Shown piece by piece: positions 1 through 64,000 of a stretch of 64,000 nucleotides of DNA. Under the pieces are notes generated by a model. That model did no database searches and was not told the origin of the DNA. It worked only from the letters and a program-made list of their open reading frames with translations. The position numbers and the translations under genes were made by a program. Positions within the stretch are counted from its first letter, which is position 1, and each line of letters opens with the position of its first letter. The DNA is from Burkholderiales bacterium PBB2 (GTDB lineage Bacteria > Pseudomonadota > Gammaproteobacteria > Burkholderiales > Burkholderiaceae_C), in the NCBI GenBank assembly GCA_002255955.1, contig NKIM01000012.1, forward strand, positions 62,001-126,000, written 5' to 3'.

Positions 1-504
1 GTGGACCGGCGCAGCCTCAAGGCCATCCTGGCCGAGGATGCGAAACCGTTTGAATGGCTGGTCATGAGCACCGGCGCGGTGATGCCGGCTCATGTGATCT
101 ACCCCAAGGTCGATGCCCGCCCGGCCGGTTTTAGCGCCCGCTGGTTGCAGGAGATCCTGCGCGAGCGTCTGGGCTTTGGCGGCGCCATCTTCAGCGATGA
201 CCTGGGCATGGCCGGCGCTCGCGTGCTGGAGGGTCGCGCCATCGGCTACGTCGAGGCCGCGCTGGCGGCGCTGCAGGCCGGTTGCGATCTGGTGCTCTTG
301 TGCAATCAGTCGAATGTCGACGGTGGCCGGGCCTTGGATGAATTCCTGGACGGCCTGCAAGCCGCGCAGGCCCGCGGTGACTGGCAGCCCAGCGCCGAGA
401 GCGAGGCCCGCCGCGCTGGCCTGCTGCCGCAATCGGCGCCGCTGACCTGGGACGAGCTCATGCATGAGCCAGCCTACCACCAGGCCTTGCAGACCCTGCC
501 TTGA
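1..504 (+). CDS. nagZ: Beta-N-acetylhexosaminidase NagZ, 3' part only
   Basis: This is the C-terminal part (167 residues visible) of a glycoside hydrolase family 3 enzyme. It would remove N-acetylglucosamine from cytoplasmic anhydro-muropeptides in cell-wall recycling. NagZ-typical segments are VMPAHVIYPKVDARPAGFS near residue 27, GFGGAIFSDDLGMAGA near residue 58 and AGCDLVLLCNQ near residue 93. The SDDL segment follows the usual NagZ spacing before the AGCD/CN motif. The 5' end, with the catalytic His loop and the first half of the barrel, is outside the window, so the GTG at base 1 is not a start. The next gene begins 17 bases after the stop. Confidence 0.93.
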   Translation: MDRRSLKAILAEDAKPFEWLVMSTGAVMPAHVIYPKVDARPAGFSARWLQEILRERLGFGGAIFSDDLGMAGARVLEGRAIGYVEAALAALQAGCDLVLLCNQSNVDGGRALDEFLDGLQAAQARGDWQPSAESEARRAGLLPQSAPLTWDELMHEPAYHQALQTLP

Positions 505-521
505 AGCTGGAGGCTGCCGTG

Positions 522-734
522 ATGAACGAGGATGCCGGCGCCGCGCCTGTTGCAAATGATCAGGTGGATGCGGCTGATGCCGCTGATCCGCGGCCCGAGC
601 CGCCCGTGGCACCCGACCTGGACGCCTGCTGCGGCAATGGCTGCGATCCCTGCATCTTCGACCTGCACGATCTGGCCATGGACCAGTACCGCCAGGCCCT
701 GAGGGCCTGGGAAGCGCGGCAGCGAGCGCTGTAG
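522..734 (+). CDS. Small protein with oxidoreductase-like CCxxxCxPC motif
   Basis: A 70-residue protein starting at ATG 522, with CTGGAGG about 8 bases upstream. The C-terminal half carries PEPP followed by ACCGNGCDPCIFD and a Tyr/Trp-containing amphipathic helix. This matches the short 'oxidoreductase-like' N-terminal domain found alone in many proteobacteria. The cysteines suggest a metal or redox site, but the biochemical role is unknown. The N-terminal 25 residues are Ala/Asp-rich and look disordered. It lies 17 bases behind nagZ on the same strand, so co-transcription is likely. Confidence 0.72.
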   Translation: MNEDAGAAPVANDQVDAADAADPRPEPPVAPDLDACCGNGCDPCIFDLHDLAMDQYRQALRAWEARQRAL

Positions 735-758
735 CGGGGGCGCGCTGCCGGCCCCCGC
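734..758. terminator. Perfect 8-bp hairpin between convergent genes
   Basis: GCGGGGGC (734-741) pairs with GCCCCCGC (751-758) across a 9-base loop. It lies directly at the stop of the upstream plus-strand gene and just before the stop of the convergent minus-strand gene. There is no T-run, so it is only terminator-like. Confidence 0.4.
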
Positions 759-769
759 CGCTGAAGCAC

Positions 770-1807
770 TCAGCGCTTGAGGTTCTTGCCGCTCGCTTCC
801 ATCTCCATGTCCACCTTCATATTCATCACCGGCTTGCCTGGCGCTTGCATGCGCATGTTCATGGCCAGGTTCATGGCCTGATTCAGGACCAGGCGGTCAG
901 CCACGCGCAAACTCATGCGGCCTTGGCCCTGGCCCGCGGCGGTCATCAGCGGCGCGGCCGGCGCGGAGGCGGCGGCATCCGGGGTGCTGGCGGCTGAGCT
1001 TGCAGCGGCAGCAGCTGCCACAGCGGCCTCGGCCTTGTCATCGCTCATGGCCATGGTGATGTTCACGCCGACGTCGAAATCAGCGACGCCGTTTTCCAGC
1101 TTGACCAGGGTGTAGCGGCCCAGCATCTTCAGGTCCATGCCCGGGCCCTTGGGAATTGGCAAGGCCATGTCCAGCGGCATCTCGGTCGATTCGCCGACCT
1201 TGAGGCGGCGGCCTTCCAGGGCGCTCATGCTGCTCAGCAACTGCTTCAAGAGAGCGTCCGACAAGCCGCTGCTCGCGGCGTCCATGCCGGCCATCTTCAT
1301 GGACTGGAAGCTGCCGGTCTTCTGGTTCAACTTGGCGTCGATCTTGATGTCGACCGTGGCCTTGGGCGGGCCGACGCGCTCGCCAGCGGCATTGCTCATC
1401 TCCAGGGGCAGGCTCTTGCCGCGCAGCTGAAGCTGGAAGTTGCCCTGCTTGTCAGCGGCCGTGGTCGTGACTTGCTGGTCGAACTCGCTGCGCATGCTCA
1501 TGGGCATCTTGGCGGCTTGCATGGCCTGTTCCATCTTGGCGCGCTCTTCCTCGCTCATGCCCTCGAAGGGCTCCATGCGCATGTCCATCTTCATGCGCAT
1601 GACCGAATGGATCTGATGGCGTTGCTGGGGCAGGGGGAAGAAGCGCAGTTCCACCTCGTTCGTGGCCGCGCTGGCGGTCGCCGCGGCGGCAGCCTTGGGT
1701 TTGACCGAGGCGGCTTGAGCGGCCGGCAGCAGGCCGGCGCTGAGGATCAGCAGGGCGCTGAAGCCGTGGATCAAAGGGCTGCGCTTGGGGTGTTGAGACG
1801 TCAACAT
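770..1807 (-). CDS. Exported Met-rich protein of unknown function
   Basis: A 345-residue protein starting at the ATG whose complement ends at 1807; GAGGGAG lies about 13 bases upstream. A signal peptide is visible (hydrophobic stretch ending near AAQAASV). The mature part is strikingly rich in alternating methionines, for example MRMKMDMRME near residue 70 and MNLAMNMRMQ near the C terminus. Alternating i/i+2 placement fits beta strands with Met on one face. A low-complexity Ala/Ser linker interrupts the last third. The lipocalin- or LolA-like beta character is only an impression. I do not recognise a family. Metal binding by the Met clusters is possible but unsupported. Confidence 0.7.
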   Translation of the reverse strand: MLTSQHPKRSPLIHGFSALLILSAGLLPAAQAASVKPKAAAAATASAATNEVELRFFPLPQQRHQIHSVMRMKMDMRMEPFEGMSEEERAKMEQAMQAAKMPMSMRSEFDQQVTTTAADKQGNFQLQLRGKSLPLEMSNAAGERVGPPKATVDIKIDAKLNQKTGSFQSMKMAGMDAASSGLSDALLKQLLSSMSALEGRRLKVGESTEMPLDMALPIPKGPGMDLKMLGRYTLVKLENGVADFDVGVNITMAMSDDKAEAAVAAAAAASSAASTPDAAASAPAAPLMTAAGQGQGRMSLRVADRLVLNQAMNLAMNMRMQAPGKPVMNMKVDMEMEASGKNLKR

Positions 1808-2020
1808 GATGGACAAGACTCCCTCGGGTGAGTGTGACGGGGTGCTTAGGGGAAAGGCCTGGGTGGCGCGTGCGCTGAAACCCGGTCGAAAAAATGCCGC
1901 CTGGCTGGCGGTGCAGCGAGGCGGCATTGTCGGCGGGGCGGTCTTGGCTGCCCAGCCCTCTAAAGGGCGAGAGCTTCGCGCCAGGGCTTGGGGCCACGGC
2001 GCGCCTCTTTCCTCTTTTAC

Positions 2021-5000
2021 TTACTGCTCAAAAGGCAGCTTGAACTGCGAGAGGTCCTTGCGGGTCTCGACCAGCACCAGCGGGCCTTCGTCCAGGGCGA
2101 CCATGGGCGGGCGCACGCGCGGCACATGGACCGGCTTGGGCTCGGCCGCAATGGCTTCCTGGGCGGCGCGGATCTTGTCCGCGTCGGAGTTCACCCATTG
2201 CAGACCGCTGGAGGCGGCGATGGCGTGCAACTCGTCCATCGGCAGGGCGAAGACCGGGGCCGGCGTTGCCACGGGAGTGGCAGGTGCGGCGGCAGCCGGA
2301 GCGGGGGTAGGTGCAGCGGCCGGCGTCGCGGCTGCTGCCGCGTCGCTCGCTTCCGGTGCCAGGCTCAGTTGCACCGGTGCGGCCGCAGGGGCTGCAGTGG
2401 CCGGGGCTTCTGCGCTGTCGCCCTGGGCGGCTGCGTGCTCGCTGCTCTGGCCTTCGGCCTGGTCGTCACGGCGCTCGCGGCGGCCACGATCGCGGCCTCC
2501 ACGGCGGCGGCGGCCTTCCTGGCCTTCACCCGCTTCGGGGCGATCGCCAGACTCGTGGCTGCCAGCTTCAGCGGCGGCGCCATTGGCGCTATCGCTGCCG
2601 GCTCCGCTCTCGGCCTCGCCGGCTGCCGCTGCCTTGGGCTCTGCGCCCTCGGCCGTGTCGGCGCCTTCAACCGCTTCACCGGCTTCGACGTTGCGACCGT
2701 CTTCGCGGTCACGGCCACCACGGCGGCGGCGGCGGCCACGGCCTTGACGCTCTTCACCGTTGGCGCCAGCGGCAGCCTCGGCGCCGTTTTCGCCAGCGTT
2801 CAGCGCGCCTTCGGGCACGGTGTCGACGAAGTCGGCGGGCGTATCGTTCAGGTGGGCGGGCAGGGCGGCAGCGGCTTGCTGCTGCTCGGCATTGCGCTCG
2901 ACGCGCTCGCCACGTTCGGCACGCTCGCTGCGTTCGCCACGCTCCGGGCGATCGCCGCGCGGGCGGCGGCCATCCGGACGCTCGGCGCGATCTGCGCTGC
3001 GCTCCGGGCGTTGGCCTTCGACGCCTTCCGGGCGCTCGGCGCGCTCAGGGCGGCGGGCGCGTTCCGGGCGCTCGGCGCGCTCGGGGCGGCCCTCTGCACG
3101 CGTTTCACCGCGAGCTTCCGAGCGGGGCTCGTTGCGACCTGCGCCTTCGCGCTTGCCGTTGCGATCGCCACGTTCGCCGCCACGCTCGCCACCACGTTCA
3201 CCACCGCGCTCGGCGCGGCCGCCACGGCCACCGCGGGCGCCGTCACGGCCACCTTCGCGGCCTCCCTCACGCTTGCGCTCACCGCCTGCTGCAGCAGCGG
3301 AACCCGCGGCCGGCTTGGCGGCGGCAGGGGCCGCGGCCGGGGCTTCCGCCGGGCCACCGAACAGGCTCTTGATCCAGCCGAAGAAGCCACCGCCAGCGGC
3401 CGGGGCTGCGGCCACCGGTGCTGCGGCCGGCGATGCGGCGCGTGCTGCCGGCTCGGCCTTGGGGGCCGGTGCCGTGGGCATGGGCGCGGGTTGCTCGGGC
3501 AGGATGCCCTTGATCACCGGCTCTTGCTTGCTGCGGCCCTTGTCGCTGTCGCCGCGACGGGTGATGCCCACCTCGTCCTGCGGCTCTTCGATCATGGTGT
3601 AGCTGGCTTGCAGGTTTTCCAGACGCGGGTCGTCGTGGCGCAGGCGTTCCAGCTTGTAGTTGGGCGTTTCCAGGTGCTTGTTGGGCACCAGCAGCACGGT
3701 GACGCGCTGCTTCAGTTCGATCTTGGTGATCTCGGTGCGCTTCTCGTTCAGCAAGAAGGAGGTCACTTCCACCGGCACTTGCACGTGCACGGCGGCGGTG
3801 TTGTCCTTCATCGCCTCTTCCTGGACCATGCGCAGGATCTGCAGCGCCGAGGACTCGGTGTCACGGATGTGGCCGGTGCCGTTGCAGCGCGGGCAGGTGA
3901 TGTGGTTGCCTTCGCTGAGGGCCGGGCGCAGGCGCTGGCGGCTCATTTCCAGCAGGCCAAACTTGCTGATCGATGCGAACTGCACACGGGCGCGGTCATT
4001 GCGCAGGGCGTCGCGCAGGCGCTGCTCGACTTCGCGGCGGTTCTTCGACTCTTCCATGTCGATGAAGTCGACCACGATCAGGCCGCCCAGGTCGCGCAGA
4101 CGCATCTGGCGCGCGATTTCATCGGCGGCTTCGAGGTTGGTGCGGGTGGCGGTCTCTTCGATGTCGCCGCCGCGGGTCGAGCGGGCCGAGTTGACGTCCA
4201 CCGACACCAGCGCTTCGGTGTGGTCGATCACGATGGCGCCGCCCGAGGGCAGGTTGACCGTGCGGCTGTGGGCGGTTTCGATCTGGTGTTCGATCTGGAA
4301 ACGGCTGAACAGCGGCGCGTCGTCGCGGTAGCGCTTCACGCGATGGCCCTGGTCGGGCATCACGTGGTTCATGAACTGGTGGGCCTGTTCGAACAGGTCG
4401 TCGGTGTCGATCAGGATTTCACCGACATCGGCGGTGAAGTAGTCGCGGATCGCGCGGATCACCAGGCTGGATTCCTGGTAGATCAGGTAGGCGCCCTTGC
4501 CACCCTTGGCCGCATCGTCGATGGCGGTCCAGAGCTTGAGCATGTAGTTCAGGTCCCACTGCAGCTCGGCGGCGGAGCGGCCGATGCCGGCGGTGCGGGC
4601 GATCAGGCTCATGCCCTTGGGGTATTCGAGCTGGTCGAGGTTTTCCTTCAGCTCTTCGCGGTCTTCGCCCTCGATGCGGCGGCTCACGCCACCACCGCGC
4701 GGGTTGTTGGGCATCAGCACCAGGTAGCGGCCGGCCAGCGAGACGAAGGTGGTCAGGGCTGCGCCCTTGTTGCCGCGCTCTTCCTTTTCGACCTGGACCA
4801 GCAGTTCCTGGCCTTCCTTGATGCAGTCCTGGATGCGTGCGGTGCGCACGTCCACGCCTTCGCGGAAGTACTGGCGGGCGATTTCCTTGAAGGGCAGGAA
4901 ACCGTGGCGGTCTTCGCCGTAATCGACGAAACAGGCTTCGAGCGAGGGCTCGACGCGGGTCACGACCGCTTTGTAGATATTGCCCTTGCGCTGTTCGCGG

Positions 5001-5098
5001 CCTTCGATTTCGGTCTCGAAGTCGAGCAGCTTCTGGCCATCAACGATTGCGAGGCGCCGTTCTTCCGGCTGCGTCGCATTGATCAGCATGCGTTTCAT
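2021..5098 (-). CDS. rne: Ribonuclease E
   Basis: Endoribonuclease for mRNA decay and rRNA/tRNA processing, and the degradosome scaffold; about 1025 residues, near the length of E. coli RNase E. The start chosen is [10 protein letters not shown] (ATG at 5098), with GAGGAG about 9 bases upstream; the in-frame ATG at 5104 sits too close to that site. The S1 domain is within residues 35-130. Catalytic-core aspartates lie in [17 protein letters not shown] (near 290) and LIVVDFIDM (near 343). The zinc-link CPRCNGTGH is near 400. [12 protein letters not shown] near 570 resembles the membrane-targeting amphipathic helix. After it comes a long Arg/Glu/Gly-rich disordered tail with RPERAERPE-type repeats and an Ala/Pro-rich end. 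Confidence 0.97.
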
Positions 5099-5864
5099 TG
5101 ACATCACTCCTCGCGCGCGGCCGTCGGGTTTCTGGCCCGAGCGGTTCGCGCGCTCACACATCGCGTCACCGCGGCGGCGTCAATCCGGAAGGACCGAAGC
5201 CGGGCGGCGACTCATCGATGCACGGGCGATGCGGAGGAACCGAGGAAGGAATCGCCCTGGACTGACCCTGATCGCCACCGGTGTGGGTGGACGCTCAGTG
5301 GGCCAGCGTTGGCGCGTGCGGCGCAACAGGCGGCGCGGAGGCCCGCTCCCATGAACGCGCAGCTCGGGCGCCAAAGGCCCGGGGGTGCTGCGCGGCCCGG
5401 CCACGGCGGCGCGCCAGCCTCGCCGGCGCGGGGCCGGGGCTGCATGCAAAGCGGTGGGGGGTGGGGGGAGTGAGGGAAATCATCCGCGAGGACTGTTGGA
5501 CGCGAGCAGCAGGCGGTCTGACTCTTGATCGACCGGCCTGCCGCCGTGGAATACCTTGTCTGCTGCCCCATGCGCCCCGCGATTCAAAGGTCGGCGGCGC
5601 CCATGCGGCGTGGTTCGTTCTACATCGCTCTGCCACACACACTCAGCCGCCGCCGTGTCACTTGGGGACAGGGCCCGCCGCTGGGCATTTGTGTTGCATC
5701 ACCAGTTGTTGATGGGGTTCAAGACCACGTGCTTGACGGGCATCAAGCCCCATCGCCACCTCGCCGCCGTGGCCCTGACCTGAGTCTGGCCTTGATTCCT
5801 GCCCGATCCTGCGCGGGCCTGAGCCCGGGTAAAATCAGAAAAATCAAATACTTACGGCAGTAAC
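5099..5864. promoter_or_regulatory. Divergent rne/rluC intergenic region (766 bases)
   Basis: No gene is visible here. The region must hold the promoters of rne (minus) and rluC (plus). It is GC-rich next to rne and becomes AT-rich only at 5830-5862, just upstream of rluC. In E. coli the rne leader is long and structured and mediates autoregulation by RNase E itself. The length here would allow the same, but I cannot assign specific hairpins or promoter boxes. Confidence 0.5.
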
Positions 5865-7133
5865 GTGGTGAGCAACATTATAAGGGCTAAAGCCAGAGCA
5901 CCGGCCGCCACAGAAACCCGGAAGTCCGGCCCCAAATCGGGCGCGGCCAGCGCTGCCAAAACAGCCGGCCGGGCCTCCGACAAAACCGCCCGCCCGGGCG
6001 CCAAGGCGCCGGGCCGAGCCGGCGGCCGCCGGGCCGGCCCCTTGCTGGGCGAGCGGGTGCCGGTGAAGCCCGGTGCGCGTCCATTGGGTACGTCGGCGGC
6101 GCCGGCGGCTTCGGCGCGCAAGCCGGCAGCCGACGCCACAGCTCCGCTGCCGCCCTCGGCCGCCCAGGTCCGCCGCGTGGTGATCGACGACGGTTCGGCG
6201 GGCCAGCGCCTGGACAACTTCCTGCTGCGCGAGCTCAAGGGCGTGCCCAAAACCCATGTCTACCGCGTCATCCGGGCCGGCGAGGTGCGGGTGAACAAGG
6301 GCCGGGCGCAGGCCGACACACGGCTGGAGCTCGGCGATGAGGTGCGCATCCCGCCGGTGCGCCTGCCCGAACGGGCGGCGGAAGCTGCGGGGGAGTACGT
6401 GCCGCCGCGCGAGTTCCCGGTGGTTTTTGAGGACGATCATCTGCTGGCCATCAACAAGCCGGCCGGCGTGGCGGTGCACGGCGGCTCGGGCGTCAGCTTC
6501 GGCGTGATCGAACAGCTGCGCCAGGCCCGGCCGCAGGCCAAGTTTCTGGAACTGGTGCACCGTCTGGACCGGGAAACCTCGGGCCTTTTGCTGATCGCAA
6601 AGAAACGCAGCGCCCTGGTCGCGCTGCAGGACCAGTTTCGCGAGCGCGAAACCGGCAAGACCTATGCCGCCCTGGTGGCCGGGGTCTGGCCGGCCAATCT
6701 GAAGGTGATCGACGTGCCCTTGCTCAAGTTCGTGGGCAGCGATGGCGAGCGCTGGGTGAGGGCGGTGACGAATTCACATGATCCACAGGCCGAGCAGGCC
6801 AAGCGTTCGATCAGCCTGGTCAAGGTGGCCCAGGCCCTGAATGGCTACAGCCTGCTGGACGTGACCATCAAGACCGGCCGCACGCACCAGATCCGAGTGC
6901 ACCTGGCCCATGGCGGCCACGCCATCGTCGGCGACCCCAAGTACGGCGATTTCGAAGCCAACCGGGCCCTGGCCCGCGGCGAGCACCGCTTCGAGCGCAT
7001 GTTTCTGCACGCCCAGCGTCTGCGCTTCAACCACCCGGCCCGCGAGGGCGAGGAGATCGAGCTGCTGGCGCCGCTGCCCGAGGAATGCCTGCGCTTGATT
7101 GCGGCCCTGCAGCCGAGCAAGGACGCAAAATGA
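5865..7133 (+). CDS. rluC: 23S rRNA pseudouridine synthase RluC
   Basis: Isomerises specific uridines of 23S rRNA (955/2504/2580 in E. coli). An S4 RNA-binding domain spans roughly residues 110-165 (QRLDNFLLRELKGVPKTHV onward). The RluA-family catalytic motif HRLDRETSGLLLIAK, containing the nucleophilic Asp, is near residue 230, and GRTHQIRVHLAHGGHAIVGD is near 335. The start is uncertain: GTG codons at 5865 and 5868 give a 422-residue protein with about 100 extra Ala/Lys/Arg-rich disordered N-terminal residues. No in-frame ATG precedes the S4 domain, so such an extension seems real. The stop overlaps the next gene as ATGA. Confidence 0.94.
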   Translation: MVSNIIRAKARAPAATETRKSGPKSGAASAAKTAGRASDKTARPGAKAPGRAGGRRAGPLLGERVPVKPGARPLGTSAAPAASARKPAADATAPLPPSAAQVRRVVIDDGSAGQRLDNFLLRELKGVPKTHVYRVIRAGEVRVNKGRAQADTRLELGDEVRIPPVRLPERAAEAAGEYVPPREFPVVFEDDHLLAINKPAGVAVHGGSGVSFGVIEQLRQARPQAKFLELVHRLDRETSGLLLIAKKRSALVALQDQFRERETGKTYAALVAGVWPANLKVIDVPLLKFVGSDGERWVRAVTNSHDPQAEQAKRSISLVKVAQALNGYSLLDVTIKTGRTHQIRVHLAHGGHAIVGDPKYGDFEANRALARGEHRFERMFLHAQRLRFNHPAREGEEIELLAPLPEECLRLIAALQPSKDAK

Positions 7134-7792
7134 GCCGGCCTCAGCGTTTCGATTTGATCGCGTTTGATTGGGACGGCACCCTGTTCGACTCCACGGCCCT
7201 GATCACCCGCAGCATCCAGAACGCTGCGGTGGACCTGGGTCTGCCGCGGCCCAGCGACACACAGGCCAGCTATGTGATCGGCATGGGCTTGCAGGCGGCC
7301 ATGGCGCATGCGGTGCCCGATCTGCCGGAGGCGCGCTTTGCCGAGATGGGCGAGCGCTTTCGCCACCATTACCTGGCGGCCCAGCATGAGGTGATTCTGT
7401 TTCCCGGGGTGCCGGAGATGCTGGCCGACTTGCAGGCCCGCCACCACTGGCTGGCGGTCGCCACTGGCAAGAGCCGCAGCGGCCTGGATGAGGCCATGCG
7501 CGCGGTCGGCCTGGACCAGCTCTTCGATGGCAGCCGCACTGCCGATGAAACCCGCAGCAAGCCCCATCCGCAGATGCTGCTGGAGCTGATGCGCGAGTTC
7601 GGTGCGGAGCCTGAGCGTACCTTGATGATTGGCGACACCACCCATGATCTGCAGCTGGCGCTGAACGCCGGCTGTGCCAGCGTCGGGGTCAGCTACGGCG
7701 CCCACGATCACCGCAGTTTTGCCGAGTTCCAGCCTCTGCATGTGGCCCACAGCGTGGCTGACTTGCAGCAATGGCTGCTGCAGCATGCCTGA
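7130..7792 (+). CDS. HAD-family phosphatase (phosphoglycolate-phosphatase-like)
   Basis: A 220-residue HAD-superfamily hydrolase. Motif I is FDWDGTLFDS near residue 10 (nucleophilic Asp), motif II is AVATGKSRSGLD near 112, the motif III Lys is in SKPHPQML and motif IV is MIGDTTHDLQLA near 168. The inserted helical cap after motif I is of the phosphoglycolate-phosphatase/pyrophosphatase type. The substrate cannot be told from sequence. The ATG overlaps the rluC stop (ATGA), implying translational coupling, and the following Rieske gene may belong to the same transcript. Confidence 0.9.
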   Translation: MSRPQRFDLIAFDWDGTLFDSTALITRSIQNAAVDLGLPRPSDTQASYVIGMGLQAAMAHAVPDLPEARFAEMGERFRHHYLAAQHEVILFPGVPEMLADLQARHHWLAVATGKSRSGLDEAMRAVGLDQLFDGSRTADETRSKPHPQMLLELMREFGAEPERTLMIGDTTHDLQLALNAGCASVGVSYGAHDHRSFAEFQPLHVAHSVADLQQWLLQHA

Positions 7793-7855
7793 GGGCCGGT
7801 GGCCCGCCGACCTGTCCTGATTTCAGCCTTGATGGATTTGAAGAAGAAGCCCTCG

Positions 7856-8287
7856 ATGAGCCTCCCTCCCAGCCTCACCCCACCGCCGCCTTCGGAATCG
7901 TCACAAGCCGAGGGCCTGCCTTTGTGCAGCTCCGAGGCGCTGCAGGAGCGTGGCCGCGCCCACACCTTTGATGTGCAGCAGTACCGCGAGCCGGCGCGGG
8001 CCTTTGCCTTGCGCTTCGATGGCAAAGTGGTGGCCTATCTGAACCGCTGCGCCCATGTGCCGACCGAGATGGATTGGCAAGAGGGCGAGTTCCTCGATGG
8101 CGACAAGCAGTACATCATGTGCTCCATCCACGGCGCGGTGTACGACCCGCTGACCGGCCGCTGCGTCACCGGTATGTGCGGCCGCATGGGCCTGACCAAG
8201 ATTGAGCTGCAGGAGCGCGAGGGCGTGGTCTATTGGTATCCTTCCCGTGACACCCGCCCCGCAGCGCCGGCGCCCAAAGCCGAGTAG
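7856..8287 (+). CDS. Rieske [2Fe-2S] domain protein
   Basis: A small ferredoxin-type Rieske protein of about 143 residues. The cluster ligands are visible: RCAHVPTEMDW (Cys-x-His) and CSIHGAVYDP (Cys-x-x-His) about 20 residues later. There is no oxygenase catalytic domain, so it is either an electron-transfer component or an uncharacterised redox partner. The start at ATG 7856 follows a purine-rich GAAGAAGAAG. Alternatives are ATG 7832 and GTG 7799, which only add a poorly conserved extension. It sits between the HAD phosphatase and the S49 peptidase. Confidence 0.88.
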   Translation: MSLPPSLTPPPPSESSQAEGLPLCSSEALQERGRAHTFDVQQYREPARAFALRFDGKVVAYLNRCAHVPTEMDWQEGEFLDGDKQYIMCSIHGAVYDPLTGRCVTGMCGRMGLTKIELQEREGVVYWYPSRDTRPAAPAPKAE

Positions 8288-8403
8288 GCTGACAGCCAAA
8301 CCAGGCGACCCCGGATCGATTTGGCCCTTTTTGCGGCCTTTTTCGGCCCTCTTCGGGGCCCGCCCCGAACGAACACTCTGAACCGAACGAGCCGTACCCC
8401 AAG

Positions 8404-9453
8404 ATGAGCAACCATGACGAACTGCCGCGGCCGATTGCGGACCCGGTGATTGAAGGCGCTCCGCTGGCGAGCGAACCGGCCGCGCGGCCTGGTCCTGCTG
8501 CGTCGGCGGCGGCCCCGGCGCCCGGCGCCGCGGCGTATGAGCCTTTGCTGGCCGAATTCGCCCGCGAGTACCTGCGTGACCGCCGCAGCGAGCGCCGCTG
8601 GCGCCTGTTCTTCCGCATGTTCTGGTTGCTGGCGCTGGCCTTCGGTGCTTGGCTGTTTCTGTACCCGCCGCATCTGCACCGTCCCAGCAACAACACGCCG
8701 CACACCGCCTTGGTCGAGGTACGCGGCGAGATCGCGGCCGACACCGAGGCCAGCGCCGAGCTGATCCTGTCTGCCTTGAAGGACGCCTTCGAGGACCCGG
8801 GCTCGCAGGCCGTGGTGCTGCGCATCAACTCGCCTGGCGGCAGCCCGGTGCAGGCCGGCATCGTCTACGATGAGATCCAGCGCCTCAAGGCCTTGCATGG
8901 CAAGAAGGTGTTCGCCGTGGTCGAGGAAATGTGCGCCTCGGGCGCCTACTACATCGCCGCGGCCGCAGACGAGATCTATGTGGACAAGGCCTCGGTCGTG
9001 GGCTCGATTGGTGTGCTGATGGACGGCTTTGGCTTCACCGGCCTGATGGGCAAGCTCGGCGTGGAGCGCCGCCTGCTGACCGCTGGCGAGAACAAAGGCA
9101 TGCTGGACCCCTACAGCCCGGTCTCGCCCAAGCAGCAGGCGTTCGCCCAGGCCATGTTGAACCAGATCCACCAGCAGTTCATCGCCGTGGTGCGCGAAGG
9201 CCGCGGCAAGCGCCTCAAGGAAACGCCGGAGATGTTCTCCGGCCTGTTCTGGAATGGCGAACAGGCCGTCAAGATGGGCTTGGCCGATGAGTTCGGCAAC
9301 CTCGACTACGTCGCCCGCGAGGTGGTCAAGGCCGAGGACGTGATTGACTACACGCCGCGCGAGAACGTGGCCGAACGCCTGGCCAAGCGCTTCGGCGCCG
9401 CCCTCGGCGAAGGGGCGGTCAAGGCCGCGCGAGGCGGTTTAAGCATGCGCTGA
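8404..9453 (+). CDS. sppA: S49-family signal peptide peptidase, SppA-like
   Basis: A membrane-anchored serine/lysine peptidase of 349 residues, the short single-domain form that would act as a homo-oligomer. It would degrade cleaved signal peptides or membrane protein fragments. After an Ala/Pro-rich N terminus there is one membrane anchor (FFRMFWLLALAFGAWLFL, about residues 66-83). The nucleophilic Ser lies in EEMCASGAYYIA near residue 180, and the general-base Lys in TAGENKGMLDP near 231. The serine is followed by the usual VGSIGV strand. Its start lies 116 bases after the Rieske gene, past a short C/T-rich stretch with repeated CGGCC/CCTTTTT units. Confidence 0.92.
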   Translation: MSNHDELPRPIADPVIEGAPLASEPAARPGPAASAAAPAPGAAAYEPLLAEFAREYLRDRRSERRWRLFFRMFWLLALAFGAWLFLYPPHLHRPSNNTPHTALVEVRGEIAADTEASAELILSALKDAFEDPGSQAVVLRINSPGGSPVQAGIVYDEIQRLKALHGKKVFAVVEEMCASGAYYIAAAADEIYVDKASVVGSIGVLMDGFGFTGLMGKLGVERRLLTAGENKGMLDPYSPVSPKQQAFAQAMLNQIHQQFIAVVREGRGKRLKETPEMFSGLFWNGEQAVKMGLADEFGNLDYVAREVVKAEDVIDYTPRENVAERLAKRFGAALGEGAVKAARGGLSMR

Positions 9454-9476
9454 ATCGCGGCAAACTTTGGGTTTCC

Positions 9477-9510
9477 AAGGGGGCGAGTCCGGGAGGATTT
9501 GCCCCTTTTT
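9477..9510 (+). terminator. Rho-independent terminator after sppA-like gene
   Basis: An AAGGGG(G)C arm (9477-9484) pairs with GCCCCTT (9501-9507), with one bulged G. The stem runs into TTTTT at 9506-9510. It sits 24 bases after the stop codon. Confidence 0.65.
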
Positions 9511-9594
9511 GCTGCGCAGCATCCATTCTTGGGGATGGCGGTTGTCGGCACATTGCGGAGTTTGACTTGGGTGACGATCGGGACGACCGGGCGC

Positions 9595-9830
9595 TCTGCT
9601 CCGTTCATGTCCCCCGTCGCCCGACTGCGTCGGGCGCCTCCTCCTTTACTTCACTTCTCAGAGCCCCCGGCCGTCCCGATCCCGCGCCTCCCTGCCCCCT
9701 CGAAGAAAACACCAATGGTGGATCTGCCAAGGGGTGTCGGGTGAGTGCTGAAGCGAAGTCAAGGAGGAGGTCCGCGCGAAGCGCGGGCCGGGGGACATGA
9801 GCGGAAGCACTCGCCCGATGCCCCTTGGCA
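9595..9830. repeat. Nested imperfect inverted-repeat element
   Basis: Bases 9725-9747 and 9808-9830 form a 23-base inverted repeat with about three mismatches. They enclose a loop with its own hairpin (CCGCGC-GAA-GCGCGG, 9772-9786). In addition, about 55 bases at 9601-9658 are an imperfect reverse complement of 9751-9804, sharing the elements CATGTCCCCC and CCTCCTCCTT-ACTTC-CTTC. The whole looks like two copies of one palindromic intergenic repeat in opposite orientation. It contains no plausible gene. Confidence 0.7.
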
Positions 9831-9990
9831 CCAGCCCAACCTTCAACGGCAGCTCTGTGCCGCAAGCCGCCCCGCCATGCGGCGATCTTTACACCTTCTT
9901 GATACCCATCCCCCCAGCTTCTACACGGGCCTGATGCGTCTGTTTTTAAGCTGACTTCATCGCAACGAGGTCCGTCAAACGACCGTGAGG

Positions 9991-10110
9991 ATGAAGAAGA
10001 TGATGCTGATGGATGGGATCTTTCTGGTCCTGAGCCTGGCCTTGTTTGGCCTGGCTGTGGGCCTGGCCCTGGCCAGCCACAAGCTGGCTGCGGCAGGGGG
10101 CAAGCCATGA
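9991..10110 (+). CDS. Small membrane protein leading the kdp operon
   Basis: A 39-residue ORF starting at ATG 9991 with GTGAGG immediately upstream. After a Met/Lys-rich start (MKKMMLMDG) it is a single hydrophobic helix of about 20 residues (FLVLSLALFGLAVGLALA) ending in a short basic/Gly tail. Its stop overlaps the kdpF start as ATGA, so coupled translation is likely. Small one-helix ORFs ahead of kdpF occur in other bacterial kdp operons. Its role is unknown; a second KdpF-like stabilising subunit is one possibility. Confidence 0.65.
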   Translation: MKKMMLMDGIFLVLSLALFGLAVGLALASHKLAAAGGKP

Positions 10111-10196
10111 GTGCCTTGTACTGGATCAGCGGCCTGGTGGCCGCGGGCTTGTTTGCCTATTTGCTGTACGCCCTGCTGCGTGCCGAGGAGTTCTGA
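10107..10196 (+). CDS. kdpF: K+-transporting ATPase small subunit KdpF
   Basis: A 29-residue single-helix peptide with the usual KdpF pattern: a short N terminus, one transmembrane helix ([17 protein letters not shown]) and an acidic RAEEF end comparable to the NAEAF end of E. coli KdpF. It stabilises the KdpABC complex in the inner membrane. The start overlaps the upstream small ORF (ATGA), and kdpA starts one base after its stop (TGAGATG). Position and tail make the assignment secure despite the size. Confidence 0.9.
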
Positions 10197-10197
10197 G

Positions 10198-12006
10198 ATG
10201 GACGCCTGGGCATGGATGAATTTGGCCCTGTTCATGGGCCTGCTTTTGTTGGCCGCCTGGCCGCTGTCGCGTGGCTTGAGCGCGGTGGCGTCCGGTGATC
10301 TGCCGCGCTGGATGCGCCGGGTCGAGGCGCCGATCTACCGCCTCGCTGGAGTCAATGCCGACGAAGGCATGCACTGGAAGCAGTATGCGCTGGGCCTGCT
10401 GCTGTTCAGCTTCTTCGGCGTGCTGGCCGTTTACGGCCTGCAGCGCTGGCAAGACCTGCTGCCGCTGAATCCGCAGGGCATGGCGGCGATTGCGCCGGAC
10501 TCGGCCTTCAACACCGCCATCAGCTTTGTCACCAACACCAACTGGCAGGGCTATGGCGGCGAGAGCAGCATGAGCTATCTGACCCAGATGCTGGCGCTGA
10601 CGGTGCAGAACTTTGTGTCGGCCGCCACCGGCATCGCCGTGGTGTTTGCGCTGATCCGTGGTTTCTCCAGCAAGGCGGCGGGCGCGCTGGCCGGCACGGT
10701 GGGCAACTTCTGGGCCGACCTGACTCGCATCACGCTGTGGGTGCTGCTGCCGCTGTCCCTGCTGCTGGCTGTGGCCATGGTGGGGCAGGGCGTGATCCAG
10801 AGTTTTGACGCCTACAAGGAGGTAAAAACCCTGGAGACGCAGAGTTATGCCGTGCCGAAGATGGGCGTTGACGGCCAGCCCCAGCTGGATGCCGAAGGCA
10901 AGCCGCTGAGCCAGACCGTCAGCAGCCAGAGCCAGACCTTGGCCATGGGCCCGGTGGCCTCGCAGCTGGCCATCAAGATGCTGGGCACCAACGGTGGCGG
11001 TTTCTTCAATGCCAACTCGGCCCATCCCTTCGAGAACCCGACGCCGCTGTCGAATCTGCTGCAGATGCTGGCCATCTTTCTGATCCCGGCGGCGCTGTGC
11101 TTCTGCTTCGGCCGCATGGTCGGTGATTCGCGTCAGGGTGTGGCGATTCTGGCGGCGATGAGCGCGCTCTTCATCGCCGGCGTGATCGCCGCCACCAGCG
11201 CCGAGCAGGCCGGCAATCCGGCCCTGAGCCCCCTGGGTGTGGACCAGACCGCCAGCGCCGTGCAGGCTGGCGGCAATATGGAGGGCAAGGAGACCCGCTT
11301 TGGCATTAATGCCAGCAGCTTGTTTGCCGTGGTGACCACAGCCGCCTCCTGCGGCGCTGTCAACAGCATGCACGACTCGATGACGCCACTGGGCGGCCTG
11401 GTGCCCCTGGTGATGATGCAGCTCGGCGAGGTGGTCTTTGGTGGCGTGGGCACGGGCTTGTATGGCATGTTGGTGTTCGCCATCCTGGCGGTCTTCATCG
11501 CCGGCTTGATGATTGGCCGCACGCCCGAGTACCTGGGCAAGAAGATCGAGGCCTATGAGATGAAGATGGTGTCCATCGCCATCCTCGTCACGCCCTTGGC
11601 GGTGCTGATGGGCACAGCCCTGGCCGTGCTCAGCGAGGCTGGCCGGGCCGGGGTGGCCAATCCGGGCGCCCATGGCTTCAGCGAAATCCTGTACGCCCTG
11701 ACCTCGGCCGGCAACAACAATGGCAGTGCCTTCGCCGGCCTGTCTGCCAACACGCCCTTCTACAACACCTTGCTGGGTGTGGTGATGTGGCTGGGCCGTT
11801 TCGGCGTCATCGTGCCCGTGCTGGCGCTGGCCGGCAGCCTGGCTGCGAAGAAGCGCATCCCGGTCAGCAGCGGCACCTTGCTCACCCATGGCCCGCTGTT
11901 TGTCGGCCTGCTGATCGGCACCGTGCTGCTGGTGGGCTTGCTCAACTACGTTCCGTCCCTGGCCCTCGGCCCCATCGTCGAGCACCTGCTGCTCTGGAAG
12001 CTGTGA
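10198..12006 (+). CDS. kdpA: K+-transporting ATPase subunit A (KdpA)
   Basis: The potassium-binding, channel-like subunit of the high-affinity KdpFABC pump, 602 residues with about ten membrane helices. The four pore-loop/selectivity regions are visible: [46 protein letters not shown] and [13 protein letters not shown]. The start at ATG 10198 directly follows kdpF; a longer upstream reading has no support. kdpB follows after 10 bases. Expression is expected under K+ limitation through KdpDE, encoded downstream. Confidence 0.97.
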
Positions 12007-12016
12007 GGGTATTGCC

Positions 12017-14116
12017 ATGACAACTCAACAAAGCCAAACACAAGGCAGCACCTTCTCGCTGCTCGACCCCTCGCTGGTCAAGCCAGCGTTGCTGCAATCC
12101 TTCGCCAAGCTGGACCCGCGGGTGCAGTGGCGCAACCCGGTGATGTTCGTGGTCTTCGTCGGCAGCCTGCTGACCAGCCTGCTGTGGTTGCTCAGCTGGC
12201 GCCTTCCTGAGCTGGCTGGCAGCGAGGGTCGCGGCTTCATGCTGGCCATCTCGCTGTGGCTCTGGTTCACCGTGCTGTTCGCCAACTTCGCCGAGGCCAT
12301 GGCCGAGGGCCGCTCCAAGGCCCAGGCGGCTTCGCTGCGCGGGCTCAAGAGCAAGACCTGGGCGAAGAAGCTTGCTCAGCCTGTTCATGGCTCCAGCTGG
12401 CACCCCGTGCAATCGGATGAACTGCGCCGCGACCACGTGGTGCTCGTCGAAGCGGGCGATCTGGTCCCGCTGGACGGCGAGGTCATCGAAGGCGTGGCCT
12501 CGGTGGACGAGAGCGCCATCACGGGCGAGTCGGCACCGGTGATCCGTGAGTCGGGCGGCGACTTCTCCTCCGTCACCGGCGGCACCCGTGTGCTGTCCGA
12601 CTGGCTGGTGGTGCGCATCTCGGTCAACCCGGGTGAGTCCTTCCTGGACCGCATGATCTCCATGGTCGAAGGCGCGCGCCGCCAGAAGACCCCCAACGAG
12701 ATCGCGCTGACGATTCTGCTGGTGGCCCTGACCCTGGTCTTTCTGGTGGTCACGGTGACGCTGCTGCCTTTCTCGATCTTCAGCGTCTCTGCGGCAGGCG
12801 CGGGCACGGTGGTGTCGATCACCGCCCTGGTGGCCCTGCTGATCTGCCTGATCCCCACCACCATCGGCGGCCTGCTCTCCGCCATCGGCGTGGCCGGCAT
12901 GAGCCGCATGATGCAGGCCAATGTGATCGCCACCTCGGGCCGCGCGGTTGAGGCGGCCGGTGATGTGGACGTGCTGATGCTGGACAAGACCGGCACCATC
13001 ACCCTGGGCAACCGCCAGGCCAGCGCCTTTGTGCCGGCGCCCGGTGTCAGCGAGCAGCAGCTGGCCGACGCCGCCCAGCTGTCTTCGCTGGCCGATGAAA
13101 CGCCGGAAGGCCGCAGCATCGTCGTGCTGGCCAAGACCCGCTTCAATCTGCGTGAGCGCGAGATGGGCGCGCTGGACGCCCAGTTCGTGCCCTTCACGGC
13201 CCAGACCCGCATGAGCGGCGTCGACCTGGCCGGTGGCCGGCAGATTCGCAAGGGCGCGGGCGATGCGATTCGCCGTTATGTCGAGAGCCTGGGCGGCAGC
13301 TTCCCCAAGGAGCTGACTGCGGCCATCGACGACATCGCCCGCCGCGGCAGCACGCCTCTCGTCGTGGCGGAAGGTTCGCGCGCTCTGGGTGCTGTCGAGC
13401 TCAAGGACATCGTCAAGGGCGGCATCAAGGAACGCTTCGCCGAGCTGCGCCGCATGGGCATCAAGACGGTGATGATCACCGGCGACAACAAGCTGACGGC
13501 GGCGGCCATCGCGGCCGAGGCCGGTGTCGATGACTTCCTGGCCGAGGCCACGCCGGAGGCCAAGCTGCAGCTGATCCGCGACTACCAGGGCGAGGGCCGC
13601 CTGGTGGCCATGACCGGCGACGGCACCAACGATGCGCCAGCCCTGGCCCAGGCCGATGTGGCCGTGGCCATGAACACCGGCACGCAGGCCGCCAAAGAGG
13701 CCGGCAATATGGTGGACCTGGATTCCAACCCCACCAAGCTGCTGGAGATCGTCGAGACCGGCAAGCAGCTCCTGATGACGCGTGGCTCTCTGACGACCTT
13801 CTCCATCGCCAACGATGTGGCCAAGTACTTCGCCATCATCCCGGCCATGTTTGTGGGCGTCTACCCGCAGCTGAGCGCGCTGAATGTGATGGGCCTGCAC
13901 AGCCCGAGCTCGGCCATCTTGTCGGCGGTGATCTTCAACGCGCTGATCATCATCGCGCTGATCCCCTTGGCCCTGCGCGGCGTGCCCTACCGCGCCATCG
14001 GTGCAGCCGCGCTGCTGCGCCGCAATCTCGCGATCTACGGCCTGGGCGGCCTGATCGTGCCCTTCATCGGCATCAAGATCATCGACCTGATCCTGGTCGG
14101 CCTGCGTCTGGTTTGA
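12017..14116 (+). CDS. kdpB: K+-transporting ATPase subunit B (KdpB)
   Basis: The P-type ATPase catalytic subunit, 699 residues. The actuator loop [17 protein letters not shown] is near residue 175. The phosphorylation site is DKTGTIT with the acceptor Asp at residue 323. The nucleotide-binding region includes [14 protein letters not shown], and the hinge motif [20 protein letters not shown] is near 535. Membrane helices are placed as in other KdpB proteins, including [18 protein letters not shown] near 275. The length matches the family. kdpC begins 13 bases later behind GAGGAG. Confidence 0.97.
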
Positions 14117-14129
14117 GGAGCTCCCCATC

Positions 14130-14726
14130 ATGACGAATCTGTTCAAGCAAGTCCGTCCCGCCCTGGCCAGCCTGCTGTTGCTCAGCGCGGTCACTGGCCT
14201 GGTCTACCCGCTGGTGGTCACCACCCTGGGCAAGACCCTGTTCCCGGCCGAGGCGGCCGGCTCCCTGATCCGCAACAAGGCGGGCGAGGCCATCGGCTCC
14301 GAGCTGATCGGCCAGAGCTTCAGCGAGCCACGTTACTTCTGGGGCCGGCCCTCGGCCACTGCACCCATGGCCAACAATGCCAGCGGCTCCTCGGGTTCCA
14401 ACCAGGGGCCCTTGAACCCGGCGCTGAGCGAGGCCGTGGCCGCCCGCGTGGCGGCCCTGCGCGCCGCTGACCCGGGCAACACGCAGCCGGTGCCGGCCGA
14501 TCTGGTCACCGCCTCGGCCAGCGGCCTGGACCCCCACATCAGCATGGCCGCCGCCCGCTACCAAGCCCCTCGCGTGGCGCGTGAGCGCCAGCTGCCGATG
14601 AAAGAGGTGCTGCGCCTGATCGAGGCCCACACCGCGGCGCGCGATCTGCAGGTGCTGGGGGAGCCGCGTGTTCATGTGCTCAAGCTCAACCTGGCGCTCG
14701 ATGCGCTGAGCGGCACGCCGCGCTGA
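14130..14726 (+). CDS. kdpC: K+-transporting ATPase subunit C (KdpC)
   Basis: The accessory subunit with one N-terminal membrane helix ([22 protein letters not shown]) and a periplasmic domain, 198 residues. Family features are [48 protein letters not shown] and [12 protein letters not shown]. It helps couple KdpA and KdpB in the pump. It is the last structural gene; a perfect 11-bp hairpin lies in the gap before the porin gene. Confidence 0.96.
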
Positions 14727-14756
14727 GCTGCCAACTTTTCCGGACCCCGTGGTCCC

Positions 14757-14811
14757 GATGAAGCCCCAGGCGAAAGCCAACACAGTGTTTGAACGGGGGA
14801 GGGGCTTCATC
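14757..14811. repeat. 11-bp perfect inverted repeat downstream of kdpC
   Basis: GATGAAGCCCC (14757-14767) is the exact reverse complement of GGGGCTTCATC (14801-14811), with a 33-base loop. No T-run follows, so it may act as an attenuator or mRNA 3'-end stabiliser between kdpC and the porin gene rather than a terminator. Confidence 0.5.
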
Positions 14812-14854
14812 ACCCTTGGTCGCCTTTTGATTTCTTGAATGTTCTGAACTTCTG

Positions 14855-15697
14855 ATGAAAACAAGTATTTCCTTTCTGACCCTGACCCTGACCCTGGCCC
14901 TGACTGGTCTGTCCTTCAACTGCCTGGCCCAGGCCACCGCGCCGTCGCCTGCCGCCACACCCGAGCACAGCCTCACGGGCAATCTGAGCCTCAACAGCGA
15001 CTACCGCTTCCGCGGCATCAGCCAGAGCTGGAAGTTGCCCGCCTTTCAAGGCGGCTTGGACTACGCCCACAGCAGCGGCTTCTACGCCGGCACCTGGGCC
15101 TCCAATGTCTCGGGCAACAGCTACAACAACGGCGCCGGCCTGGAGTTGGACCTCTACGCCGGCTTCAAGTTCCCGCTGGCGCAAGACCTGACCCTGGACC
15201 TGGGCGCGCTGGCCTACGTCTATCCCGGCGCCAAGCTGAACAGCGCGCCCGGCGTGGCCACGGACAAGACCTACAACAATGTGGATCTGTACGCAGGCCT
15301 GACGGCCGGTGCCTTCAGCGCCAAGCTGTCGGTTTCCGCCACCGATTACTTCGGCCTCAACAGCGACACCGCCGGCTACGCCTACTTCAGCAGCCTGCCG
15401 GCCGCCGGTGGCAGCAAGGGCAACGCGTATCTGGACCTGAACTACAACCTCGATCTCGGCTCCGGCCTGACCCTGGGCACCCATCTGGGACATGTGCATG
15501 TACGGCACTACGCTGATCTGTCCTACAGCGACGTCAAGATTTCGCTGAACAAGGAGATCGCCGGCCTGAACTGGACCGGCGCCCTGGTCGGCACCAACGC
15601 CAAGCGAGCCTTCTACCAGGCCGGTAACGCCGCCGGCCAGAATGCCAAGCGCCTGGGCAACACCGGTCTGGTGCTCAGCGTCGCCAAGACCTTTTAA
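14855..15697 (+). CDS. TorF-family putative outer-membrane porin
   Basis: A 280-residue outer-membrane beta-barrel protein. The signal peptide ends near CLAQA. The mature start carries the family pattern LTGNLSLNSDYRFRGISQSW, followed by alternating strands (GGLDYAHSSGFYAGTWASNV, GLELDLYAGF). It ends in SVAKTF, a terminal aromatic as expected for barrel assembly. Its position directly after kdpABC suggests outer-membrane passage of ions under the same regulation, but this is inferred from position only. The first codons are repetitive (CTGACCCTGACC). Confidence 0.85.
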   Translation: MKTSISFLTLTLTLALTGLSFNCLAQATAPSPAATPEHSLTGNLSLNSDYRFRGISQSWKLPAFQGGLDYAHSSGFYAGTWASNVSGNSYNNGAGLELDLYAGFKFPLAQDLTLDLGALAYVYPGAKLNSAPGVATDKTYNNVDLYAGLTAGAFSAKLSVSATDYFGLNSDTAGYAYFSSLPAAGGSKGNAYLDLNYNLDLGSGLTLGTHLGHVHVRHYADLSYSDVKISLNKEIAGLNWTGALVGTNAKRAFYQAGNAAGQNAKRLGNTGLVLSVAKTF

Positions 15698-15724
15698 GAC
15701 TGCAGCGCGGGAGAGAATGCCGGC

Positions 15725-16699
15725 ATGCTGATCAATTGCGCGGTCTACCAAGACGGAACCAAGCTGGCCGACCTCTCGCCCGACCGGCCCGAAGAATTGC
15801 AGGGCTATCTGCAGCAGGCCAACACCTTCGTCTGGGTGGCGCTGCGCGATGCCGATGCCGCCGAGCTGGAGCCCTACCGGCGACTCTTCCACCTGCATGA
15901 GCTGGCGGTCGAGGATGCCAGCCGCGGCCAACAGCGGCCCAAGGTCGAGGAGTACGGCAGCGATCTGTTTGCTTCCATGCACCTGGTCGACTGGGTGGGC
16001 GGCGACCTGAGCCTGGGTGAGGTGGCGGTGTTTGTCGGCGCCAACTATGTGCTCTCGGTGCGGCGCGGCAGCAAGCTGCATTTCCTCGGCGTGCGCGAGC
16101 GTTGCGAGCGCGAGCCCGAGCTGCTGGTTCACGGCCCCAGCTTCGTGCTCTATGCCTTGATGGACGCGGTGGTGGACCGTTACTTCCCCATCGTCGACCG
16201 CCTGGAGCTGGAGTTGGACGAGATCGAGCAAAGCATCTTTGTGCGCGGCGCCCAGCTCGACAACATCAAGCGCCTCTACGAACTCAAGCGCCGCCTGATG
16301 CTGCTGCACCGCGCGGTGGCGCCCATGCTGGAGATGCTGTCCAAGCTGCACGGTGGCCGCATCCCGCCCATCTGCGCCCGCACCGGCGACTATTTCCGCG
16401 ATGTGGCCGACCACCTGGCCCGCATCGAGGGCGCCATCGATTCCCTGCGCGACACCTTGGGCACGGCCATCCAGGCCAATCTGTCCATGGTGGCCATCGA
16501 GGACAGCAATGTCACCAAGCGCCTGGCGGCCTGGGCCGGCATCTTCGCAGCTGCCACCGCTTTTGCCGGCATCTGGGGCATGAACTTCGAGCACATGCCT
16601 GAGCTCAAGCTGAGCTGGGGTTACCCGGCTGCGCTCGGTTTGATCGTCAGTGTCTGTGGATTTTTGTGGTGGCGTTTCCGTCGCGCCGGTTGGCTATGA
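15725..16699 (+). CDS. corA: CorA-type magnesium/divalent metal transporter
   Basis: A 324-residue inner-membrane channel of the CorA family. It has a large cytoplasmic N-terminal domain with the long helix region (residues about 140-250), then two C-terminal membrane helices. The signature GMN motif is in AGIWGMNFEHMPEL near residue 283. The C terminus is basic (WWRFRRAGWL), as usual. GGGAGAG lies 9 bases before ATG 15725. It sits inside the kdp cluster, between the porin and kdpD, suggesting co-regulated cation homeostasis. Selectivity for Mg2+ over Co2+/Ni2+ cannot be read from sequence. Confidence 0.93.
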   Translation: MLINCAVYQDGTKLADLSPDRPEELQGYLQQANTFVWVALRDADAAELEPYRRLFHLHELAVEDASRGQQRPKVEEYGSDLFASMHLVDWVGGDLSLGEVAVFVGANYVLSVRRGSKLHFLGVRERCEREPELLVHGPSFVLYALMDAVVDRYFPIVDRLELELDEIEQSIFVRGAQLDNIKRLYELKRRLMLLHRAVAPMLEMLSKLHGGRIPPICARTGDYFRDVADHLARIEGAIDSLRDTLGTAIQANLSMVAIEDSNVTKRLAAWAGIFAAATAFAGIWGMNFEHMPELKLSWGYPAALGLIVSVCGFLWWRFRRAGWL

Positions 16700-16728
16700 A
16701 CGCTGACCCCTCGTCCAAGCTAGCGCTT

Positions 16729-16780
16729 AGCCGGCCCCCCGAGGGAGCGCCAGCCTGGCGGCTGGCATCGCGGGCCGGCT
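16729..16780. repeat. Branched hairpin between corA and kdpD
   Basis: AGCCGGCCC (16729-16737) pairs perfectly with GGGCCGGCT (16772-16780). Inside it, GCCAGCC (16749-16755) pairs with GGCTGGC (16760-16766). The result is a stem with a nested stem 30 bases after the corA stop. It may separate corA from kdpD expression, but no T-run follows. Confidence 0.5.
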
Positions 16781-16826
16781 TGGGGCGGCCCGGCGCTCGG
16801 CCCGACAAGACCCAATCGGATCACTC

Positions 16827-19583
16827 ATGACTGACGAACGCCCCAACCCCGACGCCCTGCTGGCCCAGATCCGCGAGCAGGAGAGTGCGGAGCAGCGGGG
16901 TCGGCTGCGCATCTACTTCGGCTCATCGGCCGGTGTGGGCAAGACCTTTGCCATGCTGCAGGCGGCTCGCAAGCTGATGGCCGAGGGGCGCGATGTGCTG
17001 GCCGGCGTGGTGGTCACCCACGGTCGCAGCGAGACCCAGGCCTTGCTCGACGGCCTGCCCCAGCTGCCCCTGCGCGAGCTGGAATACCGCGGCAAGAAGC
17101 TGCCCGAGTTCGATCTGGACGGCGTGCTGGCGCGCCGGCCTTCTCTGGTGCTGGTGGACGAGCTGGCGCACAGCAATGCACCCGGCTCCCGCCACCCCAA
17201 GCGCTGGCAGGATGTGGAGGAGCTGCTGGCGCGTGGCATCGATGTCTACTCCACGCTCAATGTCCAGCACCTCGAGAGCCTCAACGATGTGGTGGGCGGC
17301 ATCACCGGCGTGCGCGTGCAAGAGACCCTGCCCGACACCTTCTTCGATCGCGCCGACGAAGTGGTGATGGTGGACACGCCGGCCGACGAGCTGCTCGCGC
17401 GGCTGGCGGCGGGAAAAGTCTATATGGGCCCGCAGGCCCAGCGGGCCGCCCAGAACTTCTTCCGCAAGGGCAATCTGATGGCCTTGCGCGAGCTGGCTTT
17501 GCGCCGCACCGCCGACCGGGTGGAAGACGATGTGCAGGCCTGGCGCAGCAACGAGCGCGTGGCCCAGGTCTGGAAGACCGAGGCCGCCATCCTCTGTGCC
17601 ATCGGCCCCAGCCCTGCGGCCGAGAGCGTCTTGCGCAGCGCTGCGCAGTTGGCCCAGCAGCTCAATGTGTCCTGGCATGCGGTCTATGTAGAGACGCCGG
17701 CCTTGCAGCGCCTGCCCGATGCGCAGCGCGACCGCATCCTGCGCACCGTGCGCCTGGCCCATGAGCTGGGCGCGCAAACCGCGGTGCTGCCGGCGCAAGA
17801 CCTGGCCCCAGCCCTGCTGGCCTATGCCCGCGAGCACAACCTGTCCAAGCTGTTGCTGGGCCGAAGCGCAGCGCAGCCCGCCTGGCGGCGCTGGTGGGCC
17901 GAAGCACCGCTGCAGCAGCGCCTGGCTGAAGGGGCGCCCGAGCTGGATGTGATCACCGTGGCGGCGGCGCCTTTGCAGCCGGCACGGCGCAGCAGCTTGA
18001 TCCCCGCGGATCAGCAGCAGGCGCAGGAGCGCGAGCAGCAGTGGCAGCGCCACGTCAGCCGCTACGGCCTGGCCGCGCTGGCCTGCGGCGCCACCGCCTT
18101 GATCAGTTGGCCTTTGCAAGCCATCCTGGCCCAGCCCAATATCGTCATGCTCTTCCTGCTGAGCGTGGTCGGCGTGGCCCTGCGCCTGGGCCGCGGGCCG
18201 GCGGCCTTGGCCAGCGTCCTCAGCGTGGGGCTGTTCGACTTCTTCTTCGTCCAGCCGCGGCTCAGCTTCGCCGTCTCGGATGTGCAGTACCTGCTGACCT
18301 TTGCCGTCATGTTGGCCGTGGGCCTGATCACCGGGCAGCTGACCGCGGGCCTGCGCTACCAGGCCCAGGTTCTGGCCGAGCGCGAATCGCGCTCGCGGGC
18401 GCTGTTCGAGCTGACCAGCGATCTGGCCGGCGCCTTGCAGACCGAGGCGGTGCTGCAGGTGGCCGAAGGCGCCTTGGCCGAAGAGGTGCACGGTGAGGCC
18501 TTGCTCTATGTGCTGGACCTCAACGATGCCTTGCAGCCCTCGCCACGCCAGGCCAGCCTGGTCCTGGCCGATCAACCCGATGCGGGCACGGCGCGCTGGG
18601 CGCTGGACCATGGCCAGGCTGCGGGCCTGTCCACCGACACCCTGGCCGGCAGCGCCTGGTTCTACCTGCCGCTGCAAGCGCCCATGCGCACCCGGGGCGT
18701 GCTGGCCCTCAAGCCCAAAAGCAGCCGCAGCCTGATGCTGCCCGAGCTGCGCGCCCAGCTGGAGACCTATGGCCGCATCATCGGCCAGGCGCTGGAACGG
18801 GTGCATTACGTCGAAGTGGCGCAGCAGGCCCTGGTGCACATCGAGGGCGAGCGCCTGCGCAACTCGTTGCTCTCGGCCCTGTCGCATGATTTACGCACGC
18901 CGCTGGCCGGGCTCTACGGCCTGGCTCAGACCCTGGACCGCACGCCCGCGCTGCCGCCCCAGGCGCGCGAGCTCAGCGCCGCCCTGCAGCAGCAGGCCCA
19001 GCGCATCAGCGCCATGGTCAACAACCTGCTCGACATGGCCCGGCTGCAAAGCGGGGCGGTGCGCCTGAATCCGCAGTGGCAGCCGGTGGAAGAGGTGGTG
19101 GGCACGGCCTTGCAGGCCTTGCAGCCCGCCCTGGCCGGCCATGCCTTGCAGCTGGACATTCCGGCGGGCCTGCCCTTGCTGAACCTGGACGCGGCGCTGA
19201 TGGAGCGGGTGCTGTGCAACTTGATCGAGAACGCGCTCAAGTACACGCCGCCCGACAGCCGCCTGCGCATCTCGGCCGAGCTGGCGCCGGCCTCGGAGCA
19301 GGCCCTGCTGTTGCGCGTGGCCGACAACGGCCCGGGCCTGCCGCCGGGGCGCGAGGAGCAGCTGTTTGCCAAGTTCAGCCGCGGCGAGCGCGAAAGCAGC
19401 ACGCCGGGCGTGGGCCTGGGCCTGGCCATCTGCCGCGCCATCGTGCAAGCCCACGGCGGCCAGATCCACGGCGAAAATCTGCCCGGTGGCGGCGCCTGCT
19501 TCGTCATCCGCCTGCCGCTCGGTGAACCGCCAGCGCTGCCGGCGGGAGATGAGCCCGAACCCGGGGCCGACCCGGACCTCTAA
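16827..19583 (+). CDS. kdpD: Osmosensitive K+ channel sensor histidine kinase KdpD
   Basis: Sensor kinase controlling kdp, 918 residues. The N-terminal KdpD domain has the Walker-type loop GSSAGVGKTFAML near residue 32 and LVLVDELAHSN near 110. A universal-stress-like domain covers about 245-375. Four clustered membrane helices lie at about 410-515 (from YGLAALACGATALISW). A GAF-like region follows. The histidine-kinase core has the H box ALSHDLRTPLAGLYG near 690, the N box NLIENALKYTP near 800, and DNGPGLP and GVGLGLAICRAIV after it. The length matches the family. kdpE starts 62 bases downstream. Confidence 0.96.
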   Translation: MTDERPNPDALLAQIREQESAEQRGRLRIYFGSSAGVGKTFAMLQAARKLMAEGRDVLAGVVVTHGRSETQALLDGLPQLPLRELEYRGKKLPEFDLDGVLARRPSLVLVDELAHSNAPGSRHPKRWQDVEELLARGIDVYSTLNVQHLESLNDVVGGITGVRVQETLPDTFFDRADEVVMVDTPADELLARLAAGKVYMGPQAQRAAQNFFRKGNLMALRELALRRTADRVEDDVQAWRSNERVAQVWKTEAAILCAIGPSPAAESVLRSAAQLAQQLNVSWHAVYVETPALQRLPDAQRDRILRTVRLAHELGAQTAVLPAQDLAPALLAYAREHNLSKLLLGRSAAQPAWRRWWAEAPLQQRLAEGAPELDVITVAAAPLQPARRSSLIPADQQQAQEREQQWQRHVSRYGLAALACGATALISWPLQAILAQPNIVMLFLLSVVGVALRLGRGPAALASVLSVGLFDFFFVQPRLSFAVSDVQYLLTFAVMLAVGLITGQLTAGLRYQAQVLAERESRSRALFELTSDLAGALQTEAVLQVAEGALAEEVHGEALLYVLDLNDALQPSPRQASLVLADQPDAGTARWALDHGQAAGLSTDTLAGSAWFYLPLQAPMRTRGVLALKPKSSRSLMLPELRAQLETYGRIIGQALERVHYVEVAQQALVHIEGERLRNSLLSALSHDLRTPLAGLYGLAQTLDRTPALPPQARELSAALQQQAQRISAMVNNLLDMARLQSGAVRLNPQWQPVEEVVGTALQALQPALAGHALQLDIPAGLPLLNLDAALMERVLCNLIENALKYTPPDSRLRISAELAPASEQALLLRVADNGPGLPPGREEQLFAKFSRGERESSTPGVGLGLAICRAIVQAHGGQIHGENLPGGGACFVIRLPLGEPPALPAGDEPEPGADPDL

Positions 19584-19645
19584 ATGAAAGTGCCGCGCTG
19601 CTGCCGCTGTTCTAGTTGTCACCGCTGCTGTCGGCGCCTGAATCC

Positions 19646-20353
19646 ATGAGCGAACCGCATCCCATTGCCCTGATTGTTGAAGACGACGCGAGCATCCGCC
19701 GCTTCGTGCGCCTGGCCCTGGAGGCCGAGGGCTGGCAGGTGCACGAGGCCAGCACCGTGCGGCAGGGCCTGGTCGATGCCGGCACACGCCGGCCCGAGCT
19801 GGTCATCCTGGACCTGGGCCTGCCCGATGACGACGGCCTCAACTACCTGCGCGATCTGCGTGCCTGGTCGGGCGTGCCGGTGATCGTGCTCTCGGCGCGC
19901 ACAGCCGAGGCCGACAAGATCGCCGCCCTCGATGCCGGTGCGGACGATTACCTGAGCAAGCCCTTTGGCGTCGGCGAGCTGATGGCCCGTGTGCGCGTGG
20001 CCCAGCGGCGCAGCCAGGCGGCAGCGCGCAGCAGCATGGATGAGCCGGCGCAGACGGTCTTCCGTTTCGGCGAGGTGGAGGTGGATCTGGCCCAGCGCCG
20101 GGTGCTGCGCGCCGGCCAGCCGGTGCATTTGACGCCGCTGGAGTACCGCTTGCTGACGCATCTGATTGCGCACGCCGGCAAGGTGCTGACGCACCGCCAG
20201 ATGCTCAAGGCCGTCTGGGGCCCCAGCCATGTCGAGGACAACCACTATCTGCGCGTCTACATGGGCAATCTGCGCCAGAAGCTGGAGGCGGTGCCGGCGG
20301 CGCCGCAGTACCTGCTGACCGAGACGGCCGTGGGCTACCGCCTCGTGGCTTGA
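19646..20353 (+). CDS. kdpE: Two-component response regulator KdpE
   Basis: OmpR/PhoB-type response regulator of 235 residues. The receiver domain has acidic residues in IVEDDASIRRF, the phospho-acceptor Asp in LVILDLGLPDDDGL near residue 52, and the conserved Lys in DDYLSKPFGVGEL. The C-terminal winged helix has LTPLEYRLLTHLIAHAGKVL and DNHYLRVYMGNLRQKLE. It activates kdp transcription when phosphorylated by KdpD. The start at ATG 19646 removes a 10-residue TTG-initiated extension. The gene converges on a minus-strand amidotransferase. Confidence 0.95.
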   Translation: MSEPHPIALIVEDDASIRRFVRLALEAEGWQVHEASTVRQGLVDAGTRRPELVILDLGLPDDDGLNYLRDLRAWSGVPVIVLSARTAEADKIAALDAGADDYLSKPFGVGELMARVRVAQRRSQAAARSSMDEPAQTVFRFGEVEVDLAQRRVLRAGQPVHLTPLEYRLLTHLIAHAGKVLTHRQMLKAVWGPSHVEDNHYLRVYMGNLRQKLEAVPAAPQYLLTETAVGYRLVA

Positions 20354-20417
20354 AGCTTGGCGGCAGCCGGGGCAGCCGGGGCAGCTGGGGCGAGCGGGGC
20401 CATCCGGCCCCGGGGCT

Positions 20418-21158
20418 TCACCAGCCGCCGTGCAGATGGCTGGCCAGGGGCTGGCGCAGACCGCGCAGCCAGTGGCCGTAGACGCTGCGGGCCAGGCTGT
20501 GCAGCTCGGCGGTGCGGGCGGGCAGCTCGCGCAGCAGCTCCTCTTCGCTCTGCACCGTGCGGCCATGGCCTTGCGCCAGGGCCTGGCAGATTTCTTCGCG
20601 CGATTCGGCGCACCAGGCGCGCACGCTGTCCTCGGTCACTTCCAGATGCGATTGCAGGCCCAGGTGTCGGCCATGGGCAAAGCCCTTGTTCAGGCAATGG
20701 CTGCCGACCAGGATGCGCTGGGCGCCGCTGGGGATCTCGAAGCTGTCGTGGTGCCAGTTGAACATGGTGACCTGCGCCTGGCCGCCCAGTCGCTCGCGCC
20801 CGGCCGGCGTGGCCCAGAGCCGGCTCCAGCCGATGTGGGGCCAGGCATGGCGGTGCACCCGCGCGCCCAGCGCCCGGGCCAGCAACTGGGCGCCGAAGCA
20901 ATGGCCCAGCACCGGCACATCCAGGGCCACGGCCTGGCGCAGCAGGCCCAGCTCGGCCTCGATCCAGGGCAGCTCATCGTTGACGCTGTGGTTGCTGCCC
21001 AGCACGACCAGGCCGCTGTAGTCGCTGATCCAGCGAGGCAAGGCCTGACCCCGCGGCGCGTGGAAGACTTCGCAGTCCAGGCCCTGGCTGCGCAGATGGC
21101 TCAGCAGGTAGCCAGGGCCTTGGTTGCACTCGTGCTGGAGGATGGCGATCGGGTTCAT
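20418..21158 (-). CDS. Class I glutamine amidotransferase-like protein
   Basis: A 246-residue stand-alone GATase1-fold protein. The nucleophile elbow [10 protein letters not shown] contains the catalytic Cys near residue 86. The [11 protein letters not shown] segment is near 135, and SHLEVTED near 178 supplies the His and Glu of the triad, in place of the usual H-P-E. Proteins like this are often annotated as GMP-synthase-like or gamma-glutamyl hydrolases; the acceptor is unknown. [10 protein letters not shown] (ATG 21158) was preferred to an ATG five codons upstream because it begins the first beta strand; neither has a clear ribosome site. It is divergent from argJ. Confidence 0.85.
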
Positions 21159-21330
21159 GAAGCGGGCCGGCATGGCGTCCGGCCACTCGTTGCGAGGGCT
21201 TCAATTTAGGAGGGCCGCCATCAAGATCCTGCTCAGTTGGCGGGTGGCGGTGTCAAGAAGCCGTCAAGCCCGCGCGCCAGGCCGCGCCCTACAATTCGCG
21301 CACCTTTCCCCCTCATTGCTTGTGCCCGCC

Positions 21331-22569
21331 ATGCCCGTCAACCTCACCGCCCCCGATCCCGCCAGCCTGCACCCCGTTCCCGGCGTTCGCCTGGGCGTGA
21401 CCATGGCGGGCATCCGCAAGGCCGACCGGCGCGACCTCAGCGTCATCGCCCTCGATGAGGGCGCCAGCGTGGCCGGCGTCTTCACCAAGAACCGCTTCTG
21501 CGCCGCGCCGGTGCAGGTCTGCCGCGAGCACCTGGCCGGCCAGACCGAGGGCGCCGGCATCCGTGCCATCCTGGTCAACACCGGCAATGCCAATGCCGGC
21601 ACCGGCGAGGACGGCCTGGCCCGCGCGCGCCAGAGCTGCACGGCCCTGGCCGAGCTGATGGGTCTGCAGCCCAGCCAGATCCTGCCGTTTTCCACTGGCG
21701 TGATCATGGAAGTGCTGCCGGTGGACCGCATCATCGCCGGCCTGCCCAAGGCCATCGCCGCCCTGCGCGACGACGCCTGGGGCGAAGCGGCGCTCGGCAT
21801 CATGACCACCGACACCTTGCCCAAGGCCGCCTCGCGCCAGATTCAGATCCAGGGCCAAACCGTCACCATCACCGGCATCAGCAAGGGCGCCGGCATGATC
21901 CGCCCCAATATGGCCACCATGCTCGGTTATGTCGCCACCGACGCCCACATCAACCCGGGCCTGCTGCAGACCCTGGTGACCGAGGCGGCCGATGCCTCCT
22001 TCAACCGCATCACCATCGATGGTGACACCTCGACCAACGATTCCTTCGTGCTGATCGCCACCCACAAGGCCCAGCATGAGCGCATCGAATCGCTGCACAG
22101 CGCCGAGGGGCAGGCCTTGCGCGAGGCGGTGATTGCCGTGTCACAGCAATTGGCCCAGGCCATCGTGCGCGACGGCGAGGGCGCCACCAAGTTCATCTCG
22201 GTGGTGGTGGAGGGCGGCCGCGACGAGGCCGAGTGCAAGCTGGCGGCCTATGCCATCGCCCACTCGCCCCTGGTCAAGACGGCCTTCTTCGCCAGCGATC
22301 CGAACCTGGGCCGCATCCTGGCGGCGGTGGGCTATGCCGGCATCGCTGACCTGGATCAGACCTTGATCGATCTGCACCTGGACGATGTCCATGTGGTGCG
22401 CGCCGGCGGCCGCCACCCCGATTACCGCGAGGAAGACGGCCAGCGCGTGATGAAGCAGAGCGAGATCACCGTGCGCGTCAGCCTGCACCGCGGCGCCGCC
22501 CACACCACGGTCTGGACCTGCGACCTCAGCCACGACTACGTGACCATCAACGCCGACTATCGCTCCTGA
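21331..22569 (+). CDS. argJ: Bifunctional ornithine acetyltransferase / N-acetylglutamate synthase
   Basis: ArgJ of the arginine pathway, 412 residues, an ornithine-acetyltransferase-fold autoprocessing enzyme. It transfers acetyl from N-acetylornithine to glutamate and may also use acetyl-CoA. The self-cleavage site is visible as [16 protein letters not shown] near residue 190, where the Thr after Ala becomes the nucleophile of the beta chain. [10 protein letters not shown] near 230 and the C-terminal [10 protein letters not shown] are family hallmarks. The Thr-containing segment [11 protein letters not shown] near 125 contributes to the oxyanion hole. A strong terminator follows. Confidence 0.97.
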
Positions 22570-22608
22570 GCGAGCGCAGCGCGGCTCATGGCTCCGCGCA
22601 GCACCCAG

Positions 22609-22638
22609 CAAAAAGCCCGGCATGCCGGGCTTTTTCTT
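22609..22638. terminator. Bidirectional rho-independent terminator
   Basis: AAAAAGCCCGGC-AT-GCCGGGCTTTTTC forms a near-perfect stem with an A-run before and a T-run after. It lies between the convergent argJ stop (22569) and the minus-strand UreE-like gene stop (22665), so it can serve both. Confidence 0.9.
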
Positions 22639-22664
22639 TGGCGCATGGCGTCCTGACGGCGCCC

Positions 22665-23180
22665 TCAGTGCTTGCAGCCCGGGCCATGGACATGGGGCAC
22701 AGGCGCCGCCTGCACCGGGATGCCGACCGGCTTGCCCTTGGCATGCGAGGGGTGCGAGCAGCCGGCGTGACCGTGGTCGTGGCTGTGATCGTGGTGGTGA
22801 TGCACATGCCCATGGTCGTGGCCATGGGCGCCGCAATCCGCATGGGCCGGCGCATCGACCACGCGCAGCGAGCCATCCTCGGCCACCAGCACATCACCGG
22901 CGTGCAGATGGGTGCCCTCCGGCAGCTGAATCTTCAGCGCCTGGCCCTGTTCGTCGGTCACCTCCAGCGCATGCTGGTGGCTCTGCGCTTCGTCCAGCTT
23001 GACGACCGCTGCCCGCTTGAGCAAGGCCGGGGCCAGGCCCTGGCCGCCGGGCAGGCGTTTGGTGATGAGGAGGGGGGCAAAGATGTGTGTGGGGAGTTCA
23101 TGTGGAGGGAGGGGCGGTTGAGGCGCTGCAATTGAATCGTGCCCTCCAATGTAGCGAACTTGCGAGTGCGCCCCCTGCAA
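22665..23180 (-). CDS. UreE N-domain-like protein with His-rich tail
   Basis: Up to 171 residues. Residues about 35-105 (LLITKRLPGGQGLAPALLK through VQLPEGTHLHAGDVLVAEDG-like strands) resemble the N-terminal domain of the nickel chaperone UreE. The C-terminal nickel-binding GNRH domain is absent. It is replaced by a tail of about 60 residues packed with His and Asp (HGHDHGHVHHHHDHSHDHGH), ending HVHGPGCKH. A nickel or other metal storage/delivery role is likely. No urease gene is nearby. The start is unclear: TTG at 23180 is the only usual start in frame, whereas an ATG near 23101 is in another frame, so a 5' frameshift is possible. Confidence 0.6.
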   Translation of the reverse strand: MQGAHSQVRYIGGHDSIAAPQPPLPPHELPTHIFAPLLITKRLPGGQGLAPALLKRAAVVKLDEAQSHQHALEVTDEQGQALKIQLPEGTHLHAGDVLVAEDGSLRVVDAPAHADCGAHGHDHGHVHHHHDHSHDHGHAGCSHPSHAKGKPVGIPVQAAPVPHVHGPGCKH

Positions 23181-23344
23181 AACCCTGAGCGGCTCGGATC
23201 GTGAATTTCGTTACAGTCGCCCCGGAAAAAGAGTCGCTGGTTGGGCTTCCTCTGATTTTTCAGATTTGGAACGACACCCCGCCGTGCACGGTGCCGCCTC
23301 GGACTGCGGATCGCCGGCTCAAGTCAAAACCTGAGGGAGCTTCT

Positions 23345-26296
23345 ATGTTTCAGTGGCTGAAGGTGCGCCGATGGGCGCTTTTTTTGTTGGTGGCGTCATT
23401 GGCTGCATGCGGTGGCGGGGGCGGCGGAGGGTCTTCGACCGGCGCGGTGGTGGTCAGCCCCGCTGAGGCCCCCGTGGCTCGCATCAGCGCGTCGGGCGTC
23501 AATGCCGACGGCGATGGTGCCATGCGCGGCGGCGTCAATGGCCTGATCACCTTCGACGCGTCGTCCAGCACCGCGGCATCCGGCTCGGTTCAGAGCTACG
23601 CATGGGTGTTGAATCAAATGCCGGCGGCCAGCAAGGCGAGTCTCAGCGGCCTCAATCAGAAAGTCGCAAGCTTTACGCCCGACGTGCCTGGCAAATATCA
23701 AGTCACCTTGACGGTGAGCAGCAGCGGCGGTCAAAGTGTCAACAAGACTCTGGACCTCTTGATTGCGGAAGCGCCGCCGGTGGCGAACATCGTGGTCTCC
23801 GCGGTGTACACCGGCGCGACTGCCCCGGCTCAGGTCGCTCCGATCGACGCCACGGTCGGCAGCGTGTTTACCCTGGACAGCTCTCAACTGAAAGCGGCTG
23901 ACGGAAGCGCGATCACGACCACGTGGACCTTGGAACAGCAGCCGGTCGGCAGCCTGGCCAAGTTGCAGGGCAGTGGTTCTCGTCAGCAGTTCACCCCTGA
24001 TCTGATGGGGCATTACATCCTGCGGGCACGGGTTCGCGACAGCTACGGCAATTTTTCGGACGCGCTCTATACCCTTCGGATGGTCTTTGCTCCGCCGTCC
24101 ACCTCGACCATGGTTGTGGCGCCGAACTTCACCGCGAGCCCTGTCGAGCAATCCACCATCGACACCACGCTTGGCACCAATTTCCTGCTCGACACATCGA
24201 GTCTGCAAGCAAGCGATGGAAGCGCAGTGCGAACCACCTGGACGGTGATGGAACGTCCTGCAGGCAGCACGGCGGCCCTGTCTGGTACGGACCCCAGGGT
24301 GCAATTTCGCCCGGATCAATTGGGCATGTACAAGCTCTTGGCCCATGTGGAAGATCGCCGCGGGGCGTACTCAGAGTCCGTCGTGCCCATCCATGTTCGC
24401 TACATGGCCCCGGCTACAACCAGCATTTTGGTGAATGGCAGCTTCAGCGGCAGCAGTGTCAACCAGCCAGCGATTGCGGCTTCGCTGGGCTCCGTGTTCA
24501 CCTTGGATACGTCGAATGTGCGAGTTGCTGATGGCAGCCCTGTCAGCACATCGTGGCAGATTCTCGAGCGGCCGGCTTCCAGCCTTGCCGTGCTCGGCGG
24601 CTCGGGGACGCGCTACCAGTACACACCCGATGTGCTCGGGACTTATCGCCTCAAGGTCCGCGTTCAGGATGTGCGTGGCGCCTGGGGGGAGTCCGTCTAC
24701 ACGCTGAGCGTGCTCAACTTACCTCCCGAAGCCAATGTGAGTGTCAACACGACACCGGTCGCTGCCATCTCCTATGGCAGCGCGCGCGTTCAAAGTGGTG
24801 CAACGATGACGCTGCGTGGCGGTGCCAGTTTCGATGCCGACAACGATGTGTTGAGCTACAGCTGGACCTTGACCAGCGCACCGAACGGCAGCGCCGCGAG
24901 ACTGAGTTCCAACTCGTCTGCCGACACGGCCATCACTTTCGACCTTGATGGTGACTACGCCGTTCTTTTGCGAGTCATAGACACTCATGGTGCCTATTCC
25001 GATCGGCAAGTGACGGTTCGAGTAGGAGACGGCCCGCCGGTTGTTGTCTACGACCACAACAACTGGACCACTTTGGTGGGAGCCTCCGCCACAGCCAACG
25101 CCGGGTTCAGCTACAGCCCGCAGAACCGCAGCCTGACCTATCGCTGGACCTTGGATTCCCGCCCGGTGGGGTCTGCGGCCACCATTGCAGATGACAGCCT
25201 GGCTCAGCTGGCGTTCACGCCTGACTTGCCCGGAACCTACATCGCCTCGGTCGTGGTCAGCGACGGCATTTTGAGAAGTTCTGCCAGCTTCACGGTCCGT
25301 GTTTTGGCATCCGCAAGCCGAACGACGGAGCTGGGCTTCAAGCCACTGGATGTGCGCTACAGCAGGGGCCTGGACCAAGTAGTCCTGGTCAGCGCTTCGC
25401 CGAATGTGTTGACTTTTGTCGATGCGTTCACGGGCGTGACGCGTTCGGTTCCTTTGCTGGCAACGCCCACCGGCCTTACCCTGAGTCCGGACGGACGACT
25501 TGCCCTGGTTCTGTATGGATCAGTCGTCGATTTGTTCGATGTCTCCAGCGGCAATCGCATCCGCTCTAGCAACACCCTCAGCGTGCGCAGCCAGGCAATG
25601 GTTTTGAACAGCGGCGATGCCTTGCTGTATGGCGGTGATCAGTGGAGCGGTGTGCCTGGACTGATCAACGCCCGCACGGGAGAAACGCGGTCCTTGTCGG
25701 TTTCTTACGCAGCGGGCACGTTTTGGGGCTCTGCACAGCAGGGGATCTTCGCAGACAAGCTCAGCACGGCGTTTACCGTGTCAGGAGGCTTGTCCCCATC
25801 CAAGCTCACCTATCTGAAGGTGTCACCCACGGATGCCTCGGTGGTGCTCGGTTCGGGTGATTGGCCGTATCACGGGGACTACAACGCGGACTATCCGCTC
25901 GCTTTCAATAACGCTCAGTCGCTGGTGTTTGATCGCCAAGGTTTGGCTGCACGCACATCGGATCTTCGATTTGCGGGTCGAATCGACTTGGGGGGGCGTG
26001 TGGGCGAAAGCACTTCGTTGCGGAGCGTTTCGGCTTCGAGTGATGACTCAGAGCTTTTGGCCATGAAGGGCATCTGGTCATCATGGGACAGTTCGAACTT
26101 GCCGAGCAGCTACCACTTGATTGATCCTGTGCTTTTGTTGAGCAAGAGCACCCTGGACTTGCCCACAATCGGTGGACAACAGTCTTATGGACTGGCACTG
26201 TTCCATAGCGCGGCGGACCGTCATGTCGGCATTGTGCAAACTGGCGGCGCAGATCAATCAGCGACGGGCAAACGCTTCTGGGTGTTCGCGCGCTGA
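23345..26296 (+). CDS. Large PKD/Ig-repeat lipoprotein
   Basis: A 983-residue exported lipoprotein: a short basic start, a hydrophobic stretch and the lipobox LAAC with Cys at residue 22, followed by a Gly-rich linker. Residues about 45-640 hold roughly six PKD/Ig-like repeats of about 95 residues, recognisable by recurring W(T/V)L-xxxPxGS, FTPDxxGxYxLxxxVxD and ADGSxxxTxW patterns; repeats 2-4 are the most alike. The last 270 residues look like a beta-propeller (LSPDGRLALVLYGSVVDLFDV). GGGAGC lies upstream of ATG 23345. Codon use looks less GC-biased than in neighbouring genes. Likely a surface or periplasmic adhesion/scaffold protein; function unknown. Confidence 0.8.
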   Translation: MFQWLKVRRWALFLLVASLAACGGGGGGGSSTGAVVVSPAEAPVARISASGVNADGDGAMRGGVNGLITFDASSSTAASGSVQSYAWVLNQMPAASKASLSGLNQKVASFTPDVPGKYQVTLTVSSSGGQSVNKTLDLLIAEAPPVANIVVSAVYTGATAPAQVAPIDATVGSVFTLDSSQLKAADGSAITTTWTLEQQPVGSLAKLQGSGSRQQFTPDLMGHYILRARVRDSYGNFSDALYTLRMVFAPPSTSTMVVAPNFTASPVEQSTIDTTLGTNFLLDTSSLQASDGSAVRTTWTVMERPAGSTAALSGTDPRVQFRPDQLGMYKLLAHVEDRRGAYSESVVPIHVRYMAPATTSILVNGSFSGSSVNQPAIAASLGSVFTLDTSNVRVADGSPVSTSWQILERPASSLAVLGGSGTRYQYTPDVLGTYRLKVRVQDVRGAWGESVYTLSVLNLPPEANVSVNTTPVAAISYGSARVQSGATMTLRGGASFDADNDVLSYSWTLTSAPNGSAARLSSNSSADTAITFDLDGDYAVLLRVIDTHGAYSDRQVTVRVGDGPPVVVYDHNNWTTLVGASATANAGFSYSPQNRSLTYRWTLDSRPVGSAATIADDSLAQLAFTPDLPGTYIASVVVSDGILRSSASFTVRVLASASRTTELGFKPLDVRYSRGLDQVVLVSASPNVLTFVDAFTGVTRSVPLLATPTGLTLSPDGRLALVLYGSVVDLFDVSSGNRIRSSNTLSVRSQAMVLNSGDALLYGGDQWSGVPGLINARTGETRSLSVSYAAGTFWGSAQQGIFADKLSTAFTVSGGLSPSKLTYLKVSPTDASVVLGSGDWPYHGDYNADYPLAFNNAQSLVFDRQGLAARTSDLRFAGRIDLGGRVGESTSLRSVSASSDDSELLAMKGIWSSWDSSNLPSSYHLIDPVLLLSKSTLDLPTIGGQQSYGLALFHSAADRHVGIVQTGGADQSATGKRFWVFAR

Positions 26297-26464
26297 GTGC
26301 GCGGCCTTGCGGCCTGGCACGCCGCTGAAAGCAACTGAGTCCGGCTGGTCGGATTTGACACGCCGGACTTCAGCGGGGACTTGAGCCTCGAGCATCGGGC
26401 AAGCGATGCCGCCCACCGCATCTTCAGTCACGGCCCGCTCGTGGCTTGGAGCCGAGCGGGTGCT

Positions 26465-28294
26465 TCAGAAATCCACCGCCTTGGTCCGCAAGCCGCGGGC
26501 GATCAGGGTGGCGTTGATCAACTGGGCTTCTTCGCGGCTGGCGAAGGGCCAGACGGCGGGGCGCCAGCCCTCGGGGGTCTGGAAGACCTGGGCCTGGGTG
26601 GCGCCGCCCTTGTTGGCGGAGATGGCCACCTTCATGCGCTCCAGCGTGGCTTCGGCCTCGGCCTTGTTGGCGCTGACCGGGCCGACCAGGGCGACGACGG
26701 TGGCTTTGCTGATGCTGCTGCCACTGCCACCACTGCTGCCGCGGCCGCTGCTGGCATTGGCGGCGGTGCTGCTGCCCGGCGTGTCCTCGCGTGAGTTGCT
26801 GCGCTTGCCGCCGCTGCCGCTGCTGTTGGTGCTGCCCGCTGGCGGTTCCACAGCGCTGTGCAGGGTGGGGCGCTCGCCGTCACGGCTGGTGATGCGGCCA
26901 GCGGTGATGGGCGAGGGCTTGGGCCCGTTCATCAGATCGGCCACCGGGTCGGCGGGCTTGGTCGAGGCATTCTTGTCCTCGGCCTTGGTGGCCTCGCTGC
27001 CGGGGGGCGGGGCGTCGGCCAGCATGGGCCGGGCGTTCTTGCGCGGGATGGGCTTGACCAGCTGAGGCCGGATGTCGGGTTGGGGCTCGCTGGCGGCGCT
27101 GGCGCCGGAATCTGGGTTGTTGCTCCTGCCGCTGTCCTTGCCTGAAGCCTTGTCCAGGGCCGCCTGCTGGGCGGCGGCGATGGCGGCAGCCGTGGCCGCA
27201 GCGGCTTCGCGCAGATCCAGCGGCGTCGGCAGGGCGGGTTTGGGGGCGGACGCCGAAGCGTCTGCGCTGCCCGCACTGCTGGCGCCCGCTGGTGGAGTGC
27301 CCGAAGGTGCAGCGCTCGTTGATGCGGCTTCGGCCCCTGCTGACGCGGCGTCGGCTTCGGGCGTGGCCGAGGCAGCGGCCTCGCGGGCTTCAGGCTTGGC
27401 GTCTTCCAGCGCCGCGCTCGCGGGGGAAGACGCGGCGGACAGGGCCGCGCTGGCGGCGGCTGCTGCCGCGGCCTCTTCGGCTTCCTTGACGGACTTGCGG
27501 CTGGGCAGGAGCAGCAGGGCAGCGCTCATCAGCAGCACGCCCAGGGGCAGCAGGGTCACGGCGCCCAGGCGCCAGGGGCTCAGGCAGCGGCGGCCGATGA
27601 TTTGCGGGCGCGGGTGGCCTTGGCCGATCAGCACGCGGGTGCGCGAGCGCCCGGCGTCGATGGCCGCGGTGACCAGGTAGAGCTCAAACGGCCAGGCGCC
27701 GCCATTGCCTTGCGCGTCGCCGCCGGCGCTGCCGCCGCCCATCATCAGCTCGTCGATGGGCACCACACGCTGCGGCCAGCTGCCGTCGCCCGGCTGTTCC
27801 GAGTAGCCAAAGCGCTGGGCGAAGCTGGCGATGCGGGCCGGCGTCAGGCCGGCGATGAAACGTTCGCTGAAAGCCGGCCAGGTGTCCGAGCCGGCGGCGG
27901 GCCGCGGCTTGCCGGGCTTGGGGCTGCGGCTGCGCCAGTTGCGCAGGCCGCGCTTGAAGCGCTCGCCCCAGCTGCTGCGGTGCCAGAGTTCCTGGTCGGC
28001 CAGGGCGTCGAGTTCGGCGGCGTTGCTGTTGGCGGCGATGGTCGATTCTTCGCCCCAGGCCGCCAGGCTGTCGGGCGAGACCTCGTCGGTCAGCACCGGT
28101 TCGATCGGTTCCTGCGGGCGGCCGCTGCGTCCGGCCTTGCGCGCGGGCACTTCCGACGTGGGCGCGGCTGAGCCGCCATTGCGCATGAAGGGCAGGGCCA
28201 CGACGCCGATGGTGTGGACGTCGTAGATATTGATGCGTTTCGCGAGCGGGTGGCTGTTGTGCCAGGCCACCAGGTGCTCGACCAATCGATCCAT
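26465..28294 (-). CDS. Membrane protein with C-terminal SPOR domain
   Basis: A 609-residue protein convergent with the PKD lipoprotein gene. The N-terminal about 235 residues are cytoplasmic and of unknown fold. One membrane helix (LGAVTLLPLGVLLMSAALLLL, about 260-280) follows. Then comes about 250 residues of low-complexity Ala/Ser/Pro/Glu linker. The C-terminal 80 residues (ATVVALVGPVSANKAEAEAT to ARGLRTKAVDF) fit a SPOR peptidoglycan-binding domain. The topology resembles FtsN/DedD-type proteins, but the large cytoplasmic region is not from those families. The start at ATG 28294 was chosen over a longer reading because AAGGGCG precedes it and the extension is poorly composed. Confidence 0.72.
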   Translation of the reverse strand: MDRLVEHLVAWHNSHPLAKRINIYDVHTIGVVALPFMRNGGSAAPTSEVPARKAGRSGRPQEPIEPVLTDEVSPDSLAAWGEESTIAANSNAAELDALADQELWHRSSWGERFKRGLRNWRSRSPKPGKPRPAAGSDTWPAFSERFIAGLTPARIASFAQRFGYSEQPGDGSWPQRVVPIDELMMGGGSAGGDAQGNGGAWPFELYLVTAAIDAGRSRTRVLIGQGHPRPQIIGRRCLSPWRLGAVTLLPLGVLLMSAALLLLPSRKSVKEAEEAAAAAAASAALSAASSPASAALEDAKPEAREAAASATPEADAASAGAEAASTSAAPSGTPPAGASSAGSADASASAPKPALPTPLDLREAAAATAAAIAAAQQAALDKASGKDSGRSNNPDSGASAASEPQPDIRPQLVKPIPRKNARPMLADAPPPGSEATKAEDKNASTKPADPVADLMNGPKPSPITAGRITSRDGERPTLHSAVEPPAGSTNSSGSGGKRSNSREDTPGSSTAANASSGRGSSGGSGSSISKATVVALVGPVSANKAEAEATLERMKVAISANKGGATQAQVFQTPEGWRPAVWPFASREEAQLINATLIARGLRTKAVDF

Positions 28295-28453
28295 GGCGTG
28301 TCGGTCGCCCTTGTGTCTTCGTTCTTGCGTTGGGCTCGACCTGGGTTTCAGGGCCAGGGCGAGCGTGCGGAGTGTGCCTTGCAACTGTGCCCCAGGCGCG
28401 CCGGGGCGGTGGGCTTTGAAAGCCGGGATTTCCGGTTCAAACCGGCGCCGGCC

Positions 28454-29116
28454 TCAGCCCAGGGTCTTCAGCAGCCAGGCTTGCAGATCGCGCAGCTCTT
28501 CGGGGCAGACCGAGTGTTCCATGCGGTAGTCATGCCATTCGACCGTGTGTCCCAGGGCGCGCAGTTGCTCGCGCGCCGCCTCGCCGCGCGCAGGCACCAC
28601 CACCGGGTCCAGCCGGCCATGGGCCATGAAGATGGGCGTCAGGCGGTTGGCGTCGCTGCGCTCGGCCTCAAAGTGCTCGGCCAGCGGGTTGTAGCCCGAG
28701 AGCGCGACGATGCCGCCCAGGCGCTCGGGGTAGCGCAGGCCGGTGAACAAGCTCATGGCGCAGCCCTGCGAGAAGCCCATCAGCACGATGCGCTGGGCCG
28801 GCACGCCGCGGGCGCGTTCGGCATCGATCAGGGCGGCGATGGCCGCGCCCGAGGCGCGCACGCCGTCGGCGTCTTCCTGGCGTTGCAGATCGACCTGGCG
28901 GATGTCGTACCAGGCGCGCATCACATAGCCGCCGTTGATGGTGACGGGCTGTTCCGGCGCATGGGGAAAGATGAAGCGCACGGCGCCCAGGGCGCGCAGG
29001 TCCAGCTCTTCGCACAGGGGCACGAAGTCATGGCCGTCGGCACCCAGGCCGTGCAGCACGATCAAGCTGGTGCGGGGATCGGGGCCGGTGTCGTGTTGCA
29101 GGGCGGGCAGGGGCAT
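28454..29116 (-). CDS. Alpha/beta-hydrolase, carboxylesterase/phospholipase type
   Basis: A 220-residue serine hydrolase of the small carboxylesterase family. HGLGADGHDF near residue 22 forms the oxyanion region. GFSQGCAMS carries the nucleophilic Ser near 117. The Asp is in HGRLDPVVP near 170 and the His in RMEHSVCPEE near 202. There is no signal peptide, so it is cytoplasmic. A longer reading from 29218 would overlap the divergent histidine phosphatase start, so ATG 29116 was preferred. Natural substrate unknown; short acyl esters are typical for the family. Confidence 0.88.
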   Translation of the reverse strand: MPLPALQHDTGPDPRTSLIVLHGLGADGHDFVPLCEELDLRALGAVRFIFPHAPEQPVTINGGYVMRAWYDIRQVDLQRQEDADGVRASGAAIAALIDAERARGVPAQRIVLMGFSQGCAMSLFTGLRYPERLGGIVALSGYNPLAEHFEAERSDANRLTPIFMAHGRLDPVVVPARGEAAREQLRALGHTVEWHDYRMEHSVCPEELRDLQAWLLKTLG

Positions 29117-29203
29117 GGTGGGTGTGATCAGCAGCGGTGGAGTGCCGCCATTGTGGCCCGTGCGCGCAGCAGCTTCAGGCCCGGGCTCGGCGATGATGGG
29201 GGC

Positions 29204-29899
29204 ATGGGACAGATTCACCTGCTACGCCACGGCCAAGCTTCGTTGGCGGCCGCGGACTACGACCAGCTCAGCCCCCTGGGCCAGCTGCAATGCCAGCGCC
29301 TGGGCGCCTACTGGCAGGCGCGCGGCCGGCGCTTCGATGCCGTGCTGACGGGGGGCCTGCGCCGCCATGCCCAGTCCTTGGCCGCTTTGGACGAGACCCT
29401 TCCGGGCCTGCCGGCGCCAGAGATTTGCCCGGCGCTTGATGAATACGACACGGCCGCCTTGCTGGCCGCCTGGCCGGTGGCGGAGGCGGGTTCTGACACC
29501 CGACCGGCTCGGCCGCCGCAAACGCCCGAGGCGGTCCGCGCCTATTTCCGCCACCTGCGTGAGGCCTTGCTGGCCTGGATGGATGGGCGCAGCCGGCCTC
29601 AGGGCATGGCCAGTTACGCCGAGTTCGAGGCCGGCATGGCGGCCTTGCTGGCCCGCCTGCAGGTGGAGCAGGGGCCGCAGGCCCAGGTCTTGATCGTCTC
29701 CAGCGGTGGGCCGATCAGCACCGCCCTGGGCTGGGTGCTGGGCCTGGCGCCGGCTGCCCGAATCGAGCTCAATCTGCAGCTGCGCAACAGTGCGCTGAGC
29801 CAGCTGCTGCTGAGCTCGCAGCGGCTGGCGCTGCAGGGCTTCAACGCCCTGCCGCATCTGGATGCACCGGGCGACGAGGCCTTGCACAGCCACGCCTGA
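29204..29899 (+). CDS. Histidine phosphatase family protein
   Basis: A 231-residue phosphoglycerate-mutase-like phosphatase. The phospho-histidine motif LLRHGQASLAAADYDQLSPLG is at the N terminus. VLTGGLRRHAQSLAAL holds the second Arg, where most relatives have S-x-L-x-R-A-x-Q-T. The second catalytic His (usually xSHGG) is replaced by VSSGGPIS near residue 168, so His is Ser here. This may lower or alter activity. The start is ATG 29204, divergent from the esterase. The middle region with PRPARPPQTPEAVRAYF-like sequence is family-variable. Confidence 0.82.
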   Translation: MGQIHLLRHGQASLAAADYDQLSPLGQLQCQRLGAYWQARGRRFDAVLTGGLRRHAQSLAALDETLPGLPAPEICPALDEYDTAALLAAWPVAEAGSDTRPARPPQTPEAVRAYFRHLREALLAWMDGRSRPQGMASYAEFEAGMAALLARLQVEQGPQAQVLIVSSGGPISTALGWVLGLAPAARIELNLQLRNSALSQLLLSSQRLALQGFNALPHLDAPGDEALHSHA

Positions 29900-29949
29900 G
29901 CGGGGCAGAGCAGGGCCGGATGGCGGCCGCTGGTGCGTTGGTTTTCAGC

Positions 29950-31020
29950 TCAGTCGTCCGCCTCGCGCATCAGGCGAAAGCCCAGCAGCACATAGCGGGT
30001 GTCCGGCTTGTTCCAGTTGCGAAAGCTGCTGCGCGCATAGAACGCCCAGCTGTGCCAACTGCCGCCGCGGCGCACCCGCACCTCGCCCTCGGGCGGGCCT
30101 TGCGGGTCGATGCGGGGCGAATGGGCGTAGTAGTCTTCGCCGTACCAATCGGCCACCCATTCCCAGGCATTGCCGTGCATATCGTGCAGGCCCCAGGCAT
30201 TGGGGGCGAACTGCCCCACCGGCGCGGTGAAGACATGGCCGTCATGGCCGGGCAAGGCCTTGTCCTGCCACCGCGGCCAGAGCGTGGCGGTTTCGGCATC
30301 GAAGACATTGGCCACCCGCAGCAGGCTGGCCGGTTTGTCACCCGAGTGGTAGCGGCTGCGCGTGCCGGCCCGGGCGGCGTACTCCCACTCGGCCTCGGTG
30401 GGCAAGCGGTAGCGCCGCCCCTCGACCCGGCTGAGCCAGGCCGCCATGGCCTGGGCATCGGCCCAGCTGACATTGACGACCGGGTGATCGTCGCCCTGCG
30501 GGAAGCCGGGGTCGCGCCAGGAGTAGCGCGGCAGGCGGCCTTCGAAGGCGTCCTTGCGCGGGCTGGTGGCGGGGTCGTACTGGGCGTTGTAGCCGTAGGC
30601 GCCGGTGCCGTCGGCGATCGATTCCGGCACATGGCCCGAGGCTTCAACAAAGCGGCGGAACTGGCCCACCGTCACCTCGTGCACACCCATCCAGAAGGGC
30701 TTGCTGATGCGCACCCGGTGCACCGGCCCTTCGTCTTGCAGCTTGCCGAAGCGCCCGGTGTTCAGCTCCGGGTAGTCATGCGCCAGGCGGGCCGCGGGTT
30801 CCACACTGCCCATCCAGAAGCTGCCGGCGGGCAGGCGGCGGAACTGCATGTCCAGGCTGTTGCGCTCCAGCGGCGGCAAGGCTTTGACGGGACCTGGTCC
30901 GGGTTCGCGCGCCAGCGCCTGGGTGGCAGGCATCAGGCCCAGGGCCAGCAGCGCCGCCCATCGCCAGGATGTCAGGGCTCGGCAGGCGGGCGGCGTGGGT
31001 TTTTGCGCGGTGGGTGTCAT
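29950..31020 (-). CDS. FGE-sulfatase-fold (SUMF1) exported protein without active-site cysteines
   Basis: A 356-residue protein with a signal peptide (WRWAALLALGLMPATQALA). FGE-fold hallmarks are PAGSFWMGS, HEVTVGQFRRFVEASG, PVVNVSWADAQAMAAWL, RLPTEAEWEYAARAGT, WGLHDMHGNAWEWVADWYG and GSWHSWAFYARSSFRNWN. In true formylglycine-generating enzymes the RGGSW segment is followed by two copper-binding cysteines. Here these positions are Ser/Ala, so sulfatase activation is unlikely. It may be a structural or iron-type relative. It is divergent from the methyltransferase gene, with only 58 bases between starts. Confidence 0.87.
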   Translation of the reverse strand: MTPTAQKPTPPACRALTSWRWAALLALGLMPATQALAREPGPGPVKALPPLERNSLDMQFRRLPAGSFWMGSVEPAARLAHDYPELNTGRFGKLQDEGPVHRVRISKPFWMGVHEVTVGQFRRFVEASGHVPESIADGTGAYGYNAQYDPATSPRKDAFEGRLPRYSWRDPGFPQGDDHPVVNVSWADAQAMAAWLSRVEGRRYRLPTEAEWEYAARAGTRSRYHSGDKPASLLRVANVFDAETATLWPRWQDKALPGHDGHVFTAPVGQFAPNAWGLHDMHGNAWEWVADWYGEDYYAHSPRIDPQGPPEGEVRVRRGGSWHSWAFYARSSFRNWNKPDTRYVLLGFRLMREADD

Positions 31021-31078
31021 GGTCTGGATGGTAGGCGCACGCAATGACGGAAAATCGGCTTTTGCACGGACGCCGGCC

Positions 31079-32341
31079 ATGTTTTCCCATCTGATTCCCG
31101 ACCCCCAGGCGCCCGCCGCCCCCGCAGCCCAGGCCGACGCCCGCCAGCGCTTTCTCAAGCTGCTGCACACCGCCTTGCAGGACGGCAGCTTCGTCAAGCT
31201 GCTGCTGAGCAAGTACAGCGGCTCGCAGCCCCAGCTGGAACGCCTGACCCTGCGCCCCGTGCAGCTGCGTGGCGAGGCGGCGCTGAGCCTGCTCTGGCGC
31301 TACCAGACCAAGGACATCACCAAGAACCTGACCGTGCCCGAGGCCCTGGCCGAGGTGGAGGCGCTGCTGGGGGCGGAGTTCCAGAACGCGCACCTGCAGA
31401 CCCAGAGCCACGAGGTGCAGCTGGCTTTCAGCCGCAAGGGCCGCCCCAGCCTGCGCGTGGGCCGCAGCGCCGAGCCCGCCCCGCTTCAGGCCCAGGCGCA
31501 AGCCCTGGGCCATGACAAGGAAAAACAGCGTTATCTGGAACTGGATCGCCCCTTCTGGCGCGATTTGGGCGTGACCCATGCCGTGCGGCGCGGCGGCGAG
31601 GACGAGCTGCAGCTGGTGCCGGCCATGTCGCGCAAGTGGAAGCAGATCAACAAGTTCATCGAGATCTTTGCCGCGGCGCTGAAGAACTCGGGCCTGGCCG
31701 AGAGCCCCGATGTCCATGTGGCCGATTTCGGCTCGGGCAAGGGCTATCTGACCTTTGCCATGCACGACTGGCTGCGCGCCCAGGGCAAGCAGGCCCAGGT
31801 GACCGGTGTGGAGCTGCGCGAGGACATGGTGCGCCTGTGCAATGAAGCAGCCCGCCGCCACGGCATGGAGGGCCTGCGCTTCGATCAGGGCGATGTGCGC
31901 AGCTACACCCCGCTGCGTCTGGACGTCATGATTGCCCTGCATGCCTGCGACATTGCCACCGACTACGCCATCCATTTCGGCCTGCGCACCGGCGCCCGCG
32001 TCATCATGTGCTCGCCCTGCTGCCACAAGCAGATCCGCCCGCAGATGCAGATGCCGGCCCAGCTGCGGCCGCTGCTGCAGCACGGCATCCATCTGGGCCA
32101 GGAGGCCGAGATGGTGACCGATTCCCTGCGCGCCCTGCTGCTGGAATCCCAGGGCTACGAAACCCAGGTCTTCGAGTTCGTCGCGCTGGAACACACCAGC
32201 AAGAACAAGATGATCCTGGCCGTCAAACGCCCCCAGCCCCTCAGCGCCGCCCGCCGCGCCGAGCTCTTGACCCAGATCGCCGAGGTCAAGGCGTTCTACG
32301 GCCTGCGCGAGCAGTGCCTGGAGACCTTGCTGGCGGCTTGA
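31079..32341 (+). CDS. SAM-dependent methyltransferase
   Basis: A 420-residue protein. The N-terminal about 190 residues (LLHTALQDGSFVKLLLSKY onward) are typical of a family of putative methyltransferases that include a KWKQINKF segment. The Rossmann core has VADFGSGKGYLTFAM near residue 222 (SAM loop), VTGVELREDMVRLC near 245 and a D-x-MIALHACDIATDYA segment near 287. CSPCCHKQ near 312 is a conserved Cys-rich motif in this family. The substrate is unknown; RNA or small-molecule methylation are both possible. Confidence 0.85.
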   Translation: MFSHLIPDPQAPAAPAAQADARQRFLKLLHTALQDGSFVKLLLSKYSGSQPQLERLTLRPVQLRGEAALSLLWRYQTKDITKNLTVPEALAEVEALLGAEFQNAHLQTQSHEVQLAFSRKGRPSLRVGRSAEPAPLQAQAQALGHDKEKQRYLELDRPFWRDLGVTHAVRRGGEDELQLVPAMSRKWKQINKFIEIFAAALKNSGLAESPDVHVADFGSGKGYLTFAMHDWLRAQGKQAQVTGVELREDMVRLCNEAARRHGMEGLRFDQGDVRSYTPLRLDVMIALHACDIATDYAIHFGLRTGARVIMCSPCCHKQIRPQMQMPAQLRPLLQHGIHLGQEAEMVTDSLRALLLESQGYETQVFEFVALEHTSKNKMILAVKRPQPLSAARRAELLTQIAEVKAFYGLREQCLETLLAA

Positions 32342-32430
32342 AGCCACCGCTGGTTTCGTCTTGCTTGTTGGGGCGTTCTCGCCGCTGTGAGGCTGATAGT
32401 AGGTTTTGCTCGTGAGGCCCTGCAGCCCGA

Positions 32431-32811
32431 GCCGCCGCCGTGCTCATGGTTCCGGGGTCGGCCCTGGCGGGCCGACTTCCCTGCGCTGCGCTGCTCGGCC
32501 CTGCACAAATCGCCCGGCAGCGGCACGGGCTGCAGGGCGCTTGCATCGCGCTCGATGTGCCCCTTCCACGGTGGAGCACGCCAGCTTCGGAGGTGGCTCG
32601 GCCCGCTGACGGGCGATTTGTGCGCGGCCGAGAGCGCAGCGGAGCGGCTCAGGCGCGTGTACCCACGCGCTTCAAGCTCTGACTCGGCGCCACTGTTTGA
32701 CCACAGTGAGCGCAGCGAACGGAGGGAGTTTGGCGCCGCTGAGCCGCGGAGTGAGCACCGAGGGGAGTCGGCTCAACGAGCCGACCCGCGAACCATGAGC
32801 CCGGCGGCGGG
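32431..32811. repeat. Nested inverted-repeat element
   Basis: Outer arms: about 50 bases at 32431-32480 are a close reverse complement of 32762-32811, sharing GCTCATGGTTC and GGGTCGGC. Each arm itself folds into a GTCGGC...GCCGAC hairpin (32457-32476 and 32767-32785). Inner arms: 32494-32521 and 32605-32632 are reverse complements over 28 bases with about three mismatches (core CACAAATCGCCCG). The structure resembles a mosaic palindromic intergenic repeat. Confidence 0.75.
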
Positions 32812-32904
32812 ACGAGCCACCGCAGCGTGAGCAAACAGCGCAATGGACGGCTGAGAATTTGTCGGCTTGAGCCCTGCGCTGTCCAGCGCTTGTGGGCCTC
32901 AGAA

Positions 32905-32937
32905 GCAAAAAAAGCCCCGACCTTGCGGCCGGGGCTT
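32905..32937 (-). terminator. Rho-independent terminator of the chemotaxis receptor gene
   Basis: Read on the minus strand, AGCCCCGGCC-GCAA-GGTCGGGGCT, with one mismatch, is followed by eight or so Ts. It lies about 185 bases after the receptor stop at 33123. Confidence 0.85.
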
Positions 32938-33122
32938 GTGAAGAGCGCATGCCACCGCCCGGGACGCCGGCTTGGGAACCAAGCGGGCGTGGGGCTGCGG
33001 TGACCGGGTGTTGCGCGTGCAGCGCAGGCTTGTGGCGAGCGCGGGCGCTGGAGCGGGCTCCAGCGGGGCGCACGCGGCCTGATCGCTGTGAAACGGAGAG
33101 GGTCGCTGGGGCGACGCTTGGC

Positions 33123-34877
33123 TTAGAAGGTGTCCCAGCCGCCGTCGTCGGCCGGAGCTGGCGCTGGCGAGGGTGCCGGGGTGCGAGGGGCGGCTGCCGG
33201 GGAGGGCTTGCTGGCTTGAGCCGTGGTGGGCTTCTTGGCTGCGGCCGGCTTGGCCGCGTGCGAGGCCGCCTGGTGCGTGGACTTGACCGGTTTGCGGCTG
33301 GGCGCCAGCACCGCTTTGTGCGCGCCCTGGGCCGAAAGCTTGAAGCTGGCCACGGCGCTCAGCAGACCCTGGGCCTGGTTGCGCAGGCTTTCGCTGGCCG
33401 CAGCGCTTTCCTCGACCAGAGCAGCGTTCTGCTGGGTGGCGCGGTCGAGCTGGGTCACGGCTTCTCCGACCTGGCTGATGCCCGAGCTCTGCTCGCGGCT
33501 GGCGCTGCTGATCTCGCCGACGATGTCGGCCAGGCGCTGCACCGAACCGACGATGTCCTGGATGGTCTGGCCCGCGCGGTCCACCAGCTGGGTGCCGGTC
33601 TGCACGCGTTCGACCGAGTCGTTGATCAGGCTCTTGATTTCCTTGGCGGCGTCGGCGCTGCGCTGGGCGAGGTTGCGCACCTCGCTGGCGACCACCGCAA
33701 AGCCACGGCCTTGCTCGCCCGCACGGGCGGCTTCCACGGCGGCGTTCAGGGCCAGGATGTTGGTCTGGAAGGCAATGCCGTCGATGACGCTGATGATGTC
33801 CGAGATGCGCTTGGAGCTGCCCTCGATGCCGCGCATGGTCTCCACCACTTCGCCCACCACCTGGCCGCCATCGCGGGCCACCTGGGCGGCGCTTTGCGCC
33901 AGCTGGTTGGCTTGAGCGGCGTTGTCGGCGTTCTGGCGCACGGTGGCGTTCAGCTCTTCCATGGTGGCCGAGGTTTCTTCCAGAGAAGAAGCCTGTTCCT
34001 CGGTGCGCGAGGACAGATCGGCATTGCCCTGAGCAATTTGGGCACTGGCAGTGGCCACCGATTCGGCGCCGTCGCGAACATTGCTGACCGTGCCGACCAG
34101 GCTGGTCTGCATGCGCGCCAGGGCGCTGAGCAACTGACCGGTTTCGTCTTGCGAATCGCTGTGGATGGTCTGGCTCAGATCCCCTCCGGCCACGCGGTCA
34201 GCGGCCTGGACGGCTTGGTCCAGGGGCGCAGTGATGCCGCGGATCAAGAAAGCCGACATCACCAGCGCCGCACCCAAGGCCAGCACAGACACGATCAGGA
34301 GTCCGGTCAGGGCAGATTTGTAGACCTCGTTGCTGTTGGCCGCGGCCTTTTCGGAGCCACGAGCATTGAGCTCGACGATCTTGCTGATCGTTTCATGGGC
34401 TGTGTTGAAGGCCTGACGGGCTTGTCCGGCGGTGATCTGCCGGGCTTCCTCTTGCTTGCCCGCCGCCGCGAGGCTCAGCGCCTCTTTGATCAGGCCCTGG
34501 TAGTTGCTCCAGTGGGACTGAAACTCATCGAAGAGCTTCCGTTCTTCCGGGCTGGTGATGAGGGGTTCGTAGCGTGCGGTGTCCTTTTTCAGTTCTTCCC
34601 GAGCCTGGTTCAGGGCGGTTTCCGCCGATCGCACCTGCTCGGGCGTGCCGGCCGTGACACTTAGCAAGACGCCGATGCGGAATTCGCTCAGGTCACCGCT
34701 CATGGCACTGGCATAGCGCACCGAGGGCAGCCAATCGCCGCTGATCTCGGCCGACTCCAGCTGCACCGAGTGCACCTGGCGATAGCCAAACAAGGCCAGG
34801 AGCACGAGCAAAGCGGCCAAGAGACCGAAGGCAGCGCGGAGCTTGCCGGCGATCGTCATATTCTTCAGAAACTGCAT
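33123..34877 (-). CDS. Methyl-accepting chemotaxis protein
   Basis: A 584-residue transmembrane chemoreceptor. TM1 lies at residues about 7-30. The periplasmic four-helix-bundle ligand domain covers about 31-188. TM2 ([23 protein letters not shown]) is at about 190-212 and is followed by HAMP. The signalling domain includes [20 protein letters not shown] and the hairpin tip [20 protein letters not shown] near 380. The C terminus is a Pro/Ala-rich linker ending in GGWDTF, resembling the NWETF-type CheR/CheB tether. AGGGGGA lies 7 bases before ATG 34877. The ligand is unknown; the gene adjoins the copper locus. Confidence 0.93.
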
Positions 34878-35044
34878 GGAGTCGTCCCCCTGACGGCGCA
34901 TCGCCGCTGAGTTGCAATGGTGCGAGCCTGTCGGGGCTCAGCACGCATCATCGGGGGAAGCCCCGCCCAAGAAAGGTGAATCAGACCGGCTGAAGGGCGG
35001 CTGTTTCCATCGCTCGGGCGTGAGCTTTACCTGCGTTCGCGCGC

Positions 35045-35611
35045 TCAGTGCTTGTGCTCGGCGGCCGCGGCTGGGCTGGGGGCGCGCAGCATCAGGCGCA
35101 CGGCGGGCGCCTTCAAGCCCTGGGTCGAGTCACCGCTGGCGGGCAGCTCGGCCCAGTTCCACTCGCCCTTGACGCAGCTCTGTCGCACCTTGAACCAGAT
35201 CGCACCGGGCGTGTCGGGCAGGCTGCCGCGCAGCACGAACTCGTCGTACCACTCGTCTTGCAAGTAAGCGGCTTCGTTCTGCGCGGTCCAGCTCAGCTCC
35301 ACCACGTCTTCGGTGACGGCGCGGCCATGGCTCTCGTAGGGCTTGGCCAGCTTTTCGCGTTTGACGGCCAGGGTCCAGCCGGCCTTGGGCATGGGTTTGG
35401 CGCCGCGCAAGCCCGCAGGCAGGCTGACGGCGACCCGCGTGGTGGCCGAGCCCTCGCAGCCATGGCCCACGCGCAGCACAGCCTTGTAGGGTGTGCCGGC
35501 GATGGCCTCGGGCTGTTCCAGGGTCACATGGGCCAGGGCGCTGCTGCCAGCGCCGAGCATGGCGAGGGTGGTCAGCAGCAGGGGCAAGATGGTTTGAGTT
35601 TGAAGTTTCAT
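35045..35611 (-). CDS. YcnI-like (DUF1775) periplasmic copper-associated protein
   Basis: A 188-residue secreted protein; the signal peptide ends ALAH. The mature protein begins HVTLEQPEA, with the N-terminal His that forms the copper 'brace' in YcnI family members, followed by GTPYKAVLRVGHGCEGSATT. A conserved Trp (AIWFKVRQSCVKGEWNWAEL) is near 145. It ends in AAEHKH, an extra His-containing tail. It lies 27 bases after the TonB-receptor gene and is probably co-transcribed with it. Copper binding is inferred from family and context. Confidence 0.88.
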   Translation of the reverse strand: MKLQTQTILPLLLTTLAMLGAGSSALAHVTLEQPEAIAGTPYKAVLRVGHGCEGSATTRVAVSLPAGLRGAKPMPKAGWTLAVKREKLAKPYESHGRAVTEDVVELSWTAQNEAAYLQDEWYDEFVLRGSLPDTPGAIWFKVRQSCVKGEWNWAELPASGDSTQGLKAPAVRLMLRAPSPAAAAEHKH

Positions 35612-35626
35612 GTGCGGGTTCTTTCT

Positions 35627-35642
35627 CAATCAATCAATCAAA
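35627..35642. repeat. Short TCAA tetranucleotide repeat
   Basis: Four tandem TCAA units lie across the stop codon of the TonB receptor gene and just upstream of the YcnI-like gene. Copy changes would alter the receptor's last residue or stop position and the spacing to the next gene, but no phase-variable effect is evident. Confidence 0.5.
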
Positions 35643-38076
35643 GGTCGAACTTGAGCTCGGCGTGATAGCTGCGGTTCGGGTAGGGATGGAAGGCCCAGTA
35701 CTTGTCGTTGTTCAGGTTGTCGATGCCGGCAGCCAGGGTCCACTGCTTGTCCAGCTTCCATTGCAGGCGCAGGTCACCGGTCAGGAACTTGGAGAAGCCT
35801 TGATAGGTGTGGCCGTTCGGGTCGCTGTTGTTGAGCGTGCCGTACTGTGGGCCGGAGTAGCGCAGGCCGTAGCTCAGGTGCAGGTTCGGCTGGATGGCAT
35901 AACTGGCCAGCACCGTGGCGCGCCAGCGCGGCACGCGCGGCTGTTGGCGGCCGATGGTGTCGCCGGGCGTGCTGACAAAACCGCTGTTGTCCAGGATCTT
36001 GGAGTCGGCATAGGTCAGGCTGCTTTGCAGCTCCAGGCCCTTCAGCCCGAGGCTTTCGCCCAGATCCTGGGCCGAGTAGGCCAGCTCCAGGCCCAGGGTG
36101 CGGATGCGGCCGATGTTCTGCACGCTGCTGATGGTCTTGCTCGGGTCGGCCGGGTTGCTGCTCAGCTGCGAGTACAGCGCGTCGCGTGTGTTCTCGTGGA
36201 ACAGGGTGCTGCGCAGCTGCTGCTTGCCGTGGCTCCAGGTGGCGCTGAACTCGCTGGTCCAGCCGCGCTCGGGCTTGAGATCCGGGTTCGTCGTCGGGTC
36301 GTTCGGCAGATACACGCCGGTGCTGCTGACGCCGCCCTGGTAAAGCTCGCCCACGGTAGGCATGCGCACTGCCCGGCCCGTGGAAACGCGCAACGTCCAG
36401 TCCTCGTTCAGCTCATAGCCCAGGGCCGCCTTGGGCGAGAGAAAGCGCTGCTTGCGCGCGGCAAAGGCCACCGGCGTGCCGTTGGCGGCCGTCTTGCGGC
36501 CGTCCATGGCCTGCCATTCCTCGGCGCGCAGGCCCAGCACGGTCTTCAGCGTCGGGCTCAGGGTCCAGCTGTCCTGGGCATAGGCGCTGCGCAGCTGGGT
36601 CTTGCCGCTGAAGGCGGTGAACAGGGCGCTGGGCGCGCCGCTGATCCAGTCCTCGGTGTCCGAGGTGGTTTGTTGCCAGACATAACGCTCTTGCTGCAGG
36701 CCCAGGTCCAGCACATGGTCGCTGCCGCTGGGACGCCAGATGGCCTTGGCGGCCAGGGCGGTCCAGCCGGTGCCGCCCAAGTCGGTCAGGCGGCCGGCAC
36801 CGCCCTGGTCGGCCGCGGGTCGGGCCAGGCTTTTCGGGCTGCTGGGCGAACGGGCGGTGTCGCTGCGGTAGTCGTACTGGCTGGCGCTGAGCTCGAAATC
36901 GAAGGGGCCGCGTGTGTAGCTCTTGAGCGTGAGGCCATGCATCAGGTGGCTGAGCCGGTCATGGCTCTGGCCGAAATCGGTGTTCGCGACGCTGTACTGC
37001 TTGCCGTCGATCGCGACATTGGCGCCGCTGTAGACGGTGTTGCCGGCGGCATCACGCAGATAGCTTTCGCTCACGCCCTCGCTCTGGTTGTGCCACCAGG
37101 CCAGGCTGTAGCTGGCACGCAGCTGGCTGTCGAAGTCGTAGGCCAGCTTCAGCTTGGCGTGGTCCTGCACCGTGTGGTACTGGGTGCCGGTGCCGAGGAT
37201 CTGCCAGGGCGCATTGCTCTTGTCGGCGTCCAGCACCGCGCCGCTGACTGGTAGCGAGGCGACATTGACCGGCTTGCCGCTGGACACCAGCTTGGTGACA
37301 AAGGTCAGGGGCTGGCCTTCGCTGTCCAGGCGGTTGATATTGATCCACCACGACAGCGCGCCGGCCCGGTCGCCCAGCGAGGCGCTGGCCTGGTGGCCGC
37401 TGTAGTTGCGATGGCTGTTGTAGAGATCAAAAGGCTGCTGGAACAGGCCCAGCTTGGCATGGGCTTCGAAGGCCTTGGGCATGCGGGTTTGGTAGTCCAC
37501 CACCGCGCCGACCGAGTTGCCCGAGTAGGCGGCCGAGAAGGGGCCGTAGAGCACGTCCACGCGCTCGATCTCTTCGGGCGTCACCAGGCCCCAGCGCGGC
37601 GTGAAACCCGCACCGTTGCCCAGCAGGTTGGAGAGCTGGATGCCATCGGCAAACACCAGCGAACGGGCGCTGTTGCCCGTGCCCGAGGCGCGGGTGGACA
37701 GCACGGCGTGGTTGTAATCGCCGATATAGCGCTTGCGCACCAGCAGGCTGGGCAGGTATTTCAGCGCGTCCTCAGAATCGGTCGCGTTGATGGTGCGCGC
37801 GATTTCGACCGCGCTGACGCCTTCCATGGTGGTGGGCAGCTGGCTGGGCAGCGAGCTCAGGGCCTGGCCGCTGACGCTGACCAGGCCGAGCTTGCGGGTG
37901 GGGCTGGCGATGGAGGATTCGTTGTCAGCGGAAACCTGGGCTGACATGGGGGCGGCTTGCTTGGCCGCGGCAGGGCTGGCGCCCTCATCGCAGTCGTCAC
38001 AGGCCAGGGCGGTCAGAGGCAGGTAGGCGGCGGCCAGCGCCAGGACCAGGGCGGTCGGTCGGGGGAGTTGATGCAT
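35638..38076 (-). CDS. TonB-dependent outer-membrane receptor, probably for copper
   Basis: An 812-residue receptor. The signal peptide is MHQLPRPTALVLALAAAYLP followed by a mature CDDCDEG segment. The plug domain contains DALKYLPSLLVRKR, VFADGIQLSNLLG and TPEEIERVDVLYGPFSAAYSGNSVGAVVDY. The barrel ends YHAELKFDL with the terminal hydrophobic pattern. The TonB box is not obvious. Its partners (a DUF2946-type gene upstream, a YcnI-like gene downstream) point to copper or a copper complex. ATG 38076 was preferred to an in-frame GTG at 38100. Confidence 0.9.
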   Translation of the reverse strand: MHQLPRPTALVLALAAAYLPLTALACDDCDEGASPAAAKQAAPMSAQVSADNESSIASPTRKLGLVSVSGQALSSLPSQLPTTMEGVSAVEIARTINATDSEDALKYLPSLLVRKRYIGDYNHAVLSTRASGTGNSARSLVFADGIQLSNLLGNGAGFTPRWGLVTPEEIERVDVLYGPFSAAYSGNSVGAVVDYQTRMPKAFEAHAKLGLFQQPFDLYNSHRNYSGHQASASLGDRAGALSWWININRLDSEGQPLTFVTKLVSSGKPVNVASLPVSGAVLDADKSNAPWQILGTGTQYHTVQDHAKLKLAYDFDSQLRASYSLAWWHNQSEGVSESYLRDAAGNTVYSGANVAIDGKQYSVANTDFGQSHDRLSHLMHGLTLKSYTRGPFDFELSASQYDYRSDTARSPSSPKSLARPAADQGGAGRLTDLGGTGWTALAAKAIWRPSGSDHVLDLGLQQERYVWQQTTSDTEDWISGAPSALFTAFSGKTQLRSAYAQDSWTLSPTLKTVLGLRAEEWQAMDGRKTAANGTPVAFAARKQRFLSPKAALGYELNEDWTLRVSTGRAVRMPTVGELYQGGVSSTGVYLPNDPTTNPDLKPERGWTSEFSATWSHGKQQLRSTLFHENTRDALYSQLSSNPADPSKTISSVQNIGRIRTLGLELAYSAQDLGESLGLKGLELQSSLTYADSKILDNSGFVSTPGDTIGRQQPRVPRWRATVLASYAIQPNLHLSYGLRYSGPQYGTLNNSDPNGHTYQGFSKFLTGDLRLQWKLDKQWTLAAGIDNLNNDKYWAFHPYPNRSYHAELKFDL

Positions 38077-38271
38077 GGTGGACAAGAGAGAGATTCGCAC
38101 TCGATCGATTCAGGCTCGCGCCGGGCGCCACAAAACCGTGGTGGCCGAGCGCGCGGCTCAGAACGGAAAAAACGCAGAGAGCAGGGGGAGAACACGGCCC
38201 TGCAACGCCGCAGCGACTGGCACGCGAGCACGCGCGTAAGCCCAGGCTGCGGGCCGGGCCCGGCTGGTGAA

Positions 38272-38691
38272 TCAGGCCAACGAAAGGAGGGGTGGTGCGC
38301 GCGACTGTGGCGGCGCCCAGGCATGCATGCTGTGCGGCGCGCTGAGGAAGCGCACCGGCATGGCCTGGCGTAGTGAGCCGAGCAGGGGCAGGGCCTGCTG
38401 CGCTGGCGGCGGGGCGGCCGCCTGCTGGGCCTGCAGATCGCAGGCCGGGCAATGGTGGAACAGGCCGTGCAGCGAATCCTTGTCCGCCGCCTGGCGCGCC
38501 GCCAGCACCGACTGCTGGGCGCGTGGCGACACCACGCTGCTGCGGCAGATCTGGCTCCAACTGCTGGGTTCGCCGCGCAGGGCGCCCAGCAGCTGGCTCA
38601 AGGCCGGCGCCAGGGCCATCAGCAGCACGCAGCAGGCCACCCAGCCGCTAAAACAGCGGGCATGGCGACGGAGCTGGGGCAGGGAAAACAC
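38272..38691 (-). CDS. DUF2946-type small protein (copy 1)
   Basis: A 139-residue protein starting with GTG 38691. One N-terminal hydrophobic helix (FSGWVACCVLLMALAPALSQ) precedes a soluble part with the family motif HHCPACDL near residue 79. It ends HAWAPPQSRAPPLLSLA. A second copy at 48219-48653 shares the HCxxC motif and nearly the same tail (HAW.P.QSRAPPL). Families of this type often sit beside copper-related TonB receptors. The Cys-x-x-Cys with His suggests metal handling; biochemistry unknown. It lies 195 bases upstream of the TonB receptor. Confidence 0.78.
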   Translation of the reverse strand: MFSLPQLRRHARCFSGWVACCVLLMALAPALSQLLGALRGEPSSWSQICRSSVVSPRAQQSVLAARQAADKDSLHGLFHHCPACDLQAQQAAAPPPAQQALPLLGSLRQAMPVRFLSAPHSMHAWAPPQSRAPPLLSLA

Positions 38692-38767
38692 GGGCGCGAT
38701 TGTAGCGACACCGCCTGAAGCGGTGCGATCAGCGCCCCTGTGTTCAGCACTCGTGGGGCTGCGGGGG

Positions 38768-41002
38768 TCAGGGCATCAGCAGTTCCTGGAAGCTGGGCAG
38801 GGGCTGGCTGTTGCCGGCCGCACCCACGGCCGGGATCAGGCGCCAGCGGTCCTGCCCCAGCTGGGTGCCCAGGGTGTTGGGTGTGCGCAGCCGGGTGCGG
38901 TCGCCCTCATGCCCATCCAGCAGACGCAGCTCGGGGTGGTCGAAAGGCGCGCGTTCATAACGCACGCGCTCATCGGTCAACGATCTCAGAAACTCCAGCA
39001 GATCGCTGCGTGCGCCGGCATCGAGCTGCAGCTCGGGCTGGCCGAACACGGTGCCGAACTGCTTGGAAGCGCCGGCGAAATTGCCGCCGCGGGCGTAGAA
39101 CTCGATCACCTCCTCCAGGCTCGCCATGCTGCCGTTGTGCATGTACGGGCCGGTCAGCTCGATATTGCGCAGGCTGGGGATCTTGAAGGCCGCGTCGGTC
39201 ACCAACAGCATGCGCTTGTTGGCCGGGCTGGCCAGTTCGGCCTGCGCCGCTGCAGGGGTGGGGACGAAGGCATTGGCCGTGTTCAGGCAGCCCGCCAGGC
39301 TGTGCGGCTGAGCTTGCACTCCCTGAGCCTGGGTGAAGATCGTGGGGTGCGAAGGCGCGCGGTTCTGGGCGATGGCGGTGGGCAGATCGCAGGCCCGCAC
39401 CTCGAGCACGCGGCTGTCCTTGACGGCGCTGCGGTCGCCGGTGAGCAGCTTCAGGTACTGCGCGGCGTAGGCGAGGTCGTTGCCAAAGTCGTCCTTGCCG
39501 GCCAGGCCCACATCCCATTCATCGCGGCCCACGCCGGTGGCGGCAAAGCCGGTGTCGACGAAGCCGAAGCCTTTCTTGCCCGCCATGCGGCTGACCAGAT
39601 TGGCCGAGGTGCTGTTCTTGAAGCCCGGGCCGCTGAAGCCCCAGGGTTGGCTCTTGACCAGGGCGGCATTGGTTTCGACCGCGGCCGAGGTGAAATTGGG
39701 ACCGATGTGGCAGAGCGCGCAGTGGGCGCGGCGGAACACCTGCAGGCCGCGCAACTGCGCGGGCGTGAGCTCGGTGGGCAGGCCGGTGGTGTCGCGGGCG
39801 CTGCGGTCAAAGGGCGAATCGTCGGAGACCAGGCTGCTTTGGTAGATCTGCAGGGCCAGGCCGAAGAACAGGCTGAAATTGGCCTCGGCCTGGCTGTAGG
39901 GCTGGGCCATCACGCCCTTGCCGCCCACGGCCGGTTTGCCGAAGGGGCCGCGCAGCTTGGACGACCACAGGCGCGGGTGAAAGGCCTGTTGCACCAGGCT
40001 CAGATAGTCCACGTTCAAGCCGGCCTGGCCGCGCGCGCTGGCTGAGAGCGGACCCAGCACGCTGTCTTGTGGATGCACTTGCTGGGTTTCCAGCGCCGTG
40101 CGGTAGAGCAGCTTGCGGCCGATGTCGGCCAGGCTGCGGCCGCGGCAGCTCATTTCCTTGTCGTTGAGCGGCGCGGTCATGGCCTGGGAGGCCAGGGCTG
40201 AGTTGGGCAGGGCCAGGCGCTCGCGCTGGACCGTGTTGTCCGCCTTCAGCACCCAGATACCGGCCTGGGGGTCGCGCTCGCCACCGGCGCTGCTGCCATT
40301 GAAGACATGGCTGGCGCGGCCATCCCAGAGCAGGCGGTGGTTGAAGACGGCGTTGATCACGCTGGGCGCATTGCGGTCGCTGACCCGGCGGGCGCCGATG
40401 CCTTGGACGTGAAAGCTCGGGTCGGGGCTGCGCAGGCAATCGTCGCTGCTGGCGCCGGCGTAATCGACCGCCTTGAAGTTCCCGCCGAAGCTGCCGGCGG
40501 AACCGGTCACGGCGGCGGAGATCCGGCTGAGCGTGCGTTCGTCCACATCGGCCAGCGGGGGCTGGGCCTGGGTGAACGGATAGTCGCTGCGCTTGAGCGT
40601 CTGGTTGGGCCCGCGCTGCAGGCCATCGGGGCCGATGTCGAAGCGGGCGTTGGTCTGGCTCTTGCCACCCGGTGCCAGCTGGTTGCGCGTGCGCCGGTCG
40701 GCGCCGGCCGCGAAATGGCAGGACGCACAGGCCATGCCGTCGCTGCCCACATTGCTGTCCCAGAACAAGGCCTTGCCGAGGATCAGTGCTTTCTGCCGGT
40801 CCACCACCAGCGGCAGGGCGCCATCGCTGAGGCCGGGCACTGGCGGCACAGGCACGCCCTTGAGCGAGAGCGGCATGGGGCCAATGTCCGCCCATGCGGC
40901 AGCGGCGGCGGCCAGACCCAGCCCCAGCAAGGCGGTGCGCAACGGCCAGGCGCGCGTGTGGCGCAGGAAAGCAGGGAGGGTGAGGCGTGTGTGAGCAGAC
41001 AT
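38768..41002 (-). CDS. Di-heme cytochrome c peroxidase-family protein
   Basis: A 744-residue periplasmic protein, far longer than ordinary bacterial cytochrome c peroxidases (about 330-400). The signal peptide ends AAAAAWA. Heme motif 1 is CASCH at residues 92-96 and heme motif 2 is CALCH at 428-432. The more than 300 residues between them include the DRNAPSVINAVFNHRLLWDGR segment typical of MauG-like peroxidases. The C-terminal part has KIPSLRNIELTGPYMHNG. It follows a PEP-CTERM gene after 99 bases, mirroring the PEP-CTERM/MbnH arrangement upstream. The substrate may be a protein, but this is speculative. Confidence 0.87.
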   Translation of the reverse strand: MSAHTRLTLPAFLRHTRAWPLRTALLGLGLAAAAAAWADIGPMPLSLKGVPVPPVPGLSDGALPLVVDRQKALILGKALFWDSNVGSDGMACASCHFAAGADRRTRNQLAPGGKSQTNARFDIGPDGLQRGPNQTLKRSDYPFTQAQPPLADVDERTLSRISAAVTGSAGSFGGNFKAVDYAGASSDDCLRSPDPSFHVQGIGARRVSDRNAPSVINAVFNHRLLWDGRASHVFNGSSAGGERDPQAGIWVLKADNTVQRERLALPNSALASQAMTAPLNDKEMSCRGRSLADIGRKLLYRTALETQQVHPQDSVLGPLSASARGQAGLNVDYLSLVQQAFHPRLWSSKLRGPFGKPAVGGKGVMAQPYSQAEANFSLFFGLALQIYQSSLVSDDSPFDRSARDTTGLPTELTPAQLRGLQVFRRAHCALCHIGPNFTSAAVETNAALVKSQPWGFSGPGFKNSTSANLVSRMAGKKGFGFVDTGFAATGVGRDEWDVGLAGKDDFGNDLAYAAQYLKLLTGDRSAVKDSRVLEVRACDLPTAIAQNRAPSHPTIFTQAQGVQAQPHSLAGCLNTANAFVPTPAAAQAELASPANKRMLLVTDAAFKIPSLRNIELTGPYMHNGSMASLEEVIEFYARGGNFAGASKQFGTVFGQPELQLDAGARSDLLEFLRSLTDERVRYERAPFDHPELRLLDGHEGDRTRLRTPNTLGTQLGQDRWRLIPAVGAAGNSQPLPSFQELLMP

Positions 41003-41101
41003 GGCGGCGAACAACAGATGCGTGGCGGGCGGCAGGGGCGCGAATGAGGGGCGCAGCCCGGGTGCTGCGGCCTCCGGCGCGCGCCCCGGGCTTGTGCTCA
41101 A

Positions 41102-41929
41102 TCAGTCTTGCTTGCGGCGGCTGCGGCGCAGGGCCAGCAGGCCCATGCCGGCCAGCATCAGGCCCAGCGAGGCGGGCTCGGGCACGGCCGTCACCGATTG
41201 CACCGCCAGGGTGTAGTCGGTCGAGCTCTTGGTGTTGTCAGTGCCGCCGATGAACAAGGTGTACCAACCGGCCTGCAGCTGGCTGACACGCAGATGCACC
41301 TGGTTGCCGCTGGCGCTGCCAGTCACGCCTTGCTCAAAGCTGTTGTCGATGCTGATGTCGTTGACGCCCGATATGATGACTTCGCCCCAGCCGGTGGTGC
41401 TCGGGTCCAGGTGCGAGGGGCCGGTGACGGCATAGGCCAGGGTTTGCTGGATGTTGCCGTTGGCGCCGCTCATCCAGGCGGTGCCAAAGTCACCGATCTG
41501 ACCGACCGCATTGAAGGAGTGCGGGTCGCCCCAGCCGTTGTTGCCTGTCTCGATGCCTTCACTGCCCCCATCGAACTTGCTGGCGCCCGAGGCCCACAGG
41601 GTCAGACCCGGGGCGAAGTTGGCGCTGCCCAGCACGGGGGTCAGGTCGATGGTGACATCGCTGGTGGTGGCCAGCTGGAAGGTGTACCAGGGGCTGCCGC
41701 CGGCATGGGCCCAGGCCGAGTACATCAGGCCCGGGTTGTCGGCATAGCCGCTCTTGGCCAGGTTCTTGACCACGCTGAGGCTGCCGCCAGCGGCCAGCAG
41801 CGGTGTGTTGCCGGCGCCATTGCCCCAGTTCTGGAACTCGACGGCGTCGGCCGCCAGGGCGGTGCCGCTCAGGGCCAGGAGGCTCAGTGCGCCCAGCAGT
41901 TGCTTGAGGTGGCGGGTGGTGGTTTTCAT
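41102..41929 (-). CDS. PEP-CTERM sorted exported protein (copy 1)
   Basis: A 275-residue protein with GGAG 7 bases before ATG 41929. The signal peptide is LLGALSLLALSGTALA. The body is a Trp-rich beta protein (EFQNWGNGAG, SAWAHAGGSPWYTFQL, GNNGWGDPHSF). YTLFIGGTD near residue 232 is shared with the PEP-CTERM protein at 46983. The C-terminal sorting signal is VPEPASLGLMLAGMGLLALRRSRR: PEP motif, hydrophobic helix, Arg cluster. It would be exported and processed by an exosortase, none of which is in the window. It lies between the beta-barrel-like gene and the large di-heme peroxidase. Confidence 0.88.
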   Translation of the reverse strand: MKTTTRHLKQLLGALSLLALSGTALAADAVEFQNWGNGAGNTPLLAAGGSLSVVKNLAKSGYADNPGLMYSAWAHAGGSPWYTFQLATTSDVTIDLTPVLGSANFAPGLTLWASGASKFDGGSEGIETGNNGWGDPHSFNAVGQIGDFGTAWMSGANGNIQQTLAYAVTGPSHLDPSTTGWGEVIISGVNDISIDNSFEQGVTGSASGNQVHLRVSQLQAGWYTLFIGGTDNTKSSTDYTLAVQSVTAVPEPASLGLMLAGMGLLALRRSRRKQD

Positions 41930-42015
41930 CGGAATCTCCGTTTCAGGTTGAGAAGACAGGGTTGAGAAGTTCAGGGACTGGGACAGGGAACAGGCGTTTG
42001 GGACCGGCGGCTGCG

Positions 42016-43293
42016 CTACCAACTGCGTGACCACAGGGCATCGGGTGTCCAGACCAGGCGCAGCAGCGAGAAGTTGTTGTGCTGCGAGCCCAGGGTTTCG
42101 CGGCCGGCCTCCAGGCTCAGGCGCAGGCCGGGCCAGGGCTCGTGGCTAAGGCTGGCGGCCGCGCGCCAGATGCGGCTGTTGCCCAGCAGGCCGGCGTCGC
42201 GCGCCACAGCCAGGGCATTGACGCTCTCCAGGGTCTGAACGCCGCGCAGGGTCTCGGCACGCAGGGCCAGGCCGGTGCTGGGGCGGATTTGCCAGATCAG
42301 GTCCAGCCAGCCGCCGCCGGTGCTGCCTTGGTAGTCGGTGTCGCCGTTGATCGAGTACAGCTGGCCGCGGTCGCGGCGCAGCAAGCCGGCCGCTTCCAGA
42401 CGCAGGTCCGCTTCGGTGGGCAGCAACCAGGACAGGCTGGCGCTGAAGACTTGGCTGCGGCCGTCAAAGCAATGGATGCCGAGCAGATTGCCGCTGCAAT
42501 CGGGCCGCTCGTGGGTGTGGGCGGCGGTACTGCTTTGCACATAGGCCCCGCGGCCACGCGGGCGCAGCAGGGCGGCCGAGGCGTCAAGCGCCACATCGCC
42601 CCAGGCCAGGCGGGCATGGGCGGCTGCGGCGGCCGGGCCCTGGCTGCCGCCGGGGAAGCGGCGCGCCCGCCACAGGCCCAGGTCCACCGTTTCCAGCGCG
42701 GCCCAGCGCCCTTCGTGGCTGCGCTGCCAGCGCAGGGAGATACCGTCGTCGATCCAGTCGCCGCCGAGCACGGCGCGCTTGGCCAGGGGCTGGCTGGCGA
42801 AGCGGTCGAAATGGCCGCCGCCGTCGATCAAGCGACCTTGGGGCAGGCGGTTGCGGCCCGCGCCCAGCAGCCATTGTTCGTCTCCACGGCGGGCCTCGGC
42901 CTGCAGCCAAGCGGCTTCCACATGGACCGGGTCGCTGTCGTGCCAGCCCAGGGCCAGCAAGGCGCCGACATGCTCACCCAGGCGCAGGCCGGCATCCACG
43001 GTGGCATGTTCCAGCGCACCGTCTCGGCGGTCCACCGGGGTCTCACCATTGCCGAGGATGCCGGGCAGCTTGGCCATGGGCCAGGCCGTGTCAGCGCGCG
43101 CCTGGCTCAGGGCCAGGGCGGCACCCAGGCGCAAGCCGGTTTGCTCGGGCAGGGCCTTGAGGCCCAGTTCGTGGGCTTGCAGCAGGGGGGCGCTCAGCAG
43201 GCTCAGACACAGGCTGAGTGTTCGGCACCAGCTCCAGCCTGGCCGGCGCGCCGCGCGCTCAGTTGCCCTGGGCTTTGGCGAAAGGGTCGGCAT
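42016..43293 (-). CDS. Putative outer-membrane beta-barrel protein
   Basis: About 425 residues, unrecognised family. A signal peptide precedes AHELGLKAL. The mature part alternates short beta strands rich in Gly, Trp, Leu and Arg with turns, as in porin-like barrels, for example GLRLGAALALSQAR, WLQAEARRGDEQWLLGAG and GLRLSLEAGRETLGSQ. It ends LLRLVWTPDALWSRSW with a terminal Trp. It overlaps the 3' end of the MbnH gene by 35 bases from ATG 43293 (59 bases if ATG 43317 is used), so it is part of that operon. It may provide an outer-membrane passage for the MbnP/MbnH substrate. Confidence 0.72.
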   Translation of the reverse strand: MPTLSPKPRATERAARRPGWSWCRTLSLCLSLLSAPLLQAHELGLKALPEQTGLRLGAALALSQARADTAWPMAKLPGILGNGETPVDRRDGALEHATVDAGLRLGEHVGALLALGWHDSDPVHVEAAWLQAEARRGDEQWLLGAGRNRLPQGRLIDGGGHFDRFASQPLAKRAVLGGDWIDDGISLRWQRSHEGRWAALETVDLGLWRARRFPGGSQGPAAAAAHARLAWGDVALDASAALLRPRGRGAYVQSSTAAHTHERPDCSGNLLGIHCFDGRSQVFSASLSWLLPTEADLRLEAAGLLRRDRGQLYSINGDTDYQGSTGGGWLDLIWQIRPSTGLALRAETLRGVQTLESVNALAVARDAGLLGNSRIWRAAASLSHEPWPGLRLSLEAGRETLGSQHNNFSLLRLVWTPDALWSRSW

Positions 43294-44452
43294 GCTTGGG
43301 GTTGCTGAGGAATTCATGGTCGGTCAGGGTGCGCAGAAAGGCGACGATGTCGGCGCGCTCCTGGGTGTTGAGGCTGATGCGGGCCACCAGCGGGTCTTTG
43401 TTGGGGTTGGCGCGGCCATCGCCGGCGTGCGGGCCGCTTTCGATGTTTCGCCCGCCCGCGGCGTAGAAATCCAGCATGGCCTCCAGCGTGGGGATGGAGC
43501 CGTCATGCGTGTAGGGCGCCGTCACCTCGACATTGCGCAGGCTGGGGGCGCGGAACTTGCCCATATCGCTGGGCTTGGCGCTGAGTTCGAAGACGCCGCG
43601 GTTGGGCTCCGGAAAGGCTCCGGTGCCGCCGATATTGAACAGGCCGGTGTTGTGAAACGGCGTCTCGGTCAGGCGGCTGCTTTTGTGCACCACCTGGTCG
43701 TTGAAGTTGAAGCCGCCGTGGCAGTGGAAGCACTCGGCCTTCTCGCCGAAGAAGAGATTGAGGCCGCGCTCCTCGGCGTCGCTCAGCTTGACCTTGCCGG
43801 CCAGGTACTGGTCGTACTTGCTGTTGCCCGAGATCAGGCTGCGCTGGAAGGCCGAGATGGCCTTGACCACATGGTTCCAGCTGATGGCATCGGCGCTCTT
43901 GCCAAAGGCCTGGGCGAACATGGTGGGGTAGGCGGCATCGCTGCTCAGGCGCGCCAGCACCGTGGCCTTGTTGGCGTCGTTCAGCCCCATCTCCACCGGG
44001 CGGGTGCCGAACAGGGGCACCAGCATCTGGGTCTCCAGATCGGTCAGGGCCGGGTTGGCCCAGGTCAGGGTGGCGTTGTAGGCCACATTGACGATGGACT
44101 GGGCATTGCGCGGGTGCGCCTCGCCGGTGGAGCCGATGGCGGTGAGCTTGCCATCGGTGAAGGCCTGGGCCTGGATGTGGCAGCCGGCGCAGGCCTGCGT
44201 GCCATTGCCCGAGAGTCGGCGGTCGTAGAACAGGAAGCGGCCCAGCTGCACCTTGTCGGCCGACATGGGGTTGCTGTCGGGCACGCGCGGTTCGGGGAAG
44301 CTGGTGGGCAGGGCCCAGGCCCAGGCGCCATCGGCCGCTGCCGTGACCTTGACCTCGGTGCTGCCGCCGCCACCGCACGCGGCCAGCAAGGCGGTGCTGA
44401 CCAAAGCAGCCCAGCGAAGGTGAAGGGCGCGAGATATGGAACGTAACTTCAT
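43259..44452 (-). CDS. mbnH: MbnH-like di-heme peroxidase of the metallo-mystery pair
   Basis: A 397-residue lipoprotein-type di-heme c protein with the lipobox LLAACGGGG, Cys at residue 26. Heme motifs are CAGCH (88-92) and CFHCH (241-245). KFRAPSLRNVEVTAPYTHDG near 315 and AMLDFYAAGG follow the MauG/MbnH pattern. Its start overlaps the stop of the MbnP-domain gene (ATGA), the strict partner arrangement known for MbnP/MbnH. In the characterised pair MbnH oxidises a Trp of MbnP to kynurenine, creating a copper site. That chemistry is likely here but inferred. Confidence 0.9.
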   Translation of the reverse strand: MKLRSISRALHLRWAALVSTALLAACGGGGSTEVKVTAAADGAWAWALPTSFPEPRVPDSNPMSADKVQLGRFLFYDRRLSGNGTQACAGCHIQAQAFTDGKLTAIGSTGEAHPRNAQSIVNVAYNATLTWANPALTDLETQMLVPLFGTRPVEMGLNDANKATVLARLSSDAAYPTMFAQAFGKSADAISWNHVVKAISAFQRSLISGNSKYDQYLAGKVKLSDAEERGLNLFFGEKAECFHCHGGFNFNDQVVHKSSRLTETPFHNTGLFNIGGTGAFPEPNRGVFELSAKPSDMGKFRAPSLRNVEVTAPYTHDGSIPTLEAMLDFYAAGGRNIESGPHAGDGRANPNKDPLVARISLNTQERADIVAFLRTLTDHEFLSNPKHADPFAKAQGN

Positions 44453-46980
44453 TTGCTGATGGCGCGAAACACGGTCTGGCTGAGGCCGTCGTTGAGGGGC
44501 AGGCCGCTGCCACTGCCGTCGCTCTTCCAGTCGATGCCCAGGGCCTCGAAGACCTTGAGGCAGTCGCGATCGGTGCCGGCGGACATGCAGCCCTGGGCGC
44601 CGCCCTGGTTGATGGTGATGTTGGTGCCGGCCAGCAGGGCGGCGATGTCCACGGCAATCTTTTGCGAGGCGGCATCGAACGACGGCAGATGGACGATGCC
44701 GCGGTTGGGCTTGGCACAGACGACCGTGCCCAGGCCGGCATTGCCGGTGCAGGAGGTGGAGCCCAGGTGCACGAAGAAGGAATCACTGGCCCAGCCGCCG
44801 CCGCTGGGCTGGGTCACCTCGATCTTCATGAATTTGCGCCCGGCCTGCCAGCTCCAGCCCATGGCCGCGTTGTCCAGTGGTGCCGGGGCCGAGGAGGTTT
44901 GGCTGTGGTTGAGCGAGTGCGGCACACCCAGGGTGGCGCGGAATCCCACATAACGACCCGCCGGCACGGTGCCGCTGAGCCAGGCATTGCTGGCTGCGGT
45001 GGTGGGCTCGGGCGAATCGGCACAGCTGCCGCTGCCGTCTTCCAGGTCGATAAGGCTGACCGAGTCGCCGTTGGCCGCGGTGTGGTTCCAGCCATTGTTG
45101 GCCGTCAGGCGGATGGGCACCAGGCTGCCATCGGCGCGGATCAGGCTGGCTCCGCTCAAGTAGAAGCGGAAGTCCAACAGGCGTGAGACTGCGGCCGTGC
45201 TGCCCATGGCCGGCAGAGGCTGGGTGCAACTGACCGGCGTGCTGCCGGCCACGGCCGCGAACTGGATGGCGACCTGCCGGTCGGCGTTGAGCGTCGCGGC
45301 CAGTCCACCGCGGGCGCGTGCCACCTGGATGGCGGCCGCCAGGCTGCTGGCGCGATCAAACAGCAGGCGGTTCAGGTCGGTGATCAGCTGGGCATCGCTG
45401 TCGCCCGCACGGATTGGGCCGGCCAGCAGGTCGGCGGCCGGCGTGGCCAGGCTCAGGCTGGCCAGTTCGCCACGCAGCCAGCTCTTGCCGGCCTCGAGGC
45501 TGCTGCTGGCTGGTGGTGTCATCAGCTGGCTGCCGGCGGCGAACACATTGGCCGGGCTGTCGGCGAAGGCATGGGCCAGGCTCAATTCCGACAGCGGGCT
45601 GATCTGGACTGTGCCGCCCAGGCGGTCGACCCAGCCATGCAGCCTCTGGCTGTTCGCCTGGTTGCCGACGCTGCCGCCCTGGGCCTGGAACAGGCAGGGT
45701 GCTGTGGCACCCAGCAGCTTGATGCTGAAGCCGCCTTGGGCGTCGGTCAAGGTGTCAGTGGGGGCATTGCCGCCGACGCAGCGCACTTGCACGCTGGCGC
45801 CGCGAATCGGCTCGCCATTCAGGGCCACACCAGTGACCGTGGCTTGGCGGACGAGTTCGGCCTGGCGAATCAGCTCAGCCAGGCGGGCGGCTTCAGCGGC
45901 CGCCGCTGCAGCAGCCTCCGCCTCGGCCTTGGCTTTGGCCTCGGCTGCGGCCTTGGCAGCGGCTTCAGCGGCGGCCTTGGCGGCAGCTGCTGCGGCTTCG
46001 GCCTGCGCCTTTTCGGCGGCGGCCTTGGCCGCGGCCTCTGCCGCGCGGGCGGCGGCCTCGGCGGCCAAGCGGCGCGCTTCCTCTTCGGCCACGCGGGCTT
46101 TGGCCTCGGCAGCCAGGCGGGCGTCTTCGGCGGCCTTGGCCGCCGCAGCGGCGGCAGCCGCTTGCTCGGCACGCAAGCGCTCAGCCGCGGCGGCAGCTTC
46201 GGCCGCGAGGCGCGCGCGCTCATCGGCCGCGGCTTTGGCCGTGGCCAGGGCCAGGCTGAAATCGCCCGCGCTCTGGGCGCTGCTGCGCAGCTGGGCCAGG
46301 CTGCTCTCGTGGCGGGTCAGGGTGGCGCTCAACTGGTCGAGTACCTGATCGGTGGCAGCGCCAAGGCGGAAGGTCTCGGAGAGCAGATCGCCGCTGGGCG
46401 TCTTCAGGCCCAGTGCGCTCAACTGCCGCGTCATGAACTGTGCCGAATCCGCCAGGGCCTTGCTGCTCGGCACATCGGCGGCGCCGGCGAAGCGTGCGAA
46501 CACCTGGGCCGGCTCGGCGCCGTAGGCGCGAGCCAGCTGCAATTCGGTGAGCGGGTGGATGGGTGCCTGGCCGGTGGCCAGCGCCAGGCCATGCATAAGC
46601 TGGCTGACCGGCGTCCCCAGGGCGGTGCCGCCCCGGGACTGCAAGAGGCAAGGGGGCTTCAGATCGCCCAATTCCAGATGAAAGCCGCCCAGCACATCGC
46701 TGGGTGCCTGGGCGCGCGCGCGGCCATTCAGGCAGCGCGCTTCGACCTCGGCACCCACCACCGGCGCGCCCACGGCCACCGTGCCATCCAGCGTGGCACT
46801 GAAGGCCTGCGGCAGCACGGGCACCGGCGTGGCGGCGGGCGGCACAAACTCAGGCGTGCTGATCTTGTCGCCGCCGCCACCGCCACAGGCGCTGAGCAGG
46901 AGCAGGCTGAGGGCTGGGCCCAGAGCACGGCCCACGCGGCCCATGCGGCTCGGGCGGGGCAGCTTCATCGTCCCGCGCAT
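44449..46980 (-). CDS. mbnP: MbnP-domain lipoprotein with duplicated domain and coiled coil
   Basis: 843 residues, several times the length of a simple MbnP. Order: lipobox LLSACGGGG (Cys 32); domain A (about 61-225); Ala/Lys/Glu coiled coil like TolA (about 246-380); domain B (about 382-560), an evident duplicate of A (each has a Cys pair, RCxxG plus PCLxQxxGG, then a PLxELxLAxAx segment); C-terminal MbnP domain (about 572-815). MbnP hallmarks are LLDFRFYLSGASL, LIDLEDGSGSC, LGVPHSLNH, GWSWQAGRKFMKIEV, HLGSTSC and GCMS, with Cys at 585, 653, 744, 755, 798 and 807. The WSW segment is a candidate for the Trp modified by MbnH. GAGG precedes ATG 46980. Confidence 0.88.
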   Translation of the reverse strand: MRGTMKLPRPSRMGRVGRALGPALSLLLLSACGGGGGDKISTPEFVPPAATPVPVLPQAFSATLDGTVAVGAPVVGAEVEARCLNGRARAQAPSDVLGGFHLELGDLKPPCLLQSRGGTALGTPVSQLMHGLALATGQAPIHPLTELQLARAYGAEPAQVFARFAGAADVPSSKALADSAQFMTRQLSALGLKTPSGDLLSETFRLGAATDQVLDQLSATLTRHESSLAQLRSSAQSAGDFSLALATAKAAADERARLAAEAAAAAERLRAEQAAAAAAAAKAAEDARLAAEAKARVAEEEARRLAAEAAARAAEAAAKAAAEKAQAEAAAAAAKAAAEAAAKAAAEAKAKAEAEAAAAAAAEAARLAELIRQAELVRQATVTGVALNGEPIRGASVQVRCVGGNAPTDTLTDAQGGFSIKLLGATAPCLFQAQGGSVGNQANSQRLHGWVDRLGGTVQISPLSELSLAHAFADSPANVFAAGSQLMTPPASSSLEAGKSWLRGELASLSLATPAADLLAGPIRAGDSDAQLITDLNRLLFDRASSLAAAIQVARARGGLAATLNADRQVAIQFAAVAGSTPVSCTQPLPAMGSTAAVSRLLDFRFYLSGASLIRADGSLVPIRLTANNGWNHTAANGDSVSLIDLEDGSGSCADSPEPTTAASNAWLSGTVPAGRYVGFRATLGVPHSLNHSQTSSAPAPLDNAAMGWSWQAGRKFMKIEVTQPSGGGWASDSFFVHLGSTSCTGNAGLGTVVCAKPNRGIVHLPSFDAASQKIAVDIAALLAGTNITINQGGAQGCMSAGTDRDCLKVFEALGIDWKSDGSGSGLPLNDGLSQTVFRAISK

Positions 46981-46982
46981 GA

Positions 46983-47819
46983 TCAGCCTCGTTGGCCGCG
47001 GCGGCGGGTGAGCAGGCCCATCAGACCCAGGCCCAGCGAGAACATCGCCCAGCTCTGTGCTTCGGGCACCGGTGCGGCCACGCTCAGGGTGGCGCTGAGG
47101 CCAAAAGTCTTGGCCAGATCGGGGTTGCTGGGGTTCTGGGCCCAGTAGTCCGCGCCGCCGATCATCACGGTGTAATCGCCGGCCGCCAGGGCAAAGCTGG
47201 CGCTCACAAAGCCATCGGCCACGCCGTCACCGACCACGTTGGGATTGGCATTGCTGAAGTTGGCCGCGCTGCCGTCGACGGCATAGCCGCGGAAGGCAAA
47301 GCTGCTCAGCTCAGCCGCATAACTGGCATTGCCATCGTTGCCGATCTTCCAGTCGCCAGTGGCCACCCAGGCGCCTTCCTTGGTCTCGCCGGGCAGGCTG
47401 GCGAGGTAGGCGGTGCTGATGGCCGAGAAGTCATGGTCGGCCGATTGCGGCGCGAGGTGGGCCAGGCCTTGATAGATGGAGAAGCCAGGCAGCAGGCCGC
47501 CGATGCTGGTCGACGTGGCATCGGCCTTGGCGGCCACGCTCAGCGTGATGGTGGCGGCGTTGTCGAGGTGGAAACGGAAGGCGCGCGCCTTGTGGCTGTC
47601 GCCAAAGTTGAAATCAGTGGCATCCGCCCAGCCGTAGTTGCCGCTGACGGCCTGGTTGGCGATGGTCACGCTTTGGCTGGCCAAGCCGCTGAAGCTGCCG
47701 AAGTCGCGGCCGCCATAGCCCAGGTGGGCCTGGGCGCTGCCGGCGGCGGCGAGCAGGCTCAGGGCCAGCTGCCAGGGTTTGACTGCGGCCTGGGCGTGGA
47801 GGAAGTTGGTGGTCTTCAT
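46983..47819 (-). CDS. PEP-CTERM sorted exported protein (copy 2)
   Basis: A 278-residue exported beta-rich protein. The signal peptide ends GSAQAHLGYGG, so the mature N terminus could begin at His. Central region: QSVTIANQAVSGNYGWADAT and FRFHLDNAATITLSV. YTVMIGGADYW near residue 225 matches the related protein at 41102. The sorting tail is VPEAQSWAMFSLGLGLMGLLTRRRG, with PEA instead of PEP. Its stop is two bases before the MbnP-gene start, so both are translated from one transcript. A role as partner or anchor for the MbnP/MbnH pair is inferred. Confidence 0.86.
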   Translation of the reverse strand: MKTTNFLHAQAAVKPWQLALSLLAAAGSAQAHLGYGGRDFGSFSGLASQSVTIANQAVSGNYGWADATDFNFGDSHKARAFRFHLDNAATITLSVAAKADATSTSIGGLLPGFSIYQGLAHLAPQSADHDFSAISTAYLASLPGETKEGAWVATGDWKIGNDGNASYAAELSSFAFRGYAVDGSAANFSNANPNVVGDGVADGFVSASFALAAGDYTVMIGGADYWAQNPSNPDLAKTFGLSATLSVAAPVPEAQSWAMFSLGLGLMGLLTRRRGQRG

Positions 47820-48218
47820 ATCGATGTGTCTGAATGCCTCTGGGAGGCGTGGGTGTCCATGCGCCCGAGGTCGAGCGGGCATGCGGCGGCGCTTCTGCGC
47901 GAGCGCAGAGGAGTCGGACCCTTGCGGGGCCGGAGCTTGGGCGGGGGAGAACGCTCAGTGACGCCGCGAATGCGTAGGCCCACTCTGCGATGCCCTTGGG
48001 CGCCGACAGCGCTCAGCTGCCGAGGCGCAGCGCATGAGCGGAAGGTCGCAAGGGTGAATGGGCAGGGCGTACACCGGCCCGGGTCGAGGACCTGAAACCG
48101 ACGGACCGCAGGAGCAGTCCGACCCGATAGCCACGGGCCGGCCGCTCAGGCAGCAGCGGTATTCAGGTTCACAACAGCCGCCAGAACGGCGGGCTTGGGC
48201 GTGCGTGCACCGGAGCGT
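47820..48218. promoter_or_regulatory. Upstream region of the PEP-CTERM-MbnP-MbnH operon (399 bases)
   Basis: This gap separates the second DUF2946-type gene from the PEP-CTERM gene; both read on the minus strand. It is GC-rich with several short inverted repeats. I saw no riboswitch hallmark, terminator or small gene. It should hold the promoter of the metallo-mystery operon. Confidence 0.4.
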
Positions 48219-48653
48219 TCAGGCGCTCAGCGGCGGGGCACGCGATTGCGCCGGGCTCCAGGCATGGAGGCGGCGAGGGGCTTGCAGGAAAAGCTCGGGC
48301 ACTTCATGGCCGAGTTCCACGGGCAAACTCAGGACCGAGGCGACGCTGGGCAGGGCCGGCGCGCTGTTCTGCAGTGAGCAGTAATCGCAATGCTCCCAGA
48401 CCGAGAGCAGGCTCGGCGCTTCGGGCTCGCCCTCGGGCGCCTGCGAGGCGACCGAACTGACGGCCACGCTGCTGTCGCCGCTGTTGGACAGAGCAATCCA
48501 ACGCGAGCCTTGGGCCGAGCAGATCTCGATCCAGCCTTGGGCGCTGAGATTGGCATTGAGTGCACGCGACACCATGGGCATCAAGACCAAAGCCAACATG
48601 GCGACGAGCGCAATCCATGTGCTCAGGCGTTGTTGGGCGTGGTGGCGTGACAT
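48219..48653 (-). CDS. DUF2946-type small protein (copy 2)
   Basis: A 144-residue protein from ATG 48653. One hydrophobic helix (TWIALVAMLALVLMPMVS) is followed by a soluble part with EHCDYCSL near residue 87. The tail HAWSPAQSRAPPLSA is nearly identical to that of the copy at 38272. It lies downstream of the two PCu(A)C-type genes and upstream of the PEP-CTERM/MbnP operon. The paired Cys next to a His suggests metal handling; function otherwise unknown. Confidence 0.78.
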   Translation of the reverse strand: MSRHHAQQRLSTWIALVAMLALVLMPMVSRALNANLSAQGWIEICSAQGSRWIALSNSGDSSVAVSSVASQAPEGEPEAPSLLSVWEHCDYCSLQNSAPALPSVASVLSLPVELGHEVPELFLQAPRRLHAWSPAQSRAPPLSA

Positions 48654-48766
48654 AAGTCGCAGATGTTAACTGCAAACCTCGTCGGTGTGCCAGATGCTGC
48701 AGTGCTGGCACAGGCTTGCTTCCCCATGCATTCAGGGGGGCAAGCGCCGAGGGTGTGTCCTTGGGC

Positions 48767-49201
48767 CTAGTTTGGCTTCGTGCGCGGCTGCTGAACCCAC
48801 ACTTGCACACGGGCCTCACCCGCACGTTCGAAGCGCAGCATGGCGTCGAAACGATCGCCCGCTTGCAGCGGCCGCTCCAGGCCTTGCAGGCGCAGGCAGG
48901 CTTGCTGGTCATGCCGCCAGGCCTGCTTGCTGCCGGCCGGCAGTAGCAGGGGCAAGGCCTGACCCTCGGGTGCCAGCACGGTGCGTACGCCGGCCACGCT
49001 GACCGACAGCAGCCGGTCGGCTGCCTCACCTACATTGCGAATCTCGCGCAGGCAGAGCTGGCCCTGATCGCCGACGGACGGGGTGGCGTAGGGGTGATCC
49101 AGGCGCAAGGCGCCAGCCCGGAAATCATGGGCGGCCGCCCCGCCAGTCAGCAGGGCCAGACCGAGCGCGGCCAGACCGCCCGCGCGTGGGCTTCTCGCCA
49201 T
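48767..49201 (-). CDS. Degenerate PCu(A)C-like protein without Met/His ligands
   Basis: A 144-residue exported protein; the signal peptide ends AAAHDF. The fold pattern follows PCu(A)C copper chaperones (LRLDHPYATPS, IRNVGEAADRLLSV, PLQAGDRFDAMLRFERAGEARVQVWV). The ligand sites are not conserved: where the neighbour has GGYHIMLMDL this protein has DQQACLRLQGL, and no His-x(n)-Met motif follows. Two Cys residues (QLCLREI and QACLRL) occur instead. Its ATG overlaps the stop of the upstream PCu(A)C gene by one base (TGATG), implying coupled translation. A partner or altered-specificity role is possible. Confidence 0.75.
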   Translation of the reverse strand: MARSPRAGGLAALGLALLTGGAAAHDFRAGALRLDHPYATPSVGDQGQLCLREIRNVGEAADRLLSVSVAGVRTVLAPEGQALPLLLPAGSKQAWRHDQQACLRLQGLERPLQAGDRFDAMLRFERAGEARVQVWVQQPRTKPN

Positions 49202-49683
49202 CAATGCTTGTGGGCGTCGTGGCCGGCAGCAGCAGCCGGCTTGGTGCCGGCTTGTGCCTGGGCCTTGATGTCCACGGTTTCGCGCTTCTTGTCGCGGTTC
49301 TCGAACACCAGGGACAGGTCCACCTGCTCGCCGGCGGGCAAGGCTTTCTTCAGGTCCATCAACATGATGTGATAGCCGCCGGGCTTGAGCTCGACGTTCT
49401 TGCCGGCAGGCAGATCCAGGCCGTCCACGGCCCGCATCTTCATGGTGCTGCCTTCCATCTTCATCTCATGCACTTCGACGATGCCGGCGACCGAAGAGCG
49501 CACCTCCACCAGGCGGCTGTCGCTCTTGGCTTTCAGTTGCAGAAAGGCGCCGGTGGCTTTTTGGTTGGCGACTGTGGCGCGCACCCAGGCTTGGCTGACT
49601 TCCACCTGGGCCCAGGCTTGGGCGGCGCCCAGCAGGCTCAGAGAAGCAGCAATGAGAGTGGCACGCAAGGACTTGTTCATCAT
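49201..49683 (-). CDS. PCu(A)C periplasmic copper chaperone
   Basis: A 160-residue exported protein. The signal peptide ends AAQAWAQ. The family copper motif is visible as VHEMKM, MKMRAVDGLDL, then GGYHIMLMDL near residues 71-108, supplying the His and Met ligands. The His-rich tail AGHDAHKH is an additional site. PCu(A)C proteins carry Cu(I) in the periplasm, classically to cytochrome oxidase. No cytochrome oxidase or Sco gene is in the window. MMNK begins at ATG 49683; the next codon is also ATG. Confidence 0.9.
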   Translation of the reverse strand: MMNKSLRATLIAASLSLLGAAQAWAQVEVSQAWVRATVANQKATGAFLQLKAKSDSRLVEVRSSVAGIVEVHEMKMEGSTMKMRAVDGLDLPAGKNVELKPGGYHIMLMDLKKALPAGEQVDLSLVFENRDKKRETVDIKAQAQAGTKPAAAAGHDAHKH

Positions 49684-49791
49684 GGGGGTGACTCGCAGTT
49701 TCAGATTGAGAAGGAGGTGGCGAGCGGATTCTAGGAGGGGCTCAGGGCCGCTGCTTGATGTGGGGCAAGCCGAGCGGATGGCGGAGCGGCC

Positions 49792-50631
49792 TCAGGCGCT
49801 GTTCAGCCACTCGGCCGATTGGCCCAGCAGTCCATAACGCCGCATGACCTCGCGCCACTGGCTGTCGCTGCTCATGCTCTGGACCAGCTGCAGCAGGCGT
49901 TCGCGCAGCAGCTCGGGCAGGTCGCGCGACAGCATCAGGTGGCGCTGGTAGCGCATGCGAGCCTGGTCGGCGACATGGATCTGTTCGTCGAAGCCGGGCA
50001 GGCGTTGGCGCCACCAGGCCAGGCCGCTGCGCGAGAGGAACACCAGGTCCACCCGGCCCTCGAGCAGACGACGCAAGTTCGCTTCCTGGGTGAAAGAATC
50101 CAGGCGTTGCAGCTCGCCGCGGGCGACCATGGGGTCAGCGTCGGTGTAGACATGGCCGTAAATGCCGCCGAGCTTGCGGCCGCGCAGCGAGGCCGCGCCA
50201 TTGAACTCGATGGGCTGGCGTTTGAGCGAGAGCACCAGGTCCTCGTCGTTCATCACGGGGGCGGACCAGATCAGGGCTTGGGCCTGCTCTGGCGTCGCGA
50301 ACCAGGCCGGTGAAACCCAGGGCACCAGTCCGGCCCACTGCGGCTGGCGCACCTGGGCATCGACGCGCCGGCGCGGCAGCAATTCCAGCTCCACGCTCTC
50401 GAGCAAGCCTTCGGCCCGCTGCTGCAGCCAGGCGGCCAGCTCGAAGCTCAGGCCTTGCTGCGGCCCGGTCACAAAGGGCGGGTAGTCGTAGTAGGTGATC
50501 AGCTTGAGCGGGCCGGCAGGGCGGCCCGCAACCGTGCGTGTCGCACCCAGGGCCGTGGCCGCGCCCCGGGGCCAGAGGCATGAGCTCAGGGCCAGGGCGG
50601 GAAGCAGCAGTCGTGTGCGGCGCGAGTCCAA
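49792..50631 (-). CDS. Periplasmic solute-binding-protein-like protein
   Basis: A 279-residue protein with the SBP_bac_3-like pattern LKLITYYDYPPFV near residue 42, SFELAAWLQQ and a lobe-crossing segment LRGRKLGGIYGHVYTDADP near 148. A signal-like N terminus precedes ATRTVAG. The only usual start in frame is TTG 50631. Amino-acid or small polar ligands are usual for the fold, but no transporter genes adjoin it. Proteins of this type also serve as sensors or unknown orphan binders. It lies 85 bases downstream of the M20 peptidase gene. Confidence 0.72.
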   Translation of the reverse strand: MDSRRTRLLLPALALSSCLWPRGAATALGATRTVAGRPAGPLKLITYYDYPPFVTGPQQGLSFELAAWLQQRAEGLLESVELELLPRRRVDAQVRQPQWAGLVPWVSPAWFATPEQAQALIWSAPVMNDEDLVLSLKRQPIEFNGAASLRGRKLGGIYGHVYTDADPMVARGELQRLDSFTQEANLRRLLEGRVDLVFLSRSGLAWWRQRLPGFDEQIHVADQARMRYQRHLMLSRDLPELLRERLLQLVQSMSSDSQWREVMRRYGLLGQSAEWLNSA

Positions 50632-50716
50632 GATGCAGGCTTGGCAATCGGTTGCAAGGCCTTCAGTGTGGCATGAACCGGGCCGCTTGTGAGGCCGGTC
50701 GGGCCGGCCATAGTGT

Positions 50717-51994
50717 TCAGGCGCTCAGCAGGTCCAGCAGGCTGCGCGCGATCACCTGGGTGGCGCGGCGCAGGTCTTCCAGCTGCAGGTGTTCGTCGGC
50801 CCGCTTGGCATTGCTCTCCAGCACCGTGCGCGGCCCGGCGCCGTAGATGGCGGCCGGGATGCCGTGTTCGCCGTAGAGCCGCACATCGGTGTAGAGCGGT
50901 GTGCCCGAGGTGGGGATGGGCTCGCCGAACACCGCCTCGCCATGCCTCTGCAGGGCCTCGACCAGCGGCTTGTTGCCGGCCTGGGGCTTGAGCGAGCGGG
51001 CCAGCAGCAGGCGCTTGATGTCCACCGTCACGCCCGCCGCATGGCCGCCGCAGCGGGCCGCGGCGCCGCGGATCAGCTCACGCAGGTTCGCTTCCACGGC
51101 CACCGGGTCTTCCTCGGGAATCATGCGTCGGTCCAGCTTGAACACCACACGGCCGGGCACGACATTGGTGTTGCTGCCGCCCTCGATGCGGCCGACGTTG
51201 AGGTAGGGGTGGTTGATGCCGGGCACCTCGGAGCTGATCTTCTGGTACAGATCGTTTTGGGCGTAGAGCACTTGAAGGATCGCCACCGCGCCTTGCAGCG
51301 CGTCGATGCCGGTGCTGGGGTAGGCAGCGTGCGAGGCCCGGCCGTGCACCGTCACCTCCAGCTGCAGGCAGCCGTTGTGGGCCGTCACCACCTGGTAGCT
51401 GAAGCCGGCGGCCAGCAGCAGGTCGGGCTTGCTGAGGCCTTGCTTGAGCAGCCAGCCCGGGCCCAACTCGCCGCCGAATTCTTCGTCGTAGGTGAAATGC
51501 AGCTCCAGTCCGCCGCGCAGGGCCACGGCGCCCTCGGCCTGCAGCGCCTCCAGCGCGCGCAGGGCGAAGGTGTAGCTGGCGAAATCGCTCTTGCTCACGG
51601 CGGCGGCGCGGCCATACAGGCGGCCATCGACGATCTCGCCGCTGTAGGGCCCATGGCTCCAGCCCTCGCCGGGCGGCACCACATCGCCGTGGGCATTGAG
51701 CGCCACCACCGGCCCGCCCTCCGCATAGCGCCGGCGCACGATCAGGTTGGTGATGCTCTCCATGCCCTGCGCCCGCACCAGCTCGGCGGGCACGGTGTGC
51801 TTCTCGGCGTTCAAGCCCATGGCCGCCAGCAGCTCGGCGGTGCGCTCGGCATGGGGCGCGTTATTGCCCGGCGGTGTGTCGGTGGGCACCTGCACCAGGG
51901 CTTGCAGATAGCGCACTTCCTCGTCGAAATGGGCGTCGATCCAGGCGTCGAGCTTGGTGTAGTTCTGGGCGGCCTGTGTCATGGGTTGTGTCAT
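50717..51994 (-). CDS. M20-family metallopeptidase/amidohydrolase
   Basis: A 425-residue ArgE/DapE-type hydrolase. Metal-site segments are ALNAHGDVVPPGEGW (His and Asp), TYDEEFGGELGPG (Glu pair) and RADEHLQLEDL (C-terminal His). The usual bridging Asp in GRGxxDMKG is not present: here the segment reads GRAAAVSKSDF. GGAGGG lies 8 bases before ATG 51994, and this start overlaps the stop of the uraD-allantoate amidohydrolase gene (TCATG on the plus strand). It is therefore the last member of the puuE operon. The substrate is unknown; a ureide or acyl-amino acid from purine breakdown is a guess. Confidence 0.87.
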   Translation of the reverse strand: MTQPMTQAAQNYTKLDAWIDAHFDEEVRYLQALVQVPTDTPPGNNAPHAERTAELLAAMGLNAEKHTVPAELVRAQGMESITNLIVRRRYAEGGPVVALNAHGDVVPPGEGWSHGPYSGEIVDGRLYGRAAAVSKSDFASYTFALRALEALQAEGAVALRGGLELHFTYDEEFGGELGPGWLLKQGLSKPDLLLAAGFSYQVVTAHNGCLQLEVTVHGRASHAAYPSTGIDALQGAVAILQVLYAQNDLYQKISSEVPGINHPYLNVGRIEGGSNTNVVPGRVVFKLDRRMIPEEDPVAVEANLRELIRGAAARCGGHAAGVTVDIKRLLLARSLKPQAGNKPLVEALQRHGEAVFGEPIPTSGTPLYTDVRLYGEHGIPAAIYGAGPRTVLESNAKRADEHLQLEDLRRATQVIARSLLDLLSA

Positions 51995-53778
51995 GGCGTG
52001 TGGCCCTCCGCGGCCAGTTGATCCAGCAGATGAGTAAAAGCCTGGGCGGCCAGTTCGATGTCGTCGTTGTTGGTCGACTCCAGCGGGTTGTGGCTGATGC
52101 CCTCGTTCTGGCCGCGCACAAAGAGCATGGCCTGGGGCATGCGCTCGTGCAGCTTCATCGCGTCATGGCCGGCGCCCGAGGGCAGGTGAAAGACCTGGCA
52201 GCCGGTGGCGGCCACGGCGCGTTCCCAGCGGGCTTGCCAGCTCGGGTCGCTGGGCGCGGCATTGGCGGCCAGGGTGGGCTGCAGCGTCCAGCTCAGGCTA
52301 CGGCGCTCGCAGATGCGGATCAGCGCTTCGCGCACCTCGGCGTCCAGCGCGTCGCGGGCGGCGTCGCTGGGCGCGCGCAGGTCCAGGCTGAACTGGCAGC
52401 GGCCCGGGATCACATTGATGGAGCCGGCTGGCACTTGCAGCTGACCCACAGTCCCCACGGTGCCTGCACTGGCAGCTGCACATTGCTCGACAAACAGCAG
52501 CAGCTCGGCCACCGCAGCGGCCGCATCGCGCCGCTGGCCCATGGGCGTGGTGCCGGCGTGCGCCGCCTGACCGATCACCTCGCCCAGGTAGCGCCGGCTG
52601 CCGTTGATGGAGGTGACCACGCCCAGGGCCAGGTCTTGCCCGTGCAGCACCGGGCCTTGTTCGATGTGCACCTCGACAAAGCCGAGGTAGCGGGCGGGGT
52701 CGCGCGCCAGCGCAGTGATGGCCTCCATCGTGCCGGGCAGGCCGGCGGCCTGCATGGCCGCGCGCATGGGGATGCCTTCGCGGTCTTGCAGTTCCAGCCA
52801 GGCCGGGTCGAACTGTCCCGTCAGGGCGCTGGAGCCCAGGAAGGTGGCCGGATAGCGTTGGCCTTCCTCCTCGGAGAAGGCCACCACCTCGATGGCAAAG
52901 GGCAGGCGTCGCGCGGCGGCATGGAGCTCGCGCACACAGGCCATGGGCAGCAGCACGCCGAGGCGGCCGTCGTGCGGGCCGGCATTGCGCACGGTGTCGT
53001 AGTGGCTGCCGGTCAGCAGGCGCGGCGCCTCGGCTCGGGCGCCGTGATAAGTGCCAACGACATTGCCGACCGCATCGATGCCCACCTCGTCGAAGCCGCA
53101 CTCACGCATCCAGGTCTGCAGCTGGGCGGCCACGGCCTGGTGGGCCTCGGTCAGGTAGGTGACCGTCAGCTGGCCGGCCTCGCGAAAGCCGGGCTCGGAA
53201 TGCTGGGCCAGCGCCTGCGCCCAGTCCCAGACCTGGTTGCCCAGGATGGGTTCGACGCCGAACTTGTCATTCAAGCGGATCTCGGCGATGCGGTGGATCT
53301 GGCGCAGGCACTCGGCCCGCTCGACGTCTGCCGGTTGGGCCAGGCGGCGCGCAAAAGTGGCGATGATCTCGGCCCGGCTCAGACCCAGGCCCCGCGGACC
53401 GCGTACGGCCAGGATGAAGGGCCAGCCGAAGCGTGCGTTGTAGTCGGCATTCAGCTGCTGGATACGCGCGAACTCCTCGGGGCTGCATTCGCTCAGGCCC
53501 GCGCGGCTTTGCTCGCCGGTGGATTCGGCCGTCAGGCTGCGCGCCAGCATGGCCTTGCCAGCCAACTCGGGGTGGGCGCGGATCAGGCCCAGCTGCTCGG
53601 CCTCGCTGGCCTCGCGCACCACCTGGGCCAGGGCTTGCTTGAGGGCCGTCAGACTCTTCAAAGGCCGTGCGGCTGCGGCGCGGCTGGCGATCCAGGGCGA
53701 GTGTTCGTAGACGCCGTCCAGCAGGGCGACGAAGTCCTCGACGCTGGCCGCGTTCAAGGTGTTCAGGTTCAGACTCAT
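51991..53778 (-). CDS. Fused OHCU decarboxylase (UraD) / allantoate amidohydrolase
   Basis: 595 residues in two domains. Residues 1-165 are UraD (EHSPWIASRAA, RAHPELAGKAM, ARFGWPFILAVRG), which turns OHCU into S-allantoin. Residues about 185-590 are an M20-type allantoate amidohydrolase (GSHYDTVRNAGPHDGRLGV with metal ligands, FSEEEGQRYPATFLGS, HIEQGPVL, GSINVIPG, PSGAGHDAM). Both steps lie on the purine-to-ureidoglycine route, flanking the PuuE step encoded by the gene upstream. PuuE lies 3 bases upstream, and the M20 gene overlaps downstream. Confidence 0.92.
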   Translation of the reverse strand: MSLNLNTLNAASVEDFVALLDGVYEHSPWIASRAAAARPLKSLTALKQALAQVVREASEAEQLGLIRAHPELAGKAMLARSLTAESTGEQSRAGLSECSPEEFARIQQLNADYNARFGWPFILAVRGPRGLGLSRAEIIATFARRLAQPADVERAECLRQIHRIAEIRLNDKFGVEPILGNQVWDWAQALAQHSEPGFREAGQLTVTYLTEAHQAVAAQLQTWMRECGFDEVGIDAVGNVVGTYHGARAEAPRLLTGSHYDTVRNAGPHDGRLGVLLPMACVRELHAAARRLPFAIEVVAFSEEEGQRYPATFLGSSALTGQFDPAWLELQDREGIPMRAAMQAAGLPGTMEAITALARDPARYLGFVEVHIEQGPVLHGQDLALGVVTSINGSRRYLGEVIGQAAHAGTTPMGQRRDAAAAVAELLLFVEQCAAASAGTVGTVGQLQVPAGSINVIPGRCQFSLDLRAPSDAARDALDAEVREALIRICERRSLSWTLQPTLAANAAPSDPSWQARWERAVAATGCQVFHLPSGAGHDAMKLHERMPQAMLFVRGQNEGISHNPLESTNNDDIELAAQAFTHLLDQLAAEGHTP

Positions 53779-53781
53779 GGC

Positions 53782-54723
53782 TCAGCGTTCCCAGACAAAG
53801 GCGGTGTTGGCGTCGAAGGGGTGGGTGGCGCGCCAGTGGCGGGCGATGTCGATGCGGCGGCAGATCCAGACGCGATCGTGCTGCTGCACATGGTCCAGAA
53901 AGCGCTGCAGCGCCCGCATGCGGCCGGGCCGGCCGAGCAGGCGGCAGTGCATGCCCACGCTCATCATGCGAGGGGTCTCCGCGCCTTCGGCGTAGAGCAC
54001 ATCGAAGCTGTCGCGCAGGTATTCGAAGAACTCGTCGCCATGGCTGAAACCCTGGGGCAGGGCGAAGCGCATGTCATTGCAGTCGAGCGTGTAGGGCAGC
54101 ACCAGCTGCGGCGCCAGGCTGCCGTCGCTTTTGCGAACGTTCAGCCAGAAGGGCAGGTCGTCGCCGTAGTAATCGCTGTCGTACTCGAAGCCGCCGAAGT
54201 CGGCCACCAGGCGGCGGGTGTTCGGGCTGTCGCGGCCGGTGTACCAGCCCAGCGGGCGCTCGCCCAGCAAGCGAGTGAGGATGTCCATGCCGCGTTCCAT
54301 GTGTTCGCGCTCGGTGGCCTCGTCCACGTTCTGGTAGCTGATCCAGCGCCAGCCGTGGCAGGCCACCGCATGGCCCAGGCTTCGCAAGGCACTGCAGAGC
54401 TCGGGGTGGCGCTCCAGGGCCATGGACACGCCGAACACGGTCAGCGGCAGGCCGCGCCGCTCGAACTCGCGCAGCAAGCGCCAGACACCGACGCGCGAAC
54501 CGTACTCATAAATGCCTTCCATGCTGAGGTGCCGCGCCGGAAAGGCCGGCGGGTTGAACATCTCGGACAGGAACTGCTCGCTGCCGGCATCGCCGTGCAG
54601 CACCGAGTTCTCGCCGCCTTCTTCGTAGTTCAGCACGAACTGCAGGGCGAGGCGGGCCTGGCCGGGCCACTGGGCCTGCGGCGGCTGGGCGCCGTAGCCG
54701 ATCAGGTCGCGGGGGTAGCTCAT
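53782..54723 (-). CDS. puuE: Allantoinase PuuE
   Basis: A polysaccharide-deacetylase-fold allantoinase hydrolysing allantoin to allantoate, about 313 residues. Family segments are DLIGYGAQPP, LQFVLNYEEGGENSV, YEYGSRVGVWRLLREF, AVACHGWRWI, GWYTGRDSPNTR, DDLPFW and MSVGMHCRLLGRPGRM. ATG 54723 has GGAG about 10 bases upstream and gives the usual MSYPRDLIGYG start. An ATG at 54753 would overlap the GntR stop (ATGA) and add 10 residues. It is the first enzyme gene of the minus-strand arm. Confidence 0.93.
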   Translation of the reverse strand: MSYPRDLIGYGAQPPQAQWPGQARLALQFVLNYEEGGENSVLHGDAGSEQFLSEMFNPPAFPARHLSMEGIYEYGSRVGVWRLLREFERRGLPLTVFGVSMALERHPELCSALRSLGHAVACHGWRWISYQNVDEATEREHMERGMDILTRLLGERPLGWYTGRDSPNTRRLVADFGGFEYDSDYYGDDLPFWLNVRKSDGSLAPQLVLPYTLDCNDMRFALPQGFSHGDEFFEYLRDSFDVLYAEGAETPRMMSVGMHCRLLGRPGRMRALQRFLDHVQQHDRVWICRRIDIARHWRATHPFDANTAFVWER

Positions 54724-54749
54724 GTCTTGGTGCTCCAGATGAGAGGTGC

Positions 54750-55463
54750 TCATGACTTCAGGGCCTGGGCCAGGTCCGCCACGCGCGGTTGCAGGCGCAG
54801 GCTGGTTTCGACATGGCCCAGGTGATCGCGCAGCAGTTTTTGCACCGCGCGCTTGTCGCGCGCCTCCAGCGCGTCGACCAGGGCCACATGCTCGGCATGG
54901 GACTCGGCGGCCGAGTGGTCGCTTTGGTACATCAGCGAGATCAGGGAGCTGCGCGAGAGCAAGTCACCGAGCAGCTGGGCCAGCACCTCATTGCCCTGCA
55001 TGCGCGCCAGCAGACGGTGGAAATCGGCCAGCAGCCGGGTGCGGCCCGGCACATCGGTGCGGGCGATGGCCTGGGCCTCGGCCTTGAGGTGCTGGCGCAG
55101 CTCGGCCAGCTGGGCCGGCGTGATGCGCTCGACCAGCTGGGCCAGCAGGCTGGATTCCAGCATGCGCCGCACCTCGAAAACCTGGCGCGCTTCCTCGACG
55201 CTGGGCTCGGCCACAAAGGCGCCGCGCGCCGGCGTCAGCGTCACCAGGCGGTCGCGGCTGAGCTGGTTCAGGGCCTGGCGCACCAGGGTACGAGAAACGG
55301 AAAAAATGTCCGCCAGCTTCTGCTCGGCCAGCTTGGTGCCCGGCATCAGGCGGCGCTCGACGATGGCTGCGGTGATGGCGGCCGTGATGCGCTCGGTGCT
55401 CGAAGCCGGTTCCACATCGGCTGCTGGGCTTGAAAGGGCAGGGGGCGGGGCTTTGGCTCGCAT
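54750..55463 (-). CDS. GntR-family (FCD) regulator of purine catabolism
   Basis: A 237-residue FadR-type regulator. The N-terminal winged helix is at about residues 25-90 (LAEQKLADIFSVSRTLVRQALNQL, GAFVAEPS). The C-terminal FCD helical domain (FEVRRMLESSLLAQLVERI, LADFHRLLARMQGNEVLAQLL, SHAEHVALVDALEARD) contains the His/Asp positions that often bind metal and ligand. It leads the puuE operon and is divergent from uraH. The perfect palindrome at 55473-55486, 9 bases upstream of its start, is its likely operator. ATG 55463 was chosen; an in-frame GTG at 55484 would lie inside the palindrome. Confidence 0.91.
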   Translation of the reverse strand: MRAKAPPPALSSPAADVEPASSTERITAAITAAIVERRLMPGTKLAEQKLADIFSVSRTLVRQALNQLSRDRLVTLTPARGAFVAEPSVEEARQVFEVRRMLESSLLAQLVERITPAQLAELRQHLKAEAQAIARTDVPGRTRLLADFHRLLARMQGNEVLAQLLGDLLSRSSLISLMYQSDHSAAESHAEHVALVDALEARDKRAVQKLLRDHLGHVETSLRLQPRVADLAQALKS

Positions 55464-55472
55464 TGTGTGCTG

Positions 55473-55486
55473 AAGTGTATACACTT
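55473..55486. promoter_or_regulatory. Palindromic GntR operator between gntR and uraH
   Basis: AAGTGTATACACTT is a perfect 14-bp palindrome, with a TGTATACA core typical of FadR-subfamily operators. It sits between the divergent gntR (start 55463) and uraH (start 55525), so one site can control both arms and the regulator itself. Confidence 0.8.
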
Positions 55487-55524
55487 TGCCATTGTTGCGG
55501 CCACCCTGGCCTTTGGAGATTTAG

Positions 55525-55881
55525 ATGGGCAAGCTCACCACCCATGTGCTGGACACCATGCACGGCAGCCCGGCTGCAGGCATGGCCGTGCGCCTCTATC
55601 GACTGGACGCCAGCGGCAACCCGCAGCTGCTGCACAGCCTGACGCTGAACGCCGACGGCCGCGCCCCGGCGCCGCTGCTGGAAGGCGAGGCCTTTCAGCC
55701 CGGCCGCTACCGTCTGGTGTTCGCGGCGGCGGCTTACTTCAAGTCACGCGCCGTGGCCTTGCCGGAGCCAGCCTTTCTGGATGAAGTGCCTCTGGATTTC
55801 GGAATTGCCGATGTGGGCTCGCACTATCACGTGCCGCTCTTGCTCAGCCCCTGGAGCTATTCCACCTACCGCGGCAGCTGA
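55525..55881 (+). CDS. uraH: 5-hydroxyisourate hydrolase UraH
   Basis: Transthyretin-like protein of 118 residues that hydrolyses 5-hydroxyisourate to OHCU, the substrate of UraD encoded on the opposite arm. Family features are the N-terminal LTTHVLDTMHGSPAAGM (His in THVLD), the central LEGEAFQPGRYRLVF with the conserved Arg, HYHVPLLLSPWSYSTY and the C-terminal signature YRGS. GGAG lies 8 bases before ATG 55525. xdhC follows after 21 bases. Confidence 0.96.
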   Translation: MGKLTTHVLDTMHGSPAAGMAVRLYRLDASGNPQLLHSLTLNADGRAPAPLLEGEAFQPGRYRLVFAAAAYFKSRAVALPEPAFLDEVPLDFGIADVGSHYHVPLLLSPWSYSTYRGS

Positions 55882-55902
55882 GCGGCTCGGGATTCCATCG
55901 AC

Positions 55903-56763
55903 ATGAGTGCATTGAGCCGCGAGATCGCCGCGCTGGAATTGCTGTTGACGCGGGAGCCCGCGGTGCTGGTGCGCGTGGCCGGTGTGCAGGGCAGCGGGCC
56001 GCGCGAGCTGGGCGCCTGGATGGCGCTCAGTGCCGGCGGGCAGATCGGCAGCATTGGCGGTGGCCGGCTGGAGTTTGACGCCAGCGCGGAAGCCCGGGCT
56101 TTGCTGGCTGCGAATGGACCGGAACCGGGCGGCGTTTTGCGCCGCTATGCCCTGGGCCCCAGTCTGGGCCAATGCTGCGGCGGCGTGGTGCAGCTGTGCT
56201 TCGAGCGCCTGGGGCCGGCGGACATCGCCGGCCTGCGCGCCCGGCTGTTGGCGCCCGAGGCGCGCCAGCCGGTGGCCTTGTTCGGCGGCGGCCATGTCGG
56301 CCGGGCCATCGTCAAGCTCTTGATCGATCTGCCCTTTGAGCTGCAATGGCTGGACAGCCGTGACGAGGTCTTCCCGCCCGAGCTGGCGGCGCAGGTTCAT
56401 CTGGCCGAGCATTCCCAGCCGGTGCAGGCGGCGGTGCCAGGTCTTGCCCCGGGCTCGCAGGTGCTGATCATGAGCTTCAGCCATGCCGAGGATCTGGACG
56501 TCGTCGCTGCCTGCCTGGCGCGTCAGCGGGAGCGCGGCGATCTGCCCTTCATCGGTCTGATCGGCAGTGCCAGCAAATGGGCGAGCTTCCGCCAGCGCCT
56601 GCTGGCGCGCGGCTTCAGCGAAGCGGAGCTGGGCCAGGTGAATTGCCCGATCGGCTTGCCCGGCATCTCCGGCAAACAGCCCGAGGTGATTGCGGTCGCG
56701 GTGGTGGCGCAGCTCTTGCAGCTGCGAAACGCGGCATCGTCGGTGCGAAGTGAGACGTTCTAG
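55903..56763 (+). CDS. xdhC: Xanthine dehydrogenase accessory protein XdhC
   Basis: A 286-residue XdhC/CoxI protein that loads sulfurated molybdenum cofactor into xanthine dehydrogenase. The N-terminal domain has VRVAGVQGSGPRELGAWM and IGSIGGGRLEFD, then SLGQCCGGVVQL with the cysteine pair. The C-terminal Rossmann domain has VALFGGGHVGRAIVKLL near 125 and FIGLIGSASKWASFRQRL near 215. xdhA/xdhB are not in the window, so the dehydrogenase is encoded elsewhere. It adds the first steps (hypoxanthine/xanthine to urate) to the regulon. Confidence 0.93.
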   Translation: MSALSREIAALELLLTREPAVLVRVAGVQGSGPRELGAWMALSAGGQIGSIGGGRLEFDASAEARALLAANGPEPGGVLRRYALGPSLGQCCGGVVQLCFERLGPADIAGLRARLLAPEARQPVALFGGGHVGRAIVKLLIDLPFELQWLDSRDEVFPPELAAQVHLAEHSQPVQAAVPGLAPGSQVLIMSFSHAEDLDVVAACLARQRERGDLPFIGLIGSASKWASFRQRLLARGFSEAELGQVNCPIGLPGISGKQPEVIAVAVVAQLLQLRNAASSVRSETF

Positions 56764-56878
56764 AGTCGCGAACTGAGCCGAACGGCTCATGCAAATGGCC
56801 AAGCCGGGTGGGCCTTTGTCATCTTGTTCTTTGAATATGGCAGCTGTCGAGCAATTGCATTTCAAAGGAGTGACACCC

Positions 56879-58120
56879 ATGCGCAAGCCCACCCCCGTTC
56901 TGAAACCCCTGATGCTGGCTGCTACGGCCGCCTTGAGCATGCTGGTCGCTCCGGCCATGGCCTGGAACACCCTGGACGGCAATGCCCCGCTGGTGATCGC
57001 CCACCGCGGCGCCTCGGGCTATCTGCCCGAGCACACGCTGGAGGGCTATGCCAAGGCGATCCAGCTGGGCGCGAACTACATCGAGCCCGATCTGGTGATG
57101 ACGCGCGATGGCGTGCTGGTGGCCCGCCACGAGCCGGTGATCGGCGATTCGACCAATGTGCGCTCGCTGGCCCAGTTCGCCGACCGCATGACGACCAAGA
57201 CCATCGACGGCGTCAAGTACGAGAACCAGTTCTTCGTCGAAGACTTCACCCTGGCCGAGCTCAAGACCCTGGGCGCCAAGCAGACCCGCGCCGGTCGCCC
57301 GACCGAGTTCGATGGCCAGTTCCAGATCCCGACCCTGGACGAAGTGATCGCCCTGGCCAAGGCCAAGAGCATCGAGACCGGCCGCACCATCGGCATCTAT
57401 CCCGAGCTCAAGCACTCGACCTATATGCAGGGCGTGTCGCAGAGCCTGGGTTTCGGCAAGACTTACTTCGAAGACAAGCTGGTCTCCACCCTGCATGCCG
57501 CCTACGGCAACACGGGCACGGCGCCGGTCTTCATCCAGAGCTTTGAAGTCAGCAATCTGCAGTACCTGAACACCAAGACCGACATCAAGCTGGTGCAGCT
57601 GGTCGATGCCGACGACGTCAATGCCGACGGCTCCTTGTCGCTGGTCGCACCTTACGACCGCCCCTACGACGTGGCCGTGCGCAATGGCAAGTTGACTTTT
57701 GCCGACCTGGTCAGCAATGTCGGCCTGTCCTTCGTCGCCACCTATGCCGATGGCATCGGCCCCTGGAAGCCCTATCTGCTGAAGACGGTGGCCGACGGCG
57801 TGGACCGCACTGGCGATGGCGTGGTGGATGGCAAAGATCGCCGCGTGGACGGCAGCACCGGCGTGATCGAGAACGCCCATGCCAACGGCTTGTTCGTGCA
57901 CACCTGGACCTTCCGCAACGACGCCTCCATGCTGGGTTACGACAACCCGCAAAAGGAGATGGAAGCGTATTTGAAGATGGGTGTGGACGGCATCTTCACC
58001 GACTTCACCGACACCGGCGTCGCTGCCGTGGCCGCCGTGCCCGAGCCGCAAACCTATGCCCTGCTGCTCAGCGGCCTGGGGGTGATCGGCTGGCTGGGTC
58101 GCCGCCGCAACAAGGCCTAA
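56879..58120 (+). CDS. Exported glycerophosphodiester phosphodiesterase with PEP-CTERM tail
   Basis: 413 residues. The signal peptide ends APAMA. A GDPD catalytic domain follows: PLVIAHRGASGYLPEHTLEGY (two His and Glu), NYIEPDLVMTRDGVLVARHEP (metal-binding Glu, Asp and His), IYPELKHSTY and the C-terminal FVHTWTFRND. It would cleave glycerophosphodiesters in the periplasm or at the surface. The tail VPEPQTYALLLSGLGVIGWL plus GRRRNK is a PEP-CTERM sorting signal. GGAG lies 9 bases before ATG 56879. A terminator follows. Confidence 0.92.
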   Translation: MRKPTPVLKPLMLAATAALSMLVAPAMAWNTLDGNAPLVIAHRGASGYLPEHTLEGYAKAIQLGANYIEPDLVMTRDGVLVARHEPVIGDSTNVRSLAQFADRMTTKTIDGVKYENQFFVEDFTLAELKTLGAKQTRAGRPTEFDGQFQIPTLDEVIALAKAKSIETGRTIGIYPELKHSTYMQGVSQSLGFGKTYFEDKLVSTLHAAYGNTGTAPVFIQSFEVSNLQYLNTKTDIKLVQLVDADDVNADGSLSLVAPYDRPYDVAVRNGKLTFADLVSNVGLSFVATYADGIGPWKPYLLKTVADGVDRTGDGVVDGKDRRVDGSTGVIENAHANGLFVHTWTFRNDASMLGYDNPQKEMEAYLKMGVDGIFTDFTDTGVAAVAAVPEPQTYALLLSGLGVIGWLGRRRNKA

Positions 58121-58170
58121 TCGGGCCTGAGCGCTGCGGCCGCTGGGCCGCTGACAGCCAGGACTCACCA

Positions 58171-58204
58171 AAGCCGCACGGCCTGGCCGATGCGGCTTTT
58201 TCTT
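58171..58204 (+). terminator. Rho-independent terminator after the phosphodiesterase gene
   Basis: AAAGCCGCA pairs with TGCGGCTTT around CGGCCTGGCCGA, which itself forms CGGCC/GGCC pairs. The stem is followed by TTTTTC. It lies 50 bases downstream of the stop at 58120. Confidence 0.85.
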
Positions 58205-58398
58205 TGGCTCGTGCACTGCGGCGACGGCGCTGAGCCTGGGTGAAACCCTCGTTCCTTCGGGCAATCTGAACCTAGGGGTTTCGCGCTGTTCGCATGTCGC
58301 CCAAGATGGCCGCCGGCTCCGCGCCAGCCGCCTCGGGCTGAGATCGCTGGCCGTTCATCCGAGACCCTCCGCGTTCATCTTTGTCAGGAGATCCGACC

Positions 58399-59325
<927 letters not shown>

Positions 59326-59343
59326 GCCTTGCTGGAGCCCGCC

Positions 59344-62300
59344 ATGTCCGCTGCTGCCGCCCCGATCCCTCTGCGCCTCAGTGCCCGCGCCAGCGGCCAA
59401 GCCCAGCTGCCGCAGCTCTTGATGCCCGCCACCCGCGCGGCGGGCACGCCGCAGGAGCAGGGCGATGTGTTCTTTCCGGCCGGCTACCTCCAGCCCCTGG
59501 CCAGCTATGAGACCAGCCCGGCTGCACGCAGCAGCGCGGCCGGCGCCTCGCAGCAGCAGGCCGATCTCGCACCCGATGCGCTGATGCTGATCGAGTTGGC
59601 CGATGGCAGCAGCCTGATCACCAGTGCGGCGCGCTTGCAGCAAAGCCTGCGCCTGAGCCACCCCGAGCTGCTCGACCCCGCGACAGGCGCCATCCTGCTG
59701 GAGCAGCTGCGCCAGCAAGGCGCCGCCCCCAGCCGCGGCCTGGGCGAGGCCGTCGGCGGCCTGATCAGCAAGGTCTTCACCTTCGCGGCCGGCGACAAGC
59801 CTGATGCCATCATCCAGCTGGCTCTGAGCAAGCTGGCAGAAAAGGCCGAGCTCGGCGTCACCTGGGCCGGCACGCGCGTGCTGATGTGGGCCATCGAGTG
59901 CCAGCTGGACCAGGAGCCCGGGCTGTACCGCTGGGTCTCGGCCACCGGCAAGGCGCAAGACCTGGCCCCGCACGGCCTGGACCTGCTCACGCCGGTGGAC
60001 CCGGCCACGGCCCAGCCCATGCTGGTGTTTGTGCATGGCACCGGTTCCAGTTCGCTGGGCAGCTTTGGCGAGCTGCGCAACGGCGACCGCGACCTCTGGG
60101 GCGCGCTGGAGGCGCGCTTTCGCGGCGGCATCTTTGCCTTCGAGCATCGCACCCTGTCCGAGAGTCCGATCGAGAACGCCATCGCCCTGGCGCGCTCCTT
60201 GCCCATCGGCGCCCATGTCAATCTGGTCTCGCACTCCCGCGGCGGCCTGGTGGCCGATCTGCTCTGCCTGGATAAGTTTGACGATCTGATCGAACGTTAT
60301 GCCTATGCCTTCGAAGGCACAGGCGTGGCCGATGAAACGGAGAACCAGCGCATCCGCGCGGAGCTGGATGCAGGGCATGCCGAGCAGCGCGAGCAGCTGC
60401 GCACCCTGGCTACAGTGCTGCGCGAGCGCCGCCTGGTGGTGCAGCGCTATGTGCGTGCCGCCTCGCCGGCCAGCGGCACCAAGCTGGCCAGCGGCAATTT
60501 CGATGTGTTCTTGTCCGGCCTGCTCAGCCTGATTGGCCGTGTGCCGGTGTTCTTCGGCAGCCCGCTGTACTCGGCCTTCAAGCGTGTGGTGATCGAGATC
60601 GCCAAGAACCGCACCGATGCCCATCTGGTGCCCGGCATCGAGGCCATGCTGCCCGATTCGCCGCTGGCCCGCCTGCTGCGCGAAGCGCCGGTGCGGCCCG
60701 GCACGCAGATGGCGGTGATTGCTGGTGATATTGAGGGCGGCAGCCTCTTGCGCCGGGTCGGCGTGATGTTGACCGACTACCTGCTTTTCGATATGGACGA
60801 CAACGACCTGGTCGTCAACACCAGCGCCATGCTGGCCGGCATTGCCCCCAAGCTCTCGGCCCGGGTGCTGTTCGATCGGGGTGCCGATGTTTCGCACTTC
60901 CGCTATTTCGTCAATGCCGACACGCGAAGCGCCTTGCGCGACTGGCTGACCCACAGCGAGCCAGCCCGGCTGCCCAACTTTCACGACCTGCCGGCTCAGG
61001 CCGACTTTGCCGCGGCCATGGCCGCCGCCCTGGCGGCCAGCAGCAGCCGCGCGGTGGGCGCGGACACGCGGCCCATCGTCGTGGTGCTGCCGGGCGTGAT
61101 GGGCTCCCATCTGCGCGCCGGCCCCAAGGACCGTGTCTGGTTCGATCCCCTGGATATTGCCGCCGGTGGCCTGGAAAAGCTGGTCTGGCAGGAGGGTGGG
61201 GCCGGGGTGGAGGCCGAAGAGCTGTTCGCCATGTTCTACGGCAAGCTGTGCGAGCACCTGAGCAAGAGCCATCGGGTCGAGCCATTCCCCTACGACTGGC
61301 GCCAGCCGCTTGACGTGCTGGCCGAGCGCCTGGGGCAGTTCCTCGACCGCCTGCTCAAGGAGAGCGATCAGCCCATCCGCTTGCTGGCCCACAGCATGGG
61401 CGGCCTGGTGGTGCGAGCCTGCATCCACAAGCGCCGCGCCGTGGTCGACAGCCTGATGGCGCGCGAGGGCGCCCGCTTGCTGATGCTGGGCACGCCGCAC
61501 CAGGGCGCGCACTCCATGGTCGAGAACCTGATCGGCAAGGGCGACACCTTGCGCACCCTGGTGCGCCTGGACATGGCGCATGACATGCAGGAGGTGCTGG
61601 ACATCATTGCCGGCTTCCGCGGCGCCCTGCAGCTGCTGCCCAAGCCCGGCTTTGTCGACACCTTCCAGGGCCTGCCCGAGGGCGGCGCCAGCCTGGACTA
61701 TCAAGACGCCCAGACCTGGGCTGAGCTGAAAGGCCTGGTGCGCGACTTCTGGTTCGGCAACGGCCGTGCTGGCACGCCTGCGCAGCCGGTGCTCGACGCT
61801 GCCAGCTGGCTCTGGCAGCAGGATGGCCCGGGCCAGCCCAGCCTGCCCGCGGCCTACACGGCCAAGAGCATCTACATCTTCGGCCAGGCGCCCAACACGC
61901 CATGCGGAATTCGCATCGAAGGGTCGGACAACTCTCGCCGGCTCAAGATGGTGGGCACCACCCGCGGTGACGGTACGGTCAGCTGGGACTCGGGCCGCAT
62001 CGGCGGCATCGGCCGTTTCTTCTACATGCCGGCGGCCCATGGCGATCTGCTGGCCACGGCGGCGCATTTCCCTGCCCTGGTGGAGCTGCTGACCTCGGGC
62101 CACACGGCCCGCCTGGCTGTCAACCCGCCCGCCCAGCGCGCCATCGAGCAGGCCATGCCCACCCATTACGATGCCGGCCCGCCGAGCGCCGAGGACCCCG
62201 ATGCCTTGCTGCGCGGTCTGCTCGGTGCCTCGGCCCGCGACCGTGTGCCGGCCCGCACCAAGCGGCGGCTCGAGGTCCAGGTGCGCGCCATGGACCTGCG

Positions 62301-64000
62301 CTTCGTCAGTGACCCCATCCTGGTCGGCCATTACTTGCGCGACCCGATTGCCGGCGCAGAGAGTCTGATCGACCGCGAGCTGCTCAGCGGTGAGCTGAGC
62401 GAGCGCCACAGCCTGGGCCTGTATGCCGGCAGCCGCGGCTCGGCCGTGGTGGTGCTGCGCGTGCCCGGCGATGCCGAGCGCCGCCGCGGCAACCTCAGTG
62501 GTGCCGTGGTGACTGGCCTGGGTTCTTACGATGTGCCGCTCAACCCAGCCGACCTGACCGAGGCGGTGCGCACCGGCGCGCTGCGCTACCTGCTGCAGGT
62601 CATCGATGTGCTGGGCAAGGGCGAGCGAGAGCTGACCCTGGCCAGCCTGCTGCTGGGCTACAACTCTTCGGCCAATTTGACGGTGGCGGCCTCGGTCGAG
62701 GCCTTGGTGCGCGGCGTGATGGAGGCCAATGCGCGCTTCTTCGCCACCACCGGACTCAACATCCGCATCGGCCGCCTCGATCTGATCGAGCTCTACCTCG
62801 ACACCGCCATCAGCGCCACCTATGCCTTGCGCCAGCTCAGTGCGCCGCTCAGTGCGCAAGCCGAACGCCAGGGGACCTCGCTGCTGTGCCGCAGCGAACT
62901 GCAGCAGGACGAAGGCTATCGCTCGCGCCTCTTCGATGCCGGCAGTGCCAGTTACTGGCCCCGATTGATCGTCGCCGATGCCGACCGCAGCCCCGATGCC
63001 GTGGCGCCGGCCGACAGCAGTGCCGCGCCCCTGGCCCAGCGCTTGCGCTACACCTATGTCGGCCAGCGAGCCCGCGCCGAATCGGTGGCGCTGCAGCGCC
63101 AGCCGGGCCTGATTGAGCAACTGGTCAGCCAGCAGATCGGCAACCCGATCTGGAACGAAGACTTCGGGCGCCTGCTGTTCCAGCTGATGGTGCCGCATGA
63201 CTTCAAGGACGCCGCGCGGCAGATGGACCGCGTCGTGCTGGTGGTGGATGCTTACACCGCCAATCTGCCCTGGGAGCTGCTGCTCGGCGACGACCCCGAG
63301 CGGCCGTCTGAGGAAAAACTGCCCCTGGCCCTGCGCACGGCCGTGGTGCGTCAGCTGGCCTCACCGCGTTTTCGCAATGTCGTGCGCCAGGGCAGCGGCC
63401 GGCGCGCCCTGGTGATTGCCAACCCTAGCAGCGAGGGGTTCGCCAAGGGTTTCCCGCTGATCGGCGGCCTGCCCAGCGCCGCGCCGCCGGACCTGCCCGG
63501 CGCCGAAGCCGAAGGTCAGGAGGTGTCGGCCTTGCTGGGCCGCATCGGCTACGAGGTGGAGCCCCTGGTGGGCAACTGGCTGCGCGCCAGCGATGTGCTG
63601 GCCAAGCTCTACAGCCGGCCCTGGCGCTTGCTGCACATCTCGGCTCACGGCGTCTTCAATCTGATTCATGTCGATGGCCGCGAGCGCAGCGGCGTGCTGC
63701 TTTCGGACGGCCTCTTGATCACCGCTGCCGAGATCGAGGCCATGGAGAGCGTGCCCGAGCTGGTCTTCCTCAACTGCTGCCACCTCGGGCAGGTGGACCC
63801 AGCGGGCAAGGGCCAGGGCAGCAACAAGCTGGCCGCCAGCGTGGCCCGCGAGCTGATCGAGATCGGCGTGCGCTGCGTCATCGTCGCTGGCTGGGCCGTC
63901 AACGACGAATCGGCGCGCCGCTTCGGCCAGGTCTTCTACGAGCAACTGCTGCTGCGCCGTCAGAGCTTTGGCGATGCGGTCTTCCGGGCCCGCCGCGCGG
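59344..64000 (+). CDS. Giant protein: two alpha/beta-hydrolase regions plus CHAT protease domain (3' end missing)
   Basis: An unbroken reading frame from ATG 59344 (GGAG 7 bases upstream) to the window end, 1552 residues so far, with no stop seen. Region 1 (about 225-420): FVHGTGSSSLGSF and the nucleophile elbow VSHSRGGLVAD (Ser 298). Region 2 (about 580-810): VVVLPGVMGSHLRAG, EPFPYDWRQP and LAHSMGGLVVRAC (Ser 684), resembling the LCAT/PGAP1-type lipase fold. C terminus: CHAT-type protease core with LLHISAHGVFN (His 1435) and LVFLNCCHLGQV (Cys 1479), then VAGWAVNDESARRFGQVFY. The middle about 810-1300 is unassigned. It is coupled to the caspase gene upstream. Confidence 0.88.
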   Translation, partial: MSAAAAPIPLRLSARASGQAQLPQLLMPATRAAGTPQEQGDVFFPAGYLQPLASYETSPAARSSAAGASQQQADLAPDALMLIELADGSSLITSAARLQQSLRLSHPELLDPATGAILLEQLRQQGAAPSRGLGEAVGGLISKVFTFAAGDKPDAIIQLALSKLAEKAELGVTWAGTRVLMWAIECQLDQEPGLYRWVSATGKAQDLAPHGLDLLTPVDPATAQPMLVFVHGTGSSSLGSFGELRNGDRDLWGALEARFRGGIFAFEHRTLSESPIENAIALARSLPIGAHVNLVSHSRGGLVADLLCLDKFDDLIERYAYAFEGTGVADETENQRIRAELDAGHAEQREQLRTLATVLRERRLVVQRYVRAASPASGTKLASGNFDVFLSGLLSLIGRVPVFFGSPLYSAFKRVVIEIAKNRTDAHLVPGIEAMLPDSPLARLLREAPVRPGTQMAVIAGDIEGGSLLRRVGVMLTDYLLFDMDDNDLVVNTSAMLAGIAPKLSARVLFDRGADVSHFRYFVNADTRSALRDWLTHSEPARLPNFHDLPAQADFAAAMAAALAASSSRAVGADTRPIVVVLPGVMGSHLRAGPKDRVWFDPLDIAAGGLEKLVWQEGGAGVEAEELFAMFYGKLCEHLSKSHRVEPFPYDWRQPLDVLAERLGQFLDRLLKESDQPIRLLAHSMGGLVVRACIHKRRAVVDSLMAREGARLLMLGTPHQGAHSMVENLIGKGDTLRTLVRLDMAHDMQEVLDIIAGFRGALQLLPKPGFVDTFQGLPEGGASLDYQDAQTWAELKGLVRDFWFGNGRAGTPAQPVLDAASWLWQQDGPGQPSLPAAYTAKSIYIFGQAPNTPCGIRIEGSDNSRRLKMVGTTRGDGTVSWDSGRIGGIGRFFYMPAAHGDLLATAAHFPALVELLTSGHTARLAVNPPAQRAIEQAMPTHYDAGPPSAEDPDALLRGLLGASARDRVPARTKRRLEVQVRAMDLRFVSDPILVGHYLRDPIAGAESLIDRELLSGELSERHSLGLYAGSRGSAVVVLRVPGDAERRRGNLSGAVVTGLGSYDVPLNPADLTEAVRTGALRYLLQVIDVLGKGERELTLASLLLGYNSSANLTVAASVEALVRGVMEANARFFATTGLNIRIGRLDLIELYLDTAISATYALRQLSAPLSAQAERQGTSLLCRSELQQDEGYRSRLFDAGSASYWPRLIVADADRSPDAVAPADSSAAPLAQRLRYTYVGQRARAESVALQRQPGLIEQLVSQQIGNPIWNEDFGRLLFQLMVPHDFKDAARQMDRVVLVVDAYTANLPWELLLGDDPERPSEEKLPLALRTAVVRQLASPRFRNVVRQGSGRRALVIANPSSEGFAKGFPLIGGLPSAAPPDLPGAEAEGQEVSALLGRIGYEVEPLVGNWLRASDVLAKLYSRPWRLLHISAHGVFNLIHVDGRERSGVLLSDGLLITAAEIEAMESVPELVFLNCCHLGQVDPAGKGQGSNKLAASVARELIEIGVRCVIVAGWAVNDESARRFGQVFYEQLLLRRQSFGDAVFRARRA

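Follow-up and report, generated by a model that had tools for sequence, protein, structure and literature searches.

The window, a stretch of 64,000 nucleotides from Burkholderiales bacterium PBB2, carries on its minus strand an open reading frame (44449-46980; 843 aa, zero internal stops in the sequence) which encodes a lipoprotein composed of a domain A (residues 57-241), a long helix (242-379), a domain B (380-564) and an MbnP domain (568-843). The signal peptide (residues 1-32; 46885..46980, minus strand as all features below) ends in the lipobox L-S-A-C32, in line with the lipoprotein signal noted in the initial annotation, with Gly at position +2, and a Gly/Pro-rich linker lies behind the lipid Cys (residues 33-56; 46813..46884; pLDDT ~30). 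By the Escherichia coli Lol sorting rule, Gly at +2 after the lipid Cys directs a lipoprotein to the outer membrane, where the anchor is predicted to lie here. On sequence grounds the protein is an unusual variant of MbnP, normally small and lipid-anchored, and its function is a predicted one.

Residues 569-820 align with positions 1-242 of 257 of the TIGR04052 profile (244.6 bits, cut-off 140, E 1e-72), which bears out the earlier assignment of residues 570-820 to MbnP, and the Pfam MbnP profile (PF20243) is matched over positions 2-189 of 189 (104.9 bits, cut-off 27, E 6.3e-30). The domain, delimited in the feature list as residues 565-843 (44452..45288), has as closest solved chain 7l6g, the MbnP of Methylosinus trichosporium (phmmer against PDB chains, E 1.9e-46), which it also matches by fold (Foldseek E 3.5e-24, TMt 0.81). 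In alignment A2 W709, W711, H692, H738, M799, C585, C653, C744, C755, C798 and C807 are invariant in 33/33 rows; in the more diverse alignment A1 (16 rows) W709, W711, H692, H738, C744 and C755 are invariant in 16/16, and C585, C653, C798, M799 and C807 are conserved at 90% or more. That just C744 and C755, among the six Cys and M799, are invariant in A1 was counted against the explanation preferred below. The two Trp form the WxW motif W709-S-W711 (44848..44856). MbnP binds copper through His and Met, and in the M. trichosporium protein the first Trp of WxW is reportedly turned into kynurenine; W709, the first Trp of the motif here, is the predicted kynurenine. W631/H633 was considered as a MopE-like W-x-H site and set aside, since H633 lies opposite Tyr in 7l6g (W631 is opposite Trp) and neither residue belongs to the conserved columns of A1 and A2. 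The likeness to the M. trichosporium protein thus comprises family, fold, WxW, the conserved His, Met and Cys and an adjacent MbnH gene. Usual MbnPs are lipoproteins of ~300 aa in which the domain mostly begins 25-60 residues after the start codon (script-chosen starts), whereas ~530 residues separate the lipid Cys from the domain in the window protein. MbnP/MbnH pairs are reported far outside the methanobactin producers (PMC3621798).

Homologues of the neighbouring genes were counted across 80 MbnP loci. Directly downstream, the di-haem enzyme MbnH, with its own lipobox (43259..44452; TIGR04039 514 bits, cut-off 362.85, E 1.6e-154), starts 4 nt inside the end of the MbnP gene, overlapping its stop; it is present at 79/80 loci, and the 80th, L134, ends inside MbnP. 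The next gene encodes an unnamed exported protein whose fold is guessed to be a beta-barrel (42016..43317), with a homologue at 51/80 loci. When the window protein was aligned with 25 of its 46 stronger homologues, His49, just after the likely signal-cleavage site, was invariant, and so were an HxH motif and two Cys; scans with Pfam and NCBIfam gave no match for this protein, and a few relatives have sub-threshold porin-type matches. A FxDxF-family PEP-CTERM protein (41102..42034; NF038126 51 bits, cut-off 50) and a long (777 aa) di-haem MauG/CCP-type cytochrome (38768..41101; CCP_MauG E 1.7e-16) follow, with homologues at 2/80 loci each (L064 and L065), solely beside the A-helix-B form; for the cytochrome the count refers to full-length homologues with second MbnH genes removed. 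A link between this cytochrome and N-terminally extended MbnPs (5/80 loci, all extended) was dropped, three of the five loci (L067, L137, L141) having matched through second MbnH genes. Strong homologues of the TonB-dependent receptor (35638..38100; PF00593 E 3e-47, Plug E 7.4e-11) occur at 5/80 loci and weak ones at 8 more. Upstream, a PEP-CTERM protein (46983..47882; PEP-CTERM E 2.9e-5) ends 2 nt before the MbnP start and has homologues at 0/80 loci (E 1e-4); further genes encode a DUF2946 protein (48219..48653; PF11162 E 1.2e-22; 31/80 loci), a PCu(A)C-like protein (48767..49204; PF04314 E 3.2e-5, 24.2 bits, under the cut-off of 29.4; 22/80) and a PCu(A)C copper chaperone (49201..49683; PF04314 E 1.2e-37; 43/80). 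The two PEP-CTERM proteins are weakly alike in the C-terminal ~66 residues with the sorting signal (E 0.045), and the genome contains two exosortase matches and a full-length GspD.

Domains A (46258..46812) and B (45289..45843) are copies of each other, and the homology proposed earlier holds in self-comparison: 61/169 residues are identical (36%, BLASTP E 2e-29), with a Smith-Waterman score of 261 against 74 for the best of 1000 shuffles. Each contains a Cys pair (Cys83/Cys111 in A, Cys401/Cys429 in B), and in the AF2 model domain A is a beta-sandwich (strands 63-133) with helices (145-234), the helical part mostly at pLDDT <55; the helical halves of both A and B are poorly predicted. As judged from sequence and model, A and B correspond to the 'non-heme domain', free of cofactor, of PgcA, a lipoprotein cytochrome. 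Domain A retrieved 9i0d as the single phmmer match at E up to 10 (E 4.8e-4), and a profile of eight A/B rows found 9i0d at E 4.5e-15 and 9i0e at E 1.2e-12, the next match being at E 0.015. By fold, domain B matches 9i0d (Foldseek E 2.4e-6, prob 1.00, TMq 0.55, TMt 0.51, 28% identity), which is moderate evidence since the mean pLDDT of the model is 65; the next matches are likewise beta-sandwich proteins and reach E 5e-4 at best. Pfam CarboxypepD_reg stayed under its cut-off of 32.3 on domain B (31 and 25.3 bits).

PgcA of Geobacter sulfurreducens is described as lipid-anchored, with the cofactor-free domain first and the metal-active domains following on linkers (PMC11520253), and as crossing the outer membrane while lipid-anchored and being partly released (PMC11520253, PMC5732950). 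The window protein shares with it the lipid anchor and the position of a domain without cofactor before the metal-active part. In PgcA a single non-heme domain is accompanied by three monohaem domains borne on flexible (PT)x linkers, whereas the window protein has two domains of the non-heme type around a helix, a copper domain and no CxxCH, a haem motif that its 11 Cys positions make impossible. At least 71/200 genomes of the bacterial family contain related domains, many of which sit in frames of 500-1000 aa whose C-terminal parts vary.

The segment between A and B (45844..46257) is an Ala/Glu/Arg/Lys helix spanning 129-138 residues, depending on the cut points; 77 of its 138 residues are Ala, with neither Gly nor Pro, and when fully helical it would measure ~20.7 nm. 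AF2 models a single helix over 242-379, in agreement with the long Ala/Lys/Glu helix noted at the outset, with block pLDDT of 83-87 at 251-320 and 51-59 at 331-360; the latter values, like the poorly predicted helical halves of A and B, were counted against the explanation preferred below. The heptad-like coiled coil that had been proposed was not supported: even in the best register 6/12 LIVMF residues fall on a/d (5.6 on average in shuffles), and the 10 charges at these positions, against a shuffle mean of 8.9, show no depletion; an Ala-type coil keeps a small probability. Opposite charges are instead paired at i/i+4 (21 pairs against 6.6 expected, reached in 0/5000 shuffles), and like-charge pairs at i+3 or i+4 number 0. 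In the orthologue L065 the helix is longer (164 aa measured) and has its sole Gly, among 169 residues counted, at the very start; it contains 16 opposite-charge i/i+4 pairs against 6.8 expected (0/5000 shuffles) and two and one like-charge pairs at i+3 and i+4, respectively.

The likeness to TolA suggested in the initial annotation holds for the type of helix and fails for the family. Residues 48-310 of E. coli TolA carry 45 opposite-charge i/i+4 pairs against 22.2 expected (0/5000 shuffles) and no heptad, so that domain II of the K-12 protein resembles the window's helix in being Ala-rich and charge-paired at i/i+4. TIGR02794 (TolA) scored 29.5 bits on the whole protein, against a cut-off of 59.45, and 9.3 bits on the helix alone; descent from TolA was rejected, as E dropped from 4.4e-7 to 0.6 once only the helix was searched, and none of five shuffles matched. 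Elsewhere the genome carries another TIGR02794 match, above cut-off. The inner-membrane N-terminal helix of TolA is absent here, a lipobox lipoprotein taking its place, and the relatives of the window protein belong to Burkholderiales, whereas the alpha-helical form of domain II is reported to be mainly gamma-proteobacterial (PMC12204202).

The build was found in 3/18 species of the genus, with one of the three cut by a contig end, and is thus rare. An independent MAG (L033/L065) has the same domain order intact in 871 aa, and a second one (L034/L064) has part of B and the MbnP domain, cut at the contig end. Short stalkless MbnPs are the rule, also in the same-genus relative G006, which was counted against the preferred explanation. 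The claim that known MbnPs lack this build stands as to rarity and was too broad in scope: a single A/B-type domain precedes MbnP in L066 (Niveibacterium sp. 24ML) and L067 (a Burkholderiales MAG), and L137 (a Zoogloea MAG), L141, L041 and L042 carry a different N-terminal extension. Kinship of A/B with the N-terminal domain of the L141 type was rejected (hhalign probability 1.4). In the MbnP tree a single clade of the window clade, L070 and L066 was not rejected (AU p 0.078), the same clade with L067 added was rejected (AU p 0.025), and grouping all seven MbnP-linked domains together in the domain tree was not rejected (p 0.129); N-terminal domains were probably joined to MbnP more than once, as far as the trees indicate. 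Among the papers listed by the literature searches, with subscription papers mostly outside them, none was on an MbnP protein of the A-helix-B build or on a long-reach lipoprotein copper relay.

Functional analogues are found in the methanotroph proteins MopE and CorA with their partners SACCP and CorB, which likewise combine a Cu(I) site containing a tryptophan-derived kynurenine (predicted here) with a partner di-haem cytochrome. MopE and CorA are described as surface-associated, a C-terminal region of MopE being secreted and the intact protein surface-associated (PMC3621798, PMC3912023), while CorB, the counterpart of MbnH for CorA, seems mainly periplasmic (PMC3912023), a point counted against surface display. 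CorA is reported to coordinate copper through two His (PMC3912023), a ligand set different from the His and Met of MbnP. No sequence kinship with MopE or CorA was detected: 7l6g is the sole PDB match below E 0.5 (phmmer), the other eight lie at E 0.55 and above, and neither these eight nor the best 50 fold matches listed include MopE or CorA.

The explanation tentatively preferred, at less than even confidence, is that of an outer-membrane lipoprotein with a probably stiff stalk outside the cell, holding a Cu(I)-kynurenine MbnP domain beyond the surface. The lipid anchor in the outer membrane would carry, in order, the flexible linker, domain A, a single alpha-helix of ~20 nm stapled by its charges, domain B and, directly joined to it, MbnP; as the anchor is predicted to lie in the outer membrane, the helix would carry the copper domain far away from that membrane. 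The earlier proposal, in which a coil across the periplasm placed MbnP near the outer membrane, is for that reason doubtful. The neighbouring MbnH would turn the first Trp of WxW into kynurenine by oxidation, and the domain bearing it would then bind one Cu(I). With the stalk pointing outward, the site beyond the cell surface would catch copper for the TonB-dependent receptor, the unnamed exported protein and the PCu(A)C chaperones of the gene run. Export to the surface is argued by analogy, from one characterised A/B relative (PgcA) and from the surface association of MopE and CorA, and the two PEP-CTERM genes of the run, with the exosortase matches and the GspD of the genome, were counted in its favour. 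The outward direction is the weakest of the steps proposed, and a far-held MbnP might be hard for MbnH to reach if both are anchored, the MbnH tether being short.

Slightly less likely than surface display, and on balance doubtful, is an arm that spans the periplasm from an anchor in the inner leaflet of the outer membrane and, through a helix like TolA domain II, presents Cu(I)-MbnP near the inner membrane, the earlier idea with its polarity reversed; there PCu(A)C and respiratory enzymes would receive copper from MbnP. Helices of 138-164 residues would measure about 21-25 nm, close to the usual width of a periplasm. The Gly at +2 and the nearby PCu(A)C and PCu(A)C-like genes agree with such an arm, as do the charge statistics shared with TolA domain II, which is described as spanning the periplasm (PMC12204202). 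Against it, PgcA, the sole characterised protein found with the A/B domain type, is reported to act outside the cell, the PEP-CTERM neighbours suggest the surface, and Pfam and NCBIfam scans detected no resemblance to a known inner-membrane docking module.

Less probable still, A and B may be binding modules for an envelope polymer, an S-layer or another protein, joined to MbnP through ordinary shuffling of a widespread lipoprotein module, with the helix as a passive spacer whose length is irrelevant. The abundance of A/B-type domains with varied C-terminal parts and the probable repeated gain by MbnP suit this possibility; the charge pairing kept at a different helix length, together with a rough dN/dS of 0.27 for the helix, speaks against it and suggests that the physical character of the helix is selected. 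Across all five segments dN/dS relative to the Roseateles MAG orthologue is 0.21-0.27, rough values since dS is 0.74-1.55 and partly saturated, and all five look to be under purifying selection. A frameshift, misassembly or decaying fusion gene, suggested by the low-complexity, GC-rich helix DNA with weak tandem repeats, is extremely improbable given these ratios and the build's recurrence in the two MAGs, whole in one and in part in the other.

The protein may be viewed, with considerable reservation, as a 'copper arm' in which a selected, rigid single helix sets the Cu(I)-kynurenine site ~20-25 nm from the outer membrane; that such an arm either bridges the periplasm in one lipoprotein or stands beyond the surface layer is equally tentative. 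The working place of the kynurenine-copper site (surface, periplasm or membrane) becomes testable here, since the helix lends itself to shortening or replacement with the copper site intact, and the genus offers a natural comparison through the short form of G006; the stalked MbnP could thus test at what distance from the membrane such bacteria take up or deliver copper. The assignment of A and B to the PgcA non-heme type would in addition tie a large lipoprotein group of the bacterial family to a solved structure.

The frame at 44449-46980 (-) is uninterrupted over 843 residues and opens with a lipoprotein signal, in which the lipobox LSA-C32 is followed directly by five Gly. Sequence comparisons and an AlphaFold model (33-row input alignment) divide the remainder into a Gly/Pro-rich linker (residues 33-56), domain A (57-241), a helix (242-379), domain B (380-564) and the MbnP domain (565-843). 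The latter scores 244.6 bits against TIGR04052 (cut-off 140), matches Pfam MbnP at E 6.3e-30 and resembles 7l6g, the solved MbnP of M. trichosporium, both in sequence (E 1.9e-46) and in structure (E 3.5e-24), which confirms the C-terminal MbnP domain proposed in the initial annotation. The homology of B to A claimed there was recovered by self-comparison with BLASTP (36% over 169 residues, E 2e-29) and with Smith-Waterman (score 261; best among 1000 shuffles, 74). The earlier observation on the build of this protein is right; all its parts are of known kinds, their combination appears new, and no report of an MbnP protein with the A-helix-B build was found in the literature searched.

The helix comprises 138 residues, including 77 Ala, 20 Glu, 12 Arg and 9 Lys, with neither Gly nor Pro. 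Opposite charges four residues apart occur 21 times versus 6.6 expected, a value that no shuffle out of 5000 reached; pairs of like charge at a spacing of three or four residues, of which about 6 are expected, are absent; and no heptad preference was detected for aliphatic residues or for charges; on these grounds the segment is read as a charge-stabilised single helix. In the orthologue of a Roseateles MAG the stretch is longer, at 164 measured residues, and shows this charge pattern too (16 versus 6.8, 0/5000 shuffles), and residues 48-310 of E. coli TolA are alike in this respect (45 versus 22.2, 0/5000 shuffles). Of the TolA-like coiled coil first described, the likeness to TolA thus stands as a type of helix, by its shared charge pattern, while a heptad coiled coil is unsupported. 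The protein does not match TolA itself; another TolA-type match, over the family cut-off, lies elsewhere in the genome. AlphaFold draws the segment as one helix, with pLDDT of 51-59 at residues 331-360, and the alpha-helical rise of 0.15 nm per residue would give it a length of about 20.7 nm. What this stalk protein does, where it is located and how stiff it is are matters of inference.

Domains A and B belong to a widespread type. Pfam returned a sub-threshold carboxypeptidase-regulatory-like match for the whole protein (31 bits versus 32.3; B alone, 25.3). A profile of eight A/B-type sequences retrieved among solved chains 9i0d (E 4.5e-15) and 9i0e (E 1.2e-12), both named 'Lipoprotein cytochrome c', the next match being at E 0.015; the entry title of 9i0d specifies the non-heme domain of PgcA, and 9i0d was the sole match of domain A alone (E 4.8e-4). 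In Foldseek it also ranked first for the domain B model (E 2.4e-6, TMq 0.55), other beta-sandwich proteins following from E 5e-4; since this model has a mean pLDDT of 65 and the helical half is poorly predicted in both A and B, it is chiefly the beta-sandwich that carries the structural match. Of 200 sampled genomes of the same bacterial family, at least 71 have the domain type at E 0.001 or better, a lower bound because nearly all listed genomes had 16 candidates scored and held more. A 38-domain tree groups A with B (94/76, not starred) and places the lone Niveibacterium domain next to them (96/86); such a topology fits the duplication of a single domain, the helix lying between its two copies. 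Two further lipoproteins of the same genome (L049:3101-5116 and L050:2825-5110) carry such a PgcA non-heme-like domain and gave no match to a Pfam family at that E-value of 0.001; the second is encoded directly after a TonB-receptor gene with a His-rich stretch. Family-wide (L145-L173), many lipoproteins begin with a PgcA-like domain and continue into varied C-terminal parts.

The build is rare in the genus, family, class and phylum samples. MbnP occurs in 4 of 18 genomes of the genus, this one included: the A-helix-B type is found here, in the Roseateles MAG (G007, L033/L065; 871 aa, all parts) and in G011 (L034/L064), whose contig ends inside domain B, and the fourth genome (G006) has a short form. 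In the wider samples, each count including the present genome, MbnP was detected in 39/399 (family), 14/369 (class) and 20/398 (phylum) genomes. Every other open frame of the class and phylum lists measures 254-435 aa. Those of the family list range from 299 to 701 aa; frames of 582 and 564 aa carry a different N-terminal domain, those of 543 and 479 aa are open far upstream of their likely start, and the longest two (701 and 674 aa) are MbnP-like/di-haem fusions. In these two (L043:2897-4993 of G328; L044, 674-aa frame (-), of G385) a single polypeptide joins an MbnP-like segment, with NH...WGW and then His (TIGR04052 just 28 bits), to a di-haem domain of MauG/MbnH type that contains two CxxCH (in L043, 204 bits with TIGR04039, below its cut-off), possibly an enzyme-substrate fusion.

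From 276 relatives 80 named MbnP loci were retained, and in five of them MbnP is preceded by A/B-type domains: L064, L065, Niveibacterium sp. 24ML (L066, 500 aa) and a Burkholderiales MAG (L067, 505 aa), each of these last two with one such domain, and the contig-cut L070, where only the tail of one is visible. Another type of N-terminal extension occurs in L137, L141, L041 and L042. In the MbnP tree (83 rows) the A-helix-B forms make up one group (100/99), with L070 next (100/99); a single clade of these with L066 was not rejected (AU p 0.078), and one also taking in L067 was rejected (AU p 0.025). The B-MbnP junction is similar in the A-helix-B forms, L066 and L070 and dissimilar in L067. 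Two MbnP genes of distant types are present in each of L067, L078 and L079, and two MbnH genes in each of L067, L137 and L141. MbnP/MbnH pairs also occur in 11 records labelled Actinomycetota, Actinobacteria, Thermoleophilia or Solirubrobacter (L076, L080, L091-L093, L098-L100, L109, L111, L120), two of them cultured Solirubrobacter strains.

In the M. trichosporium pair, MbnH reportedly oxidises the first Trp of WxW to kynurenine; by analogy, the MbnH encoded here should convert the first Trp of W709-S-W711, and the Cu(I) site would then lie at the far end of a lipid-anchored stalk. One alignment has W709, W711, H692, H738, M799 and six Cys unchanged in 33/33 rows; in a more diverse one of 16 rows both Trp, the two His, C744 and C755 are invariant and the remaining ones conserved at 90% or more. 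Compared with the Roseateles MAG, dN/dS is 0.23 for signal and linker, 0.24 for A, 0.27 for the helix, 0.27 for B and 0.21 for MbnP, rough figures given a dS of 0.74-1.55, and the mbnP gene looks real and in use.

As to where MbnP is held, outward display is slightly favoured, by analogy with PgcA, which is carried through the outer membrane (PMC11520253 and PMC5732950), and with the methanotroph copper proteins MopE and CorA, described as surface-associated in PMC3621798 and PMC3912023, although the latter describes CorB as mainly periplasmic. The alternative is an arm in which the helix reaches across the periplasm, and the resemblance of its charge statistics to those of TolA domain II, which spans the periplasm (PMC12204202), speaks for it. 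Outward display also draws on two PEP-CTERM proteins in the MbnP gene run and on two exosortase matches and one GspD in the genome. In E. coli, Gly at +2 after the lipid Cys directs lipoproteins to the outer membrane. This rule predicts an outer-membrane anchor here, which makes it unlikely that the helix carries MbnP toward that membrane, as had been proposed.

The MbnH gene (43259-44452 (-)) follows that of MbnP with a 4-nt overlap. Neighbour homologues were counted at E 1e-4 or better among the 80 loci, several of them cut by contig ends, so that the counts are lower bounds: MbnH in at least 79, the unnamed exported protein of 42016-43317 in at least 51, PCu(A)C in at least 43 (PCu(A)C-like in at least 22), DUF2946 in at least 31 and the TonB receptor (35638-38100) in at least 13, with 5 strong matches (E 3e-73 or better) and 8 weak ones (about 2e-6 to 1e-8). 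Of the two PEP-CTERM proteins, that of 41102-42034 has homologues in at least 2 loci and that of 46983-47882 in 0/80 at this threshold, some loci being contig-cut. Full-length homologues of the long di-haem protein (38768-41101) occur in at least two, L064 and L065; three further matches were discarded as second MbnH genes.

The 42016-43317 protein matches no database model over cut-off. Aligned with 25 of its 46 stronger homologues, it shows a His after the likely signal-cleavage site, HxH and two Cys invariant in 26/26 rows; this His may be the mature N-terminus, and the protein is possibly a copper-binding outer-membrane protein. A three-gene run at 50717-54753, kept beside the copper cluster in L033 too, encodes putative products that by sequence impression resemble enzymes of purine/allantoin catabolism.
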